Below are positions 1-59,355 of a stretch of 59,355 bases of DNA, piece after piece. This DNA is from Planctomycetales bacterium (lineage in GTDB: Bacteria; Planctomycetota; Planctomycetia; Pirellulales; Pirellulaceae): contig JAGQPR010000004.1 of NCBI GenBank assembly GCA_020426625.1, forward strand, positions 1 through 59,355, written 5' to 3'. Numbering within the stretch: position 1 is the stretch's first letter; each line of letters starts with the position of its first letter. The notes below the pieces were generated by a model. The model worked only from the letters and a program-made list of their open reading frames with translations. It was not told the DNA's origin and did no database searches. A program made the position numbers and the translations under genes.

Positions 1-250
1 CGGAGCCATGTCCGCAGCAACTAGCGATTTCCTCATTGGATTCCTCATTGGAACCGACATCAGAATGCCCACTGCAACAACCGCAGCGGCCAGCCGGAGA
101 CTCAACCTCACAGCTGCCGCATCCTTGGCAGGTGAACTGCGAACTGCAATCGCCAGAACATGCCTTTTGAAGCGCACGCACCATCGTCGGCTGAATCGTT
201 ATCGCAACGATTAGTAAAAGATTGACGGCAATGCGAGTTAAGCGGGCCAT
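1..250 (-). CDS. Secreted Cys-rich small protein, 3' end outside the window
   Basis: Read on the minus strand from an ATG at 248-250, this frame stays open to the left edge, giving 83 residues with no stop. A hydrophobic signal-like segment (residues about 3-26) ends in VRA. A Cys-dense stretch follows with CSGDCSS, CQGCGSC, CGCC and CC spacings and little other character. Cysteine pairs of this kind suggest metal or disulfide chemistry outside the cytoplasm; no family was recognised. It is divergent from the TolC-like gene at 403, with the palindrome 291-307 in between. Similar Cys-rich secreted proteins sit beside other efflux genes in this window (23894, 35075, 38829). The gene is incomplete, so its length is unknown. 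Confidence 0.6.
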   Translation of the reverse strand, partial: MARLTRIAVNLLLIVAITIQPTMVRALQKACSGDCSSQFTCQGCGSCEVESPAGRCGCCSGHSDVGSNEESNEEIASCCGHGS

Positions 251-290
251 GAGAATTGTGTGGAAGTTTCCCTTAGTTCGTTCCGATGAT

Positions 291-307
291 ATACCCCGAG
301 ATGGTAT
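291..307. promoter_or_regulatory. CsoR-like 17-bp palindromic operator
   Basis: The sequence ATACCCCGAGATGGTAT is an inverted repeat ATACC-N7-GGTAT, and the arms extend to ATATACC/GGTATAT at 289-309. Its length and ends match the published CsoR operator pattern (TACCCC-N3-GGGGTA within 17 bp). It lies between two divergent genes, a Cys-rich secreted protein and a TolC lipoprotein. Sites of the same form occur at 4890, 16886 and 20914. No csoR gene is in the window, so the regulator is inferred. Confidence 0.5.
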
Positions 308-402
308 ATGGAGTATATCGGAAATTCTGCCAATTGGTACAAGTCCAATTTGCCAAAACGGCGTGATTGCCGTTTCAATTGTAGTTTGCGGAGCGGATTA
401 GT

Positions 403-1995
403 ATGAGAAATCAGTCAACAGACAAGCGTGTTTCTAACCGGAAACGGCGATTTTTGCTCGCTCTCCTGGCTGGTTTCTCAACGAGCGGATGTGCGACTTC
501 GCCTGAGCCAAGACCGTCGGCATTCTCGCAGACTGCCCCCTTACCCCAAAGCGCAGTCGCCGGTAACGAGACTAAGCCGCCCAATGTAAGCCAAGCCCAG
601 CCCCCCCAGTTGTCTTCAACTATTCGGACCATTGCCTACAACGAGGGCTTGGTTTCGGCAGCGCCGCAACCAGTATTCGTTCAGGATGCCGAGGAAGCCG
701 AGGGGGGCGAGCTATCTGATAGGGAGGCTATTGAGGAAACGGCCCAGCCAGAGGTGGTTCGACCACCGAACTCGAACTCTGTCTCTGCAACCGGAACGCA
801 GCAGCCTGCCCAATACTTCGTTTCAGTCGCAATGGCCGGGCATCCGAAGCTTCGAGCCGCGCGACAACGAGTCGCTGCGGCCACGAACGTAGCGCCGCAA
901 GTCAGTGCGTTACCTGATCCAATGTTCAATAACACCTTCTGGCCGATTCAAAATCAAGCGTTGCAAACTGCCGGTGGTCGAGTCGGCCATCAATTTGGCT
1001 TATCGCAAGGCGTTCCATGGCCAGAGAAGCTCAGGACCAAGGCAGCTATTGCGAATCGAGAAGTGCAGATGGCACAAGCTGAGGTAGATCGCATCGAGCG
1101 CGAGATCACCGAAGCTGTTCGCCTTGCATACTATGAAGTATGGTTCGCAACGCGTGCCATTGCCATCATTCAAGAGACTCGTGAATTGGTTGACGATCTA
1201 ACGCAAGTTGCAGAAGCCCGCTACAAGAGCGGCGGAAGTCAGCAAGATGTGCTGCGAGCACAGTTGGAAGCAGACCGACTCGACGATCAAATTGTGACAC
1301 TCCGCAAGCAAAAGGAACAGGCGCAAGCCGACCTTGCCGCGCTGGTCCAACAGCCGGTTTCATTGATCCCAGAAGCGAGCGAAGAGCTTGGCCTAACCAA
1401 TGTTCCCGAGCAGCTCGACGGATTATTGGTCCTTGCCGAGCAATGTAGTCCCGAGCTACGAGCGATTGCGTGGGAAATCCAAAGGGACCGTCAAAAGCAG
1501 AAATTGGCCTGCCTCCAGAAATACCCTGACCTCCAAGTCGGCTTGAACTACGCAATCATTAGCGATGACAGCAACGCGATTAGCCCAGTAGCGAATGGTC
1601 ATGACAACATCAGTTTCACCGTCGGGACAACGTTGCCCATTTGGCGCGAAAAGATCAATGCTGGTATTCGCGAGGCCGCTCACCGCACCAGTAGCTCGAC
1701 CGAACGATTGGAAGCGGAGCGCGATGCAATCCAAGGAAAACTGCGTCGACTGATGGCACAGGCCGACGCGCTCGTCCAGCAACAAGACATCTACAAAGAT
1801 CGCATCATTCCTCGCACCGAAGATACGCTTACACTATCGATCGCGGATTATCGAGGCAAACGAACCGATTTTTTCACGCTGATCGAAACGTATCGCGATC
1901 TACTCATGTTTGAAACTCAAATGGCACGTTTTGAAGCCACACTTGCAGGCACCGTGGCACAGATCGAACGTACTGTCGGGTGTCCTGCTCAGTAA
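403..1995 (+). CDS. TolC/CusC-family outer membrane efflux lipoprotein
   Basis: A 530-residue outer-membrane channel of the TolC family, expected to trimerise and connect with an RND pump and periplasmic adaptor. The N-terminus has basic residues, a hydrophobic segment and a lipobox ending in SGC (about residue 30), so it should be a lipoprotein like CusC. A low-complexity linker to about residue 130 is followed by two outer-membrane-efflux repeats rich in long Gln/Ala/Glu coiled coils (AQAEVDRIEREITEAV; RAQLEADRLDDQIV). The chosen ATG has GGAG nine bases upstream. No RND gene is adjacent; the pumps at 26186 and 41020 are possible partners. A CsoR-like palindrome lies about 100 bases upstream. 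Substrate cannot be told from the sequence. Confidence 0.9.
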   Translation: MRNQSTDKRVSNRKRRFLLALLAGFSTSGCATSPEPRPSAFSQTAPLPQSAVAGNETKPPNVSQAQPPQLSSTIRTIAYNEGLVSAAPQPVFVQDAEEAEGGELSDREAIEETAQPEVVRPPNSNSVSATGTQQPAQYFVSVAMAGHPKLRAARQRVAAATNVAPQVSALPDPMFNNTFWPIQNQALQTAGGRVGHQFGLSQGVPWPEKLRTKAAIANREVQMAQAEVDRIEREITEAVRLAYYEVWFATRAIAIIQETRELVDDLTQVAEARYKSGGSQQDVLRAQLEADRLDDQIVTLRKQKEQAQADLAALVQQPVSLIPEASEELGLTNVPEQLDGLLVLAEQCSPELRAIAWEIQRDRQKQKLACLQKYPDLQVGLNYAIISDDSNAISPVANGHDNISFTVGTTLPIWREKINAGIREAAHRTSSSTERLEAERDAIQGKLRRLMAQADALVQQQDIYKDRIIPRTEDTLTLSIADYRGKRTDFFTLIETYRDLLMFETQMARFEATLAGTVAQIERTVGCPAQ

Positions 1996-2015
1996 CGACT
2001 CTCACTTCCCGTTGG

Positions 2016-2102
2016 CTAGTTCCAACCGAGCTTCGTCAGTTCCTGGCGGAGCTCTTTTCTTGCGCGGTTGAGCTTTGAATCAACAGTTCCCTTAGGGACG
2101 AA
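2016..2102 (-). pseudogene. Relic of an ECF sigma factor 3' end
   Basis: The last 28 codons before the stop at 2016 encode GTVDSKLNRARKELRQELT followed by KLGWN. They align closely with the C-terminus of the ECF sigma factor at 3979 (GTVGSRLNRARNELRHELT, then KLGYE). This is the sigma-4 recognition-helix end. The DNA is also clearly similar over about 75 bp. Nothing sigma-like precedes it: upstream the same frame runs antiphase through the peptidase gene at 2092. I read it as the leftover of a duplicated sigma gene whose 5' part was lost, with the peptidase 3' end placed against it. Confidence 0.75.
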
Positions 2103-3003
2103 AGCTAACCGCAAAAACTGAGAGTGACTGTTCTGCATTCTCATAGTTATGGTTGAAAGCATAATTCTTCCATCGCCGCTCAAGTTCTGCGACGCTACTG
2201 ATTCCGTAATGTGTCGACAAGGCCTGATCGTAGCCATGCTGGGTAGCATCCATACCAAAACGAGTGACTTTAGCGAGGTCCCCATCCTGACACAAGAAAC
2301 GCAGCAATGAAGCACTTTGGCCGTAGAAGGCGGGCATCTGATCGACAGATGCAAACTGCTCTAAATTCAGAATTTTATTTAACGGCATAGCTGTGCCCTG
2401 ATGCAATGCCTGGCGGCAGTCACGTTCATGCAGCAACTGCTTTTGCTTTGTATCCGCCAGCATGGCAGCCCCTTCGTCCAGCCAATGGGGAGGTTGGTTA
2501 CCGCCAAAACATTCGGCAAGAATAATATGGGTCAATTCGTGGGGCAGCGCGGGCAACTCGCCGCTTGGTTCTACAAGTACGTCGATGCGCCGAGAAATCG
2601 TACGACCGCCATCTAACTGAATCAAGCTGCTCCCAAGCGTACTTGCCCCTATCGATCCAACAGCTTGAATATAAGTAGACCGGCTGTTATGTAACTGAAC
2701 TTTACAAACTGGGCGCCAAGAAGGAAGCTCTTCAGTATTCCGCCATAGCTTCCCCAGTTGTCGCCGCATCGACTCGCAATAGTCGAGTACTTTTTGGGGC
2801 GGCGGACCGCCTTGGCTACAACAAATACGAAAGTTATCGGAGGTCGCTAATGACTCGACTTCATGCACTTGATCCGCAGCAACGCTAAGTGCAATCATTA
2901 GGAAGAATGCGAAGGCAGATTCCAGGAAAAGTTTCAAATTTTGATCTCCAAGCCGGCTTTTCACGAACTGCACCCAAGACCATGCCACGTTCCCAAACGG
3001 CAT
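2092..3003 (-). CDS. Secreted gluzincin-like HExxH protein
   Basis: A 303-residue protein with an N-terminal hydrophobic segment (about 27-43) after an unusually long leading stretch; a TTG start nearer the signal is possible. The core has HELTH (HExxH zinc motif) followed about 25 residues later by WLDEGAA, whose Glu would be the third zinc ligand. This is the layout of the peptidase-MA/DUF1570 families common in planctomycetes. Substrate is unknown. The 3' end overlaps the sigma-factor relic at 2016-2102, so the last residues may have been altered by the rearrangement. The strand is opposite to both neighbours, and no operon partner is visible. Confidence 0.75.
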   Translation of the reverse strand: MPFGNVAWSWVQFVKSRLGDQNLKLFLESAFAFFLMIALSVAADQVHEVESLATSDNFRICCSQGGPPPQKVLDYCESMRRQLGKLWRNTEELPSWRPVCKVQLHNSRSTYIQAVGSIGASTLGSSLIQLDGGRTISRRIDVLVEPSGELPALPHELTHIILAECFGGNQPPHWLDEGAAMLADTKQKQLLHERDCRQALHQGTAMPLNKILNLEQFASVDQMPAFYGQSASLLRFLCQDGDLAKVTRFGMDATQHGYDQALSTHYGISSVAELERRWKNYAFNHNYENAEQSLSVFAVSFRP

Positions 3004-3248
3004 TTGGAGTCTGCCTAAGTCAATTCATGTGCCAGGGTGCGAAAACCTGCGGTTGAAAATCGCCAACGCGCAGCCGCAAGTCATTTGCAGCCAATTGGTT
3101 AGGGAGTTCTCCCAACAGTTTTCCTAATTCGCGGCGCGATGAGTTTTGCGCGGAAAACAGGCGAGGCATGCGCAAATCCAAGGCAAGGCAATGACTGCTT
3201 GGCTGCGCTCCCAAAATGTGCGAATTCCGAAAAAGATTCTGACGGCTT

Positions 3249-3278
3249 GTGAAGAAAAGATGGTCTACAAGCATCCAA
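3249..3278 (+). promoter_or_regulatory. ECF-type promoter-like element (site A)
   Basis: GTGAAGAA (3249-3256), 14 bases, then GCATCCAA (3271-3278). It is one of nine copies of this bipartite signal. The spacing GAA-N20-TCYAA resembles the sigma-E class (GGAACTT, then TCTAA). It is 90 bases upstream of the small secreted protein at 3368. The rest of the 364-base gap 3004-3367 shows no gene. Confidence 0.6.
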
Positions 3279-3341
3279 ATCAGCAATCGCGGCTACGAAG
3301 CGGACGTTGCCGAGACTTACCAAAATTCCGCGTTTCCCATT

Positions 3342-3354
3342 GGGGTAATACCCC
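3342..3354. promoter_or_regulatory. GGGGTAATACCCC inverted repeat
   Basis: A 13-bp inverted repeat directly upstream of the GGAGG ribosome site (3355-3359) and start codon of the gene at 3368. It shares the GGGGTA/TACCCC half-sites of the 17-bp palindromes at 291, 4890, 16886 and 20914 but in the opposite order. It may be an operator in the leader or a short RNA hairpin that affects ribosome access. Confidence 0.35.
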
Positions 3355-3367
3355 GGAGGTTCTCGGT

Positions 3368-3748
3368 ATGTTGAAGCAAACGTTTATGGGAGTCGCGGCC
3401 CTCACCGCGATTGGTTTGTCGGCAGGCAGTGCCTGGGCACAATGCGGATGCTGTTCCATCGGTGTCACAACAAACGGCACCACGGTTGACAGTAGAGACG
3501 TACAAGCTGTGACGACTGTGGCACCGTCAGCGGTACCGACGCAAAGCTACCAAAGGTTCTCCTATTCACCAACAGTAGCCACTCCGACACCGCAAACAAT
3601 TGCTGCCCCAAGCGTTGTACTTGCGGCGCCTCAGGTCCAGTCGTACCGACGTTTCTCGTATCAGCCAAATGCATACGGCAGTTCGAGCATTTCTCGCAAA
3701 CACCCGTATGAGTACAGTAAGGCTGATCCACGACGATACCGGCCCTAA
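3368..3748 (+). CDS. Small secreted protein with SYxRFSY repeats
   Basis: A 126-residue protein. The ATG at 3368 has GGAGG eight bases upstream; the longer frame from 3146 has no such site. A signal peptide ends at SAWAQ, and the mature protein opens with CGCC. The body is Pro/Thr/Val-rich with two copies of a short motif, SYQRFSY and SYRRFSY, and ends in KADPRRYRP. No enzymatic domain is visible. The CGCC start and its place behind promoter site A and the GGGGTAATACCCC repeat suggest a metal-linked envelope protein, but the function is unknown. Confidence 0.75.
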   Translation: MLKQTFMGVAALTAIGLSAGSAWAQCGCCSIGVTTNGTTVDSRDVQAVTTVAPSAVPTQSYQRFSYSPTVATPTPQTIAAPSVVLAAPQVQSYRRFSYQPNAYGSSSISRKHPYEYSKADPRRYRP

Positions 3749-3783
3749 CCGTCGCTAACAGTATCGCTAACAGTCGCAAACCC

Positions 3784-3822
3784 GACGCAGTCCGGCTTAA
3801 TTAGAGTTGGCTGCGTCTTTTT
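3784..3822 (+). terminator. Rho-independent terminator
   Basis: GACGCAG (3784-3790) pairs with CTGCGTC (3811-3817), followed by TTTTT. It lies 36 bases after the stop of the small secreted protein gene. Confidence 0.7.
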
Positions 3823-3906
3823 AGTTGCAACAAATCCGCTGATTCAGAATCCTGCCTAGAAATGTGCGGACGAGCGACCGAAGAGGAAAAAAGTTTTGCA
3901 GTTTCC

Positions 3907-3936
3907 GTGAAGAAATCGCGTTCGGACCGCATCCAA
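3907..3936 (+). promoter_or_regulatory. ECF-type promoter-like element (site B), facing the sigma gene's 3' end
   Basis: GTGAAGAA (3907-3914), 14 bases, then GCATCCAA (3929-3936); both halves are identical to site A. An A-rich stretch precedes it. No credible plus-strand gene follows. A transcript from here would run antisense into the ECF sigma gene, which ends at 3979. It may be a relic promoter of a lost gene or a source of antisense RNA. Confidence 0.5.
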
Positions 3937-3978
3937 ATACACGATTGAGGAGCCTTAGTTGTCGATTGACGCATTGCC

Positions 3979-4563
3979 TTACTCGTACCCGAGCTTCGTC
4001 AGTTCATGGCGAAGCTCGTTCCGGGCGCGGTTGAGTCTCGAACCAACAGTACCTTCAGGAATTCCTAGCGATTCGGCGATCTCGCGGTACGACAAGCCAT
4101 TTTGCTCCTTGAGCAGAAAGACGGCACGTAGTTCGGAATCGAGACGGTTTAATGCCGCCTCAAGTAAACGCGCCTCGTCGCACTTGATTAGCCGATTGTC
4201 GTCGGTAGTTGCCGGTTCCGAGACGAGTGATGCCGTCGACCGCCTCTTCTGTTTTCTCAGATGCTGCAAAGCTTCGTTGGTCGCGAGTCGAAATAGCCAT
4301 GTTTCCAGTTTTGATTGTCCACTGAACTGATTCAGTTTGCGGAACATTTGAAGAAAGACTTGTTGCGTCAAGTCATCCGCATCCTGTCGTCCAACCATTC
4401 GCACCATCAGCCCATAGACGCGACTGCTGCAATGCTCGTAGATCGACTTCATGGCGGAACCATCTCCCGCCACGCACGACGCTACCAAGCGATCCATTGT
4501 ATCGTCAGATGTCAATTCGCTGGCTGGCTGAGTTGATGTGTTCGAATCTTCAGATTGATTCAA
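3979..4563 (-). CDS. ECF-family RNA polymerase sigma factor
   Basis: A 194-residue sigma-70 family protein of the extracytoplasmic-function type. Region 2 is seen at about residues 45-105 (DADDLTQQVFLQMFRKL; TWLFRLATNEALQHLRKQKR). Region 4 is at about 135-190 (LSYREIAESLGIPEGTVGSRL). Region 3 is absent, as usual for ECF factors. No anti-sigma gene is adjacent, which is unusual; the N-terminal 40 residues are Ser/Thr/Asp-rich. It is the only transcription factor found in the window, so it is a natural candidate to read the repeated GTGAAGAA/GCATCTAA elements, but that link is inference. A diverged 3' copy lies at 2016-2102. Confidence 0.92.
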   Translation of the reverse strand: MNQSEDSNTSTQPASELTSDDTMDRLVASCVAGDGSAMKSIYEHCSSRVYGLMVRMVGRQDADDLTQQVFLQMFRKLNQFSGQSKLETWLFRLATNEALQHLRKQKRRSTASLVSEPATTDDNRLIKCDEARLLEAALNRLDSELRAVFLLKEQNGLSYREIAESLGIPEGTVGSRLNRARNELRHELTKLGYE

Positions 4564-4665
4564 GACCGCATCCTCTCGCGATCAAAAAAAACCGCACGCC
4601 GTAACCTGAATTGTGGTACCGAGCGAGGTTGCGCAAAACGAATTGAAGGATTACCTGGCTTTCCC

Positions 4666-4695
4666 GTGAAGGATGCAGGTCCTTGATGCATCCCA
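4666..4695 (+). promoter_or_regulatory. ECF-type promoter-like element (site C, weaker)
   Basis: GTGAAGGA (4666-4673), 14 bases, then GCATCCCA (4688-4695). Each half differs from the best copies by one or two bases. No clear plus-strand gene follows for 860 bases, so it may be a relic or may drive an RNA. Confidence 0.4.
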
Positions 4696-4889
4696 ACATA
4701 AAAGCCGGAGCGTACCACAACGCAGCCATTCTCTGCTGAGTGTTCCTTCAATTCTATGTACATAAGTGCTCAGATATTCCAGCCAACAAACGGCTGCTTT
4801 TGCGGGCGAGTTACACATGGCCAAATGCAAAAAACAAGGCCAACCGGGAACGATCGACCTGCGGCTTTGCGTAGTCTAACAATTGTACC

Positions 4890-4906
4890 ATACCCTCACA
4901 GGGTAT
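4890..4906. promoter_or_regulatory. CsoR-like 17-bp palindromic operator
   Basis: ATACCCTCACAGGGTAT is a perfect inverted repeat with six-base arms. It has the same length and ends as the sites at 291 and 20914. It lies within the long gap upstream of the sigma gene (minus) and of the secreted His-rich gene at 5558 (plus). Confidence 0.5.
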
Positions 4907-5474
4907 TAAAGGGCTTTGCGGACACAGGTGGTTTATGTTCGCATGCAAATCCATCACCGCCAGTTCTGTTCCCCGTTGGACGATCGTCGCATCGAGTCCG
5001 TACTGATTTCTAGATGGCTGAATCCGCCATACTGTTTTCGGTGTTGTCCCGATACTCGGCAACATCGACTTATCCAACAATGAAGCTGGTCAATGACTTC
5101 GTGATTCTTCGGCGAAAGCAAATCGCGAAGAAAAACCGTTCAATCAAAAAGAATCAGACAGCATCCACGAGCAGCTCAGCCGTCGCCGTGTTCCACACTC
5201 ATCCCTGTTTAACACGGCCTTCTTCGCCACCCTGCAGTTTGTCCGGTGCTCGTCGCGGGTCTACTCGTCGCCTGGATTATTGGAGTGATTGAATCTGCCC
5301 CCGTCGGCGTCGGTGCACTCGCTAGCATCGGCACCCCCAACAACAGCGTTTTGCAATGTGAAACAAAACTAAGCACGACAGACTGCAGTTAGTTGTTGAG
5401 GGGGGCGCGTTTTACATCGCTACCAACTCTGTGCGGAAATGCACAATACAAGGAAAAACAATTCGACCTATTCC

Positions 5475-5504
5475 GTGAAGAAAGCAATGGTCACAAGCAT
5501 CTAA
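5475..5504 (+). promoter_or_regulatory. ECF-type promoter-like element (site D)
   Basis: GTGAAGAA (5475-5482), 14 bases, then GCATCTAA (5497-5504), matching the consensus fully. It ends 53 bases before the start codon at 5558, a normal promoter distance. This is the clearest promoter-gene pair of the set. Confidence 0.65.
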
Positions 5505-5557
5505 GTAGCTAGGAATCTCAACAAACCCCTCTTAAAAGTTCCCTGAAAGGAACAATC

Positions 5558-6160
5558 ATGCTGATGAAACACACTGGAACACTGGCACTCGGCTTGGTGG
5601 TTATTGCCATTTCCACCTCTCTCACCGCGCGACCCGCGTCTGCCCAATCGCGATTGAACGACAAAGTGTCACGAAACAACGGTGCCAGCTTCTTTGCCAA
5701 CGGCCGCGCTTCGCGAGACATTCAACACTCTCGTGACTATTCCCGAAGTATCCAACAGTACACCACACAAGTTCCCACGATTAACCCGGCGGTGACTCAA
5801 GCGGAATCTCAGATGCTTGGCCACCAGATTCAAGGGATTCAACGCGATATGGTCATCATTCGCGAAGAAAACAAAAGCAATCCTCAAGTCGTTGAGCAAG
5901 TGAAGGGAATCGAAACCAAGTTGGCACAAGCGGCAAGCACGCAAAAGATGCTTCATGAAGAGTGCTGCAAAGACTCGCCTGATGGAAAAGTATGCGGCGA
6001 AATGGCTGGAAAAATCACCAGTACACTTGACCAAGTCAGTAAAGACCATGCCAAGTTGCTGAAGACGATGGGGCATGAAGATGCCGCGCACGACCATGCC
6101 GCAATGACGCATGAGCACGACGCGTCGGAAGCTAAAACGCCAACGAAGTCAGCTAAGTAA
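5558..6160 (+). CDS. Secreted protein with CC motif and His-rich tail
   Basis: A 200-residue protein starting at an ATG with AAAGGA six bases upstream. The signal peptide ends around PASAQ. The middle (about 85-130) is helical and charged, with an ECCKDSPDG loop and another Cys soon after (KVCGEMAG). The C-terminus is rich in His/Asp (HEDAAHDHAAMTHEHD), typical of loose metal binding. No family was recognised. It is the first gene after promoter site D and leads the Met-rich gene cluster, so a periplasmic metal-buffering role is likely but unproven. Confidence 0.75.
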   Translation: MLMKHTGTLALGLVVIAISTSLTARPASAQSRLNDKVSRNNGASFFANGRASRDIQHSRDYSRSIQQYTTQVPTINPAVTQAESQMLGHQIQGIQRDMVIIREENKSNPQVVEQVKGIETKLAQAASTQKMLHEECCKDSPDGKVCGEMAGKITSTLDQVSKDHAKLLKTMGHEDAAHDHAAMTHEHDASEAKTPTKSAK

Positions 6161-6280
6161 AGTCGTCCGTTAGGCGACTCCAATCGTTACCAACAGTGGT
6201 CAAACCGTGCTGACGAGAAATCGTCCGCACGGCATTTTGTCATTCGTCGTCCCGTCAACACCAATACAGCAGGTTTGCAC

Positions 6281-7312
6281 ATGCGCTCACTATCCACCTT
6301 TTGTAAGTCGGCTGCCTTGAGCGTCTTTGTGGCGACAGGAACTTCTGTTTTCCTCAGCCCACTTTCGATAGCGCAGGCACCTACGGATCAACATGTTCAG
6401 CCACTTGCAAATGATGCAACAATCGCCAACAGCGATCTTGCAGCGCAACTTCAGAGCCTGCGCAAGAAAGTTGCGGACCTAGAAGCAATGCTGCAGACGT
6501 CACACCAGCCACAGGACAGCATCAACGCTCCCGATCCATCGGATGCGATGCCCAACAAATCGACGAACGACTCGACTGATTCTTTGTCAAACACTGGCAA
6601 GATGCAAGGAATGCAAATGGGTGACAAAAAGATGGAGATGATGAAAGGCATGGGTGGCATGGGCCAGAGGTCAGATGGCCAATCGATGCCTCCTGGTGGA
6701 ATGGGTAAGCGAATGATGGGGAGCGAGATGGGCGGCATGAAAGGCATGTCTGGAGGATCTGGTGGAATGGGAATGATGTCAGACAGGGGTGGCATGCCTG
6801 GCGGCATGGGCATGGGTGGCCAGGGGATGGGGATGATGAAAGGCATGGGAATGATGGGCCGCAATCCCGCCACGAAATCGTCGATGAGTGGCATGGAGTC
6901 AATGGGCAGCATGAATATGCCGTCTGCATTGCCAGGCTTCGCAGGTGCCTCGCATCTGTATCACATCGGTGAGACGGGCTTCTTCCTCGACCATCCACAG
7001 CACATCGCATTGAGTGATGTCCAACAACTGCAACTCAACAAGATCAAAGAGGCATCGTTGTTGGCAACGGCCACTGCGGAGCGCAAGATCGACGAAGCAG
7101 AACAAGAACTGTGGACACTGACCGCTGAGGCGCAGCCCGATATTACCAAAATCGAGGCGAAAGCCCACGAGATCGCTCAGCTCCAAGTGGCCAATCGAAT
7201 CGCTTTCATTCGATCCGTCGGCAACGCTGCCGAAGTGCTAACCAAAGAGCAACGTCAAACGCTCGTCGGCATGGTTGCACCTGAACCCGAGGACTCCGTG
7301 ACAACCGAGTGA
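6281..7312 (+). CDS. Secreted Met/Gly-rich protein with CpxP/Spy-like C-terminal domain
   Basis: About 343 residues from the ATG at 6281; a TTG two codons earlier is less likely. Signal peptide, then a short coiled coil (LQSLRKKVADLEAML), then a long Met/Gly stretch (about 110-210) with many MGGM and GMGMM units, which could bind Cu(I) through thioethers. The C-terminal 120 residues are helical and charged and contain LSDVQQLQLNKIKE and LTKEQRQTL, like the LTxxQ helices of the CpxP/Spy/CnrX metal-sensor and chaperone group. The neighbouring gene at 7405 shares the coiled coil and Met-rich plan. Likely a periplasmic metal-binding protein; CpxP similarity is a visual call. Confidence 0.75.
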   Translation: MRSLSTFCKSAALSVFVATGTSVFLSPLSIAQAPTDQHVQPLANDATIANSDLAAQLQSLRKKVADLEAMLQTSHQPQDSINAPDPSDAMPNKSTNDSTDSLSNTGKMQGMQMGDKKMEMMKGMGGMGQRSDGQSMPPGGMGKRMMGSEMGGMKGMSGGSGGMGMMSDRGGMPGGMGMGGQGMGMMKGMGMMGRNPATKSSMSGMESMGSMNMPSALPGFAGASHLYHIGETGFFLDHPQHIALSDVQQLQLNKIKEASLLATATAERKIDEAEQELWTLTAEAQPDITKIEAKAHEIAQLQVANRIAFIRSVGNAAEVLTKEQRQTLVGMVAPEPEDSVTTE

Positions 7313-7404
7313 TCGTGAACTCCAGATGTTAGCGGTCCAAGTAAATCATGTTCAACCACCAAACGTCCCAAGCAATCAACCCGTTCAACGAAAGATGAAT
7401 AGCG

Positions 7405-8280
7405 ATGCAAAACTTTAACGTCTTATCGAAGCTACGTCTGTCGATGCTGGTCGTTGCTACGGCGATGGCCAGCGGAACTATTTGGCCAATCGTGGTCACT
7501 GGCCAGGAGTTTGAGCAGAATCTGCACAGCCAGCTTGTGGAACTGCAACAAAAAGTGGCTCAACTCGAAGCTGCTTTGAATCAGAAGTCTGCAAGCGCAA
7601 CAGCAGGCTCCTCGCCACCTGCCACTCAACCGTCTATGCAAAATGGGCAAGGCATGGCTGCTACAGCGCCAGCGGCTCAAGCTGCACCAAACATCAAACC
7701 CGGGTTTCAAAATTGTGTGCAGTGTCATCAAACGCGTCCACCCGGACCGTTGCCGGCAACTCACTTGGTAGGCATCGGGTCTGGATCACAAATGTCGACC
7801 GGAGGAACTGGTAACCAGCAGCCTGCGATGGGCTCGGATTCAGGCGGTGGCATGGGCCAGATGGGAGGCATGTCGGGCGGCTCCGGCGGCATGGGAATGA
7901 TGGGAGGCGAAAAAGGCGGCATGTCCGGCGGCATGGGCGGCATGTCGGGTGGCTCCGGCGGCATGGGGATGATGGGAGGCATGTCCGGCGGTATGGGCAA
8001 AGGCATGGGAATGGGAATGATGGGCGGCGGAATGGGTGGAATGTCGGGTAGCTCTAGCGGCATGAGCGGAATGTCTGACGGCACCGGTGGTTCCTCTGTC
8101 ATGTCCGGAGGCATGGCGTCCATGGGAAATGCCGACAACGCGACAGGCGCTGCGAACTCAGGTTCAATCGACCAACAATTGAAACAGATGCAACAACAAA
8201 TGCAGCAAATGATGCAAATGCAAATGATGCAGATGAAGGTCATGGAAATGCAGATGAAAATGATGGAAATGAAGCAGTGA
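7405..8280 (+). CDS. Secreted Met/Gly-rich protein with one c-type haem motif
   Basis: A 291-residue protein. Signal segment (about 10-32), coiled coil (QLVELQQKVAQLEAAL), then a single CVQCH near residue 103, the attachment site for one c-type haem. Next come about 120 residues of Gly/Met/Ser repeats (MGGMSGGSGGMGMM) and a C-terminal Met/Gln helix in which Met and Gln alternate (QQMMQMQMMQMKVMEMQM). A haem site joined to a probable Cu(I)-binding region suggests metal binding coupled to electron transfer. It stands directly upstream of the cytochrome module, 92 bases after the previous gene. No known family fits the whole protein. Confidence 0.75.
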   Translation: MQNFNVLSKLRLSMLVVATAMASGTIWPIVVTGQEFEQNLHSQLVELQQKVAQLEAALNQKSASATAGSSPPATQPSMQNGQGMAATAPAAQAAPNIKPGFQNCVQCHQTRPPGPLPATHLVGIGSGSQMSTGGTGNQQPAMGSDSGGGMGQMGGMSGGSGGMGMMGGEKGGMSGGMGGMSGGSGGMGMMGGMSGGMGKGMGMGMMGGGMGGMSGSSSGMSGMSDGTGGSSVMSGGMASMGNADNATGAANSGSIDQQLKQMQQQMQQMMQMQMMQMKVMEMQMKMMEMKQ

Positions 8281-8526
8281 GAGTGTTTCTCCACTGCTTA
8301 CGAGCGACTTTTGAACGATGCCATGGCGGGCGATGGTGCCTTGTTCCCGGGCCAGGATGGTGTGGAGGCAGCATGGGAAATAGTTGAGCCAGTTTTGGAT
8401 TTGGCAACGCCCGTCTATGAATACGACGCCGGCACGTGGGGTCCGCCCGAAGCTGAAAGACTTCCTGCGGTCACCTGCGGCTGCTACAGCCTCGTCGAAC
8501 TGCTACCCAACGGGAAACGATCATGA
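8281..8526 (+). pseudogene. zwf: Relic of glucose-6-phosphate dehydrogenase C-terminus
   Basis: Immediately after the stop at 8280 the frame reads [19 protein letters not shown], then EVVEAAW-like [14 protein letters not shown] and [16 protein letters not shown]. This is the conserved C-terminal end of glucose-6-phosphate dehydrogenase (family pattern YERLLxDAMxGDxTLF, EAAWxxVxP, YxAGSWGP). Only about 75 of the usual 480-510 residues remain and there is no start. The last 20 residues do not fit the family. It overlaps the next gene's start by four bases (8523-8526), so it may only serve as a leader. Confidence 0.8.
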
Positions 8527-9443
8527 CCAATGACACGGAACTCAGACCAATGAAAATGAAATCCAACATTGATGGTTCACTTAGAATCGAAACTCACTGG
8601 ACGTCCAGCGTCAAGGTGGGCATCGACACCGACTATCACAGCAGTTCCCGCATCTTTCAGTGGGGCATTTTGGGTTTGCTTGTTGGACTGATATGGGCTC
8701 ATCCAGCCTACGCCCAGGTGTCTGCTGAAGAACATGCCAGCCACCATCCCGATCAAGCAGCAGGTGCCGCGCCCGCGACGGATGCTTCCGCTGGCCCTCC
8801 AGCGAACTCCGGTGCTGGGATGAGCGATGGTGGCATGGGTGCAGGCGGTGGTATGGCTGGCGGTAGTGGTGGTGGCGGCATGGGTGACATGATGAAAGAT
8901 ATGGGCAAGGCTCCACCGTTGGAGCTTTACCCGACATTGATGAACATAACGGATCAAACGCCGGAGCAGCGCACCGAAACTTTGCAAAAAGCCGACGAGC
9001 GGATGCGCGCCGCCGTGACACTTCTTTCCACTGGAATAGATCGCTTGGCGACTGCCGTAGGAACCGACGATTATGCGGCCATGCAAAATGCGACAACCAA
9101 AATGCATGCTGCCTTAGCAGAGTTTGAGAGTGGCGTTGCCACTCAGCGGGCTTTGAAGGAAGGTCAGCCGCCGCACCAAGTCGCACTTCAATGGTTCAAG
9201 AGTGAAATGAGTTTGCAGCCGCCACAAGGAATCCAAGTCAGCAGCGGAATTTGGGGTGCTTCGCCATTCCACTTGTTCTCGATGGTACTGCTAATCTTGT
9301 TCGCGCTGGCGATGATCGCCCTGTACTTCCTTAAGATGCGTCGCGCCGCCGCACTGTTCAGTCGCATTGAAGCCAACAAAGGAGCGCCGCCACCTGGAGC
9401 AGCACCGGCGCTCGCTGGAACGCCACCGCCGTCGAACACATAG
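8523..9443 (+). CDS. Membrane-anchored Gly/Met-rich envelope protein of the electron-transfer cluster
   Basis: A 306-residue protein with a hydrophobic signal at about 46-64, unusually far from the N-terminus; a start at the Met at 8550 is possible. It continues with a His patch (HASHHPD), a Gly/Met-rich stretch, and a helical domain of about 110 residues ([20 protein letters not shown] onward) with conserved-looking Met/Ala helices. A transmembrane helix at about 243-263 and a Pro-rich cytoplasmic tail follow. The reductase gene starts 20 bases downstream, so the two are likely co-transcribed. It may hold metal or the cytochrome partner at the membrane; no family was recognised. Confidence 0.7.
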
Positions 9444-9463
9444 ACTGAACGGGGATCAACTAC

Positions 9464-10576
9464 ATGAGCGAATCAACTATCCTGAAAGACGCACCGCCGG
9501 TGACCGCAAAGTGGAGCGGCTACTTGCGAGTTGGCAGTGTCGTGAACGAAATTGCGAACGTGAAAACCATTCGATTGCTCCCGGAGTCCGGTGAAGGGTT
9601 GCTGCCGTTCACCTTCGTTCCCGGTCAATTCCTCAACGTCGCGTTCTTCATCGGCGGCGCAAGGATGATTCGATCGTACTCCATTTCGTCATCTCCGACG
9701 CATCGCGAATACCTTGATCTGACGATTCGTCGGGAGCCTCGCGGCGCGGTTTCGCGTCACATCGTTGATTTATTGCGAGTCGGCGACTTAGTCGAGGCGG
9801 GCGGTCCGGTTGGCAAATTCACTTTCGATGGCAGCGAAGCGGATAACATCGTTTTGATCTCCGCTGGCGTGGGCGTGACACCCATGCTCAGCATCACACG
9901 GTATCTCACGGAACAAGCTTGGGATGGCGAGATCTTTTACATCTTTTCGTGCAGCTATCCTTCCGAATATATGTTCGCAGAGGAGCTAGTTTCACTTCAG
10001 AAGAAAAATCCAAAGTTGCATATCGCAGTCACAGTCACCAGACCCGAAGGCACCGACTGGAAGGGGCATCGAGGACGCATCAGCAAAGAATTCCTGACTG
10101 AGTCCGTGCCCGACCTAACAGCGAGGCGAATTCATATTTGCGGGCCATCAGGCATGATGGACGCGACCAAGAAACTGCTGGTCGAGTTGGGAGTTCCCGC
10201 AGAACAGATCAAGATAGAAGCGTTTGGAACCCCCAAGCCCACTCCGGCCGCTGCGGGTACAACTGCCAAATCGATGTCACCCGCAAGCGGACCGACGGTC
10301 AACTTTTCCAGCAGCAACAAGTCCTCCAAGACTCATCTCGATATGACCAATGGAGACAGTCCGCCGGAGCAAACCGTGCTGGAATTGTCCGAGGAACTTG
10401 GTATCGGAATCGATTTTTCGTGTCGCATCGGCACCTGTGGCGTCTGCAAGGTGAAGATGACTTCCGGCGAGGTCGACCAAGAAGTGCAAGACTCACTGGA
10501 TGATGATGACAAAGCGAACGGCATCATTCTGGCCTGCCAAGCCAAACCGAGATCTGAAATCACGGTGGAGGCTTGA
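9464..10576 (+). CDS. FAD/NAD(P)H oxidoreductase with C-terminal 2Fe-2S ferredoxin domain
   Basis: A 370-residue cytoplasmic electron-transfer enzyme. The N-terminal FAD domain has the RSYSISSSP motif (RxYS) near residue 70. The NAD(P) domain has SAGVGVTPM near 135 and ICGPSGMMDA near 225. After a Pro/Ala linker, a plant-type ferredoxin domain carries CRIGTCGVC (Cx4CxxC) and a fourth Cys in ILACQAKP. The order FNR then ferredoxin matches HCP reductase and related oxygenase reductases. No oxygenase or hybrid-cluster protein is nearby. Instead the next genes encode a b-type membrane cytochrome and a multihaem cytochrome c, so it probably feeds electrons from NAD(P)H into the membrane. Confidence 0.9.
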   Translation: MSESTILKDAPPVTAKWSGYLRVGSVVNEIANVKTIRLLPESGEGLLPFTFVPGQFLNVAFFIGGARMIRSYSISSSPTHREYLDLTIRREPRGAVSRHIVDLLRVGDLVEAGGPVGKFTFDGSEADNIVLISAGVGVTPMLSITRYLTEQAWDGEIFYIFSCSYPSEYMFAEELVSLQKKNPKLHIAVTVTRPEGTDWKGHRGRISKEFLTESVPDLTARRIHICGPSGMMDATKKLLVELGVPAEQIKIEAFGTPKPTPAAAGTTAKSMSPASGPTVNFSSSNKSSKTHLDMTNGDSPPEQTVLELSEELGIGIDFSCRIGTCGVCKVKMTSGEVDQEVQDSLDDDDKANGIILACQAKPRSEITVEA

Positions 10577-10580
10577 TGAG

Positions 10581-10652
10581 AGTTGGGAGACAAGGAGTTG
10601 GGAGTTGGTGAGGTCCTCACTCCTGCACTCCCCCTCTCCGTGTCTCCCACCC
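10581..10652. repeat. GGGAG-family hairpin repeat
   Basis: A run of GGGAGACAAGGAG/GGGAGTT units faces CTCC-rich units ending in GTGTCTCCC, forming an imperfect inverted repeat between the reductase and cytochrome b genes. Related elements lie at 19659, 20573 and 59256. It could act as an attenuator or be a mobile-style intergenic repeat. Confidence 0.6.
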
Positions 10653-10674
10653 AAAAAGTACAGGTATTGAAAAA

Positions 10675-11421
10675 ATGAAAGAACATGAAAGAACAGTAAT
10701 AGGTGGGGGCTTTCTGCTTCTATTGCTGGGCTGGCTCGGCTTTCTGGTACACAGCTCGCCGCGATTCGCCGGAAGCGCGCTTGGTTCAGCATTCGGCATT
10801 GCGGGTGCAGTTCTGATGCTGTTTCCGCTCGTCTATACGCTCGCAAAACGCATTCCTGCGGTACAGAACCGAACTAAGAAGTACGTCTCGCTGCAGTCGC
10901 TGATGACACTGCATGTTTACACCGGCATCTTGGGGCCGTTGCTAGCGATCATCCATACCGGCCACAAGTACGAAAGTTGGTTAGGGATCACGCTCACCGC
11001 GACGATGTTGTTGGTCGTCGTGAGCGGATTTGTGCTTCGCTACATGCTTCAATACGTCTCCCACGAGATCAAAGACAAACTGTTATTGCTACAGACGGCC
11101 CGGGGTGATCTCGATAGCGCTTGGGGTGTGCTTGAGAATTCGCCGGACGAAGCCAATTCCCTTTCAAAATCGCGGCTTTTAGTGGCCGGTCTTGAATCCG
11201 TAGGCATCGACATATCGACTTCCCGCGAAGCCGCTGCTGATGTCACTCGGCTAGCAGAGTCGGTGGCGGACCTGGAGTATGCAATTCGCACGCATGAGTT
11301 CTTCAAACGCTGGTTCAGCCGCGCCCTGGTGATCCACATCGTCCTCTCGCTCCTGTTTTATCTGCTGCTTGGTTTGCACATTTGGGCAGGGATTTATTTT
11401 GGATTGAGGTGGTTCTCATGA
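10675..11421 (+). CDS. Four-helix b-type cytochrome-like membrane protein
   Basis: A 248-residue integral membrane protein. Hydrophobic helices lie at about 8-26, 38-56, 77-97, 105-122 and 220-245. Candidate haem-b ligands are His residues in LMTLHVYTG, IIHTGHK, ALVIHIV and LGLHIWAG, placed as in cytochrome b561 and ferric-reductase-like proteins. A soluble helical segment (about 130-205) separates helices. The gene sits between a flavin reductase and a multihaem cytochrome c, and its stop overlaps the next start (ATGA at 11418), so translation is probably coupled. It would carry electrons across the inner membrane; haem number is inferred. Confidence 0.75.
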   Translation: MKEHERTVIGGGFLLLLLGWLGFLVHSSPRFAGSALGSAFGIAGAVLMLFPLVYTLAKRIPAVQNRTKKYVSLQSLMTLHVYTGILGPLLAIIHTGHKYESWLGITLTATMLLVVVSGFVLRYMLQYVSHEIKDKLLLLQTARGDLDSAWGVLENSPDEANSLSKSRLLVAGLESVGIDISTSREAAADVTRLAESVADLEYAIRTHEFFKRWFSRALVIHIVLSLLFYLLLGLHIWAGIYFGLRWFS

Positions 11422-12239
11422 GCATGAAAAAAGCGACCTTGATCGCGTTAACTCTGTTCGCGGTGTTGTTTGCAGCATTTTATTTTTTGGGTAGTCATGC
11501 TGGTGAGAATCCGTCTGGAATCATGAGTGCAACGGCTTGGCAGCGCATGGCCAGTCCGGGAGCGTTATCCGAAGCGCACGCCTTTTTGGAACACGATTGC
11601 GCCGCCTGTCATACCTCAGTGAAAGGCGTTGAGGCCAACAACTGTATCGCCTGCCACGCAAACGAGCAGCGTTTACTAACGCGACAGCCGACGGCGTTTC
11701 ATGCCAACGTGGGAAGCTGTCGCCAGTGTCACCTGGAGCATCGAGGCATCGACCGGCATCCCAGCGGCATGGACCACTTGGCACTTGCCAACATCGGACT
11801 GCGTCAACTCGATTCCGAACCATTGTCAAACGGTGTCAACGCCAATGTGAAAAAGGATCTGTTCGATTGGATCAAACAGCACCAACCGGCGAGTCAGGGT
11901 TTGGAAGGCCATTCAAGTTTCACCCCCAAAGAAGCGGTGCTGAATTGTGTGACCTGCCATGCCACCAAGGACATTCACATCAAGCTGTTCGGCCAGGATT
12001 GTGCGCAGTGTCACACGACGTCGAAATGGACCATTCCCGAATACCGTCACCCGCCGCCGAGTTCAAAGGATTGCGCCCAATGCCATCAAGCGCCGCCAAG
12101 TCACTACATGATGCACTTCAAGATGATCTCAGCCAAGGTCGCGCGTCAGCCGAGCGCCAAAGTCAATCAGTGTTATGAGTGTCACCAAACGACTTCATGG
12201 AATGATATCCAAGGAGTCGGTAGGTACAAGCATCACTGA
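11418..12239 (+). CDS. Seven-haem c-type cytochrome, membrane-anchored
   Basis: 273 residues from the ATG that overlaps the upstream stop. An N-terminal hydrophobic helix (about 6-24) should anchor it facing the periplasm. Seven CxxCH haem sites are present: CAACH, CIACH, CRQCH, CVTCH, CAQCH twice, and CYECH. The spacing falls into a group of three, a gap of about 80 residues, and a group of four, like NrfB/NapC-type and cytochrome c7 relatives. Many extra His residues could be distal ligands or bind metal (SHYMMHFKM). It is the expected electron acceptor for the cytochrome b at 10675 and could hand electrons to a periplasmic substrate such as Cu(II) or Fe(III); the substrate is inference. 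Confidence 0.92.
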   Translation: MSMKKATLIALTLFAVLFAAFYFLGSHAGENPSGIMSATAWQRMASPGALSEAHAFLEHDCAACHTSVKGVEANNCIACHANEQRLLTRQPTAFHANVGSCRQCHLEHRGIDRHPSGMDHLALANIGLRQLDSEPLSNGVNANVKKDLFDWIKQHQPASQGLEGHSSFTPKEAVLNCVTCHATKDIHIKLFGQDCAQCHTTSKWTIPEYRHPPPSSKDCAQCHQAPPSHYMMHFKMISAKVARQPSAKVNQCYECHQTTSWNDIQGVGRYKHH

Positions 12240-12264
12240 GTAGTCGATGAGAGTAGGAGTGCCA

Positions 12265-12540
12265 ATGATGAAGACCTTCTTCAAACAATCATGCCCTGTT
12301 TGCGGGCGCCCGCTATACGTTCCAGTCGAATTGTGGGGCGGCGAAGCGTCGTGTAGTCATTGCACGGGAGTATTCATCGCCGACGGGCAAGATGCGAACG
12401 AGCGACATGCCAGTTGCGAACTGCGTTGCAACTGTGAACCACCGACAAGCGATTGCGGCTATCGAAATGGCCTCAGACTGGCAGAATGCGGATGCTTCAC
12501 CTGCCGTGCTGACCTGCTTAGTGAAATCGAGCATTCATGA
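12265..12540 (+). CDS. Small zinc-ribbon-like Cys-rich protein
   Basis: 91 residues from the ATG at 12265, which has AGGAG six bases upstream; an earlier ATG at 12247 lacks one. The N-terminal half has CPVCGRPL and CSHC, a zinc-ribbon pattern. The C-terminal half adds CELRCNC, CGYR and CGCFTC. No signal peptide, so probably cytoplasmic. It starts 25 bases after the cytochrome c stop. Role unknown; a metal or iron-sulfur-related accessory is possible. Confidence 0.6.
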   Translation: MMKTFFKQSCPVCGRPLYVPVELWGGEASCSHCTGVFIADGQDANERHASCELRCNCEPPTSDCGYRNGLRLAECGCFTCRADLLSEIEHS

Positions 12541-12778
12541 ACGCTCTTTAGACGATAATCGCAGCATCACGCAGTCGAGCGCAGCAAGAACCAACTCAGA
12601 GCGAGCGATGCCGTGGTCGAATTCGCCAGCCTCGAATTAAGGATCCTGCGATATCAAAGCGTGGTCCACAAACCTTTGGTTTTTTACGACTCACCAAGCT
12701 GTTTGCAGAGTTCGCGACGATGAATTCCATCAAGCGAAACGCAACCGCGAAAGCAGATCACATTAAGGGGACATCTTG

Positions 12779-12898
12779 ATGAACCATATGAACGGCTGGA
12801 ATGGTTGGATGGGCGGGGGAATGTGGCTTTGGACAGTCGTCGGTGTTTTAGCGGTCGTTCTGCTAGTCGTTGCGATCAACAAGGTATCCACGAAATAG
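12779..12898 (+). CDS. 39-residue single-helix membrane peptide
   Basis: A short frame starting with MNHMNGWNGWMGGGMW, then one strong transmembrane helix (about 16-33, LWTVVGVLAVVLLVVA), ending NKVSTK. AAGGGG lies eight bases before the ATG. The Met/Trp/Gly-rich N-terminus followed by one helix resembles small membrane proteins often seen in copper-resistance clusters. Too short for family assignment; the good ribosome site and composition support it being real. Confidence 0.55.
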   Translation: MNHMNGWNGWMGGGMWLWTVVGVLAVVLLVVAINKVSTK

Positions 12899-13033
12899 AA
12901 CACGCTCAGCCGTTTCTTCGCAACACAGCATCGTTGAGCGTTCTTTGCTATGAGCACGATCGCCGCGATCAGCCTGCCATCGAGTTACGGAACTCTGTCC
13001 CGTTCCAACAATTCGACGCGGCACCAGAAAGAG

Positions 13034-13063
13034 CTGAAGAAAAGGGAAGCCTTGCGCATCTAA
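13034..13063 (+). promoter_or_regulatory. ECF-type promoter-like element (site E)
   Basis: CTGAAGAA (13034-13041), 14 bases, then GCATCTAA (13056-13063). It lies 83 bases upstream of the YHS-domain gene at 13146. Confidence 0.55.
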
Positions 13064-13145
13064 TGATATGAGGGTGATGCAAAGCAAAGTCAACCGTAAA
13101 TTCTACCCGTTACTGCTACAAACCAACTAAGAAGGAAACTCGACC

Positions 13146-13334
13146 ATGAATGAAATGACAACTATGACCAAAGATCCAGTCTGCGGAATGTCCGTGGACA
13201 AAGCCACCGCAATCTACACCGAGCGAGATGGCGAAACATTCTATTTTTGCGGTGAAAACTGTCGGAAGAAATTCCGGTCCACGCCCGCCGATGCCAAGCC
13301 GAACAAACTTTCAGGAGGTAACTGCTGTGGATAA
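13146..13334 (+). CDS. YHS-domain metal-binding protein
   Basis: A 62-residue YHS/TRASH-type domain: KDPVCGMSVD with the first Cys, GETFYFCGENCRKKF with the second pair, ending in NCCG. YHS domains bind soft metals such as copper and occur free or attached to P-type ATPases. AAGGAAAC precedes the ATG. The stop overlaps the DUF5676 gene start by eight bases, so the two are probably translated together. No signal peptide, so a cytoplasmic copper carrier is likely. Confidence 0.9.
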   Translation: MNEMTTMTKDPVCGMSVDKATAIYTERDGETFYFCGENCRKKFRSTPADAKPNKLSGGNCCG

Positions 13335-13635
13335 CAAACCGACGAATGCATTCACCTCTCTTCGACTGAGCCCGATCCGACTGGGGCTGAGCTTTGGCGC
13401 GACAGGAGTGGTGTTTTACCTCGCCTGTATGCTGACGATGGCGATCGTGCCTCATGCACAGGCTCTGGTGTTGTACAATAGCATGCTGCACGGCTTTGAC
13501 GTCACGCCGATCCTCAGGACCAGCGTACCGATCGGAGAAGCTGCATTGGGATTGATCGCCACGTTTATCGGAGGCGGGCTGGCGGGCAGCTTGATTGCTG
13601 GATTCCATAACCTGGGACTTCGCAAACCCGCTTAA
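13327..13635 (+). CDS. DUF5676-family membrane protein
   Basis: The GTG at 13327 is preceded by a strong AGGAGGT (13313-13319), giving 102 residues; the longer frame from 13228 has no such site and overlaps the YHS gene fully. Two transmembrane helices (about 22-42 and 74-96) flank VLYNSMLHGFDVTPI, the layout of DUF5676 small membrane proteins found in copper-resistance gene groups. Function unknown. It is convergent with the multicopper oxidase gene. Confidence 0.8.
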   Translation: MDNKPTNAFTSLRLSPIRLGLSFGATGVVFYLACMLTMAIVPHAQALVLYNSMLHGFDVTPILRTSVPIGEAALGLIATFIGGGLAGSLIAGFHNLGLRKPA

Positions 13636-13805
13636 GTCACTCAACGAAAGACAGCCCCGTACTCCAGATCGCTTCGATGTCTACTACGGGATGGCTGACA
13701 GCCGGATCGGCGTTGCTCGCCTTGATGTACCGAAATCCCTACCGGCCGGAGGCATGAGTTTTGAGCTTGTGGTAGGTCCTGATCGCCGAACCGCTGCGTC
13801 GTCAG

Positions 13806-15353
13806 CTACATCTTCATGCCTTCCATCTTCATGCCGCCATGTTCGCCGGGCTTGGAATCGCCTGGTTTCCACGGCGAGCTTGTGTTGGGTGGAATCGGCT
13901 CAGATGTCGTCGTTATTTTGTCGTATAGTTCTGGAGGAAGGACGCGAACCACCGTCGATAGACCTTCGATCCCCATCGACCAACCGGAACGCATGCCTGC
14001 TGCTTCGCGGCGACCTTCGATCATCCCCATCCAACTCATGTCCATCGCGTATGGACTTTGAGACTTGCCGCTTGGCTTCTTTTTCTCATCCATCTTCATG
14101 CCTTCCATCGTCATGTCCCCCATATCCATCGCGACCATGCCAAGCATGTTCTGTGGATAGCCTGGAACCTTCAACTGACTGGGCGTAGAAAACTGTCGCG
14201 TGATAGGCCCGGCCTGCGAGGTCATCGAGTTCATCATGTGATGGAACATATGACAATGCAAAATCCAGTCGCCGGGATTGTTAGCAATGAACTCAATCTC
14301 GCGTGCTTGCGCGACTCCGACCAAGACATTGTTGCTAGGCATCCAGGCTGGCTCTGGGATGCGCCCACCTTCGCTGCCGGTAACCCAAAACGTATGTCCA
14401 TGAAGATGCAGCGGGTGGTGATCAATAACGCTGAAATTGACAAAACGGACTCGAACTCGCTCGCCTAGCTTGCAGAGCATCGGAGTTGTGTAGGGACCAC
14501 AGCGACCGTTGAACGTTAAGTAGTTCCACTCCATCGCCAACGTATCAGGAACCGACGAATTGGGCCGAAGCTGAAACTCTTGTGCAATCAGACAAAAATC
14601 ACGATCGACGGTCGGCAAGTGAGTTGTCTTGGGATACACAATGAACAGCCCGACCATGCCCATCGTTTCTTGCATGCCGACATGCGAATGGTAGAAGAAG
14701 GTACCTTCCTGATGGACGACAAATTCGTAAACGAATGTCTGACCCGGTTCAATCAGCGACTGCACTAACTCTGGCACACCGTCCATTTCGACCGGCACTT
14801 CCAAGCCGTGCCAGTGCATGGAAGTTCCTTCAGGCAACTTGTTTTTGGCGACAATGCGTACTCGATCGCCTTGATTGACTTCGATCGTTGGCCCAGGCAT
14901 GTCGCCATTGTAGCCATAAGTATTCATCCAAATACCAGGCAAAATTTCGCGGCGCACGGGCTCGGCCGTTAGATGAAATTCCTTCGCGCCGTCGACCATT
15001 TTCCAAGGAAGTCGGTTTAAGTCAGGTGCGTCAATCGGAATGGGCGGAAGTTTTGGATCGCGATAGCCAGCAACTAACTTGCCCCGATCCGTTGGACTTC
15101 CGACAGGACCGCCCAAGCCGGCTTGCAATCGCGGATACTCGCTGTCCGTAGGCATCGCCATTTGCATGTCGGCATGTTCATCTCCCGACTTCGTCTGGTC
15201 GCCATTCATCGGCATCTTCATTCCACCATGCGCGGAATGATCGGGTTGTGCTGCGCCTTTGTCCTGAGCGGCGACCCCACGAGCAGTCATTAATCCGCCG
15301 GCAGCTACAGCACCGCCGAGAAGGAATTTTCTGCGTTGTTCTAGATTGCTCAT
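13806..15353 (-). CDS. Tat-exported multicopper oxidase, CopA/CueO type
   Basis: 515 residues from the ATG at 15353; it begins MSNLEQRRKFLLGGAVAAGG, a twin-arginine signal (RRKFLLGG), which favours this start over the ORF's upstream Met. Copper ligands are visible in all four expected motifs: HWHG (about 180), FYHSHVG (about 222), HPLHLHGH (about 315) and HCHMFHHMM (about 365). The mature N-terminus is Met/His-rich, and the C-terminal 100 residues carry GMKM and MGDMTMEGMKM repeats suited to Cu(I). Likely oxidises Cu(I) in the periplasm. It lies 88 bases downstream of the TolC-like gene on the same strand. Confidence 0.92.
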   Translation of the reverse strand: MSNLEQRRKFLLGGAVAAGGLMTARGVAAQDKGAAQPDHSAHGGMKMPMNGDQTKSGDEHADMQMAMPTDSEYPRLQAGLGGPVGSPTDRGKLVAGYRDPKLPPIPIDAPDLNRLPWKMVDGAKEFHLTAEPVRREILPGIWMNTYGYNGDMPGPTIEVNQGDRVRIVAKNKLPEGTSMHWHGLEVPVEMDGVPELVQSLIEPGQTFVYEFVVHQEGTFFYHSHVGMQETMGMVGLFIVYPKTTHLPTVDRDFCLIAQEFQLRPNSSVPDTLAMEWNYLTFNGRCGPYTTPMLCKLGERVRVRFVNFSVIDHHPLHLHGHTFWVTGSEGGRIPEPAWMPSNNVLVGVAQAREIEFIANNPGDWILHCHMFHHMMNSMTSQAGPITRQFSTPSQLKVPGYPQNMLGMVAMDMGDMTMEGMKMDEKKKPSGKSQSPYAMDMSWMGMIEGRREAAGMRSGWSMGIEGLSTVVRVLPPELYDKITTTSEPIPPNTSSPWKPGDSKPGEHGGMKMEGMKM

Positions 15354-15441
15354 GTGACGGCTCTCAAGTATGTGTGACGAGTAAGATGTAGGCGCACTGT
15401 ACGGGTATGGGCGTGGTTGGTATGCCACTCCGATGACCGAA

Positions 15442-16797
15442 CTATCTTGGCTGGTTGTTAGCGTCGATGTGACCGCCCGCCATCGGTGCGTCTGGTTCAG
15501 TTAGGCCGCCCATTAGCAGGTTGCCGCGGATCGAAATATCGGCCAATTGAAAAGCTAACAAGTTGTCGATTTGTTCTGATTCTAAATTCAACAAGTTTCG
15601 CTTTGCCGCCAACACGCTAGTCCACGGGGCTCGGCGATCTTTGTAGCTTTGCTCTAAGATCGTAACGGCCTTACGTGACATGGGCAGCATCGTCTGCTCG
15701 TACTCTTGGACATGCTGCCACGCTGATATGTAGTCGCGGTACTGCTTCGACAAAGCGTTTCTCAACTCCAGTTGCAATCGTTCCAACTCAGCATGCGAAC
15801 GGCTTAAATCCGCGCGAGCTTGTCGTACCGTGCCTTGATTACGATTGAAAACCGGGATTGGAAGTCCGGCCGAAAACCCAGCAACCGCCTGTTGAGTTTC
15901 AGCATTGTACCCCGTCGTCACGCCAAGTGTGAGATTCGGTATCGGCTCAGCCTGCTCACGCCTAATTACAATTTCATCGTGTCGAATTTTCTGTTGCGCC
16001 GCCACAACCTGAGGACTTGATGCGAGCAACTGCGACAATGCTACTTCCCAGTCGATTGGAGTTTGTTCGGTTTCCAGCGTTCCCACAAGCGTTGCTGGCT
16101 GAGCGCTAGGAAGTCCGACAAACGACATCAACTCGCGCAATGCTTGGTCCCGATCATTGTTCGCTTGTTGCAGAGTTACCGTTTCGCGCCGCAGTTCCAC
16201 CCTCGCTTGCAATACTTCAGCCTCGCCAAGCTGACCCATATTTAGCATCTCTTCGTGGGTCAAGACGTTGTCCTTCGCCGTGTCGACCGTCTGTTGATGA
16301 AGTTCAATCAGACGTTGGGCGGCCAGGGCTTGGAAGAAGCGCATGGCGACATCGTTGAGTATTCGTTGTTGCTGTGCGGAGAGGTTGGTTTCGGCGATCT
16401 GCGCTCGCTGACAATACTTCTGGCGACTCAAACCGAGTTTGTCACCTCGGACAAACTCCTGGGAAATAAATCCACCGTGCAATTCGCCCGCAGTTCCATT
16501 GACGCCGATTTGCTCAGCGACGTAGCCGGCATGAGGATTGGGCGAAAGACCTGCTTGCAGAGCAGCACCTCGCGCGGCATCCACCTGGGCTTGAGCTTGG
16601 CGAAGCGTCGGATTGTTGCTGAGTGCCATGGACTCAAGATCAGCCAACGACACTGCGCCGGTGCCGACCGGCATATTGGTCGCGTCGAAAACGACCGCCG
16701 GCACCATCTGCATGGCGAAGTCGTTAATAGGTTGCTGGGCGACACTCGTCCCAGCGGCCAGCATCGCCACCATCAAAGCTGATGTGTATCTTCTCAT
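15442..16797 (-). CDS. TolC-family outer membrane efflux protein
   Basis: 451 residues with a signal peptide ending near SVAQQ and no lipobox. Two OEP repeats start at LADLESMALSNNPTLRQA and include long coiled-coil stretches (RVELRRETVTLQQANNDRDQ). The protein resembles the TolC at 35530 in the first repeat (LESMALSNNPTLRQ and FESLAYSNNPTIRE). It probably forms an operon with the multicopper oxidase, under the palindrome at 16886, pointing to copper. No RND pump is adjacent. Confidence 0.9.
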   Translation of the reverse strand: MRRYTSALMVAMLAAGTSVAQQPINDFAMQMVPAVVFDATNMPVGTGAVSLADLESMALSNNPTLRQAQAQVDAARGAALQAGLSPNPHAGYVAEQIGVNGTAGELHGGFISQEFVRGDKLGLSRQKYCQRAQIAETNLSAQQQRILNDVAMRFFQALAAQRLIELHQQTVDTAKDNVLTHEEMLNMGQLGEAEVLQARVELRRETVTLQQANNDRDQALRELMSFVGLPSAQPATLVGTLETEQTPIDWEVALSQLLASSPQVVAAQQKIRHDEIVIRREQAEPIPNLTLGVTTGYNAETQQAVAGFSAGLPIPVFNRNQGTVRQARADLSRSHAELERLQLELRNALSKQYRDYISAWQHVQEYEQTMLPMSRKAVTILEQSYKDRRAPWTSVLAAKRNLLNLESEQIDNLLAFQLADISIRGNLLMGGLTEPDAPMAGGHIDANNQPR

Positions 16798-16885
16798 CGC
16801 GATCCCTTCGCTAGTGAACTCAGTCCCTTAAGACGAATAATCGGAACGAATACGACATGAAATCAATCCATACGAACCAATCCGG

Positions 16886-16902
16886 ATACATCCCAGGGGT
16901 AT
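16886..16902. promoter_or_regulatory. CsoR-like palindrome, one mismatch
   Basis: ATACATCCCAGGGGTAT has the same 17-bp frame as the sites at 291, 4890 and 20914, with one arm base changed. It is placed to control the TolC-multicopper oxidase operon on the minus strand. Confidence 0.45.
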
Positions 16903-17094
16903 GCGGGGATGGATCGTTATAATCGTAAAAGAGCCCACAAGGAGTCGGCTGATAAATTAGAAGCACCCTCCGAAAATCGGGTGCGTTTGCGTCAATTAGA
17001 CCTCCTTGCATCACTAGATGCGTCAAAGTCAGCCACAAGAAGCATCCCTCAATGGTCAATACTCAAGGCATTAGCGGAATCGTTGCCAGAATGC

Positions 17095-17123
17095 GTGAAG
17101 AATTACCGGTGCGTCGCATCTAA
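17095..17123 (+). promoter_or_regulatory. ECF-type promoter-like element (site F)
   Basis: GTGAAGAA (17095-17102), 13 bases, then GCATCTAA (17116-17123), a full match. The methyltransferase-like frame begins 168 bases further on and the antiporter at 17790. Confidence 0.5.
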
Positions 17124-17290
17124 CTTCGCAACCGGAATCGACGTGCTCCTTCGATCCACCAAGATTCGCTGTTACTAATATCCTGTCGAGGTCGTCCATG
17201 AATATCATGTATCCATTCCCGACTGCGGCATTAACCATGAATCGACACGTGAATACTGTTGCTAGCAATCAATAGCGAGGTCATAAGTCG

Positions 17291-17722
17291 GTGTACTGTA
17301 TAGTTCTCGATATAGGTGGCGAAGGGCGCCACAGCGAAGCGTGGAATCTGAATCCGAGTCGTGTGCGAACGCTTGGTCCGCAGCGTGGACTGCCGATCCC
17401 CAACTTCATTCCTGGTCGTGCGGAGGCTATTCCACTGCCGAATCAAAGCGTCGATGTAATCATTATGGAGCGGACACCACTGAGAATCGAAGCGCTTCAT
17501 GAAATCAGGCGAGTGATTCGGCCTGGCGGAACGATCATACTTCGACACGCCCTACCGCCGATTGATGAGCCTCATCGAAGCGCCTGTGAGTTGCTCCCAG
17601 GTTGCGTGTCCCAGAGCAGATACCGAATCTCTGGTCGATGGATGCAAGAAACCGTCTTTCAATGTAGAGGTCGCCCATCGGTCTCGCGTGATTGCTGGGA
17701 CGATATGGATCAACACTGCTAA
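17291..17722 (+). CDS. SAM-methyltransferase-like protein, possibly frameshifted
   Basis: 143 residues from a GTG start. The N-terminal half looks like a truncated class I methyltransferase: VLDIGGEGRHSEAWNLNPS (motif I region), GRAEAIPLPNQSVDVIIMER (motif IV region), and LHEIRRVIRPGGTIILRH (motif V region). The usual N-terminal helices before motif I are missing. After about residue 95 the frame turns Cys/Arg-rich and unlike the family. Another frame (17562-17777) reads more naturally there (SFNVEVAHRSRVIAGTIWIN), so a frameshift near 17580-17610 is likely. It may be decaying. A separate methyltransferase N-terminal relic is at 53086. Confidence 0.5.
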   Translation: MYCIVLDIGGEGRHSEAWNLNPSRVRTLGPQRGLPIPNFIPGRAEAIPLPNQSVDVIIMERTPLRIEALHEIRRVIRPGGTIILRHALPPIDEPHRSACELLPGCVSQSRYRISGRWMQETVFQCRGRPSVSRDCWDDMDQHC

Positions 17723-17789
17723 GTTAGCGCGTGTGTTCGTGATGAGAAGGAATCCGCGATGTGTTGATTTGCAATAGAGATTATTTTCA

Positions 17790-19073
17790 ATGGATACGAT
17801 TTCCGTCACGATTGTTTCGCTGGCAATCATTCTTTACAGCCTCGTGTCAGCGCGATTGCGGCAGAGTGTCATAACGGCTCCGATCGTCTTCGTGTCATTC
17901 GGATTGCTCGTTGGCAATGCCGGATTTCGCATGCTCGAATTCCGGCTGGAACATGACGCCATTCATCTGCTGGCGGAATTGGCGCTAATTGTCGTACTCT
18001 TCACGGATGCATCTCGCATCGATTTGAACCTACTTCGCCGTGAACACGATTTGCCTGTTCGCTTGCTAACGATTGGCCTTCCCCTCTGCATTTTGATTGG
18101 AACGATTACTGCCTGGTGTCTGTTTCCTGCGTTTGGGTTTTGGCAAGCAGCGGTATTGGCCGCCATTATTGCTCCAACCGACGCTGCTTTGGCACATGCT
18201 GTCGTGACGAACAAACTGGTGCCGACCCGAGTTCGTCAAGCGATCAGCGTCGAAAGTGGCTTGAACGACGGGCTATGTCTGCCATTGTTTCTTATTTTCT
18301 TGTGCGGTGCGCGTGTCGCTGAGCATTTGGAAACTACGGCGTATTGGGTGCAGTTCGCCGCGATGCAAATCGGGATCGGTCCATTGGTCGGTATCTGCGT
18401 TGGATACGTCGGTGGAAAACTGATTGAACGTTCTGCCATTCACAAGTGGATTAGTCATTCTTTTCTCGAACTGACCACCATCGCTCTGGCATTGGTCACC
18501 TATGGAGCAGCGGAGGCAGTTGGCGGGAACGGCTTTATCGCGGCCTTCTGCGCTGGACTGACTGTCGGCAACGTCTCGCGATCGATTTGCCGCGCCATCC
18601 ATGAGTTTGCGGACGCAGAAGGGCAATTACTCACTCTGCTCGTCTTTCTCTTTTTTGGTGCCGTCCTATTGCCGCAGGCCTACTCGAATCTCACATTTAC
18701 CGGCATGCTCTTCGCAATTCTGGCGTTGACAGGGATACGGATGTTGCCAGTGGCGATCAGTCTTGTCGGTACTGGATTGCGGGGAGATACGCGTTGGTTC
18801 ATCGGCTGGTTCGGTCCTCGCGGCGTCGCATCGATCGTGTTCGCCTTGGTCCTACTAAAGGAGATCGAGGTTCCCGCCCGACAAGACATTTTTGCGATCG
18901 CAATGGCGACCGTTGCCTTGAGTGTATTCTGTCATGGATTGACCGCATTTCCGCTCGCGAAATGGTTTGCCGGCCGTACCGAGCGAGTGGATGTTGCTAC
19001 CCAGTCTGCTGAACACGAACCGATCCGCGAAATGCCCTTCCACGGACTGAAATCGAGCGGGGGGAGATACTAA
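17790..19073 (+). CDS. Cation:proton antiporter, CPA1/NhaP family
   Basis: 427 residues with about 12 transmembrane helices. Family signatures are present: LLAELALIVVLFTDASRID, IIAPTDAALAHAV (the APTDAAL motif with the ion-binding Asp) and ISVESGLNDGLCLP (ESGLNDG). Expected to exchange Na+ or K+ for protons across the inner membrane. The C-terminus is short and soluble. The ATG has no strong ribosome site. It does not belong to an obvious operon; the RND relic follows at 19333. Confidence 0.9.
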   Translation: MDTISVTIVSLAIILYSLVSARLRQSVITAPIVFVSFGLLVGNAGFRMLEFRLEHDAIHLLAELALIVVLFTDASRIDLNLLRREHDLPVRLLTIGLPLCILIGTITAWCLFPAFGFWQAAVLAAIIAPTDAALAHAVVTNKLVPTRVRQAISVESGLNDGLCLPLFLIFLCGARVAEHLETTAYWVQFAAMQIGIGPLVGICVGYVGGKLIERSAIHKWISHSFLELTTIALALVTYGAAEAVGGNGFIAAFCAGLTVGNVSRSICRAIHEFADAEGQLLTLLVFLFFGAVLLPQAYSNLTFTGMLFAILALTGIRMLPVAISLVGTGLRGDTRWFIGWFGPRGVASIVFALVLLKEIEVPARQDIFAIAMATVALSVFCHGLTAFPLAKWFAGRTERVDVATQSAEHEPIREMPFHGLKSSGGRY

Positions 19074-19332
19074 GACGCTGGCCGTCTCAGTTTCTCGCAA
19101 CTCGACACGAACAAAATCATCGCTCTCTGCAAGATAGCGGCTGGGAAATCGACAAGATAGCTTTCATTCCTTTGCCGAATCAGGTGATCGTTTCTCGAAG
19201 TTCTTCAAACTCACTGAAACACGAAGTCCATCGCGATTGGATCGCCTAACCTGTTTTTGTACCGCGAGTATCACGGCAGACGCAGCTTCGACGTCCGCGT
19301 CCGTTTTAGCGCGAACGCTACCGTGAGCGCGT

Positions 19333-19659
19333 TTGATGGAGGCCGCCGAATTGATCGATATTGTCAGCCGCAATGGAATCATGATGATATTGCACTACGT
19401 GCATCTCACGGAACACGGAGGGGAAGAGTTCGGCGAAGCAATGATCATCCGGGGCAGTCTCGAACGATTGGCTCCCGTGATGATGACCGCCACACCCAGC
19501 TTCATTGGATTGCTGCCATTGTTTTTGGGTGCAGGCCAGACAGGCAAGGAAATTCTGTATCCTTTGGCCTTGGTCGTCTTCGGCGGCATGGTAACCTCAA
19601 CCCTTCTGGACCAGTTAGTTACACCCGCCTTGTTTTACAGATTCGGCCATAGGAATTAG
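19333..19659 (+). pseudogene. C-terminal relic of a CusA/CzcA-type RND pump
   Basis: About 98 residues from SRNGIMMILHYVHLTEHGGE to the stop align with the end of the RND pump at 41020 (SRNGILLLQHYLHLVEHEGE). Shared blocks include ERLAPVMMTA, GKEILYPLA and GGMVTSTLLDQLVTPALF. This is less than a tenth of the usual 1,040-1,090 residues. The 260 bases before it, after the antiporter, show no further pump sequence. It is a leftover of a third RND gene. Confidence 0.85.
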
Positions 19660-19744
19660 GGGAGTTGGGAGACAGGGAGTGAAGAAGAGAAGCCAAACGC
19701 TCTACCCATCTCCCCATCTTCTTGTCTCCTTGTCTCCTTGTCCC
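19659..19744. repeat. GGGAG-family hairpin repeat
   Basis: GGGGAGTTGGGAGACAGGGAG faces a CTCCCC and CTTGTCTCC-rich arm, an imperfect inverted repeat directly after the RND relic. It is similar to the elements at 10581 and 20573. Confidence 0.6.
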
Positions 19745-19779
19745 TTCAAAGAGTTAATTCGCAAAAAAAGGAAAACTCC

Positions 19780-19808
19780 GTGAAGAACCGCGATCACTGT
19801 GCATCTAA
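19780..19808 (+). promoter_or_regulatory. ECF-type promoter-like element (site G)
   Basis: GTGAAGAA (19780-19787), 13 bases, then GCATCTAA (19801-19808). A GAAAA-rich stretch precedes it. It lies 128 bases upstream of the secreted metal-binding protein at 19936. Confidence 0.6.
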
Positions 19809-19935
19809 TTCAATATGTCAAGCACGTTTCGTTTCTGGTCGCACATAGAGCTTCCTGAGGTGATCTATTAGCCTCACTTGGTTCGAAACGAGAGCGGAAC
19901 GGTTTCAATTTCCACGATGTAGAAGGACTTTCCGA

Positions 19936-20565
19936 ATGAGAATGTTACGATTTTTGACTTTGGCTGTAGTGGCAGTAGCTGTAATTGCTAGCGGTTTCGA
20001 CGCAGCTACTCTCGTCGCTCAAGAGAAGCACGAGCACGCCGCTAGTCACGACCATGAGGCCATGAAAAAAGCCGAGCAGAAAATCACTGACGCGTTGAAA
20101 TCTCTCTCCCCTGAGGATCAAAAACTAGCTGCAACGCAGCGTTTCTGTCCGGTTATGACCTATGATCGATTGGGCGCAATGGGCACACCGCTGAAGGTGA
20201 TGATCGAAGGTAAGCCTGTTTTCTTATGCTGCAAGGCTTGCGTTGAAGACGCTCAGAAGGACGGTGCAGCGACTGTCAAAACGGTCGAGAAACTACGTGA
20301 CTCAACGGCGACGCTTGCCAAGTTACCGATGGACGAACGCATGGCAGTTGAGGCACAAAAGTACTGCGCTGTTGCCAACACTAGTTTCTTGGGTTCAATG
20401 GGGGCACCGATCAAGTTAGTGCTTGACGGCAAACCGGTTTACCTGTGCTGTGGTGGCTGCACCAAGAAGGCACAAGCCAACCCAGCCGCAACATTGGCCA
20501 AGGTCGAAGAGCTGAAGAAAGCTGGCACGCTTGAAGGTCATGATCACGCCGCACACAAGCATTAA
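19936..20565 (+). CDS. Secreted His-rich protein with duplicated CC-type metal-binding domain
   Basis: 209 residues; AGAAGGA precedes the ATG. The signal peptide ends near VAQ; His-rich ends are seen at both termini (HEHAASHDHE; GHDHAAHKH). Two domains of about 60 residues repeat: the first has RFCPVM, LGAMGTPLKVMIEGKPVFLC and CKAC; the second has KYCAVA, LGSMGAPIKLVLDGKPVYLC and CGGC. Each has one Cys followed about 35 residues later by a CCxxC cluster, like TRASH/YHS-type metal domains. A periplasmic soft-metal binder is likely. It is followed by a terminator, so it is probably transcribed alone. Confidence 0.8.
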   Translation: MRMLRFLTLAVVAVAVIASGFDAATLVAQEKHEHAASHDHEAMKKAEQKITDALKSLSPEDQKLAATQRFCPVMTYDRLGAMGTPLKVMIEGKPVFLCCKACVEDAQKDGAATVKTVEKLRDSTATLAKLPMDERMAVEAQKYCAVANTSFLGSMGAPIKLVLDGKPVYLCCGGCTKKAQANPAATLAKVEELKKAGTLEGHDHAAHKH

Positions 20566-20572
20566 GAAGTCT

Positions 20573-20630
20573 GATGGGAGAAGAGTGGAAAACGGTGACT
20601 CCTAGCCGTAATTGCTCCTTGTCTCCCATC
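20573..20630. repeat. GGGAG-family hairpin repeat
   Basis: GATGGGAG (20573-20580) pairs perfectly with CTCCCATC (20623-20630). It lies between the stop codon at 20565 and the terminator at 20651. Confidence 0.6.
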
Positions 20631-20650
20631 TCAAACAAAATCCCATCCAA

Positions 20651-20695
20651 CCGCAGCCATTGGAACCTTGACGGGTACCCTAGCTGCGGTTTTTT
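20651..20695 (+). terminator. Rho-independent terminator
   Basis: CCGCAGC (20651-20657) pairs with GCTGCGG (20683-20689), followed by TTTTTT. It closes the transcript of the gene at 19936. Confidence 0.7.
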
Positions 20696-20708
20696 CTTGC
20701 TATTTGGT

Positions 20709-20737
20709 TTGAAGAATGTGCGACGAGAAGCATCTAA
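20709..20737 (+). promoter_or_regulatory. ECF-type promoter-like element (site H)
   Basis: TTGAAGAA (20709-20716), 13 bases, then GCATCTAA (20730-20737). It is just after the terminator and 254 bases upstream of the APC permease. The gap 20566-20990 otherwise holds a repeat, a terminator and an operator, with no gene. Confidence 0.5.
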
Positions 20738-20913
20738 CTACTGATGAGGTTGTTTGAGGCGTAGATTGCTGAGTGTTACAACTGCTGTGGAAAGCCTGAA
20801 TCAAAGCCGCGTGGCTGACCCGCACGGTAGTTCTCCGGTCAGCATGGGCGCTTAGCGTCCAGCGGTTCTCTGCCGTTCGTTTGCCTGATTTCGCCATTTG
20901 ATTTGGTGGCACG

Positions 20914-20930
20914 ATACCCCGGCGCGGTAT
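20914..20930. promoter_or_regulatory. CsoR-like 17-bp palindromic operator
   Basis: ATACCCCGGCGCGGTAT is an inverted repeat ATACC-N7-GGTAT. It lies 60 bases upstream of the permease start and downstream of promoter site H, so it could block transcription from it. Confidence 0.5.
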
Positions 20931-20990
20931 TTGCACCCCGACAAACTGGTAGGCCAACAACACCGGAAAGCAGGAGGGAACACAAACTGA

Positions 20991-22343
20991 GTGAGCGTTT
21001 CAGAAAAGTCTGGAAAGTACCAAAAGAACAGTCTGTCACTAACCGGATCGGTAGCGATGGGCACTGGCGTGATGATCGGGGCTGGAATCTTTGCCTTGAC
21101 CGGACAGGTTGCAGAGCAAGCCGGAGGTCTTTTTCCGCTCGCGTTTCTTGCGGCAGCAATCGTGGCGGGCTTTAGTGCTTACAGCTATGTGAAGATGGCG
21201 GAACAATATCCGTCGGCCGGCGGAATCGCGATGTTCCTGATGAAAGCCTACGGCAAAGGGACCGTGACGGCTGGCATGTCGTTGCTGATGTACTTCTCGA
21301 TGGTCATTAACGAGAGTCTCGTGGCCAGGACGTTTGGGACGTACACTCTGCAACTGTTTGATGCGAAGGACAATCAGTATTGGGTGCCCGTTTTGGGTGT
21401 CGGTCTGCTTGTTGCCGCGTTTATCGTGAACATCCTTAGCAACAAGTTCATTGGTACGTTTTCGACGGTTGCAGCGGTCGTCAAGATCGCGGGCATTCTC
21501 ATCTTCGCTGGCGCGGGACTTTGGGTTTCGGGGTTGACCTTTGAAAGCGTGGGTGTGACGGAGCGAACATCCGTTGGCGGATTCCTATCGGCAACTGCAC
21601 TGGCACTGCTGGCCTACAAAGGCTTCACTACGATTACCAACAGTGGCTCGGAAATCATTGAGCCAAAGAAGAACATTGGCCGCTCGATCATTATTTCGCT
21701 CTCGATTTGTCTGGTTGTCTACTTGCTCGTTGGATTCGCTGTGGCGGGCAATTTGTCCATTGCCAAAATCATCGAAAGCCGAGACTACGCGCTCGCCGAG
21801 GCAGCTCGACCGGCATTCGGTCAATGGGGTACGTATTTCACCGTTGGGCTTGCGATTGTCGCCACGATTTCGGGCCTGATTGCCAGCACGTTCGCCGTCT
21901 CGCGAATGCTGGCAATGCTGAGCGAAATGAAGCTCGTTCCGCACAAGCACTTCGGGATGCCCGGGGACATTCAAAAACACACGCTCGTCTATACCGTGGT
22001 GTTTGCCATTACGCTGACGATTCTCTTTGACCTCTCAAGAATCGCATCGCTGGGGGCCATTTTCTACATCGTCATGGATATTGCCCTTCACTGGGGCGTG
22101 CGCAGGCACGTACGCGAAAAGGTAGGCGCGAATTTTTGGGTTCCCATCACGGCCATCGTACTGGATGTCGCAATCTTGGGAGCCTTTCTCTGGCTGAAAG
22201 CTACCAGCGACATGCTAGTGATTTGGGTCGCGTTTGGCGGCATGGTGTTCATCTTCGCTGGAGAGCGTCTGTTCTTGACTTGGAAGGACGACGAGGAGAG
22301 TGACAACGAAAAACAGCATGCAGCGCAACACGGCGCCGACTAA
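20991..22343 (+). CDS. APC-superfamily amino acid permease
   Basis: 450 residues from a GTG; AGGAGGG lies 12 bases upstream, slightly far. About 12 transmembrane helices. The N-terminus has the classic first-helix motif VAMGTGVMIGAGIFALTGQ (GxGxMIGAGIF), which binds substrate backbone in this family, and EIIEPKKNIGRSI near residue 220 (family pattern). The C-terminus is short, acidic and His-containing. Expected inner-membrane amino acid or amine transporter. The reason for its place in a metal island is unclear. Confidence 0.9.
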   Translation: MSVSEKSGKYQKNSLSLTGSVAMGTGVMIGAGIFALTGQVAEQAGGLFPLAFLAAAIVAGFSAYSYVKMAEQYPSAGGIAMFLMKAYGKGTVTAGMSLLMYFSMVINESLVARTFGTYTLQLFDAKDNQYWVPVLGVGLLVAAFIVNILSNKFIGTFSTVAAVVKIAGILIFAGAGLWVSGLTFESVGVTERTSVGGFLSATALALLAYKGFTTITNSGSEIIEPKKNIGRSIIISLSICLVVYLLVGFAVAGNLSIAKIIESRDYALAEAARPAFGQWGTYFTVGLAIVATISGLIASTFAVSRMLAMLSEMKLVPHKHFGMPGDIQKHTLVYTVVFAITLTILFDLSRIASLGAIFYIVMDIALHWGVRRHVREKVGANFWVPITAIVLDVAILGAFLWLKATSDMLVIWVAFGGMVFIFAGERLFLTWKDDEESDNEKQHAAQHGAD

Positions 22344-22389
22344 CGATATACACCAACATTGAATGAGAGCGTTGAAAACGAGGAACGAC

Positions 22390-23745
22390 ATGGAGAAGAA
22401 AACAACTACCCCCGGATGGTACAGCTTACTATTCGTACTTTGCCTACTGATGCCCGTTCTCTTTCTGCTGACGATGCCGGGTGGAACGATGATGGGAAGC
22501 ATCTTTTGGTTCTGGCTGATCTTGTTGCTGTGCTTTTGGATGATGGGAAGCATGGTTGCCGCAGCGGGAGAATGTGAAGGCGAAGCTGGCGTGCGTCCAA
22601 GTCATCAGCTCCGAATGCTGTCCGTAGACGAGCAGCCAAGTGTCATTCGCCGGGTGATGGATGTGCGACTGGCTACCGAGAATCAGGGAGTAAGTGTCTT
22701 TCGCGGCCCGTTGCTGGAACCAGCCGACCAAGCTTTGAATGATTTGCAAACGGAATTCGAGGGTCGAAACCTTCCTCTCATTCAAGAAGACGATGAACTC
22801 GGTAACTCGATCATACTAATGCCACTGGTTGCCGAGCAGGCAGTGTTGGAAAAGCCGACTCGACCGTGGATTCACTGGCTGTTGTTTGGACTGACGTTTC
22901 TGACGACAACTTGGGCAGGAGCGATGCATCAAGGTGTCAACCTGTTGCAGGAGCCAGGTTCGTTTACTGTCGGCTTGCCGTACTCAATTGGATTGTTGTT
23001 AATTCTCGGTGTCCATGAACTCGGCCACTACTTTATGGCCAAGCATCACAAGATCAACGTCACACCACCGTTCTTCATACCAGTTCCATTTGCGCTCGGA
23101 ACTTTCGGTGCGTTCATCCAGATGAAGTCACCGACCGAAAATCGCCGCTCATTGTTCGATGTCGCAGTGGCCGGACCCCTCGCTGGACTGGTCATCGCCA
23201 TACCCGCTTTGCTCATCGGCCTACAAAACTCGCAGGTGCTTCCGCCCAGCGCAGTGGTAGCCGATGGCGGGCAATCATTCATGCACGGTACCTCCGTTGG
23301 TTCTTCGATGCTGTTCGCACTTATCTCGAAGGCCGTCCTCGGCGAAGAATTGCAGCACGGGTACATGCTGCAGCTCAGTTCGCTGGCGTTTGCAGGCTGG
23401 CTGGGGTTGCTGGTCACCGCTCTCAACCTGCTTCCGATCGGACAGCTAGACGGTGGTCACATGGCCCGCGCGATGTTCGGTCGCCGCATTGGCGAGACGA
23501 TCAGCAATGTCGCCATGTGGTCGCTGTTCCTGCTAGCGATCTTCGTCTGGCCCGGACTGATGCTTTGGGCAATCGTCGTCTTCTTCATCGCCGGTCGCGG
23601 CACACCGCCGCTAAACGATATCACGCCAATCAGCACCGGACGGCGCTGGATCGGGTACGCGACGTTTCTGATTCTGGCGTTAATCCTCATTCCACTGCCG
23701 CATGCCTTTTGGCAAGCAGCTGAGATCTATTGTCCCTACTTGTGA
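22390..23745 (+). CDS. Site-2-type M50 membrane metalloprotease
   Basis: 451 residues from the ATG at 22390, which has GAGGAAC upstream; an ATG at 22363 in the same frame lacks a ribosome site. Two N-terminal helices, a soluble region (about 60-145), then the M50 core: GVHELGHYFMAKHH (HExxH, about residue 209) and IGQLDGGHMARAMFG (LDGxH, about 353), which bind zinc within the membrane. PFFIPVPFALGTFGAFIQMKSP fits the group including plant EGY proteases. It would cleave transmembrane substrates; a role in releasing an anti-sigma factor is possible but unsupported here. It follows the permease by 46 bases. Confidence 0.9.
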   Translation: MEKKTTTPGWYSLLFVLCLLMPVLFLLTMPGGTMMGSIFWFWLILLLCFWMMGSMVAAAGECEGEAGVRPSHQLRMLSVDEQPSVIRRVMDVRLATENQGVSVFRGPLLEPADQALNDLQTEFEGRNLPLIQEDDELGNSIILMPLVAEQAVLEKPTRPWIHWLLFGLTFLTTTWAGAMHQGVNLLQEPGSFTVGLPYSIGLLLILGVHELGHYFMAKHHKINVTPPFFIPVPFALGTFGAFIQMKSPTENRRSLFDVAVAGPLAGLVIAIPALLIGLQNSQVLPPSAVVADGGQSFMHGTSVGSSMLFALISKAVLGEELQHGYMLQLSSLAFAGWLGLLVTALNLLPIGQLDGGHMARAMFGRRIGETISNVAMWSLFLLAIFVWPGLMLWAIVVFFIAGRGTPPLNDITPISTGRRWIGYATFLILALILIPLPHAFWQAAEIYCPYL

Positions 23746-23893
23746 TTAGGTTTTTGCTTGCTACCTATAGGAGATTGAGAGGGGTTGCAACGCAAGTTAG
23801 CCGAGTGCAGGAAAACTCTATTGCGGCACGGCCTACTCGAACATAGAATGGAATCGACAAGGACGGATTACTTACTAGAACTCAAAGCTCTCC

Positions 23894-24316
23894 ATGTTTC
23901 GAATCACCATCATCGCGCTCATCACACTTCGTGTGGTTCTATGTCCGCTTTTTTGCGGTGGATGCGCTGATAATGTGTATGCAAGTGAGGTGAGCGACGG
24001 GGTTCATCCTGCATGTTGCGAATCAACTTGCGAACCGTGTGGCAACGATGAACGGCCAGTGCCTTCGCCATGCGATTGTCCTGAAGATTCTCCAGTTGTT
24101 CCGTGTGACTCGGGCTGCGTGAGTCATGCTGCACCCGAGCTAATAGAACGTATTACAAGTGAGGATCTTGGACTGACGTTCGGCGTAGGTCCCGTCTTCT
24201 TTGCTGTGGTCGATTCACTTGGCAACGTTTCTTTTCCTAATGCAGAGCGGTCCCATCGCTTCGATCTCGAGAGCGGACACACCATCCGTCTCGTTTTCGC
24301 TTCTCTACTGCTCTAG
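23894..24316 (+). CDS. Secreted Cys-rich small protein before the first RND operon
   Basis: 140 residues. The signal segment ends near FCGG; the mature part carries CADN, ACCESTCEPCG, CDCPED and CDSGC, about 13 Cys in 60 residues. The C-terminal half lacks Cys and ends with a hydrophobic tail (HTIRLVFASLLL). No family was recognised. It stands 175 bases before the RND adaptor gene, as similar Cys/His-rich proteins do at 35075 (before TolC) and 38829 (before the second adaptor). A periplasmic metal-binding helper is likely. Confidence 0.65.
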   Translation: MFRITIIALITLRVVLCPLFCGGCADNVYASEVSDGVHPACCESTCEPCGNDERPVPSPCDCPEDSPVVPCDSGCVSHAAPELIERITSEDLGLTFGVGPVFFAVVDSLGNVSFPNAERSHRFDLESGHTIRLVFASLLL

Positions 24317-24490
24317 GCCGCTGCTGGCCATCGCTCGCTAACCAGCGAACATCGCTGCTGTCACCAACCTTGGCTAGACGCTGCGCGTTTTGAATTTGCT
24401 TGTCTGGTTGGCCTGCATCCACGAGTCGTGCTTGGGATCGCAACGGTTGCGTTTCGGGCTTGTCCATTCTTTGCCAGCAGGAGTCCATTC

Positions 24491-26173
24491 ATGAGTCATT
24501 CCATTGTTGATGCGCCGAAACAGAACCCGTCGCGTCATCCGGCGGAGCCGTCCGTCAGCGGTCGTCACGTTAAGACAGCGGAGCCTGAGAAGGTTAAGAA
24601 GCTAGGACAACGCGGACAACTCCGGCGTTGGCTATCCCTCTTGCTGGGCAGTATAGGGCCGACGTTGGTGCTCGCCGGATTCGCGGCAGTTTTCTACTTC
24701 GGGCATCAAAACGACTGGAAGATTCCAAAATTTGCCACGCTGACTGGTAGAAGTGAAACGGTCGTCAGCGATTGGTGCGAAGAGCACAGTGTACCGGAAT
24801 CGATTTGTGTCTCGTGTGATCCGACCTTGATGCCGAAAGGTCCCGACTACGGTTGGTGCGACGTTCATGGCGTGCATAACTGCGTTCTGGAGCATCCCGA
24901 TGTTGCTCAGTTGAAGGAGATGCCTGTGGTATCGCCAAGCGACTTGGAACGAGCATCACGAGCCTTGGCGGTCGCAGCGCGTAAAGAAAACAATAGTGCA
25001 TGCCAGGTTTACCAAACGAGGATTCAGTTCGCTTCGGTTGAATCGGTGCGACAAGCCGGCGTTGACGTGGAACTGGTGGAACGGGCTTCACTGTTAGAAG
25101 TGATCACGGGAAGCGGCGAAATCGTCTATGACCCCACACGTCAAGCCAGTCTGGCCTCACGCTTGCCTGGAACGGTTTGGTTGGTTAACAAGAATTTGGG
25201 CGATCCGGTTGCCAAAGGCGAATTACTGGCCGTGATCGATGCTGCGGCCGTCGGCGAGCTGAAAACAACGCTACTGCGGGCACTTGCCGAACGGAATCTG
25301 CAACAGCAGAACGTAGCAAGACTTTACGAAGCTCGCGATGCCGTCGCCGGATCGCGAATTCTTGATGCCGAAGCTGCACTTTCGAAAGCCCAAGCTGATG
25401 TGCTGGCTGCAGACCAGTCGCTTCGTAATCTCGGGTTACCTGTCGATGTCGATTCGTTACAGGGGCTAAGCGAAGAGCAGGTGCTCGATCAACTGCGCTT
25501 GCTCGGCATCCCAGAGTCAATCCGTAGTCAACTCGATTCGCAATCGGTCTCGTCAAACTTACTGCCGGTTCGCTCGCCCATCGAGGGCGTCGTTGTCGAG
25601 CGTAGTGTGGCACCGGGTGAAGTCGTTGATCCGGCGCGGATTCTTTTTCAAGTCGCCGATGTTCGCCAAATGTGGCTGACCTTGAATGTGCCGCTGGAAA
25701 ACATGAACCAACTCGCTATTGGTCAGGCAGTTCATTTTCGCGCCGATGGAAGTCGCGAGACGGTAGTGGGAAAGCTTGATTGGATCAGCACGTCGGCGGA
25801 TCGGATGACACGGATGGTCCAGGTGCGCGCTGTGCTGGACAACCCGAATGGACGGCTTCGCAACGAAACCTTTGGCACTGGCGAGGTCATCTTGCGAAGC
25901 GAGTCGGACGCGATTGTGATTCCGACAGGTGCGTCGCACTGGGAAGGCTGCTGTCAAATCATCTTTGTCCGTGACAAAAGTTATTTTGAAAGTCCAGAGA
26001 GCCACAAAATTTTTCATGTGCGTTCCGTCCGGCTGGGAGCCGTCAATGGCAATCGCACCGAGGTGTTATCCGGCGTGTTGCCGGGAGAAGTCATCGCAAC
26101 GGCGGGTAGTGACGTGTTGCGCGCCCAATTACTAAAAAACAGCCTTGGTGCTGGCTGCTGCGTCGACGAGTAA
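24491..26173 (+). CDS. RND efflux periplasmic adaptor (CusB/CzcB type) with extra Cys-rich domain
   Basis: 560 residues from the ATG at 24491, which has AGGAG seven bases upstream. One transmembrane helix (about 48-68). An added segment at about 90-135 carries WCEEHSVPESICVSC and WCDVHGVHNCVLEH. The adaptor core follows: a barrel/lipoyl half (GSGEIVYDPTRQASLASRLP), a coiled-coil hairpin (about 255-340), the second lipoyl half (LLPVRSPIEGVVVERSVAPG) and a membrane-proximal domain. It links the RND pump at 26186 to an outer-membrane channel. The W-C-x-E-H motif also appears in the lipoprotein at 29462. Confidence 0.9.
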   Translation: MSHSIVDAPKQNPSRHPAEPSVSGRHVKTAEPEKVKKLGQRGQLRRWLSLLLGSIGPTLVLAGFAAVFYFGHQNDWKIPKFATLTGRSETVVSDWCEEHSVPESICVSCDPTLMPKGPDYGWCDVHGVHNCVLEHPDVAQLKEMPVVSPSDLERASRALAVAARKENNSACQVYQTRIQFASVESVRQAGVDVELVERASLLEVITGSGEIVYDPTRQASLASRLPGTVWLVNKNLGDPVAKGELLAVIDAAAVGELKTTLLRALAERNLQQQNVARLYEARDAVAGSRILDAEAALSKAQADVLAADQSLRNLGLPVDVDSLQGLSEEQVLDQLRLLGIPESIRSQLDSQSVSSNLLPVRSPIEGVVVERSVAPGEVVDPARILFQVADVRQMWLTLNVPLENMNQLAIGQAVHFRADGSRETVVGKLDWISTSADRMTRMVQVRAVLDNPNGRLRNETFGTGEVILRSESDAIVIPTGASHWEGCCQIIFVRDKSYFESPESHKIFHVRSVRLGAVNGNRTEVLSGVLPGEVIATAGSDVLRAQLLKNSLGAGCCVDE

Positions 26174-26185
26174 AGGACTACCAAA

Positions 26186-29100
26186 ATGCTCAATCTGGTC
26201 ATTGATTTTTCGCTCAAACATCGCGCGCTGGTGATCATCGTTGCGTTGTTGTTTGCTATTGCCGGTGGTTTCTCACTGGGGCAACTCGACATTGATGCCT
26301 TTCCGGACACCACGCCGGTGATGATTCAAATCAATACGGTAGCGCCATCGCTGGCTTCCGAAGAGATCGAAAGACAGATCACATTTCCGGTCGAACAGGC
26401 CATCAGCGGACTGCCGGGACTGGATCAACTCCGTTCCATTTCCAAATTCGGATTGTCGCAGGTCGTCGTGATCTTTGATGACGGCATCGACATCTACTTC
26501 GCCCGACAACTCATCAACGAACGCTTGTCGACCGTCGAATTGCCCGATGGGATACAGCGACCCCAGATGGGTCCGGTCTCGACGGGATTGGGCGAGGTAT
26601 TTCATTACGTCTTGGTCTACGAAGGTGCTGATTTCTCGGACGCTTCGCAGGAAGAACGCGTCAAGCGAATGAGCGAGTTGCGAACGATCCACGATTGGGT
26701 GGTCAAGCCACAGTTGCGGTCGGTTCGTGGAGTAGCGGAGGTCAACAGTTGGGGTGGATACGAAAAACAATATCAGGTGCGACTCGATCCCGAGCGGCTA
26801 TTCAAATACGGGCTGACGTTCGAGGAAGTTTCCGACGCGATTGCGTCCAACAACGAGAATGTTGGCGGAGGGACGGTAACCGATGGCAGCGAGATGTTGC
26901 TTGTCCACGGCGTGGGGCGAACTGTCAATATTCAAGAGATCGGCGATATCGTCATCACGGCGGTCAAAGGCGTTCCCGTGCGAGTGAGCGACGTGGCCGA
27001 TGTCCAGCTTGGACACGAGATCCGTCGTGGTGCGGTCACGGCGAACGGTCGCGGTGAAGCAGTTCTGGGGCTGGGCTTTATGCTGATGGGTGAAAACAGC
27101 AACGAAGTCACTTGGTCCATCAAGGAAAAGATTGCCAGCATCCAAGCCACGTTGCCTCCCGGCGTCAAGATTCAAACAGTTTACGACCGCACGGAATTGA
27201 TCGACCACGTCATCCACACAGTTCAAAAGAATCTCTTTGAAGGAGGGTTGCTGGTTGTCGCGGTGCTGTTCATTTTCCTTGGCAATCTGCGGGCAGGTTT
27301 GATCGTCGCCCTGGCAATTCCGCTCTCGATGCTGTTTGCGTTCTCGGGCATGTTGAAGTTCGGCATTGCGGCCAGCCTCCTGAGTCTCGGCGCGATAGAC
27401 TTCGGTTTGGTCGTCGATAGTTCGGTGGTGATGATCGAGAACTGCGTCCGGCACCTTGCGCATGACAAGCACGGCAAGAGTCGGCTCCAAATCATTCGCG
27501 ATGCGGCCATTGAAGTTCGCAAACCGACCATGTTTGGCGAACTGATCATCATGATCGTGTACTTGCCGATTCTGACGCTCGAAGGGGTAGAGGGAAAGCT
27601 GTTCCGCCCGATGGCGTTGACGGTAATCATGGCACTGGCAGGTTCGATGGTGCTATCACTCACCCTGATGCCAGTCCTGGCCAGTCTGTTTCTGCCAAAG
27701 AACGTTCAAGAGAAAGAGCCGCTGCTGATTCGAGTTCTCAAACGACTCTACGCGCCGGTGTTGCGATTCACGATGCACCACAAGACGTTTGTCATAGGCT
27801 CGGCGCTGCTGTTGCTGGTGAGTGTCTTTGGGCTTGTGGCTCCGAACCTCGGAAGTGAGTTCGTGCCGCGTCTTTCCGAAGGCGCGATCACGATCAACGT
27901 GGTCAGACTTGCGGGGACGACGCTAGAAGAATCCATTCGTTACAACACGAAAATGGAGCAGGTGATACTTGAAAAGTTTCCCAATGAAATCGCACAGGTA
28001 TGGAGTCGCATGGGCACAGCCGAGGTTGCGACCGACCCGATGGGAACCGAATTGACAGACCTTTTCATCACCTTGCATCCCCGTGAAGAATGGACACGAG
28101 CTGAAACTCAAGAAGAGTTGACCGTCGCGATTCAGGAAGAATTGCGAGACTTGCCTGGGCCACGGCTTGCGATGTCGCAGCCGATCGAGATGCGAATGAA
28201 TGAGATGATCTCCGGCGTTCGTTCCGACGTCGCCGCCATTCTTTACGGTGACGATTTGGACCTGATGGTGGAAAAGGCCAGCGAGATTGAGAAGGCACTC
28301 AATTCCATTCCTGGTTCCGAAGACGTCAAGGTTGAACAGGTCTCTGGACAACCGCTGTTACAGATTCGCATCAAGCAAGATGAAATCGCACGCTACGGGA
28401 TTCCCGCCAGCACGGTCATGAATCTCGTTCGATCCTTGGGCACCCACAACGTGGGCGAAGTCTACGAGGGCCAGTTGCGTTTCCCGCTGATTATTCGTTT
28501 ACCAGAGAAGGCTAGAGCGAGTCCCGAAGCAATCAAACAGATTTTGGTCGCAACACCATCGGGCCAACGCATTCCACTATCGCGATTGGCAACCATCGAA
28601 AAGGTCGAGGGCCCCAATACGATCAAACGCGACTGGTATCAGCGGCGGATCACAATCGAGTCGAACGTGCGGGGACGGGACCTGGGCAGCTTTGTTGCCG
28701 AAGCGAGGCGTGTTATTGCCGAGAAGGTCCAATTGCCTCCGGGCCGATACCGGGTCGAGTGGGGCGGGCAGTTTGAAAACTTGCAACGCGCCCAGTTGCG
28801 TTTGATGATCGTCGTGCCGATTGCCTTGCTGCTGATCCTCGCATTGCTGTACATGACCTATCGCAACTGGATCGACTCGATACGTGTCTTCACCGGCGTT
28901 CCGTTTGCGTGGATAGGCGGAATCCTTGCCCTGTGGATTTGCGACATGCCATTTTCAATCTCGGCCGCCGTCGGTTTCATTGCCCTGTCCGGTGTCGCTG
29001 TCCTCGACGACATGCTGCTGGTGTCGACGATTCGGCAACTCCGCAGGCTTGGTCGTTCACTTGACGAAGCGGTAGAAGAAGCCGCGATGACACGCTTGCG

Positions 29101-29422
29101 TCCGATTTTGATGACGACACTGGTAGCAAGTCTCGGTTTTGTTCCGATGGCGTTCAGTACGGGCATGGGCGCGGAAGTCCAACGACCACTCGCAACCGTC
29201 GTGATTGGTGGTGTTTGTAGTGCAATGGTGATGAGCTTGCTCGTTCTTCGAGTGCTCTATGTTGTCTTCAATATGCCCGTAGAGAAGTTTGATGGAGATG
29301 GAGACGGTGATGACGGTCATCATTGTCAGCCTAATGAACCGACCAATCCCGAAGTCGAGCACGAACTTGAGTCAGGGCATCGGCCCGAACCCAAGCGAGA
29401 GTCCGAAGCAGTGACGGTTTAG
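26186..29422 (+). CDS. Heavy-metal RND efflux pump, CzcA/CusA family
   Basis: 1,078 residues with the 12-helix RND plan and two large periplasmic loops. The fourth helix has DFGLVVDSSVVMIENCVRHL, with the Asp pair used in proton transfer and typical of CzcA-type pumps. Other family blocks: DTTPVMIQINTVAP (PD-region of the first loop), SRMGTAEVATDPMG, and EWGGQFENLQRA. The C-terminal tail is Asp/His-rich (DGDGDGDDGHHCQPN). Twelve bases follow the adaptor stop; AAGGA precedes the ATG. Drives proton-coupled export of a divalent or monovalent metal; the Asp motif favours Zn/Co/Cd over copper, but substrate is not certain. Confidence 0.95.
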   Translation: MLNLVIDFSLKHRALVIIVALLFAIAGGFSLGQLDIDAFPDTTPVMIQINTVAPSLASEEIERQITFPVEQAISGLPGLDQLRSISKFGLSQVVVIFDDGIDIYFARQLINERLSTVELPDGIQRPQMGPVSTGLGEVFHYVLVYEGADFSDASQEERVKRMSELRTIHDWVVKPQLRSVRGVAEVNSWGGYEKQYQVRLDPERLFKYGLTFEEVSDAIASNNENVGGGTVTDGSEMLLVHGVGRTVNIQEIGDIVITAVKGVPVRVSDVADVQLGHEIRRGAVTANGRGEAVLGLGFMLMGENSNEVTWSIKEKIASIQATLPPGVKIQTVYDRTELIDHVIHTVQKNLFEGGLLVVAVLFIFLGNLRAGLIVALAIPLSMLFAFSGMLKFGIAASLLSLGAIDFGLVVDSSVVMIENCVRHLAHDKHGKSRLQIIRDAAIEVRKPTMFGELIIMIVYLPILTLEGVEGKLFRPMALTVIMALAGSMVLSLTLMPVLASLFLPKNVQEKEPLLIRVLKRLYAPVLRFTMHHKTFVIGSALLLLVSVFGLVAPNLGSEFVPRLSEGAITINVVRLAGTTLEESIRYNTKMEQVILEKFPNEIAQVWSRMGTAEVATDPMGTELTDLFITLHPREEWTRAETQEELTVAIQEELRDLPGPRLAMSQPIEMRMNEMISGVRSDVAAILYGDDLDLMVEKASEIEKALNSIPGSEDVKVEQVSGQPLLQIRIKQDEIARYGIPASTVMNLVRSLGTHNVGEVYEGQLRFPLIIRLPEKARASPEAIKQILVATPSGQRIPLSRLATIEKVEGPNTIKRDWYQRRITIESNVRGRDLGSFVAEARRVIAEKVQLPPGRYRVEWGGQFENLQRAQLRLMIVVPIALLLILALLYMTYRNWIDSIRVFTGVPFAWIGGILALWICDMPFSISAAVGFIALSGVAVLDDMLLVSTIRQLRRLGRSLDEAVEEAAMTRLRPILMTTLVASLGFVPMAFSTGMGAEVQRPLATVVIGGVCSAMVMSLLVLRVLYVVFNMPVEKFDGDGDGDDGHHCQPNEPTNPEVEHELESGHRPEPKRESEAVTV

Positions 29423-29435
29423 TTTCCCCCTTTAA

Positions 29436-29454
29436 TTCGGCATTGCCGAAGGAG
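29436..29454 (+). promoter_or_regulatory. Hairpin next to ribosome site
   Basis: TTCGGC (29436-29441), ATT, GCCGAA (29445-29450) forms a six-pair stem abutting the GAAGGAG ribosome site of the lipoprotein gene at 29462. It may protect the message end or modulate translation within the operon. Confidence 0.35.
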
Positions 29455-29461
29455 TTTTGAG

Positions 29462-29824
29462 ATGAGGATGAATTGGATTTTAGCGACACGAGCTTTCACG
29501 TTGATAGTGTTGATCGGCGCATTAGCGTTGGTCGGATGCAGTAAAAGCGAGACAGCAACTGAAGGAACCGGCGAATCGGTCGCGGCAACCGACGTGGACA
29601 ATAGCCACGGTGGATGGTGGTGCGTCGAGCACGGCGTTCCCGAGGAAGAGTGCGCCTTATGCGATAAATCGCTGGTGGCCAAGTTCAAAGAAGACGGTGA
29701 TTGGTGCAACGAACACGATCGCCCAGAGTCGCAGTGCTTTATCTGCGGTCCCAAACGCTTCGACAAGTTCGCGGCCGTGTATGAGGCCAAGACAGGTCGC
29801 AAACCTCCTCAACCGGAGGAATAA
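29462..29824 (+). CDS. Lipoprotein with two W-C-x-E-H...CxxC motifs
   Basis: 120 residues; GAAGGAG precedes the ATG. A lipobox ends in LVGC (about residue 28). After a short linker two similar segments repeat: WWCVEHGVPEEECALC and DWCNEHDRPESQCFIC, each followed by a basic stretch. The same W-C-x-E-H-x-x-P-E-x-x-C-x-x-C pattern occurs in the adaptor at 24491. The Cys and His spacing suits zinc or similar metal. It is anchored in the envelope beside the pump, so it may pass metal to the adaptor. No named family was recognised. Confidence 0.75.
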   Translation: MRMNWILATRAFTLIVLIGALALVGCSKSETATEGTGESVAATDVDNSHGGWWCVEHGVPEEECALCDKSLVAKFKEDGDWCNEHDRPESQCFICGPKRFDKFAAVYEAKTGRKPPQPEE

Positions 29825-29928
29825 GACCGCCCGACGTAGTGGCTGGGGCGTCGCCTGTTTCTGACATAGCGGTCAGCTCGCGCAACGCCTCAGCGACACG
29901 TCAAACTTTCAATGCCGGAACGACTATC

Positions 29929-30405
29929 ATGAACTGGTCTGCCAAGCTCCCAATAGCCCTGCTGCTATCCGTGTCTGCGGTTCTCCAAATGGGATGTGAT
30001 TCTCGCGTTGCACAACAACCATTGGATGATTCACATGCGAATAGCATCAGACCTGTCCAGTTGACCGATGCGAATTTCCAAACGGAGGTGATCGAGTCGG
30101 ATCTTCCGGTATTGGTCGATATGTGGGCACCATGGTGTGAGCCGTGTATCAAAATGAAACCAACGTTGCGACTGGTCACTGAAAAACTGACTGGTCAAGC
30201 CAAGGTCGCGGAACTCAATATCGACGAAAACCCATTTATCAAAGAAAAGTATGGTATCCACAGCTATCCGACTTTATTGATCTTTCGGAATGGCGTCGAA
30301 GTTGAACGCTTGGTTGGACAGAAATCCGAATCGGAGCTAATTGCGGCTCTGAGCGAAGTTGACTCGTCAGGAAGCTCTCCTGCTGATCCAGACGAGAATC
30401 AGTAA
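29929..30405 (+). CDS. Thioredoxin-fold lipoprotein, WCEPC active site
   Basis: 158 residues from the ATG at 29929; the longer frame adds a non-signal stretch. A lipobox ends in LQMGC (about residue 23). The thioredoxin domain has DMWAPWCEPCIKMKPTL (active site WCEPC instead of WCGPC) and the cis-Pro in HSYPTLLIF. Probably exposed in the periplasm and able to keep Cys-rich metal-binding proteins reduced or correctly paired. It sits between the Cys-motif lipoprotein and the P-type ATPase. Confidence 0.9.
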   Translation: MNWSAKLPIALLLSVSAVLQMGCDSRVAQQPLDDSHANSIRPVQLTDANFQTEVIESDLPVLVDMWAPWCEPCIKMKPTLRLVTEKLTGQAKVAELNIDENPFIKEKYGIHSYPTLLIFRNGVEVERLVGQKSESELIAALSEVDSSGSSPADPDENQ

Positions 30406-30421
30406 CAATGAAGACGAACGA

Positions 30422-32590
30422 ATGACTGACGCGAAAAGTAGCCCGATCGAACTGCGGATTCATGGAATGGACTGCGCTGAGGAGGTCTCGGTGCTTAAGC
30501 GAGAACTCATACCGTTGCTGGAAGATGAAGATCGGCTTGGCTTCGATTTGATTGGCGGCAAACTGTCAATCGACATTTCTTCGCTGGATGTGAAGCTAGC
30601 CGATGTATTGGCTGCGATCGAGCGCACAGGTTTGAAAGCGGAGCCATGGCAAGATGCCAAATCTGAGCGCGAATCGTCCTTCTGGTCGCAGCATCGCCGA
30701 ACCATGCTGACGACCGTCAGCGGCGTGTTTGGCGTTACCGGCCTGGTCACGCAGCTAATGCTATCACGCGGAACGAGCGTTACCAGCGAGTCGCTTCCGC
30801 TTGCGGCCGTTTTATTGTACGTGGTCGGAATCATTGCCGGTCTTAGCTTGGTACTTCCCAAGGCATGGCGAGCCGCATTGTCTCTGCGCCCCGACATGAA
30901 CCTGCTGATGACGGTTGCCGTCGTCGGTGCAGCGCTGATTGGCGAGTGGTTTGAGGGAGCGACCGTCGCGTTCCTATTCTCGCTATCGCTGCTGCTCGAA
31001 TCGTGGAGTGTGGGTAGAGCTCGTCGGGCCATCGCCTCACTGATGGATTTGTCTCCGCCTATCGCTCATGTCCGGGGCGAGGCGGGGGATGTAACGGACG
31101 TCGCGCCCGCTGACGTTGCAATTGGTTCTACGCTAATTGTCCGTCCCGGCGAAAAGATCCCGTTGGACGGAAGAATCGTTTTGGGTACCAGCGGTATCGA
31201 CCAGGCTCCCATCACCGGCGAGAGTGTGCCGGTCGAGAAAGGCGTTGGGGACGAAGTCTTTGCCGGGACCATCAACGGCGACGGATCGCTTGAAATCGCG
31301 AGCACAAAAGCTGCGGACGATACGACGTTGGCGCGGATCATCAAGATGGTGGGAAGCGCAAGCTCGAAGCGTGCTCCATCCGAGAAATGGGTTGAGAAGT
31401 TCGCGGCTGTTTATACGCCGGTCGTGATGATTGCCGCGGTGCTAATCATCGTCGTTCCGCCGCTTGCGTTGTCAGGCGAGTGGTCCGATTGGCTCTATCG
31501 CGGTCTGGTGTTGTTGGTGATTGCTTGCCCATGCGCGCTCGTGATCTCAACGCCGGTCAGTGTCGTTGCGGCGCTGGCGGCAGCGGCTCGCAACGGCGTT
31601 CTCATCAAAGGTGGCATCTTCATCGAGTTACCTGCACGTCTCCGTGCGATCGCAATGGACAAGACCGGTACGCTGACCCAAGGCCGGCCCGCCGTTGTAG
31701 ATGTGGTGCCCCTGGGCGGTCACGATGACGAAGAACTGCTTGCCCGCGCGGGAGCATTGGAACAGAACAGCAATCACCCGCTCGCCCGCGCAATCGTGGA
31801 AGAAACAGAGCGGCGGGGCATGACGATTGCGGCAGCGGATGAGTTTGCGACTATCCAAGGCAAAGGCGCTTTGGGAAGATTCAATGGCAAGACCTATTGG
31901 CTTGGCTCCCATCGCTATCTGGAGCAGCGTGGGCAGGAGACTCCGGAAGTGCATGAGCAACTCGAAGCGATGCAAGAAGCCGGACGAACCGTCGTGGTGA
32001 TCGGAAATGATCATCACGTTTGCGGCTTCATCACGCTCGCCGACGCAATCCGCGAAGAATCTCGTGAAGTGGTGAATCAGCTTCATGCCGCCGGTATCGA
32101 ACACCTTGTCATGCTGACCGGCGACAACGAGGGGACGGCAAACGCAATCGCAAAACAAGCGGGCATTGACGAAGTACGCGCAGAGCTATTACCTGAAGAC
32201 AAAGTCAGTGCGGTCGAAGATCTTGTCGCCAAGTATGAGCACGTTGCGATGATCGGTGATGGAGTTAACGATGCGCCGGCACTGGCGCGAGCGTCGTTGG
32301 GTATTGCAATGGGAGCTGCTGGAAGCGATGCCGCGATTGAAACCGCCGACATTGCGTTGATGTCCGACGACCTTTCCAAAATCCCCTGGCTGATTCATCA
32401 TTCACGGCGAACGCTCCACATCATTCGCCAGAACATCGCCTTTTCTCTGGCGGTGAAGGCAGTATTTGTGATCCTCACCTTCGCCGGCTACGCATCGCTC
32501 TGGGCAGCCATCGCCGCCGACATGGGAGCGTCGTTGTTGGTAATCGCTAACGGTCTCCGATTGCTGAGCGACGATTACGGTAATAGCTGA
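30422..32590 (+). CDS. zntA: P1B-2-type Zn/Cd/Pb-exporting ATPase
   Basis: 722 residues from the ATG at 30422, chosen because it avoids overlapping the thioredoxin gene. The N-terminal metal-binding domain reads IHGMDCAEEVSVLKREL: only one Cys, where the usual site is CxxC. The ATPase core has the membrane CPC motif (LVIACPCALVI, about 368), TGES (ITGESVP), DKTGTLT (about 413), HPLARAI, MLTGDN and GDGVNDAPA (about 611). The last helices carry ADMGASLLVIANGLRLL, with the Asp seen in zinc-type pumps. Exports divalent metal from the cytoplasm, complementing the RND pump upstream. Confidence 0.92.
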   Translation: MTDAKSSPIELRIHGMDCAEEVSVLKRELIPLLEDEDRLGFDLIGGKLSIDISSLDVKLADVLAAIERTGLKAEPWQDAKSERESSFWSQHRRTMLTTVSGVFGVTGLVTQLMLSRGTSVTSESLPLAAVLLYVVGIIAGLSLVLPKAWRAALSLRPDMNLLMTVAVVGAALIGEWFEGATVAFLFSLSLLLESWSVGRARRAIASLMDLSPPIAHVRGEAGDVTDVAPADVAIGSTLIVRPGEKIPLDGRIVLGTSGIDQAPITGESVPVEKGVGDEVFAGTINGDGSLEIASTKAADDTTLARIIKMVGSASSKRAPSEKWVEKFAAVYTPVVMIAAVLIIVVPPLALSGEWSDWLYRGLVLLVIACPCALVISTPVSVVAALAAAARNGVLIKGGIFIELPARLRAIAMDKTGTLTQGRPAVVDVVPLGGHDDEELLARAGALEQNSNHPLARAIVEETERRGMTIAAADEFATIQGKGALGRFNGKTYWLGSHRYLEQRGQETPEVHEQLEAMQEAGRTVVVIGNDHHVCGFITLADAIREESREVVNQLHAAGIEHLVMLTGDNEGTANAIAKQAGIDEVRAELLPEDKVSAVEDLVAKYEHVAMIGDGVNDAPALARASLGIAMGAAGSDAAIETADIALMSDDLSKIPWLIHHSRRTLHIIRQNIAFSLAVKAVFVILTFAGYASLWAAIAADMGASLLVIANGLRLLSDDYGNS

Positions 32591-32621
32591 GCGTGCAATG
32601 TGGAAAACAATAAGCTCTACC

Positions 32622-33323
32622 TCAAAGCTGAGGTGGGGGCCCGTCCATTCGAATGGGTGCTTCACTGCTTTTTGGTAGGCTTGGTGAGGAGTCGGGGGAG
32701 TTCGGGCGAATGCCGGAATAGCTGTTGGGCTGCTGCTGGGGCGCCAGTTGGAATTGAGGGAATTGATCCAGGGAAGGAGGGGCGGGGACGTGGCTACGGT
32801 CCTGCGGATCCGACGGAGTTGCGTAGGCGTTGCCGAGATTGGAATGAGTGTGATCGGCGTGATTGTGTCCTGAGTGATCATGCCCGTCGTGTGACGGATC
32901 GTTCAAGCCTCGCGTTGGCCCGTAGGCAAAACCATCCTGTTGGCTATGCAATGGCACCGGCGCGTATTGCTGACCTAAATCGTTCGGGGCTTGGGAGCAG
33001 TAGCCTGAATTGAGACAGCCGTAATCGCTGCCTATCGAATCGACATACACTGGTTCACCATAAATAGGAGCAGCGTACACGTAGGTAGGCGGATGAACTG
33101 GGTAGTTCAAATGGTCTGGCGCGTAATAGCCAGCGTGGTAGTCACCGTGGTAGTCACCGTGATTGCTGTGTCCACCGTGGTGAAGCCCGTGATCGTAGTG
33201 TGCATGGTGCTCATGATTTACATGAACGTAGTCGTAGTGCCCGTAATACTGAGCATAAGCCAATGTCGCTGTCAAAGCGAAGCCGACGATAAGGAGTCCG
33301 GTAGCAGGGATGATTCGGCGCAT
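32622..33323 (-). CDS. Secreted His/Tyr-rich protein
   Basis: 233 residues with a signal peptide ending at LAYAQ. The first 80 mature residues alternate His with Tyr, Gly and Asp (HEHHAHYDHGLHHGGHSNHG, YHGDYHAGYY). A second His patch lies near residue 150 (HDGHDHSGHNHADHTHS). The C-terminal 70 residues are Pro/Ser/Gln-rich. Histidine density suggests zinc, nickel or copper binding in the envelope. No homologous domain was recognised. It is convergent with the P-type ATPase gene. Its product resembles those at 37073 and 38236 in composition only. Confidence 0.75.
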   Translation of the reverse strand: MRRIIPATGLLIVGFALTATLAYAQYYGHYDYVHVNHEHHAHYDHGLHHGGHSNHGDYHGDYHAGYYAPDHLNYPVHPPTYVYAAPIYGEPVYVDSIGSDYGCLNSGYCSQAPNDLGQQYAPVPLHSQQDGFAYGPTRGLNDPSHDGHDHSGHNHADHTHSNLGNAYATPSDPQDRSHVPAPPSLDQFPQFQLAPQQQPNSYSGIRPNSPDSSPSLPKSSEAPIRMDGPPPQL

Positions 33324-33562
33324 TTAGACTGGCTCGTTCAATAGTTTTTTTCGAAGGGAAGACTGTTGTCATTTGGTGCAAGTGCAGTGCCGTTGAACCC
33401 CTTGGCAGGAAAACCTCATATTTCACGGCGTTTCCTGCAATGACGAAGGCTGGTGCAATGTTGAAGGATGTCAATGTGATGTCTCATTGCATTCGCTTTG
33501 ACGACATGCGTCTACTTCCTAGTTTTGGACACGCTCAGGCTGGTTTCCAGGCAGAGGCATCG

Positions 33563-34057
33563 TCAAGCTGGGCGACCAACTAGCGGACATGACTTAAGCC
33601 GTCGTTGCAGGAGTTCGCGAAGTCGTCCGAGTCTACCTGCGTAGAAAAAGACGTCATTGATACCGCTCAATTCTTGCCAGTCTGTGCAATCGTGTTGCCC
33701 CGTAGCTGTGTAAAGCCAGATTGGCTGCTTTAAACGGCCGAATCTCAATTTACATGCGATCAAGCACCCACTTTCCCCGGGCATTCGCTCGCAAACGAGT
33801 ATGAGGTCCGGGGAGAAAATTCTTGCCTCCGCCGAGACAACATCACTACTTGCCGCACGCGAGACTTGGCATCCGTAGCTCTCAAAAAGCTCTTTGAGGT
33901 CAACATAGTGGTCGTCGCGATATTCGATGATCAGCACACGCTGGTAAGCTAATCCACAACAAGAAATTGAATTAGGTGACAGTGACGATCGACCTTCCAA
34001 GTGGTTGAACTGAGGCTTCACCACCGAGGTACGAAGTTGCATAGTATCATTTAACAT
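33563..34057 (-). CDS. Receiver-like protein lacking the phosphorylation Asp
   Basis: 164 residues from the ATG at 34057, which has a GGGAGTT site upstream; the much longer ORF before it is not signal-like. The fold reads as a response-regulator receiver: RVLIIEYRDDHYVDLKELF, then FSPDLILVCERMPGESGCL, PIWLYTATGQ and a final helix. In the receiver pattern the phospho-Asp lies in LLLDxxMP; here that position is Cys (ILVCERMP). It has no DNA-binding output domain. So it would not act as a normal phospho-switch and may bind a partner. No histidine kinase is nearby. Confidence 0.65.
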   Translation of the reverse strand: MLNDTMQLRTSVVKPQFNHLEGRSSLSPNSISCCGLAYQRVLIIEYRDDHYVDLKELFESYGCQVSRAASSDVVSAEARIFSPDLILVCERMPGESGCLIACKLRFGRLKQPIWLYTATGQHDCTDWQELSGINDVFFYAGRLGRLRELLQRRLKSCPLVGRPA

Positions 34058-34163
34058 AGAGAGAACTCCCGCAAAGACAAATCTGAACAGTTGTGGAAAC
34101 TGGAAGCACAGGATTTCAGAGCAGCGGATCAAGTTTGATCGCGAAGCTCTCGGCAGTGCAGGT

Positions 34164-34610
34164 TCAGAGTTGAAATCGGGAAAGACCGATACAGCGTTCA
34201 AGCGCCGATGTGGTCTCGGATGCAGAAGTATCGACAGCGAGCTGCTTGCAAGCCTCACGAAGCCGAACGGAGGGACCGTTTTGAATAACGCTATCTGTGG
34301 ACGAATCCTCGTCGGCGACCAGTCTCTGCAGTACACTTACGCGGCTGCCATACGCACGATGACATGCGCAATTATCAAGGCATCGACAATGAGGCGCTGA
34401 GCAACAATCGTCGGTGGCCTCGCAATCGCAACAATCAATTGCGTTCGTCCATGGTGCCAAACTAGCGCTATTGCAACAATCGCGATCAAGTCGTAAATCG
34501 TCGTGCGAACAGGGGCAACAACTAAAGCTTGGCGATGGTAGCGCAAGCACGATCGCCATCAGCCATACGATGACTGGTTTGGGAATCGGCTTGTCGTACC
34601 GGGTAATCAT
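34164..34610 (-). CDS. Secreted Cys-rich protein
   Basis: 148 residues. A signal segment (about 12-30) ends in SFSCCPC. The mature protein has about 14 Cys in 60 residues (CCPC, DCCNS, DCCDC, DDCCSAPHCRCLDNCAC), then a Cys-poor, charged C-terminal half. Function unknown; likely metal binding in the envelope. It overlaps a distant frame of the gene at 33563 but not its chosen coding region. Confidence 0.65.
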   Translation of the reverse strand: MITRYDKPIPKPVIVWLMAIVLALPSPSFSCCPCSHDDLRLDRDCCNSASLAPWTNAIDCCDCEATDDCCSAPHCRCLDNCACHRAYGSRVSVLQRLVADEDSSTDSVIQNGPSVRLREACKQLAVDTSASETTSALERCIGLSRFQL

Positions 34611-35074
34611 CGAAGAACCGTTTTCAAGGAGAAACGCATTTCAACTATTGCTGGCAATTGAGCATTGGCCGACGCACACATTTGTCATCGACTTAGTAGT
34701 ATATGGATCTTGAGTGGCTGCGGAAGGCACGCCAGCTAACTCTATTGCCGTGGCCATTGGAATTCTTGCTCTTTCGAAGGCCATTGTGCGTTCTATGATT
34801 TGATCACGGCCGACGTCAATGCGGAATCGCTTCCATAAAACCGAACTACGAGTTGATCCGACCGGCGATTGCTTGCATTGACACTTGCACGCCAGTGACA
34901 TTGACGATTCTGCCGCATCGGCGCCGTAGTGCATCGAATGTCCTCGCCAATTCTTTGCAAGTCGGGTTTTAGGGAAATTCTCGAAGGTCGAACCTGCCGA
35001 TTCCAAGTGACGATGGCTGAGCCAGGAGGGCAAAGCTACTTGAGTGATAGCATTATCTAACAGAGTGGTATGCC
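34611..35074. other. Gap without recognised gene
   Basis: 464 bases between the minus-strand Cys-rich gene and the plus-strand gene at 35075. A minus-strand frame (34641-35102) exists but has no signal, domain or good ribosome site. No promoter-like or palindromic element of the two shared types was found. Confidence 0.4.
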
Positions 35075-35467
35075 ATGGATGGCTACAAATCACCTTTCGC
35101 ATGGGTACTCGTCGGGCTGCTATTGCTGTTCGAAGTTTTTCCGCATTGCCACTGCGCTAAGTCACCCCTCGATTCAACTCTCAGGTCTCAATCGAGCCCT
35201 GATGCATGTCCGTGCTGTCACGGTGGCGAAGCTGATTCGAAAAAGTCATGTTCACCAGCGCCACATGAACACGATTCGTGCATGCTATGTCATGCAAAAC
35301 GACATTTAGTGCTCAAGTCGATGGTAAGCAACGAACTTTGTCCATGCGGATTCATTGCATGCTCGCCCAGTGCCGACTGGATTTGCGTTGAATCGCCACA
35401 ATATTATCCGTCGATGGACTTGCGCGATCTATCGCCGTCCAAGCATACGATACCGCTTCGGATTTAG
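35075..35467 (+). CDS. Secreted Cys/His-rich protein before a TolC gene
   Basis: 130 residues with a signal segment (about 9-25) ending in HCHC. Metal-type clusters follow: CPCCHGG, CSPAPHEHDSCMLCH and LCPCGFIAC. No family recognised. It ends 62 bases before the TolC lipoprotein at 35530. The same order, Cys-rich secreted protein then efflux gene, occurs at 23894 and 38829. Confidence 0.65.
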   Translation: MDGYKSPFAWVLVGLLLLFEVFPHCHCAKSPLDSTLRSQSSPDACPCCHGGEADSKKSCSPAPHEHDSCMLCHAKRHLVLKSMVSNELCPCGFIACSPSADWICVESPQYYPSMDLRDLSPSKHTIPLRI

Positions 35468-35529
35468 ACAGGAATGCGTTACTGGACCTTTGTGCCAATC
35501 CTACGTCTTTGTTTCGAAGCGAGTAATTC

Positions 35530-37014
35530 ATGTCACCCGTTACCAAATTCTATGCGGTTACCACCTGCGTTCTGCTTTTGCTTTATTCGAGTGGCTGCGC
35601 GACGAGTCGCGTAGGCCACGCGACCAACATGTCGCTAGCGTCGTCTGATAATCCCAGTCGCGAGTCCACGAAGCCCACCAGTGACAGTCTAGTCACGACG
35701 GTTTCCTATCTGGACGAAGTTGAGAACGGCCAGGCGAACTTCCCAGAGTCGATTATCGTCGCACCCAACAGCAGTATTTCGGGTATCGATGAAACGCAGC
35801 CCGCTATGACTCTTGGCGACTTCGAATCGCTGGCCTATTCGAACAATCCGACGATTCGCGAGTTGGCTGCCACTACTCAGAAGGCGGCAGGCTTCCGTAC
35901 TCAGGTTGGACTCCGAGCAAACCCGATTGTTGGTTATCAAGCAGTACAATTGGCAGACCGTGGCACCGACCAACATACTGCCTTTATCGAGCAAGAGATC
36001 ATCACTGGAAATAAACTAGCCCTCAATCGAAACGTGCAGAATGAAGCACTTAGATCCCAGTTGTTCGAGCTCGAAACACAAAAACTTAGAGTTGCGACTG
36101 ATATTCGCGTTAAGTTTTACGAAGCGTTGGCTGCCCAGCGTCGAGTCGAACTGATTGAGAACTTCCGGTCGGTTACCGACAAGGGACTCGAACTCGCCGA
36201 ATTGCGCAAACAGGCCTTGGAGGGTTCAAAAGTTGATGTACTGCAAGCCAAGGTTCAAAAGAACGAAATAGATTTGGCATTGCAACAGGCTCAAGTGACC
36301 TTCGACGCAACCTGGAGAGAGCTAGCGGCAATTGCGGGCTCTCCGGAATTGGCGTCAGGAACTTTGCTGGGAGAATTGCCGAAATCAGAAGCGCTACTTG
36401 ATTGGAATGGATTGAGTGCGACCATGATCTCCGCCAGCCCTGAGTACCAGGCAGCTCAAGCTCGCATCAGTCGTGCCCGCGCGAATCTACAACGACAGGG
36501 TGTTCAAGCGATACCCAACGTCACCGCTCAGTTGGCCGCAGGTGTAGACAATGGAACCAACTCCGGTTTGATAAATTTTCAGATCGGCGCGCCAATCCCT
36601 GTCTTTAATAAGAACCAAGGTAATATAGCGGCGGCTCGAGCCGAGTATTGCCGTGCAGTCATGGACGCGGAGCGAATTCAAAACGCGATTAAAGCTCGTT
36701 TAGCTGTTGTGTCACGCGAATTCGATTCGTCGCTTGCAGCCGTTTCCAAGTACTCGCAGGAGATTCTTCCCAGCGCTCAGGAATCGCTAGAGTTGGCAGA
36801 AGTTGCGTACAAAGCTGGAGAAACGAGCTTTGTGCAAGTCCTAGTATCCCGTCGAACCTATTTCGATTCCAACTTGCAATACGTCCTAGCGCAATCGCAG
36901 CTTGCCCAAGCGAAATCCAAAGTCGACGGATACGTGCTTACCGGTGCTCTGGATGCGGTCATTGACCAAAGCGGTGACGACAGCCTACGTGGCCTGACGT
37001 TCAGCCAGCAATAG
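35530..37014 (+). CDS. TolC-family outer membrane efflux lipoprotein
   Basis: 494 residues. The signal ends in a lipobox (LLYSSGCATS), Cys near residue 24, so a lipoprotein. Two OEP repeats start at MTLGDFESLAYSNNPTIREL and SATMISASPEYQAAQARIS, with long coiled coils and the RQALEGSKVDVLQAKVQ segment. The first repeat is related to the TolC at 15442. Likely the outer channel for one of the two RND pumps in the window. The gene lies 3 kb upstream of the second RND set, with minus-strand genes between. Confidence 0.9.
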   Translation: MSPVTKFYAVTTCVLLLLYSSGCATSRVGHATNMSLASSDNPSRESTKPTSDSLVTTVSYLDEVENGQANFPESIIVAPNSSISGIDETQPAMTLGDFESLAYSNNPTIRELAATTQKAAGFRTQVGLRANPIVGYQAVQLADRGTDQHTAFIEQEIITGNKLALNRNVQNEALRSQLFELETQKLRVATDIRVKFYEALAAQRRVELIENFRSVTDKGLELAELRKQALEGSKVDVLQAKVQKNEIDLALQQAQVTFDATWRELAAIAGSPELASGTLLGELPKSEALLDWNGLSATMISASPEYQAAQARISRARANLQRQGVQAIPNVTAQLAAGVDNGTNSGLINFQIGAPIPVFNKNQGNIAAARAEYCRAVMDAERIQNAIKARLAVVSREFDSSLAAVSKYSQEILPSAQESLELAEVAYKAGETSFVQVLVSRRTYFDSNLQYVLAQSQLAQAKSKVDGYVLTGALDAVIDQSGDDSLRGLTFSQQ

Positions 37015-37072
37015 GTGAGTGAACAGCGTAAGAGTTGAATACCGCCACCAGCGTCGAGGTTTTCCAACCACG

Positions 37073-37906
37073 CTAGTTGTCAATGGTAACTGGCGGTGGT
37101 GCGCTTCCAAGTGAACTCTTTGGGATTGTGTTTTGCAGCAAGTTCGGCGGCACATTAGCCCGTGGTACGGGGCTTTGAGCTTCGATGCTTCGGCCTACAT
37201 CCCAGCCTGTCTGAGGGGAAACTGTAAATTCGTAGTTGCCGGATTCCAAACGATAAGTAATCGATCTGCCCAAGCCGTTGTCAAACTTGATAATCCAATT
37301 GCGATCTGCTTGTAACCGCTGAATTTCGCCAGGTTTGATCGTGTATGAGTAGTTGTTGAGCGAGTAGCTGATCGCGCCTCCACTCTCGCGTGGATTGCGT
37401 AATACGGTAGATCCACCAAGCTGCGAACCTATGCCTGGAATCTGATTTACGTTGGGAACAGGAATCTTGTTCACGACGGTGGTGCCGCCTACTGTAGCCG
37501 GCGGTGGCGAAGTCACGACAGACGAGCCTTGCGGAAAGTTAGGCGTTGAATAGTTAGGTGTTAGGTAGGCGTTCGGCGCCGAATAATAATAAGAAGGGGA
37601 TGCATACGCTGGAACCGAGTATGACGGGCTGATATATGTTGGAGTGCCATAGTAGGACGGATGGGAATTCCAACCACGGTCGTACGCTCCATTCTCATAG
37701 ACTCCGATCGCTCCAGTGTGGCGTCCGTCACCATCAATATGGTGCCCAAAACCATCGGTGAGATGTCCCGCTGCGTCATGCCCGTGCGGAACGTTTTGAT
37801 GCACGTCAAAGTGATTTCCGTGCTGATGAAGGTGCTGCGCACGTGCAATTCCTGGTCCAATACTTGCAATCACACAAATGGCATACGTAGCAATTAGTAC
37901 CTTCAT
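37073..37906 (-). CDS. Secreted His-rich protein with YTIKPGE-type C-terminal domain
   Basis: 277 residues with a signal peptide ending IARAQ. The N-terminal 50 mature residues are His/Gly/Asp-rich (HLHQHGNHFDVHQNVPHGHD). A long Tyr/Pro/Ser stretch follows (about 80-150). The C-terminus from about residue 175 holds a folded-looking domain (YSLNNYSYTIKPGEIQRLQ, WIIKFDNG, YRLESGNYEFTVSPQTGWDV), a pattern I recall from other planctomycete secreted proteins. The function of that domain is unknown. A metal-binding envelope protein is likely. Confidence 0.75.
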   Translation of the reverse strand: MKVLIATYAICVIASIGPGIARAQHLHQHGNHFDVHQNVPHGHDAAGHLTDGFGHHIDGDGRHTGAIGVYENGAYDRGWNSHPSYYGTPTYISPSYSVPAYASPSYYYSAPNAYLTPNYSTPNFPQGSSVVTSPPPATVGGTTVVNKIPVPNVNQIPGIGSQLGGSTVLRNPRESGGAISYSLNNYSYTIKPGEIQRLQADRNWIIKFDNGLGRSITYRLESGNYEFTVSPQTGWDVGRSIEAQSPVPRANVPPNLLQNTIPKSSLGSAPPPVTIDN

Positions 37907-38235
37907 CGCGATACTCCCAAGAGTTGACTTTCGGATCCTATGCAGCCAAAACTGCTTCCAACATCAATACTACTCTGAGCATGGATTTAACGGCTGTCAA
38001 CTCCTCATAGTGAGTAAGCTTCGCCAGTTTTGAGCGGCCTAGTGTCGCGGCCTTTCTCGTTTTGCGCTATCGATTTGAGTGCGGAAAAGGTAGTTTTGAC
38101 AACAACCAAAGAATGCAAGCAGTGATGATTGCATGGATCTGGTACATGGCACGTCATATGCACAGTAAAGAGGAGCCAGTTGATGAGAACACTTCTCATT
38201 CAAAATTCGGCATGCTGTTAGTTTGGAAGATTTCA
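37907..38235. other. Gap between divergent secreted-protein genes
   Basis: 329 bases between the minus-strand gene at 37073 and the plus-strand gene at 38236. I see no gene, palindrome or promoter element of the shared types. The frame from 38062 upstream of the chosen start is probably untranslated. Confidence 0.4.
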
Positions 38236-38610
38236 ATGAAAAACGTCTTTGGTTTGTCAGTTGTCTGTCTTGGGCTTTTGTTTGGATCTCAGCAGGCAAA
38301 TGCGCAGCACCCTGGCTATGGGCAGCATGGGATGGTGCACCAGGGCTATGTGCAAAGTGGCTATGGCCATCATCAGAACTTCCACCACGGTCATCAATTC
38401 GCGGTGCCAAGTCCAAACCAGTATTACTCGGGTTATGGCTCGCCCGTTCAGTCCTATGCACCCAGCGGTGGGCTTTATGGCGGCGGAAATGGCTATGGTC
38501 AAGTTGTAATTCCACGGACCACTACGAACTACTCGAACAACTACTATGGTCAGCCGACGCATTCGCATCATTCATGGCATCCAGGGCATTACTTGCTCGG
38601 CCATCATTAG
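38236..38610 (+). CDS. Secreted His/Tyr/Gly-rich protein
   Basis: 124 residues from the ATG at 38236, which has GGAAG six bases upstream and directly precedes a signal peptide (ending NAQ). The mature part is rich in His, Tyr, Gly and Gln (YGQHGMVHQGYVQSGYGHHQ; HSHHSWHPGHYLLGHH at the end). No family recognised. Composition suggests metal binding outside the cytoplasm. Confidence 0.7.
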   Translation: MKNVFGLSVVCLGLLFGSQQANAQHPGYGQHGMVHQGYVQSGYGHHQNFHHGHQFAVPSPNQYYSGYGSPVQSYAPSGGLYGGGNGYGQVVIPRTTTNYSNNYYGQPTHSHHSWHPGHYLLGHH

Positions 38611-38758
38611 GGCGACAACGCGAGGTGAAAGAATTCGTATGAATGCAAAGGCCCGATAGATTCTCCATTAGCGGTCATCGTCACAAAGAAGCGGTGACCA
38701 CTTAAGGGGCTGGTTCTTTCCCGCCCATATCTTCAGAAAAAATGTAGAAACAATGCCG

Positions 38759-38787
38759 TTGACCCGATGATCAAGTATGCGGATAAT
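38759..38787 (+). promoter_or_regulatory. Sigma-70-like promoter
   Basis: TTGACC (38759-38764), 17 bases, then GATAAT (38782-38787). It is close to consensus and 42 bases upstream of the GTG start at 38829, so it probably drives the second efflux operon. Confidence 0.55.
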
Positions 38788-38828
38788 TCCGCTGACTCCT
38801 ACCCTTACCGTTGTTCCAGGATAATTCA

Positions 38829-39326
38829 GTGTTCGCCAACTTCACTCACATACTGACTCTCGTCGCGTTTGCGACGCACGCGGTATTTGGGTGCTGTGGC
38901 CATCATAAGCATTCTGGATCTGATGAATGTTGTTCGCATGCAATGCACGATCAAATGGCTGGACACGCGGATTGCCAAGCCTCTCACGACGGCGAACACG
39001 ATTGTGAGTCCAATCACGAGCACACAACGAGCCAACTTGTTTCGAACGCTGTCGACTATTTAGGTGCTTCTCATAGTGCCCCGCAAAGCCCGTGCGATCA
39101 TTCGCATGGCTGCAGTGAAGTTCGCTGTACGTATATGGCAAGCAGCTCAGCTTCAGTCGATTGGGATGCTCATTGCAGTTCGTTGCCCCTGTTTTCGCTT
39201 TGCAGCTCAGTCGTAGACTTTGACATGGGCCGAGCTCATGTTGGTGGTTTACGCAGCGAATCTATTTCAACCGCCGGGCAGTCGTCCGTTGCGTGCTGCG
39301 CTCTTCTGCAATCGTGGCAGATCTGA
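38829..39326 (+). CDS. Secreted His/Cys-rich protein leading the second RND operon
   Basis: 165 residues from a GTG with AGGA seven bases upstream; a TTG 18 bases earlier is an alternative. The signal ends near VFGCC. The mature N-terminal half is dense in His and Cys (CCGHHKHSGSDECCSHAMHD; HDCESNHEHTT; CDHSHGCSEVRC), the C-terminal half is not, and it ends in ACCALLQSWQI. No family recognised. It is 203 bases upstream of the adaptor gene and preceded by a sigma-70-like promoter. Confidence 0.7.
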   Translation: MFANFTHILTLVAFATHAVFGCCGHHKHSGSDECCSHAMHDQMAGHADCQASHDGEHDCESNHEHTTSQLVSNAVDYLGASHSAPQSPCDHSHGCSEVRCTYMASSSASVDWDAHCSSLPLFSLCSSVVDFDMGRAHVGGLRSESISTAGQSSVACCALLQSWQI

Positions 39327-39529
39327 GCCATTCTTTCGTTCGCTTAGTGGCAATGGCTAAGCTTCTTTGTATTGTCCGCTCGCACTGCATCTGACCTCGA
39401 TGCTGCGCGTTCCGAAATCCCCGTGCTGCAAGCATTCGAGATTCTCGCTTGCGTTTGCAAATTCGTGGGACGCCACCGGTTCGTTGTAACAGCCGGAATG
39501 TACTCCGTTGACCTTGAAGGATGCTTTCA

Positions 39530-41005
39530 ATGAAGTGGAAACTCCCAAAACTGCCTTGGTCGTCGATTCGGATCGTTGTTGGCATAGCTCTGTTGATTGC
39601 TGCCGGCGTCACCTATTCGATGTGGTGGCCGCCGCTTTCGAAGTGGATTGACCACACCTTGATTTCACGACGCAAGGCTCCCGCTGGCGAAGAGAGTTCC
39701 GACCCGCACGTTGGTGGTGCGCCCAATGTGGAAGCAACTTCACTCATGCTGACGCCGCAATCCCGATTGAATTTGGGGCTTACCGACGAATATTTGAAAC
39801 CCGTCGAACTCACAACCTACAGTCGCGCGATCACAGTGCCTGCAGTCATCGTTCCCAAGCCAGGTCGCTCACAGATCGTTGTGGCCTCACCGCTCAATGG
39901 CGTCGTGACGCACGTGCACGCGGTTACAGGCGAGGCGGTCTTGCCAGGCGAGCTACTGTTCGAGATCCGATTGACCTATGAAGACCTCGTCGAAACGCAA
40001 ACTCTCTATTTAAAAACTCTGAGTGAACTCGAAGTTGAAAACCGCGAGATAACACGGCTCGAACAGGCAACGCAGTCTGGGGCCATTTCAGGAAAATCAC
40101 TGTTAGAGAGACGCTACGCCAAAGAAAAGCTGGAAGCCCATCTACGGTCACTTCGTGAGGCCTTGCGTTTGCATGGTCTATCCGATCGTCAGGTCGATGC
40201 CATTGGAAACGACGGCAAGCTGCTACGTGATCTGAAGGTCATCGCTCCCGACATCGACCACCACGACGAGAGCGAAGAATTACGCCTGAGCCAGAATCCG
40301 TATCGCCCCGTCTCGTTGACTAGTTCGGGAATGGCTGTTTTGCAAGAATCAGAGAATCACAAGCCGTTGGTGATCGAGGATCTCCAGGTCCACAAGGGCC
40401 AGGCGGTTATGGCGGGCGAAAAGCTATGTGCTCTCTCCGACTATGCGGAGCTATTTATCGAGGGGAAGGCGTTTGAACAAGATGTTCCGGTGATTGCCAA
40501 CGCGGCCCAGCGGGGCTGGACCGTCGACGCGGTGTTTCCTGGAGTGTCGGGCGCTACCAGTGTCACTAGCTTGAAATTAGCTTTCGTCGGTAACTCAATC
40601 GATCCAGATTCTCGCACTCTGTCGTTCTTCGTTGACTTACCCAACCAAGTAATGAGAGACGAAACGAACTCAGAGGGACAGCGACATCTCTCTTGGAATT
40701 ATCGCGTGGGCCAACGACTTGAGCTAAGAGTACCGGTTGAACAATGGGAAAACCAAATCGTTGTTCCCGTTGACGCCGTCGTCCAAGAGGGAGCTGACTG
40801 GTACGTATTCCAACAAAACGGAGTTAATTTTTCGCGTGTTCCTGTACACGTTAAGCACCGCGACCAAACGTCTGCGGTCGTTGCCAACGATGGGTCAATC
40901 TTCCCTGGCGATGTTATTGCGCTCAAGTCGGCGCATCAGATGCAAATGGCGATCAAAAACAAATCGGGTGGTGGGGCTGATCCACACGCTGGGCATAACC
41001 ACTAG
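39530..41005 (+). CDS. RND efflux periplasmic adaptor (CusB/CzcB type)
   Basis: 491 residues from the ATG at 39530, with AAGGA eight bases upstream; the Met three codons earlier sits on that site. One N-terminal helix (about 12-31). The adaptor core has VVASPLNGVVTHVHAVTGEA (first lipoyl half), a coiled-coil hairpin (about 145-235), IEDLQVHKGQAVMAGEKLC (second half) and a membrane-proximal domain. The tail is His-rich (DPHAGHNH). It connects the pump at 41020 to an outer channel. Unlike the adaptor at 24491 it lacks the W-C-x-E-H domain. Confidence 0.9.
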   Translation: MKWKLPKLPWSSIRIVVGIALLIAAGVTYSMWWPPLSKWIDHTLISRRKAPAGEESSDPHVGGAPNVEATSLMLTPQSRLNLGLTDEYLKPVELTTYSRAITVPAVIVPKPGRSQIVVASPLNGVVTHVHAVTGEAVLPGELLFEIRLTYEDLVETQTLYLKTLSELEVENREITRLEQATQSGAISGKSLLERRYAKEKLEAHLRSLREALRLHGLSDRQVDAIGNDGKLLRDLKVIAPDIDHHDESEELRLSQNPYRPVSLTSSGMAVLQESENHKPLVIEDLQVHKGQAVMAGEKLCALSDYAELFIEGKAFEQDVPVIANAAQRGWTVDAVFPGVSGATSVTSLKLAFVGNSIDPDSRTLSFFVDLPNQVMRDETNSEGQRHLSWNYRVGQRLELRVPVEQWENQIVVPVDAVVQEGADWYVFQQNGVNFSRVPVHVKHRDQTSAVVANDGSIFPGDVIALKSAHQMQMAIKNKSGGGADPHAGHNH

Positions 41006-41019
41006 AACGGAATCAAACC

Positions 41020-44000
41020 ATGTTGAACGCAGTAATACGATTTGCCTTACGCCAGCGGATGCTCACCATAGCCGTCGCCCTGTTCTTCATCGGATACGGT
41101 ACATGGCAGATTCTGGTGATGCCGATCGACGTGTTTCCTGACCTGAATCGGCCACGCGTGGTGATTATGACGGAAGCCCCAGGTATGGCCCCTGAGGAAG
41201 TCGAGTCACTCATCACCTTTCCAATCGAAACGACCATGAACGGTGCGAATGGTGTTGAAGCCGTGCGTAGCTCGTCTGGTGTTGGTATATCCGTAATCTA
41301 TGTCGAATTTGCTTACGGCACGGATGTCTACACAGACCGACAGATCGTGGCGGAACGAATGCAAATGGTGCAGGACCGGCTGCCAAAGGGAGTTGCTCCC
41401 CAGTTGGCTCCGATCTCGTCCATCATGGGGCAGATCATCATGCTCGGCATGTGGAGCGATGACCCCAGCGTGGACACTATGTCCCTAAGGACGACGGCAG
41501 ACTGGGTCGTGCGGCAACGTTTGCTTACCATTCCAGGTGTCTCTCAAGTCTTTACGATGGGGGGACAACGCAAGCAGTTTCAAGTTCTAGTTGATCCCGA
41601 TGCCATGCTGCGGTTCGGCGTCACCCTAGAACAGGTCGAAGCGTCGGTAGCGGCTAGCAACGAGAACGGTACTGGGGGCTATCTTGACCGCCAAGGCCCC
41701 AATGAGCTGTTGGTACGGTCGCTAGGTCGGCTGAAGTCGATCGACGAACTGCAAAAAGTGCCAGTCACCATTCGTGATGGTCGGCCGGTCCTGCTCTCCC
41801 AGATAGCGCAGGTCATCGAGGGAGCACAGGTCAAACGTGGTGACAGTTCAGCATTTGTCAGAGTTGAAGCAGAGGACGCTGAATCTCAGTCAACCTGGTC
41901 TGGCGGTCCGGCAGTCGTGCTGACCATCAACAAACAACCCGGTGCTGATACTCGCAGTGTGACGAATGCGATCATGCAAGCGATTGAGGAACTGCGACCC
42001 ACGCTACCTAGTGGCATTCAGGTCATGCCAGTCTACTCGCAGAAAACGTTTATCGACCGTGCGATTGAAAATGTGGTGGAAGCGTTGCGAGATGGCGGCA
42101 TTTTAGTCGTAATCATTCTATTCCTATTCTTGATGAACTTGAGAACCACGTTCATCACGCTGACGGCCATTCCGCTCTCGCTTGTCATGACGGCGATCGT
42201 GTTTGCTGTGTTTGGGCTCTCGATCAACACGATGACACTGGGTGGCATTGCCGTGGCCATGGGTGAATTGGTCGACGATGCCATCGTGGACGTCGAGAAT
42301 ATTTTCAGACGGCTCAAGGAAAATCGCATCGCGGGTAGCCCATTAAATCCGCTGCTGGTGGTGTTTCGTGCCAGTACCGAAGTTCGGCGTTCGATCGTGT
42401 TCGGAACGATGATCGTCGTTCTCGTCTTCATCCCGTTGTTTGCACTCGGAGGAATGGAAGGCAAATTATTTGCGCCGCTCGGCATTGCCTACATTGTTTC
42501 AATCCTCTCCTCTTTAATTGTCTCGCTAACTGTAACACCCGTGCTTTCGTATTGGTTGCTGGGACTTAGTAAAGGAAGCGGCCATGAGAGGGACGGCGTG
42601 GTGCTTCGTGGACTCAAGTGGTTAGGGTCAAAAGTCATCGAATTCAGCTTGGCCGTACCAAGATTCAACATAGCCGTGACACTTCTGTTAGTTGGCCTCG
42701 CGGCCATCTTTCTGTCACGACTCGAAAAAGACTTCCTGCCGCCCTTTAACGAAGGGACTATCCAACTCAACGTTGTGCTTCCGCCTGGAACATCGCTGGC
42801 TGCCTCGAATACGATTGCGCAGACGGTGGAGAAATCGCTCATGCAGATTGACGATGTTCAGCGCTTCGCCCGCCGTACCGGACGTGCCGAGTTAGACGAG
42901 CACGCTGAGGGAGTGAACATGAGCGAGATAATTATCGAACTCGATCCAGAATCACCCCGCTCGCGCGAGGAGCAGTTGACGGAAATCCGCGAGGCCATGG
43001 AGGACATTCCGGGGATTGTGACAGCCGTCGAGCAGCCGATCGCACATTTGATTTCACACATGATCTCTGGCGTAAAAGCGCAGGTGGGTATTAAGGTCTA
43101 TGGCGACGACCTTGATCTCTTGCGACAGAAAGCTGAGCAAATCAAGGCCGAGATGGAGCTTGTCCCCGGTGTCGCGGACGCATTGATCGAACCTCAAGTC
43201 ATTATCCCGCAATTGCGAATTGAGCTCGACCGTGACCGTATGCTCCAATATGGATTAACGGCCGCCGCCGTCAACGAGTACATCCAGACAGCGATGAATG
43301 GCAAGGTCGTTTCGGAAGTGCTTGACGGCATGCGTACGTTTGATTTGATTGTGCGCATGAAAGAAGATTACCGTGAGGACATCGAGCAATTGAAGCGACT
43401 CTCGGTGCAATTGCCGGAGGGCGGAACACTGCCGCTGTCTGCTTTGGCTCGGATCTATGAAGCGGGTGGACCCAATACAGTAAATCGTGAAAACGTTCGC
43501 CGGCGCGTCGTCATTCAGTGCAATGTGGCCGATCGCGGCGTCGTCGATGTAGTGACAGATATTCAGAATATCATCAAGCCGATCACAGACACACTTCCAC
43601 CCGGATATTTTGTTGAGTTTGGTGGCCAATTCCAGAGCCAGCAGTCGGCCAGTCGCATCATCGGTGTGCTGTTCATGATCTCGCTGCTCGGCGTGTTCAT
43701 GGTGCTCTACACCTTGTTCCGGTCTGCAAACTTGGCATTGCAAGTCATGGCCGCGTTGCCAATGGCCTTCATTGGAGCTGTCGCTGCTTTGGTCCTCACC
43801 GGGCAGACCCTGACGATCGCCGCGATGGTCGGATTCATTTCGCTAGCAGGTATCGCTTCGCGCAATGGTATTTTGCTGCTGCAGCACTATTTGCATCTTG
43901 TGGAACATGAAGGTGAAAGTTTTACAAAATCAATGGTCGTCCGCGCTGGAGTTGAGCGATTGGCTCCTGTCTTAATGACAGCACTTACCTCCGGGATTGG

Positions 44001-44283
44001 CCTCGTACCGCTCGTGCTATCTGCGGGCGAAGCAGGCAAAGAGATTCTATATCCCGTTGCGACCGTAATCCTTGGTGGACTGGTGACTTCCACTGCGTTG
44101 GATTTCCTGGTGCGACCCGCCTTGTTCTTGCTGTTTGGCATGAAAGCTGCCGAGAAAGTCGTGCACCATTCACAAGACGAGATTGAACTTGAAGAAGAAT
44201 TGAAGGATCGAAGTGGTCCTAAAGAACATGGCGATGCACTCGCTGCAAGATCGACAGTTGCAACAGCAGTCACATCGTCGTAA
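41020..44283 (+). CDS. Heavy-metal RND efflux pump, CusA/CzcA family
   Basis: 1,087 residues, 12-helix RND plan. The fourth helix reads AMGELVDDAIVDVENIFRRL, with two Asp for proton transfer. Other blocks: DVFPDLNRPRVVIMTEAPGM, RRTGRAELDEHAEGVNMSE (metal-path region), VEFGGQFQSQQSASRI and SRNGILLLQHYLHLVEHEGE. It begins 14 bases after the adaptor stop. Its fourth-helix motif differs from the pump at 26186, so the two probably belong to different subgroups with different metals. Its C-terminal 100 residues match the relic at 19333. Confidence 0.95.
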   Translation: MLNAVIRFALRQRMLTIAVALFFIGYGTWQILVMPIDVFPDLNRPRVVIMTEAPGMAPEEVESLITFPIETTMNGANGVEAVRSSSGVGISVIYVEFAYGTDVYTDRQIVAERMQMVQDRLPKGVAPQLAPISSIMGQIIMLGMWSDDPSVDTMSLRTTADWVVRQRLLTIPGVSQVFTMGGQRKQFQVLVDPDAMLRFGVTLEQVEASVAASNENGTGGYLDRQGPNELLVRSLGRLKSIDELQKVPVTIRDGRPVLLSQIAQVIEGAQVKRGDSSAFVRVEAEDAESQSTWSGGPAVVLTINKQPGADTRSVTNAIMQAIEELRPTLPSGIQVMPVYSQKTFIDRAIENVVEALRDGGILVVIILFLFLMNLRTTFITLTAIPLSLVMTAIVFAVFGLSINTMTLGGIAVAMGELVDDAIVDVENIFRRLKENRIAGSPLNPLLVVFRASTEVRRSIVFGTMIVVLVFIPLFALGGMEGKLFAPLGIAYIVSILSSLIVSLTVTPVLSYWLLGLSKGSGHERDGVVLRGLKWLGSKVIEFSLAVPRFNIAVTLLLVGLAAIFLSRLEKDFLPPFNEGTIQLNVVLPPGTSLAASNTIAQTVEKSLMQIDDVQRFARRTGRAELDEHAEGVNMSEIIIELDPESPRSREEQLTEIREAMEDIPGIVTAVEQPIAHLISHMISGVKAQVGIKVYGDDLDLLRQKAEQIKAEMELVPGVADALIEPQVIIPQLRIELDRDRMLQYGLTAAAVNEYIQTAMNGKVVSEVLDGMRTFDLIVRMKEDYREDIEQLKRLSVQLPEGGTLPLSALARIYEAGGPNTVNRENVRRRVVIQCNVADRGVVDVVTDIQNIIKPITDTLPPGYFVEFGGQFQSQQSASRIIGVLFMISLLGVFMVLYTLFRSANLALQVMAALPMAFIGAVAALVLTGQTLTIAAMVGFISLAGIASRNGILLLQHYLHLVEHEGESFTKSMVVRAGVERLAPVLMTALTSGIGLVPLVLSAGEAGKEILYPVATVILGGLVTSTALDFLVRPALFLLFGMKAAEKVVHHSQDEIELEEELKDRSGPKEHGDALAARSTVATAVTSS

Positions 44284-44330
44284 ATCGATTGTTTCTGAGT
44301 CCCCCTGTTTCTAGTTTTACGGAGAGAATG

Positions 44331-44996
44331 ATGAAAATACAGTCCTGGATTTCCACAATGTTTACTTTGGTAATGGTAGCAGGAACCGTTGCGACTATTG
44401 GCAAAAATGCTTCAGCTCAAGCTCACGACCATGCTCATGAAGGCCATGCGCATGGTGATCATGCTCATTCGGGCGAGACCCTTGCATTCCAATTGCCTGA
44501 ATGGAAGACAATCCACTTCGACGACGCGCAGAAGGCAGCTCAGCATGCGGAGACAGTCAAGAAGTTGGGTTGCGAGATGAAGCAAGGCAGTCACGCAGGG
44601 CATATCGATTTGAGCTATCGCTGCGCGAACTGGAAAACACTCGAGGTTGCCGATCACAAGTTGGCGGACCAATGGTCGAGCTGGCTTGCAGCGTCTGGCT
44701 TTGATGTCTCGCACAGCCATATCGACCCCGCCTTTGGCGCGGGACCAGAGGCAGTCGAATTCAGGCTGGTGGCGTGGAAGCAAATCCACGGTAATGGCTC
44801 GCCTGAGGAAGCACAGTTAGTCGACCAGCTCAAGAGAATTGGCTGCGACGTGGTAGTCGAAAAGCACCAGGGCCACTCGGACATTCGATTCCGCGCCCCT
44901 ACATGGCGAGACATTCACCTAGCCGATCACGCTGCCGCAGGCCAGTGGACAAACTGGCTGAAACAAAACGGATTCGAAGCAAGGCATGAACACTAG
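44331..44996 (+). CDS. Secreted His-rich protein with tandem repeated domain
   Basis: 221 residues from the ATG at 44331, with GGAGAG upstream. The signal ends NASAQ; a His-rich stretch follows (HDHAHEGHAHGDHAHSG). Two copies of a domain of about 80 residues come next: the first has EWKTIHFDDAQKAAQHAETV, KKLGCEM, NWKTLEVADHKLADQWSSWL; the second has AWKQIHGNGSPEEAQLVDQL, KRIGCDV, TWRDIHLADHAAAGQWTNWL. Each keeps one Cys and several His. The repeat suggests paired metal sites. No known family was recognised. It follows the RND pump directly and probably shares its operon. Confidence 0.75.
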   Translation: MKIQSWISTMFTLVMVAGTVATIGKNASAQAHDHAHEGHAHGDHAHSGETLAFQLPEWKTIHFDDAQKAAQHAETVKKLGCEMKQGSHAGHIDLSYRCANWKTLEVADHKLADQWSSWLAASGFDVSHSHIDPAFGAGPEAVEFRLVAWKQIHGNGSPEEAQLVDQLKRIGCDVVVEKHQGHSDIRFRAPTWRDIHLADHAAAGQWTNWLKQNGFEARHEH

Positions 44997-45042
44997 TCAA
45001 TGGTAACTGTTTGAGTTTCTCACTTTCACTTTGGAGACAATT

Positions 45043-45564
45043 ATGCGTGTTCATTCTCTAGCCCTCGTTCTTTGCGGCGGGTTCTTTCTAACTAGTCCTG
45101 GTTGCGGCGGCAATGCACCTTCGACCGCAGGCAATTCATCTGTAGCGGTAGATGGTGCGCCACCGGCCACAGTAGACGTTCATGCTCACCCGTCGGAAGG
45201 ACCGCATCATGGAACGCTCGTAGAACTCGGTAACGAAGAGTATCATGTCGAAGTCACTCACGACGCTGCATCGGTCACTGTCTATGTGTTAGATAGCACT
45301 GCCAAGAAAGCGGTGCCTGTTGATTCCAGTGACCTTACTATTAACATTTTGCACGATGGAAAGCCCGAGCAGTTCAAGCTACTTGCAAGTCCTGAGCAAG
45401 GCGATCCAAGCGGAAAGTCATCTCGATTCACTCTAGCTGATGCGGAATTGGCTGGACATCTTGATGAAGAATCCGCATCGCCAAAACTTAGCGTGACAAT
45501 TGGTGGAACTCCTTATCGCGGCGAGATCAAGCATGACCACGATCACAGCGGCCACGCACACTAA
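45043..45564 (+). CDS. Lipoprotein with His-rich ends, RND-operon accessory
   Basis: 173 residues from the ATG at 45043, with GGAGA upstream. Lipobox SPGC at about residue 21. The mature part opens with HAHPSEGPHHGTLVELGNEE, continues as a beta-rich domain (YHVEVTHDAASVTVYVLD, then LTINILHDGK, SVTIGGTPYRGEI) and ends in KHDHDHSGHAH. Similar small lipoproteins with HGG-type starts occur beside RND pumps in other bacteria. It ends nine bases before the P-type ATPase start, so it is co-transcribed. Probably binds metal at the inner or outer membrane. Confidence 0.75.
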   Translation: MRVHSLALVLCGGFFLTSPGCGGNAPSTAGNSSVAVDGAPPATVDVHAHPSEGPHHGTLVELGNEEYHVEVTHDAASVTVYVLDSTAKKAVPVDSSDLTINILHDGKPEQFKLLASPEQGDPSGKSSRFTLADAELAGHLDEESASPKLSVTIGGTPYRGEIKHDHDHSGHAH

Positions 45565-45573
45565 GATAGTCAG

Positions 45574-48030
45574 ATGATTAACGTGAAGAAAGTCAAGCTT
45601 GACCTGACGTTACTGATTCCCAACGTCCCTAATGCGCAAGATGCGTGTGTGGGACGTTTGACCGAATTGCTTCGCAGTAAGGTGGGGATCGATGACGCTC
45701 ATGTTTCCAATGAGCCGCAGCAGGGGCCTGATCGTCTGTGCATTCATTATGACGCAAGCAAAGTCTCGTTGTCTGAGGTACGCGAATTTGCGCAGCGCGC
45801 TGGAGCAGAACTGGAGCGTCACTACGGGCACGTCATACGGCGAGTCGAGTCGATGCACGAAGGCAGGGCCTCAGCCATTCAATCGCGACTAGTGCGTCTG
45901 GAGGGCGTGCTGGAAGCTGTCGTCGCATCCGATGGTACAGTGCGCGTCGAGTTTGATCGCGAGATTACAGACGAAGATAAGATCGCGCGGGTACTAGCGG
46001 CTTGGTCCCGCAAGCCTCAGGAGCATGATCATGAGGCTGAGAAACCAAGCGGTGACCATGAGGGACCCTCGCATGCAGGCCACGACCATGCCCATGGCGG
46101 GATTTTTGGTCCAAAGTCGGAATTGATTTTCGCCATCCTGAGTGGCGTGTTCTTGCTTGTCGGCTGGCTGCTCGGCCAATTTATCGAATTGTCAACTTGG
46201 ATTCCGCTGGGCTGCTTCATCGCTGCGTATTTTTTTGGCGGTTATTACACGGTAACGGAAGCAATTGAGAAACTTCGGTCAGGGAAATTCGAGATCGACT
46301 TCCTGATGCTCGTGGCCGCCGCCGGTGCGGCTTCGTTGGGTGCGTGGGCCGAAGGTGCGTTGCTGTTGTTCCTGTTCAGCATCGGTCACGCGCTCGAAGG
46401 CTACGCGATGGGCAGAGCTAAGCAGGCCATCGAAGCTCTCTCCGAGCTGGCCCCACGAGTCGCACGTGTTCGGCGCGACGGAAGTGAAACCGAAGTCTCT
46501 GTCGACGAGTTGGTCATAGGTGACGTCGTGATCGTCAAACCCGATGAGCGCATTGCCGCAGACGGATTTGTGGTATCGGGCGAGTCGAGCGTCGACCAAG
46601 CTCCAATCACGGGCGAGAGTGTGCCGGTTGACAAACAAGCGGTATCGGACGAAACGACGGCGGCAAAGGATCCAGACAACTTGCCTCCGGAGCATAGAGT
46701 GTTCGCGGGTACTATCAATCAATCGGGCTCGCTTGAAATTAGAGTCAGCAAGCTCGCCTCACAATCAACGTTGTCTCGAGTCGTTACGATGGTTAGCGAA
46801 GCGGAGACACGAGTTTCACCGACGCAACAGTTCACCAAGCGGTTCGAGCGATACTTTGTTCCCGCCGTCATTATCAGCGTCTTGTTGTTGCTGTTTGCTC
46901 CACTGGTCATAGACGAAAGTTTCAGCGCTTCGTTTTATCGAGCGATGGCAGTGTTGGTTGCGGCCAGTCCGTGTGCACTCGCGATCGCCACACCGAGCGC
47001 CGTGCTCAGTGGAGTAGCACGTGCAGCTCGCGGAGGCATCTTGGTTAAGGGTGGCGGACCACTCGAAAGTCTTGGCGCCCTTGACTCGATCGCCTTTGAC
47101 AAAACTGGAACCCTCACTGAGGGCGAACCCAAGGTGACGGACGTGCGCACGGCGGAGAACGTCGATGAATCCGAATTGCTCCGCATAGCAGTCGCTGTCG
47201 AGAATCTCAGCAAGCACCCGCTGGCCAAAGCCGTTGTTCGCGACGGGAGGGAAAGATTGCGAGAGCGAGAGATTCCTGAAGCAACCAATCTACAAAGCAT
47301 CACGGGCCGCGGGATACAGGCGACCGTTGAAGGCGACATCGTCCACGTTGGAAAGGATGACTTGTTTGCCGAGGTGGGTGGCCGCGAAATGCCTGATGAG
47401 ATTCGGGCCATTGTCGATTCGCTCGAGCAGAACGGCCGCACCACCATGATTGTCCGCCGCGCAGATCGCTATCTGGGAGTCATCGGATTGATGGATACGC
47501 CTCGCGAAGCGTCCAAGCGAACCATTGCACGCTTGCGCGAGCTCGGCATCAAGCGAATGATCATGATTTCCGGTGACAACCAACAAGTCGCGGATGCAGT
47601 CGCCAAAGCGGTTGGTCTCGACGAAGCTCGCGGCGAATTGATGCCAGAGGACAAAGTCGCTGAGATTAAGAAGTTGCAAAATGAAGGGGGCGTCGCCATG
47701 GTCGGCGACGGAGTCAACGATGCCCCAGCCATGGCCTCGGCCACCGTTGGCATTGCCATGGGCGCCGCTGGCAGCGATGTCGCACTAGAGACCGCCGATG
47801 TGGCCCTCATGGCAGATAACCTTGACCACCTACCACTCGCCATCGGACTCAGTCGCGCCACTCGCCGCATCATCCGTCAGAACCTTTGGATGAGTCTCGG
47901 GATGGTTGCATTCCTTGTCCCCGCCACGATTCTCGGGCTCAACATCGGCCCCGCAGTCGCCCTCCACGAAGGCAGTACGCTAGTCGTCGTCTTCAACGCT
48001 TTGCGATTATTGGCGCACAAAGATCGATGA
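45574..48030 (+). CDS. P1B-4-type metal-exporting ATPase (SPC motif)
   Basis: 818 residues. The N-terminus holds two Cys-poor segments shaped like HMA domains (about 5-90 and 92-150) without CxxC, then a His-rich linker (HDHEAEKPSGDHEGPSHAGH). The core has SPC in the transport helix (AASPCALAIA, about 465), ITGESVP, DKTGTLT (about 509), HPLAKAV, MISGDN and GDGVNDAPA. HEGST (about 798) in the last helices together with SPC marks the P1B-4 group, which moves Co(II), Fe(II) or Zn(II). It is the last gene of the second efflux operon. Confidence 0.93.
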   Translation: MINVKKVKLDLTLLIPNVPNAQDACVGRLTELLRSKVGIDDAHVSNEPQQGPDRLCIHYDASKVSLSEVREFAQRAGAELERHYGHVIRRVESMHEGRASAIQSRLVRLEGVLEAVVASDGTVRVEFDREITDEDKIARVLAAWSRKPQEHDHEAEKPSGDHEGPSHAGHDHAHGGIFGPKSELIFAILSGVFLLVGWLLGQFIELSTWIPLGCFIAAYFFGGYYTVTEAIEKLRSGKFEIDFLMLVAAAGAASLGAWAEGALLLFLFSIGHALEGYAMGRAKQAIEALSELAPRVARVRRDGSETEVSVDELVIGDVVIVKPDERIAADGFVVSGESSVDQAPITGESVPVDKQAVSDETTAAKDPDNLPPEHRVFAGTINQSGSLEIRVSKLASQSTLSRVVTMVSEAETRVSPTQQFTKRFERYFVPAVIISVLLLLFAPLVIDESFSASFYRAMAVLVAASPCALAIATPSAVLSGVARAARGGILVKGGGPLESLGALDSIAFDKTGTLTEGEPKVTDVRTAENVDESELLRIAVAVENLSKHPLAKAVVRDGRERLREREIPEATNLQSITGRGIQATVEGDIVHVGKDDLFAEVGGREMPDEIRAIVDSLEQNGRTTMIVRRADRYLGVIGLMDTPREASKRTIARLRELGIKRMIMISGDNQQVADAVAKAVGLDEARGELMPEDKVAEIKKLQNEGGVAMVGDGVNDAPAMASATVGIAMGAAGSDVALETADVALMADNLDHLPLAIGLSRATRRIIRQNLWMSLGMVAFLVPATILGLNIGPAVALHEGSTLVVVFNALRLLAHKDR

Positions 48031-48131
48031 TTGATCGAGTGATTGGTTCAGTTAGCGGTCGGCGTATCGAGAACAGTTTTATGGCAAGCACTAATAAGCG
48101 TAGTTTGTACATTTTGAAATACCTTTTTCGG

Positions 48132-50315
48132 CTAACGGGAGTTGTGCGTTGCGAGTCCCGCGTATTCCAAAACAACGATGCTGCGTGGGCTGACTCGGTA
48201 GGCACTTGCCTGAAGTGGGACTCGTTTGCCTGGGCCTGCAATGTCAAGCGGGCTGGGGAGTGACGTGTCTATCGCGCGGAGCCAACCATCCGCTGCGCCC
48301 GTGTGCAGATTGAATGTTTGTTGTGCGCTAGAACCGTTAATCATCACGTACAAATCGCGTCCGCTGGGCGAATCGGCACGCAGGTGATAAGCGAGAAGTC
48401 GGGACTCCGCAGACAGGTTGACTTCGGGCAGCTCTGAACCAAACCAACGAATGTCGTCGCGCCAAAAGGTCGAACGTCCAAGGGATGGATGCGACTTGCG
48501 AAACGCGATCATGCGTTTGAAGAAGCGAAAGACTTCTTGATTCTGCTCCAATCGACGCCAGTCCAACCAACTCGTTTCGTTGTCTTGGTTGAATGGGTTG
48601 TTGTTGCCCCCTTGGGTCTGCAGGAATTCGTCGCCCATGCGGAACATGGGAGTTCCGGCCGAAAGCATCAGTAAGCAACAAAAGTTCTTGACCTGCCGCT
48701 TGCGTAGATCCAACACTTCCTGAGGAGCATCTTGGTCGCCTTCCCAGCCGCTATTGCAACTGAACTCGTTGGGTCCGTCGCGATTATCCTGCCCATTCGC
48801 CGCGTTGTGTTTTTCACTATACGACACAAGGTCAGCCATCGTAAAACCGTCATGCGACGAAAGGTAATTCACGCTTTGAAAGGGCCGGAAGGCGTGGAAC
48901 ACGTCATCTGGAAACAGGTCACTGCTCCCATAGATTCTCGTCATTAATTCGGGAATCTGCCCGCGGTCACCACGCACGAACCTCTGAAGACTGTCTCGAA
49001 AGCGTCCATTCCACTGCATCCAAGTGCGCCCGGGAAAGGCGGCTCCCAGTTGGTACAGGCCAGACGCATCCCACGGTTCAGCAATCAGACGCACATGTGC
49101 CAATTCAGGGTCACTGGCAATTTGATCAAATAGCGGCGGTTGGCTCAAATCAACCTTGCCATCCGATGTTCGCGAAAACACGGACGCCAGGTCGAAGCGA
49201 AAACCATCCACGTGCATTTCCTTAGCCCAATAGCGCAGACTGTCCAAGATAAGCCGCCGGACAGCTGGATTGGAAGTGTCGAGGGTATTGCCCGTTCCGC
49301 TGAAGTTGGCGTAAGGCGATTCGCGGTTGCCAGTTTCAATGTAGTAGGTAGCACTATCAATTCCTCGGTAGCTGTAAGTTGGTCCTTGATGGTCACCTTC
49401 ACAGGTATGGTTGTAGACAACATCGAGAATCACTTCGATTCCAGCAGCATGCAGCTCGCGAACCATTTCGCGAAATTGGCTATGCTGCTCGCAGGAGGAT
49501 TGATCTTTGGAGTAAGCGTGGTGAGGCGCGAAGAAGCTCAGCGGCATATACCCCCAGTAGTTCCCATCGGCCGGATCAAACTGAAATACCGGCATCAATT
49601 CAACTGCCGTAACACCAAGCTCTTTCAGGTAGGGGAGTTTTTGGACGATGCCCGCGAAGGTCCCTCGATCGCAGTCAGCCAAATCAGAGGTGGGGTGTCT
49701 CGTGAAACCGCGCACATGCATTTCGTAGATAACCAAATCTGAACCGTGCCGAATACGTTGCTCATCTCTCCAGTCAAAGGGGCAGCGACAGACGTCCAGC
49801 CGTCCAAGAGGCGCCCGACCGGCGTTGGAGCCAGATGATCTCGCAGCTTCTCGACTGAAGCTCTCAGGAAAGAAAATGCTTCGTGAGTAGGGATCGAGCA
49901 GCACTTTTTTTGGGTCGAAAGCATGCCAAGGCAGGGCCGCGCCATCAACAGGCCCGTCAACTTGATAGGCGTAGTATTCAGCGTCACCCGCTGCGCGCAT
50001 TGGGACACGACAATGCCAGATCGGTCCCGATTTGTTCTTCAGCGGATCAAAGGTCACAGATAGGTGCGGAACGCGCAGCTCGTCTTTCAGATACAACTGC
50101 AGAGTAACTTTCGATGCATTACCGCCATAAAGGGCAAAGTTGTAAGCCTGTTCGTGTTCTAACCACGTGACGCCAAGCGGTCGTGGTGTGCCGTCATTCT
50201 TCTCCCAGTTTGGGACTCTTGTTGGCCGAACCGCCGCAGTGTGAGTGATATCGGTCCCGCAGTGACGACAATGAGACTGAATCGATTTCGGCAAGTGAGA
50301 TTTCCTCTGGGGCAA
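48132..50315 (-). CDS. glgX: Glycogen debranching enzyme, GlgX/isoamylase type
   Basis: 727 residues. An N-terminal extension carries CRHCGTDI. A carbohydrate-binding beta domain follows (GVTWLEHEQAYNFALYG), then the GH13 catalytic barrel with its four conserved regions: VILDVVYNHT, DGFRFDLASV (about 368, nucleophile Asp), LIAEPWDA (about 411, acid Glu) and NYLSSHDGFT. Removes alpha-1,6 branches from glycogen trimmed by phosphorylase. It follows the phosphorylase gene by nine bases on the same strand. It is convergent with the metal-ATPase gene and marks the island's edge. Confidence 0.93.
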   Translation of the reverse strand: MPQRKSHLPKSIQSHCRHCGTDITHTAAVRPTRVPNWEKNDGTPRPLGVTWLEHEQAYNFALYGGNASKVTLQLYLKDELRVPHLSVTFDPLKNKSGPIWHCRVPMRAAGDAEYYAYQVDGPVDGAALPWHAFDPKKVLLDPYSRSIFFPESFSREAARSSGSNAGRAPLGRLDVCRCPFDWRDEQRIRHGSDLVIYEMHVRGFTRHPTSDLADCDRGTFAGIVQKLPYLKELGVTAVELMPVFQFDPADGNYWGYMPLSFFAPHHAYSKDQSSCEQHSQFREMVRELHAAGIEVILDVVYNHTCEGDHQGPTYSYRGIDSATYYIETGNRESPYANFSGTGNTLDTSNPAVRRLILDSLRYWAKEMHVDGFRFDLASVFSRTSDGKVDLSQPPLFDQIASDPELAHVRLIAEPWDASGLYQLGAAFPGRTWMQWNGRFRDSLQRFVRGDRGQIPELMTRIYGSSDLFPDDVFHAFRPFQSVNYLSSHDGFTMADLVSYSEKHNAANGQDNRDGPNEFSCNSGWEGDQDAPQEVLDLRKRQVKNFCCLLMLSAGTPMFRMGDEFLQTQGGNNNPFNQDNETSWLDWRRLEQNQEVFRFFKRMIAFRKSHPSLGRSTFWRDDIRWFGSELPEVNLSAESRLLAYHLRADSPSGRDLYVMINGSSAQQTFNLHTGAADGWLRAIDTSLPSPLDIAGPGKRVPLQASAYRVSPRSIVVLEYAGLATHNSR

Positions 50316-50324
50316 TGGTCCGAT

Positions 50325-52076
50325 TTACGCCTCGTAGTAAGCTTTTAGCACGTATTGCTGGACCATTCGTTGCGTATTGAAATACGATCCGTTAAGCGCA
50401 ATGGCATGGGACATGATCCTCCGCCATTCGTCAGGTTTACGGTAGTACAGCGGTAAGACCGTCCGTTCAAGTGCCTCGTATAGTGCAGACGCATCGTTCG
50501 TGAATCGGTCGCTCTCCGAGGAATCCGCAGGCGTAGAAGCGCCAAAAGCCCAGCCCGTGACCCCTTCCACACAACCCTCGATCCACCATCCATCGAGAAT
50601 GCTGAGACTTGGAACTCCGTTGAGCGCTGCTTTCATCCCACTAGTACCGGACGCTTCCAGCGGCGGTTGCGGCGAATTGAGCCATACGTCGACTCCTGCA
50701 ACGATCAGTCGAGCGAGTTCCCAATCGTAGTTTGCAAGATAAACCAGTCTAACTTCTGGCGTGAGCTTATTTTGGCTACGTATGATCTGCTGGATAATTT
50801 GTTTTCCACCTTCGTCACGAGGGTGTGACTTGCCCGCGAAGACAATCTGTATGGGACCAGTCTGTGCAGCGATACTTTTTAAACGCTCTGGATCGCTTAT
50901 TAACAGGTTCGCCCGTTTGTACGCTGTTGCACGACGTGCGAAACCGATCGTGATGGTCTCGGAATCGAACTGAAGGTTCTGCCGCGCATTGATTTCGTCG
51001 ATTAGTCGTAGTTTAGCGGTTTGATGAGCGTTCCAGACCTCGCTTGCGGGGATCGCCAAAACACCACGCAGGCTGGCGCTATCTTCACGCCAGCCTGTCA
51101 AGTAACGATCAAACAATGCAGCAAATGCCGGTGCAGTCCAAGTTGGAACGTGAACGCCGTTCGTGATGTGGTCTATGTCGTAGTGATGATTCGCGTCCTT
51201 GGGTACCAGCATGTGGCGTGAAACTTCACCATGTTTCTTGGCAACACCATTGACGTAGTGGCTCAGGTTCAATGCGAGGTACGTCATGTTCAATTCGCCC
51301 GCACAGCAGAATACCTCGTGCATTTCAAAGATATCGGATCGACCAAGCACTTGCTCGACGAGATCAAAGTCAAAACGATCGTGACCAGCCGGAACCGGAG
51401 TGTGCGTCGTAAACACACACTGACGACGAACCGCCTGCACGTCTTCACCATTGAACGTATTGCGCCCGAGAGACTTTGCTCGCTCATCCAACAATTCCAA
51501 CCCAAGCAAAGCCGCATGGCCTTCGTTCATGTGAAACTGGACGAGTTTGTCAAGCTGAAGTGATCTAAGCATGCGAACGCCGCCAATTCCCAAAACGACC
51601 TCTTGGCAAAGTCGATGGCGTTGGTCACCGCCGTAGAGTTGCTGCGTCAGCGCTCGGTCAGCGGTCGAGTTGACATGCAAGTCCGTGTCCAACAGGAGGA
51701 CGGGGATGACATGTCCACCACAGCCAACGACGTCAAACCTCCACCCACGAATATAAAGATTGCGTCCCTCAATGCAAACCTGGACACGCGAAGGCAATTC
51801 GCGGCAATAGTCTTCAACATGCCATTCGACGATTGACTCTTGTTGCCAGCCATCTTGATCAATCGTTTGTGAAAGATAACCTTGCCGATGCAACAGCGTG
51901 ACGGCGATCATTTGAACACCCAAGTCGGCGGCCGCCCTCAGCGTGTCACCAGCCAACACACCTAAACCGCCACTGTAGGTCGGCATCGCCGGATCGAGTG
52001 CAATCTCCATCGAGAAATAGGCAACGGTTTCCGAAGCGGACAGTGATCCGTTGGCTTCAATCTTGCTGGTTGTCAT
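50325..52076 (-). CDS. glgP: Alpha-glucan phosphorylase, short form
   Basis: 583 residues from the ATG at 52076; a GTG two codons earlier is possible. The N-terminus has VAYFSMEIALDPAMPTYSGG, GLGVLAGDTL, typical of the short phosphorylase subgroup (about 550-850 residues, no long regulatory part). The PLP site is seen in EASGTSGMKAALNG (about 472). Releases glucose-1-phosphate from alpha-1,4-glucans. It is in an operon with glgX and overlaps the BON gene upstream by 20 bases. Confidence 0.9.
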   Translation of the reverse strand: MTTSKIEANGSLSASETVAYFSMEIALDPAMPTYSGGLGVLAGDTLRAAADLGVQMIAVTLLHRQGYLSQTIDQDGWQQESIVEWHVEDYCRELPSRVQVCIEGRNLYIRGWRFDVVGCGGHVIPVLLLDTDLHVNSTADRALTQQLYGGDQRHRLCQEVVLGIGGVRMLRSLQLDKLVQFHMNEGHAALLGLELLDERAKSLGRNTFNGEDVQAVRRQCVFTTHTPVPAGHDRFDFDLVEQVLGRSDIFEMHEVFCCAGELNMTYLALNLSHYVNGVAKKHGEVSRHMLVPKDANHHYDIDHITNGVHVPTWTAPAFAALFDRYLTGWREDSASLRGVLAIPASEVWNAHQTAKLRLIDEINARQNLQFDSETITIGFARRATAYKRANLLISDPERLKSIAAQTGPIQIVFAGKSHPRDEGGKQIIQQIIRSQNKLTPEVRLVYLANYDWELARLIVAGVDVWLNSPQPPLEASGTSGMKAALNGVPSLSILDGWWIEGCVEGVTGWAFGASTPADSSESDRFTNDASALYEALERTVLPLYYRKPDEWRRIMSHAIALNGSYFNTQRMVQQYVLKAYYEA

Positions 52077-52518
52077 GCTCACTCTTTGTTGTGGTGCGAT
52101 AGGACACAGTTAGCTCGTTGACGATTCGCTCGACTCCATCAATCCTTCGTGCTAACTCCTGCGCGATCTGCTTATAGTAATAGCTGGAAACCGAGCCGCG
52201 AATGACAAGGACGCCATCCTCGAACCGCCCCTCGATGCCTCTGAGAACCGCATAGCCGCTGGACGACCAACTGCGTCGAACACTGGCGATAACGCAGCAA
52301 GAGCAAAGTGGCTCGTGTAACGATTGACGCTCAACGTCTGCCAACCCGTTCTCCGCGATTCCTTCAAATTCACCAGCCGCGACGGAGTGTTGGCCACGAA
52401 AGTTTTTGATCTGCCCCGCTTGATCGTCAATCTCGGGCTGAGATTGAGAGCAAGACGCCTGTATCTGGCGACTGCTCAAGACCATTTCATGCGACTCGAA
52501 TGATATTGCTGTCTTCAT
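52057..52518 (-). CDS. BON-domain protein
   Basis: 153 residues from the ATG at 52518. The C-terminal 60 residues are a BON domain (RFEDGVLVIRGSVSSYYYKQ, GVERIVNELTVSY), a small lipid- or membrane-associated fold. A CSCC pair lies near residue 92. No signal peptide is obvious, and the first 85 residues are low in recognisable features. The 3' end overlaps the phosphorylase start, so translation may be coupled. Function unknown. Confidence 0.75.
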   Translation of the reverse strand: MKTAISFESHEMVLSSRQIQASCSQSQPEIDDQAGQIKNFRGQHSVAAGEFEGIAENGLADVERQSLHEPLCSCCVIASVRRSWSSSGYAVLRGIEGRFEDGVLVIRGSVSSYYYKQIAQELARRIDGVERIVNELTVSYRTTTKSEHDNQQD

Positions 52519-52610
52519 ACGACACCCCCGACCTGTGGGTTTCTGAATCGAAAGATCGCTAGGAGACCTCCCATTCCTCCGGAAATCAGAATTGACCACG
52601 ACAGTTGCAG

Positions 52611-52847
52611 TCATTTGTTGCGTTCGAGCGTGTACGAGCTGCCGCAGCAACTGCGTTTGACGGTGCAGCAGTAATCGCGTTTCGCGCAGCATGTCGGCTG
52701 AGCAAATTCAGTCGATAATTCGACATCTTGTGTTTGTAAACCTGCCGTTGGAGGAAAGGTCGGGGCGACATCTGCAGCCAAAGCGAATGCCGCCACGCCG
52801 AGAAGACCAAGAGCCAACGAAACAGCAGCTACCGATTTCAATAACAT
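52611..52847 (-). CDS. Small secreted Cys-rich protein
   Basis: 78 residues. The signal peptide ends ALAAD. The mature part finishes with a Cys cluster, TCCAKRDYCCTVKRSCCGS: three CC pairs in 20 residues. No family recognised. Promoter-like site I lies 82 bases upstream on the same strand, linking it to the small secreted proteins at 3368, 5558 and 19936. Confidence 0.7.
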   Translation of the reverse strand: MLLKSVAAVSLALGLLGVAAFALAADVAPTFPPTAGLQTQDVELSTEFAQPTCCAKRDYCCTVKRSCCGSSYTLERNK

Positions 52848-52928
52848 GACTTCGACCTCTCGTTGTCAGGGATTGGGATAAAGACGGCTCTGGCAAACTT
52901 GTCCGTCTTGGTTCGTCTCTACGAGTGA

Positions 52929-52958
52929 TACGATGCGTCGAGCAACTTGCTTCTTCAC
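52929..52958 (-). promoter_or_regulatory. ECF-type promoter-like element (site I, minus strand)
   Basis: On the minus strand GTGAAGAA (52958-52951), 14 bases, then GCATCGTA (52936-52929). The first half is perfect, the second has six of eight bases. It faces the Cys-rich peptide gene starting at 52847 and is the only copy on this strand. Confidence 0.5.
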
Positions 52959-53085
52959 GAAAATCTCGCTGATCATTCCGATTTTGGATTGTTTTTCCTG
53001 TATTTTGGTTTTTTGGGAAGAAGTGGCGGAACAAAGGCATCAAAATCCGAAGTCCGACGCATTGTCGGGCGTTTTCGATTCTCCG

Positions 53086-53247
53086 ATGGAGCCGCAAACG
53101 GAGCAACGCATGTTTACTCGCGACGAACTGATCGCGCTCTATCGACGCCGGGCAAAACGGTACGACTTGACCGCGAACGTCACTATCGAAGAATACTTTC
53201 TCGGCTTCACGTACATTGCAAGTGGCGTAAGAGTCGGGGAAAAAGAC
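53086..53247 (+). pseudogene. N-terminal relic of a class I methyltransferase
   Basis: From the ATG at 53086 the frame reads MFTRDELIALYRRRAKRYD, then LTAN and EYFLGF. This resembles the N-terminal helix of SAM-dependent methyltransferases of the UbiE-like group (LYRRRAxxYDxxAN). After about 40 residues the match ends and the frame runs antisense into the ATPase subunit A gene, with no SAM-binding motif. It is a fragment cut off at the V-ATPase operon's end. Confidence 0.6.
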
Positions 53248-55041
53248 TCATTCCCCCATTTCTCGATCAGTCAACATCGCACGGATACTGGCAAGGAACT
53301 TCCCGTAGTCCGATGAATCAGTTGCAGAGTAATTCAAATTGCGAAAGGCACTGGTCAGCCGGACAAAGAAAGTGCGAGCTTCTTCTTTGTCGTCGAACAT
53401 GAATTCTCGTTCTGTTACGTCTCTGATCAATCTAAGAATTGCCTGCTGTCGATCCAATGGTGTCGCCACGTCGACTGGGTCGAAGGCGTCTTGCTGCAAG
53501 TAAACCGTGTCTAGAAATTGTGCTTTCTGATAGATGATGAAGTCACTGAGCGAAATGCCTTCCTCGCCGGTAACTTGCATCATCTGATAGATCGCGTCGG
53601 CTTGCTGAAGTAAGTCGAGCAATGTCTCTACGTTTGCCGTCCAGCCGGAACCAAGCTCGCGATCGAGGAAGTCGCGCAACTGCTCTCGATAGCGTGACCA
53701 AGAAAGAAGTGGGTCGATGGCTGGATAGAATCGTTTATAGGCGCGGTCGTAGGACAGACCAAGGAACGTTTTCACGGTGCCCAACGTCGATTGCGTTACT
53801 GGTTCCTCAAAGTTTCCACCCGCAGGAGAGACTGTTCCGATCATCGTTAAACTGCCGGTGGAACCATCGCTGGTCCTGAGTACTCCCGCTCTTTCATAGA
53901 CACCTTTAATGGCTGAGTCGAGATAGGCAGGAAAGGCTTCTTCGCCGGGAATTTCTTCCAAGCGGCCTGACGTTTCTCGCATCGCCTGTGCCCACCGCGA
54001 AGTGGAGTCGGCTAAAAGCAAAACGTCGAGTCCCATCTGACGATAGTATTCGCCCAGTGTAATACCCATGTAAATGGAAGCTTCGCGGGCAGCCACCGGC
54101 ATCGACGATGTGTTGCAAATGATGACGGTGCGATCCATCAGCGAACCACCACCTCCCTGGTCTTGCGCTTTGGAAAATTCATTGATCGTATCGACGACTT
54201 CTCCCGCACGTTCGCCGCACGCAACAACGATCACAACATCGACGGCTGAATTGCGGGCGATCAACGTTTGCAAAACCGTCTTGCCGGCACCAAATGGACC
54301 TGGGATACAGGCGGTGCCTCCACGAGCGATTGGAAAGAAAGTGTCGATCGTGCGAATGGTTGTGACCAGAGGTTCGGTCGGATACTTTCGCTCCACCAAA
54401 TGTCGCATCAACAAGTCTGCTGGCAATGGGACGCGGACTGGCCATTCCTGACGCATGGTCAGGGGACGTTCGTCTTGTCCATCAAGGATGCGGGCAATCG
54501 GTTCGTCGATAACAAAGCTGCCTCCCTGAATCCACGTCAATTCGGCTTTGCCGACCAAATCAAACGGCACCATTATCTTGTGGTCGATGCCGCGTTCCTG
54601 GACGGTTCCCAGGACATCACCAGCGCGCAGACGATCTCCCGTACGGCGGATTGGTACGAACGACCATTTGTGCTGACGATCAAGTGCGTCCGCGTAATGG
54701 CCACGCTTGAGAAAGAATCCGTCGCGGTTGGCAAGCGTTTCCAGTGGGTTCTGTAATCCATCAAAGACGGTACCTAACAGGCCGGGGCCGAGCGAGGCGG
54801 ACAACATACGATGCATCAGTTCCACATGGTCGCCAACCTTCACGCCTTCGGTATCCTCGAAAACTTGTAGGTCGGCTTCATTTCCGTACACCCGGAGAAC
54901 CTCTGACTTCAATCGCTTATCACCAAGCAGAACATAAGCCACCTCGTTCTTGACGATGTTCCCGTCAGGTACTTCGATCGAGACAATATTGCCGTTGACC
55001 GCCGTTACCGTCGAATCGATCGTTGTTACTTGTCGGGTCAC
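53248..55041 (-). CDS. atpA: V/A-type ATPase subunit A (catalytic)
   Basis: 597 residues, the usual length. The nucleotide site reads PGPFGAGKTVLQTL (P-loop GPFGAGKT, about residue 248). GERAGEVVDTINEFSKAQ and LADSTSRWAQAMRETSGRLE are catalytic-subunit signatures. The non-homologous insert lies around residues 115-190. Hydrolyses or makes ATP in the soluble head together with subunit B. Start overlaps the DUF2764 gene end by four bases. No subunit B gene follows; the next sequence is the methyltransferase relic. Confidence 0.95.
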   Translation of the reverse strand: MTRQVTTIDSTVTAVNGNIVSIEVPDGNIVKNEVAYVLLGDKRLKSEVLRVYGNEADLQVFEDTEGVKVGDHVELMHRMLSASLGPGLLGTVFDGLQNPLETLANRDGFFLKRGHYADALDRQHKWSFVPIRRTGDRLRAGDVLGTVQERGIDHKIMVPFDLVGKAELTWIQGGSFVIDEPIARILDGQDERPLTMRQEWPVRVPLPADLLMRHLVERKYPTEPLVTTIRTIDTFFPIARGGTACIPGPFGAGKTVLQTLIARNSAVDVVIVVACGERAGEVVDTINEFSKAQDQGGGGSLMDRTVIICNTSSMPVAAREASIYMGITLGEYYRQMGLDVLLLADSTSRWAQAMRETSGRLEEIPGEEAFPAYLDSAIKGVYERAGVLRTSDGSTGSLTMIGTVSPAGGNFEEPVTQSTLGTVKTFLGLSYDRAYKRFYPAIDPLLSWSRYREQLRDFLDRELGSGWTANVETLLDLLQQADAIYQMMQVTGEEGISLSDFIIYQKAQFLDTVYLQQDAFDPVDVATPLDRQQAILRLIRDVTEREFMFDDKEEARTFFVRLTSAFRNLNYSATDSSDYGKFLASIRAMLTDREMGE

Positions 55042-55703
55042 GCTACGTCTCCATCAGATTCCAGTGTCTGTGCCAGAAGGCGGTCGAAACGCTGCCGTCC
55101 AGGGGCAGCATCGAGTCGTGTCCAGCGATCGACGATTTCCCAACGCGCCAAGTAAAGCAAAATCGTTTCAAACGAGAAATGAAAATTGTCTGCGAGTTTC
55201 ACCCAGCGATTCCAGGTCGCAGTCAGAAGTTCACGTTCGACATCCAGAGGTTGGTTGGATTCCAAATGTTTGCTTACTCGCGGAATCCAAGTGTGTTCGC
55301 GAGCCAATCGAAAGTCGGGGTGCTGCCAGTTCTTTTGAATATGACTGACGTACTGTCCGACAGCGGATGGTGGTTCGAGGCTCAAACGACGACGACGCAG
55401 CGCACAGGTGACGGTGCGGATGTCCATGCGATGATTGATAATATCGCGGACAAGCCGATTTGCGATCGAATTCATCAACCGCGTATATTCGCGTTGCACA
55501 TCTTCGTCGGTGCGTTCGGATTCTTGCCGGTCCCAATGGAGGAATCCCTGCACCTGTTCGACAACACTCTTGTCCCTTTCTCCCAACATTTTCAAACGCT
55601 GCTCCAAACGAATCCGTGAGATTGGAACTTCGTCGACATCGAACCAGCGCGGCATGTACGGCAGACTGGCGACGAGTGAGTAGTAATTTGTGGATGTCGT
55701 CAC
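55038..55703 (-). CDS. DUF2764 protein of the V-type ATPase operon
   Basis: 221 residues, starting YYSLVASLPYMPRW after four residues, the usual opening of DUF2764. Helical and Arg/Glu-rich. In Chlamydia and spirochaete operons the DUF2764 gene stands between subunits E and A, as here; it probably takes the place of subunit C (stalk connector). It overlaps both neighbours by four bases, so translation is coupled. Confidence 0.85.
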   Translation of the reverse strand: MTTSTNYYSLVASLPYMPRWFDVDEVPISRIRLEQRLKMLGERDKSVVEQVQGFLHWDRQESERTDEDVQREYTRLMNSIANRLVRDIINHRMDIRTVTCALRRRRLSLEPPSAVGQYVSHIQKNWQHPDFRLAREHTWIPRVSKHLESNQPLDVERELLTATWNRWVKLADNFHFSFETILLYLARWEIVDRWTRLDAAPGRQRFDRLLAQTLESDGDVA

Positions 55704-56368
55704 TGAATGATTCCCTCCATGATCGCCCGAAATCGTGGAACTAAATGCCGTAACAGCAAGTCTGCGATGGCCTGGTCGGTCAGCTCAATCTCGATATCCT
55801 CCTCCTGCAAGCGGATACGAATGCCGGCTACCTGATCGTCTCGAGTTCCGATTTCGAGACCTTCTCGTAGCATGTCTTTCGTAACGGTGGCGACAAAATG
55901 GCTGAGCGTACCCTCTTTCACTTCCTCTGGATCACGCCGCAATTGTTCCAAGCCGACAACATCCTCGGGCAGTAGAAGTTTGGCAAGCTGGCCAACGGGG
56001 GGCGCTGAGCGTCTACTGATTTCGAGAATCATCTGCTTTAAGAAATCGCTATCATCCAGTTCTTTTGTCACCAAGCGACGAACTCGGTCGGCGAACTGCT
56101 CTACCATTTCCGATTTGAGCCGAAGCATTGCGTCACGGACGGCCAATTGCACCGCCTCTTCGCCAGCTCGCTTCGTTTGACTGGCTTCTTCGCGTGCTTT
56201 CTGCAATATCGCATCAGCCTCGCGTCTTGCATCGTCCAAACGCTGTTCGGCACGCAAGCGAGTTTGCTCCATCAGCTCGTCAGCCTGAGCCTTGCCGGCC
56301 TCCACTCCCTGCTCGCGCAAGCGACCGATCAAATCCTCTACGCCGGAAGATTCCTTCGAATTGGCCAT
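55700..56368 (-). CDS. atpE: V/A-type ATPase subunit E (peripheral stalk)
   Basis: 222 residues. The N-terminal 110 residues form a charged coiled coil (RLREQGVEAGKAQADELMEQ; READAILQKAREEASQ). The C-terminal part is globular and mixed. This is the subunit E plan, which holds the catalytic head fixed. It lies 12 bases after the K gene. Confidence 0.85.
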   Translation of the reverse strand: MANSKESSGVEDLIGRLREQGVEAGKAQADELMEQTRLRAEQRLDDARREADAILQKAREEASQTKRAGEEAVQLAVRDAMLRLKSEMVEQFADRVRRLVTKELDDSDFLKQMILEISRRSAPPVGQLAKLLLPEDVVGLEQLRRDPEEVKEGTLSHFVATVTKDMLREGLEIGTRDDQVAGIRIRLQEEDIEIELTDQAIADLLLRHLVPRFRAIMEGIIQ

Positions 56369-56380
56369 CTGTTGATCTCC

Positions 56381-56842
56381 TTAGTTTGCCGGGCCGCCGG
56401 GAATTCCACCGCCGACGATCATCGCAAAGATGAATGCAAAGACGGCAAACCCTTCGACAATTGCGGCCGGTGCAATAGCAAGTCCAAAAACTTCCGGCTT
56501 TGACTTCGTTGTATTAATCGCTGACGCGCAGCATGAACCTTGCAGAATAGCGCTGAATATCAATGCCAATCCAACCAGTAGTCCGACGGCAAATAGGCCC
56601 GGCGATGCTTCGATTGTCACGACGCGATTCAACTGCATCGTGACGACGATGCCATAAATCGTTTGTGACGACGGCAATGCTGACGCACCTACCAGTCGCC
56701 CATAGCCGCCTTCGACGTCAAGCAATGCTCCGCTAGCTGCCTGACCGGCGCGGGCGCATCCGACGATGCTACCGATCGCTCCCAAGGCAGTAGGCAGAAA
56801 GATGCCCGCCCAGCCCAGTGACAAAATGACAAAGGTTTCCAT
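56381..56842 (-). CDS. atpK: V/A-type ATPase proteolipid subunit K
   Basis: 153 residues from the ATG at 56842; the longer ORF upstream overlaps subunit I and is rejected. Four transmembrane helices in two hairpins. The second hairpin carries the ion-binding Glu (PAAIVEGFAVFAF); at the matching place the first hairpin has Gln (LPSSQTIYGIVV), so one carboxylate per four helices, as in NtpK-type rings. No clear Na+ signature can be judged by eye. Forms the membrane rotor ring. It starts two bases after the subunit I stop. Confidence 0.9.
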   Translation of the reverse strand: METFVILSLGWAGIFLPTALGAIGSIVGCARAGQAASGALLDVEGGYGRLVGASALPSSQTIYGIVVTMQLNRVVTIEASPGLFAVGLLVGLALIFSAILQGSCCASAINTTKSKPEVFGLAIAPAAIVEGFAVFAFIFAMIVGGGIPGGPAN

Positions 56843-56844
56843 GA

Positions 56845-58641
56845 TTAGATCGTCCTCTTGTTGAATGGTTGAAAAGGATAGCCTTCGTCCGGCAGGCCCC
56901 ATCCAAAGAACTCGATGCAGTTCAATCGCAGGCCATGCACCACGCCGCTCATGATCGCCAATGCAAAGTTCAGACCGTGACCAAAGACGACCACAGCGAC
57001 CGCCAGTAGGCTCCCAATGCCTACACAGCAACTCGCTTTGTAAGTTAGTTCGTTGAACGTGCCAGCCAACTGAGCACTGGCCAGACCCAAGGCGAAGAGG
57101 CGCAAATAACTCAGTACATCTCCGAACGCGCGAGAAACGCCGGTGAGCGAAAGAAAGCCATCGACTAATCGCTGACCGTGAACTTTCGCGCTCAACGTTA
57201 ACAGTGGTTGACTGCTACTAAACAAGAGAATGCCAAGGATGCCTGTGCCGATTGCCCAGCTCCCGTAATGAATCAGCGTTTGCTCTGGCTCCGAGCCACT
57301 CTTGCCCAGCCCTAATGCTAAACCACCGACAAGTGCAGTGACCCAGCCAAAGGAGGACAACATCATCGGTGACCAACGTCGACTCCACGCCAACGCCAAG
57401 TTTGCGATTGCCAGATGTGCAACTCCAATCGAAACGGAAATCTGCATCATCAAGGTTGTGTTTGAGGCGTCGATCACATGCAGCTTGCTTAAGATCGAAC
57501 CACTGCTCGGAGGGAATCCGAAGTAGCTGCCGACAAGAATGCCGTAGGCAATGGAGGCGATCGCAATCGCGACAAACAGCGTTCGCGATCTCAATAGACT
57601 CGGCGACGTTCCCATTCGACGCCAGAACAATAACAAAAGTATCGCCAACAGTATCGCGTAACCGGCGTCAGCCATAATCATGGCGAAGAAAACGCTGAAT
57701 GAAAGAAATACGATGCCCGATGGGTCCCATGCCCTATATGCCGGCGTCGTATAAAAAGTAACTGCGTCTTGACCACCAGCAGCAAGCCCGAGGTTTGACA
57801 GCAGAGTGGGAGGGGAATCCTTGGCAGTTGGCGGCTCGAGGGTCACGCCCAATCGATGGTCGCAGGCAAAGGCACGAATCTGCTCGGATGCAGATTGGGG
57901 TGCCCAACCCTGAACCGCAAATATCGACGTCTCGTCGAACGCTTGCTCTGCCGCACGCACACGCGCAACCCGATCTTCGGCTACGCCAATCGTTCTCGAA
58001 AGTTGGTAAATCCAACGTGTTAGTCGAACGCGTTGCCAATGCATTTCCTCCAACTCAACCTCGATCGCCTCGTATCGACGCCGCAGGTGGGTCAAACCAC
58101 GATCGTCCAAATGCGACCTCGGAACAGGCATTCCTTCGGGTTCATCGGAACTCACTACAATCACGTACGCAAAGCGAAGATCGCGAGCGGCAACGTGCCA
58201 TGCCAGAGTCAATCCATCGAGCGCCCGCAATCGGTAGTGGGGGATGACGTAAAACCAGAAACGTAACCCTCCAATTTCTTCATTGATTGGAAGTTTGAAA
58301 TCCCCCCACGGAGCAAGCGCAGCTATCGGCTGCTTCAGCTCATCACGTTCGGCCTGCAGCTTCTGCGACTGCTGTTCGATAGTCAACGCTTGGCCTACCA
58401 CGTCGTCAAAATGAAAATCCGTTTCGTCTTTGATAGCGCGTCGATGAATCGGGCACATGCGCAGATACTTCAACGCTGCCGCCGCATCGGAGGAACCTTG
58501 TTGCTTACCTGAGTTTTTGTCGTGGTCGTTGCTCAAATCGAGCAAGTGCATGCAACCCAACTCTTGCAGCCCGTCTAGAACCTTCTCCTTCTGATCAGCT
58601 GAACCGTAGAGAGTCACCTTGGCGACAGGTACAATGGCCAT
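56845..58641 (-). CDS. atpI: V/A-type ATPase subunit I (membrane stator)
   Basis: 598 residues. The soluble N-terminal half (to about 300) has KVTLYGSADQKEKVLDGLQE and coiled coils; the C-terminal half has seven or eight transmembrane helices with the family segment FGDVLSYLRLFALGLASAQL, which contains the essential Arg for ion passage. Pairs with the K ring to conduct H+ or Na+. It overlaps the subunit D stop by one base. Confidence 0.92.
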   Translation of the reverse strand: MAIVPVAKVTLYGSADQKEKVLDGLQELGCMHLLDLSNDHDKNSGKQQGSSDAAAALKYLRMCPIHRRAIKDETDFHFDDVVGQALTIEQQSQKLQAERDELKQPIAALAPWGDFKLPINEEIGGLRFWFYVIPHYRLRALDGLTLAWHVAARDLRFAYVIVVSSDEPEGMPVPRSHLDDRGLTHLRRRYEAIEVELEEMHWQRVRLTRWIYQLSRTIGVAEDRVARVRAAEQAFDETSIFAVQGWAPQSASEQIRAFACDHRLGVTLEPPTAKDSPPTLLSNLGLAAGGQDAVTFYTTPAYRAWDPSGIVFLSFSVFFAMIMADAGYAILLAILLLLFWRRMGTSPSLLRSRTLFVAIAIASIAYGILVGSYFGFPPSSGSILSKLHVIDASNTTLMMQISVSIGVAHLAIANLALAWSRRWSPMMLSSFGWVTALVGGLALGLGKSGSEPEQTLIHYGSWAIGTGILGILLFSSSQPLLTLSAKVHGQRLVDGFLSLTGVSRAFGDVLSYLRLFALGLASAQLAGTFNELTYKASCCVGIGSLLAVAVVVFGHGLNFALAIMSGVVHGLRLNCIEFFGWGLPDEGYPFQPFNKRTI

Positions 58642-59255
58642 TACACCGTCCTCGATGTTGTGTCTTGGCGATTCTGCTTTGCCTTGGCAAGTTTGGAACG
58701 AACGACGGCGGCCCGTTCCGTGTCAGCTAGATGAATCTTGATGCGGTGGATATCTTTTTCCGCCTGCGGAATCAGTACCTTGTCAAAGAGGTTGACTCGT
58801 TGCGTGATCCGGCGCACAGCTTCATTCAGCCGTGTCACTCGCGTTTGCTCGTTTTGCAGGCGTAGCTTCAGCAAGGCCATCTTCTGTAACAACTCCACCA
58901 AGAAGTCGACCCAGAACGGCTTGGCCAACATCGAGTATTCCCTGACTGAAAATCGTATTTCACCGAGGACCGGCAACCGCACTCCGAGTACGTTTTCCTC
59001 TTCGATTGTCAGCTTCTCAATGCTTACCAAGCCGCTTAGTTCTTGTTCGCTCGCTCCTAACAACGCGAATAGACCAAGCTGCGAATTCAGCAGTGCTTCA
59101 ATCTCCTTTCCAATCTCGACCAGGGTATTTTTAGAACGCTGCAAGTCTGCGATCAACTGTTGTCGCTTCAAATCGAGCGATGGCAGAAATCGCTGAAACA
59201 GAGTGAGTTGATCGCGTCGTTGTTTGAGGGATGTCTTGTTGAGTGCCAGCGCCAT
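58641..59255 (-). CDS. atpD: V/A-type ATPase subunit D (central shaft)
   Basis: 204 residues with long N- and C-terminal coiled-coil helices ([40 protein letters not shown]), the shaft plan; the second stretch is the family signature (TTRRVNALE-like). It rotates inside the A/B head. First ATPase gene in the window on this strand; upstream lies only the GGGAGTT array, and the next gene is outside the window. Confidence 0.92.
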
Positions 59256-59355
59256 TGGGAGTCTGGGAGTTGGGAGTCTGGGAGTTGGGAGTTGGGAGTT
59301 GGGAGTTGGGAGTTGGGAGTTGGGAGTTGGGAGTTGGGAGTTGGGAGTTGGGAGT
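59256..59355. repeat. GGGAGTT tandem array, runs past the window edge
   Basis: After two GGGAGTCT-type units, the 7-bp unit GGGAGTT repeats perfectly from 59280: ten full copies and a partial one reach the window's last base. It sits directly upstream of the subunit D start codon. Its total length is unknown. The unit is the same as in the hairpin elements at 10581 and 19659. Confidence 0.85.

Follow-up and report, generated by a model that had tools for sequence, protein, structure and literature searches.

A widespread Met-tract protein with a CnrX/Spy-like domain, its electron-transfer genes, and a rare relative with a putative haem site in a planctomycete

We found that a Met-tract protein with a CnrX/Spy-like domain, encoded together with the genes for an electron-transfer chain, is widespread in bacteria. 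This core protein combines a known metal-sensing and chaperone fold with a Met tract, and in a few members of its family the same chain also has a putative haem site. The analysis concerns two neighboring genes in a stretch of 59,355 nucleotides (the window; contig JAGQPR010000004.1, assembly GCA_020426625.1) from a Planctomycetales bacterium of the family Pirellulaceae. Genes and their products are named here by the first position of the gene in the window: 6281 encodes the core protein, and 7405, on the same strand, encodes the relative with the putative haem site (Table 1).

Table 1. Features of the window, and the two fused relatives of 7405 found at other loci (positions in those loci).
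Feature	Position	Strand	Evidence
ECF sigma factor and possible regulator; close relatives have one near the core gene	3979..4563	-	Pfam, locus survey
Putatively secreted Met-tract protein, family core, with CnrX/CpxP/Spy-like C-terminal domain	6281..7312	+	ORF, Pfam, orthologues, fold
Met/Gly tract of 6281, aa 107-213	6599..6919	+	Family scoring, sequence composition
CnrX/CpxP/Spy-like domain of 6281 (aa 214-343), four conserved His, LTKEQ motif	6920..7309	+	Alignment, PDB profile, model
Putatively secreted protein: coiled coil, single CXXCH, Met/Gly tract, Met-rich helix	7405..8280	+	ORF; L081 and L105 N-termini homologous
Coiled coil of 7405, aa 35-65, homologous to the 6281-family N-terminus	7507..7599	+	BLAST, model, profile
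CVQCH, putative haem c site, aa 104-108	7714..7728	+	Cassette extends to H120-L121, base 7767
Met/Gly tract of 7405, tandem-repetitive DNA (72-, 30-, 21-bp units)	7831..8124	+	Composition, repeat analysis
Met-rich C-terminal helix of 7405, aa 252-290, pLDDT ~80-96	8158..8274	+	Model; 15-, 21-bp repeats
3'-end remnant of zwf (G6PD), marker of the recombination seam	8296..8522	+	Pfam G6PD_C 3.6e-15
Gly/Met-rich protein with a membrane anchor; in many relatives one chain with the reductase	8523..9443	+	ORF, relatives
FAD/NAD/2Fe-2S reductase	9464..10576	+	Pfam, profile, tree
DUF4405 cytochrome b-type membrane protein	10675..11421	+	Pfam
Heptahaem c3/c7-like cytochrome c, seven CXXCH	11391..12239	+	Pfam, relatives
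Fused haem/CnrX-like proteins, both in planctomycete loci	L081:1958-3247; L105:8128-9411		

The 6281 product has 343 amino acids (ATG start at 6281, with a TTG at 6275 as a possible alternative upstream), a coiled coil at approximately aa 52-75, 36 Met residues, and a single Cys that lies within the signal peptide. Judged by eye, both the 6281 and the 7405 products have N-termini that resemble signal peptides. The C-terminal domain of 6281 is a member of the CnrX/CpxP/Spy/ZraP superfamily, as indicated by profile matches, an LTxxQ motif and a helical-hairpin fold. The match to the Pfam family Metal_resist (PF13801; E 1.7e-6, 28.7 bits) is slightly below the cut-off of 29.2, which is exceeded by orthologues at loci L034 (34.3) and L081 (40.0), and the match to LTXXQ (PF07813) has a value of 0.0012. 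A profile search of the PDB with the domain detected Spy (E 0.0012) and, weakly, ZraP and CpxP. The LTxxQ motif is LTKEQ at aa 320-324; among 74 sequences its L and Q are invariant, and T is found in at least 90%. A further mark of the domain is the signature LPGFPGASHLYHIGxTGFFLDHPxHI, whose four His residues (aa 225, 228, 238 and 241) are kept in 71-74 of the 74 sequences.

The structure model of 6281, for which two rows from plasmid records were left out of the alignment, has a mean pLDDT of 80. Its best match in the PDB was CnrX (Z 9.8 over 98 residues, 2.3 A), followed by ZraP (Z 9.2), CpxP (8.5), Spy (8.4) and NccX (8.3). Z scores of 8-10 are moderate for helical hairpins and, taken alone, not strong; we kept the assignment because CnrX, ZraP, CpxP and Spy rank first, in accord with the sequence evidence. 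An earlier note on this DNA, made from the letters of the sequence, had called the domain CpxP/Spy-like. Pfam, the PDB profile search and the model agree on that likeness, but by structure comparison the fold is as close to CnrX as to CpxP or Spy. In common with CnrX/NccX, ZraP, CpxP and Spy, 6281 has a putatively periplasmic helical-hairpin domain with LTxxQ, matched by both profile and fold. It differs from them in its N-terminal coiled coil, its long Met/Gly tract, its own four-His signature (GASHLYHIGxTGFFLDHPxHI) and the electron-transfer chain that accompanies it.

A search for the 6281 family, based on an alignment of the first relatives, gave 126 confirmed loci in data with one genome per species, and 80 of them were kept. 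These span Planctomycetota, Verrucomicrobiota, Nitrospirota, Hydrogenedentota, Pseudomonadota and other phyla. We scored the Met tract in the 92 sequences with a recognizable domain start (approximately 83 distinct ones without repeats, from several phyla), and all 92 carry one. The region ahead of the domain has a median of 17% Met, compared with 1.5% within the domain. Orthologues lacking the tract had been named in the earlier note as one observation that would refute its reading; because every scored sequence carries one, this objection falls away. The genome that contains the window has no second copy of the core gene or of the heptahaem cytochrome gene.

The earlier note placed the gene pair at the head of an electron-transfer cluster. 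That position is real, and it is conserved: the core protein, the reductase, the cytochrome b and the heptahaem cytochrome occur together in 56 of the 80 loci, and several of the others are short contigs. Another protein of the DUF4405 family has been demonstrated to be a haem-b membrane cytochrome similar to MsrQ (PMC11334425). Plasmids of Variovorax, Salinimonas and Bradyrhizobium bear the cluster, whole or in part, and the Variovorax and Salinimonas copies lie near copper or metal genes. The island around the cluster in the window has a multicopper oxidase, CusA-type RND pumps and metal P-type ATPases. We found no paper on this gene set in the open-licence literature that was searched.

There were further observations on the genes around the pair. 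Most relatives have the counterparts of 8523 and 9464 as a single chain, which joins a periplasmic Met/His region to the cytosolic reductase. The gene at 5558-6160 encodes a secreted product without a Pfam match that has a CCKDSPDGKVC segment, and it neighbors the core gene in Pirellulaceae (58-70% identity). The secreted product of 19936-20565 has two similar units with paired Cys motifs (FCPV...FLCCKAC and YCAV...YLCCGGC) and looks like a doubled metal-binding domain. At 48132-59255, glycogen debranching/phosphorylase-like genes and a V-type ATPase operon adjoin the metal island. Because a gene with a glycogen-debranching domain stands beside the same electron-transfer genes on the Bradyrhizobium BTAi1 plasmid, the glycogen genes, the metal island and the electron-transfer genes may travel together.

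The 7405 product has 291 amino acids and 46 Met residues; both proteins of the pair have the long Met/Gly tracts described in the earlier note. Only two Cys are present, and both are in the CVQCH motif; shuffling the residues of the protein 20,000 times gave no CXXCH. The single site reported from the sequence is confirmed. The model of the whole protein is poor (mean pLDDT 53), with a C-terminal helix of 39 residues that is predicted with good confidence. The note had also held that the two proteins share a coiled coil. They are too diverged for a direct BLASTP comparison to give a significant match (E 0.95), but a profile of the 7405-type N-terminus detects the N-termini of the 6281 family, and the coiled coil of 7405 used alone matches the family with a best E of 5e-5. 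We therefore assign the N-terminus of 7405 to the 6281 family. The profile aligns with the family only as far as the stretch that precedes the cassette around CVQCH. From its sequence, 7405 can be described as a 6281-family N-terminus with the cassette placed between coiled coil and Met tract, and with the CnrX-like domain missing.

A CXXCH motif behind an apparent signal peptide, conserved in relatives (L081 and L105), is the mark of a c-type cytochrome, and 7405 has it. The cassette had no match to a known cytochrome c or haem family in Pfam or the PDB. H108 would be the proximal haem ligand, and H120 or a Met of the tract could be the distal one. The genome carries c-haem maturation genes of the Cytochrom_C_asm type; ResB was looked for and not found.

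The haem segment of 7405 (38 residues) was compared with 8155 ORFs and, besides itself, significantly matched only two proteins, those of L081 and L105 (E 1.4e-5 and 2.9e-5). These proteins, which were previously undescribed, consist of a signal peptide, coiled coil, cassette, Met tract, second coiled coil, second Met tract and 6281-type domain, in that order. Their cassette reads DCLRCHQT(I/V)PSGPLPPSHL, giving with 7405 the consensus CxxCHQTxPxGPLPxxHL; C104, C107, H108, Q109, T110, P112, G114-P117, H120 and L121 are invariant in all three. As in 7405, the cassette follows a coiled coil and precedes a Met tract, in the same operon. The difference is that L081 and L105 encode one polypeptide with the second coiled coil and the CnrX-like domain, whereas the window has two genes, with the haem gene second. 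We considered a simple splitting of one fused gene into 6281 and 7405 and rejected it: in the window the parts come in the opposite order, and 6281 does not share the affinities of the genes downstream.

The cassette is restricted to two of the 92 family members and 7405. The putative haem variant appears to be a rare yet conserved elaboration of the 6281 family, and a rare accessory of the cluster instead of a regular part, a point absent from the earlier note. The note had called a haem site coupled with a Met tract in one chain unusual: the combination is rare, and since L081 and L105 carry the same cassette it is conserved, with the haem itself putative. No free-standing orthologue of 7405 was found in approximately 800 distinct planctomycete genomes (overlapping samples of 98, 392, 397 and 45 genomes) by searches with the full-length protein and its N-terminus, nor was a second free-standing copy found in 35 cluster-holding genomes, the GTDB contig set or plasmids. 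A scan of genome contigs with 7405 gave zero relatives, and tblastn of plasmids with the fused haem N-terminus gave no match. Full-length matches within the genus were low-complexity MGGM stretches of unrelated large proteins, and weak N-terminal matches at L032, L033, L140 and L141 were to unrelated or interrupted frames; none was accepted as a relative.

The operon is a mosaic, a point missing from the earlier note: 6281 is native to Pirellulaceae, and 8523-12239 came from a cluster of the Verrucomicrobia type. In the domain tree, 6281 clusters with the sequences from L034 and R. europaea (L035; support 100/90 and 96/89) in a Pirellulaceae group (100/99). In the reductase tree, 9464 is the sister of the Verrucomicrobia sequence from L090 (98/99) inside a group of 24 rows (100/100) that excludes the Pirellulaceae reductases. 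Gene 5558, upstream, and the genes downstream show identities that are consistent with both trees. Approximately 16 bases past the stop codon of 7405, and in the same frame, begins the remnant of zwf. An intact zwf lies immediately upstream of the 8523 homologue in L090, L065 and L096, with 61-65% identity to the remnant. Because the remnant follows 7405 and intact zwf precedes the homologues of 8523, the seam is at approximately 8281-8296, directly after 7405, which lies to its left, between the native gene and the imported block. Tandem repeats (72-, 21- and 15-bp) in the DNA of the 7405 tract and helix point to expansion by slippage.

We tentatively favor, with a probability of roughly 0.42, a periplasmic metal system, most likely for copper, that would be fed with cytoplasmic electrons and in which 7405 would act as a putative haem relay. 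The long Met/Gly tract of 6281, the conserved core, would bind Cu(I). Electrons would pass from NAD(P)H through the FAD/2Fe-2S reductase and the DUF4405 cytochrome b in the membrane to the heptahaem cytochrome c in the periplasm. 7405, an accessory protein related to the N-terminus of 6281, would have one c-type haem in its cassette and pass electrons between the heptahaem cytochrome and the metal in the Met tracts. Copper would thereby stay in the Cu(I) state, to be sequestered and handed to the efflux pumps of this island. The sequence data establish the architecture of the proteins, the homology of both halves, the conserved Met tract, the conserved company of the chain and the mosaic origin of the operon, whereas we infer the export of the proteins, haem attachment, copper as the metal, the direction of electron flow and contact between the parts. 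The observation in the earlier note is confirmed, and its interpretation is borne out in part. The constancy of the Met tract, the occurrence of the full gene set across phyla and on metal-resistance plasmids, the conservation of the cassette at two further loci, where it has the same operon context and shares a chain with a Met tract, the copper and metal genes of the island, the c-haem maturation genes, and the haem-b nature of DUF4405 cytochromes (PMC11334425) argue for this reading. Against it stand the rarity of the cassette and its lack of a known haem family, the position of 7405 at a recombination seam, the failure to find ResB, and a metal identity that rests on no computation. Because the cassette is so restricted, the system would function without it elsewhere.

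A more specific proposal is that of a dedicated trans-envelope system for copper reduction and storage, in which NAD(P)H electrons would reach the CnrX/Spy-fold Met-tract proteins via the cytochrome b and the heptahaem cytochrome c, and the haem in a Met-tract chain (7405, or the L081 and L105 fusions) would determine whether the bound metal is present as Cu(II) or Cu(I). We regard this as rather doubtful. Should electrons indeed arrive at the Met tracts, the handling of copper in the periplasm would gain a dedicated reductive branch, beside the known oxidation of Cu(I) by multicopper oxidases. The broader result is that the Met-tract CnrX/Spy-like protein is widespread together with its electron chain.

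Because the seam directly follows it, 7405 could be a truncated leftover: an L081-type fused gene, cut back to its N-terminal part by loss of the C-terminal domain in the recombination, now without function and still subject to repeat slippage. Its stop codon just ahead of a truncated zwf at the junction of native and imported DNA, its repetitive tract and C-terminus, and the lack of an orthologue in relatives are all consistent with this. We consider it unlikely, given the intact frame of 291 codons with a coding-like composition of codon positions, the conservation of cassette residues past CXXCH and the confidently predicted helix. It is a distinctly poor prospect that both proteins are Cu(I) sponges or chaperones in which CXXCH binds copper or forms a disulfide, free of haem, while the electron chain serves some other function of the operon. 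Met-rich periplasmic copper proteins are well known (CopM, PMC4335983; CopI, PMC13308877), and a neighbor of the Variovorax cluster annotated as a four-helix copper protein has a CXXCH (CLDCH), a caution that this motif does not always bind haem. Yet the only two Cys of 7405 are exactly spaced and followed by a conserved motif with a second invariant His, c-haem maturation genes are present, and genes of a haem chain adjoin. The pair resembles CopM, CopI and CopK-like proteins in being secreted, Met-rich and located in metal-resistance islands; in the pair, the tract is joined to a CnrX/Spy-like domain or a CXXCH cassette. Identity with Csp, the Cys-rich four-helix copper storage protein, was rejected, there being only two Cys in 7405 and one in 6281.

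Two other readings assign the chain or the core protein a different task. The chain might repair or protect oxidized Met, its electrons keeping both the tracts and the Spy-like chaperone in a reduced state, in the way that MsrPQ of E. coli reduces oxidized Met of Spy (PMC12503329). The Met tracts would be good targets for oxidants, and DUF4405 cytochromes are similar to MsrQ (PMC11334425). As with MsrPQ and Spy, a membrane cytochrome b would deliver electrons to the periplasm, with a Spy-fold protein adjoining. The cluster differs from MsrPQ in its dedicated FAD/2Fe-2S reductase and heptahaem cytochrome c; no MsrP-type reductase was recognized within it, and the context of the island is metal resistance, both of which make this reading improbable. 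It is very improbable that 6281 is a CnrX-type metal sensor for the nearby ECF sigma factor, with the Met tract as its metal-binding part. CnrX is the best structural match, a distance of 1.7 kb separates 6281 from the sigma gene, which is upstream on the opposite strand and similarly placed in the close relatives L035-L038, and some relatives have an anti-sigma gene nearby as well. On the other side, sigma genes are found at 15 of the 80 loci and anti-sigma genes at 7, no anti-sigma gene was recognized near 6281, and to our knowledge CnrX has no Met tract. The end of an ORF at 2016-2354 on the minus strand (SKLNRARKELRQELTKLGWN) resembles the end of the intact ECF sigma factor, and this ORF is apparently a decayed copy of the sigma gene.
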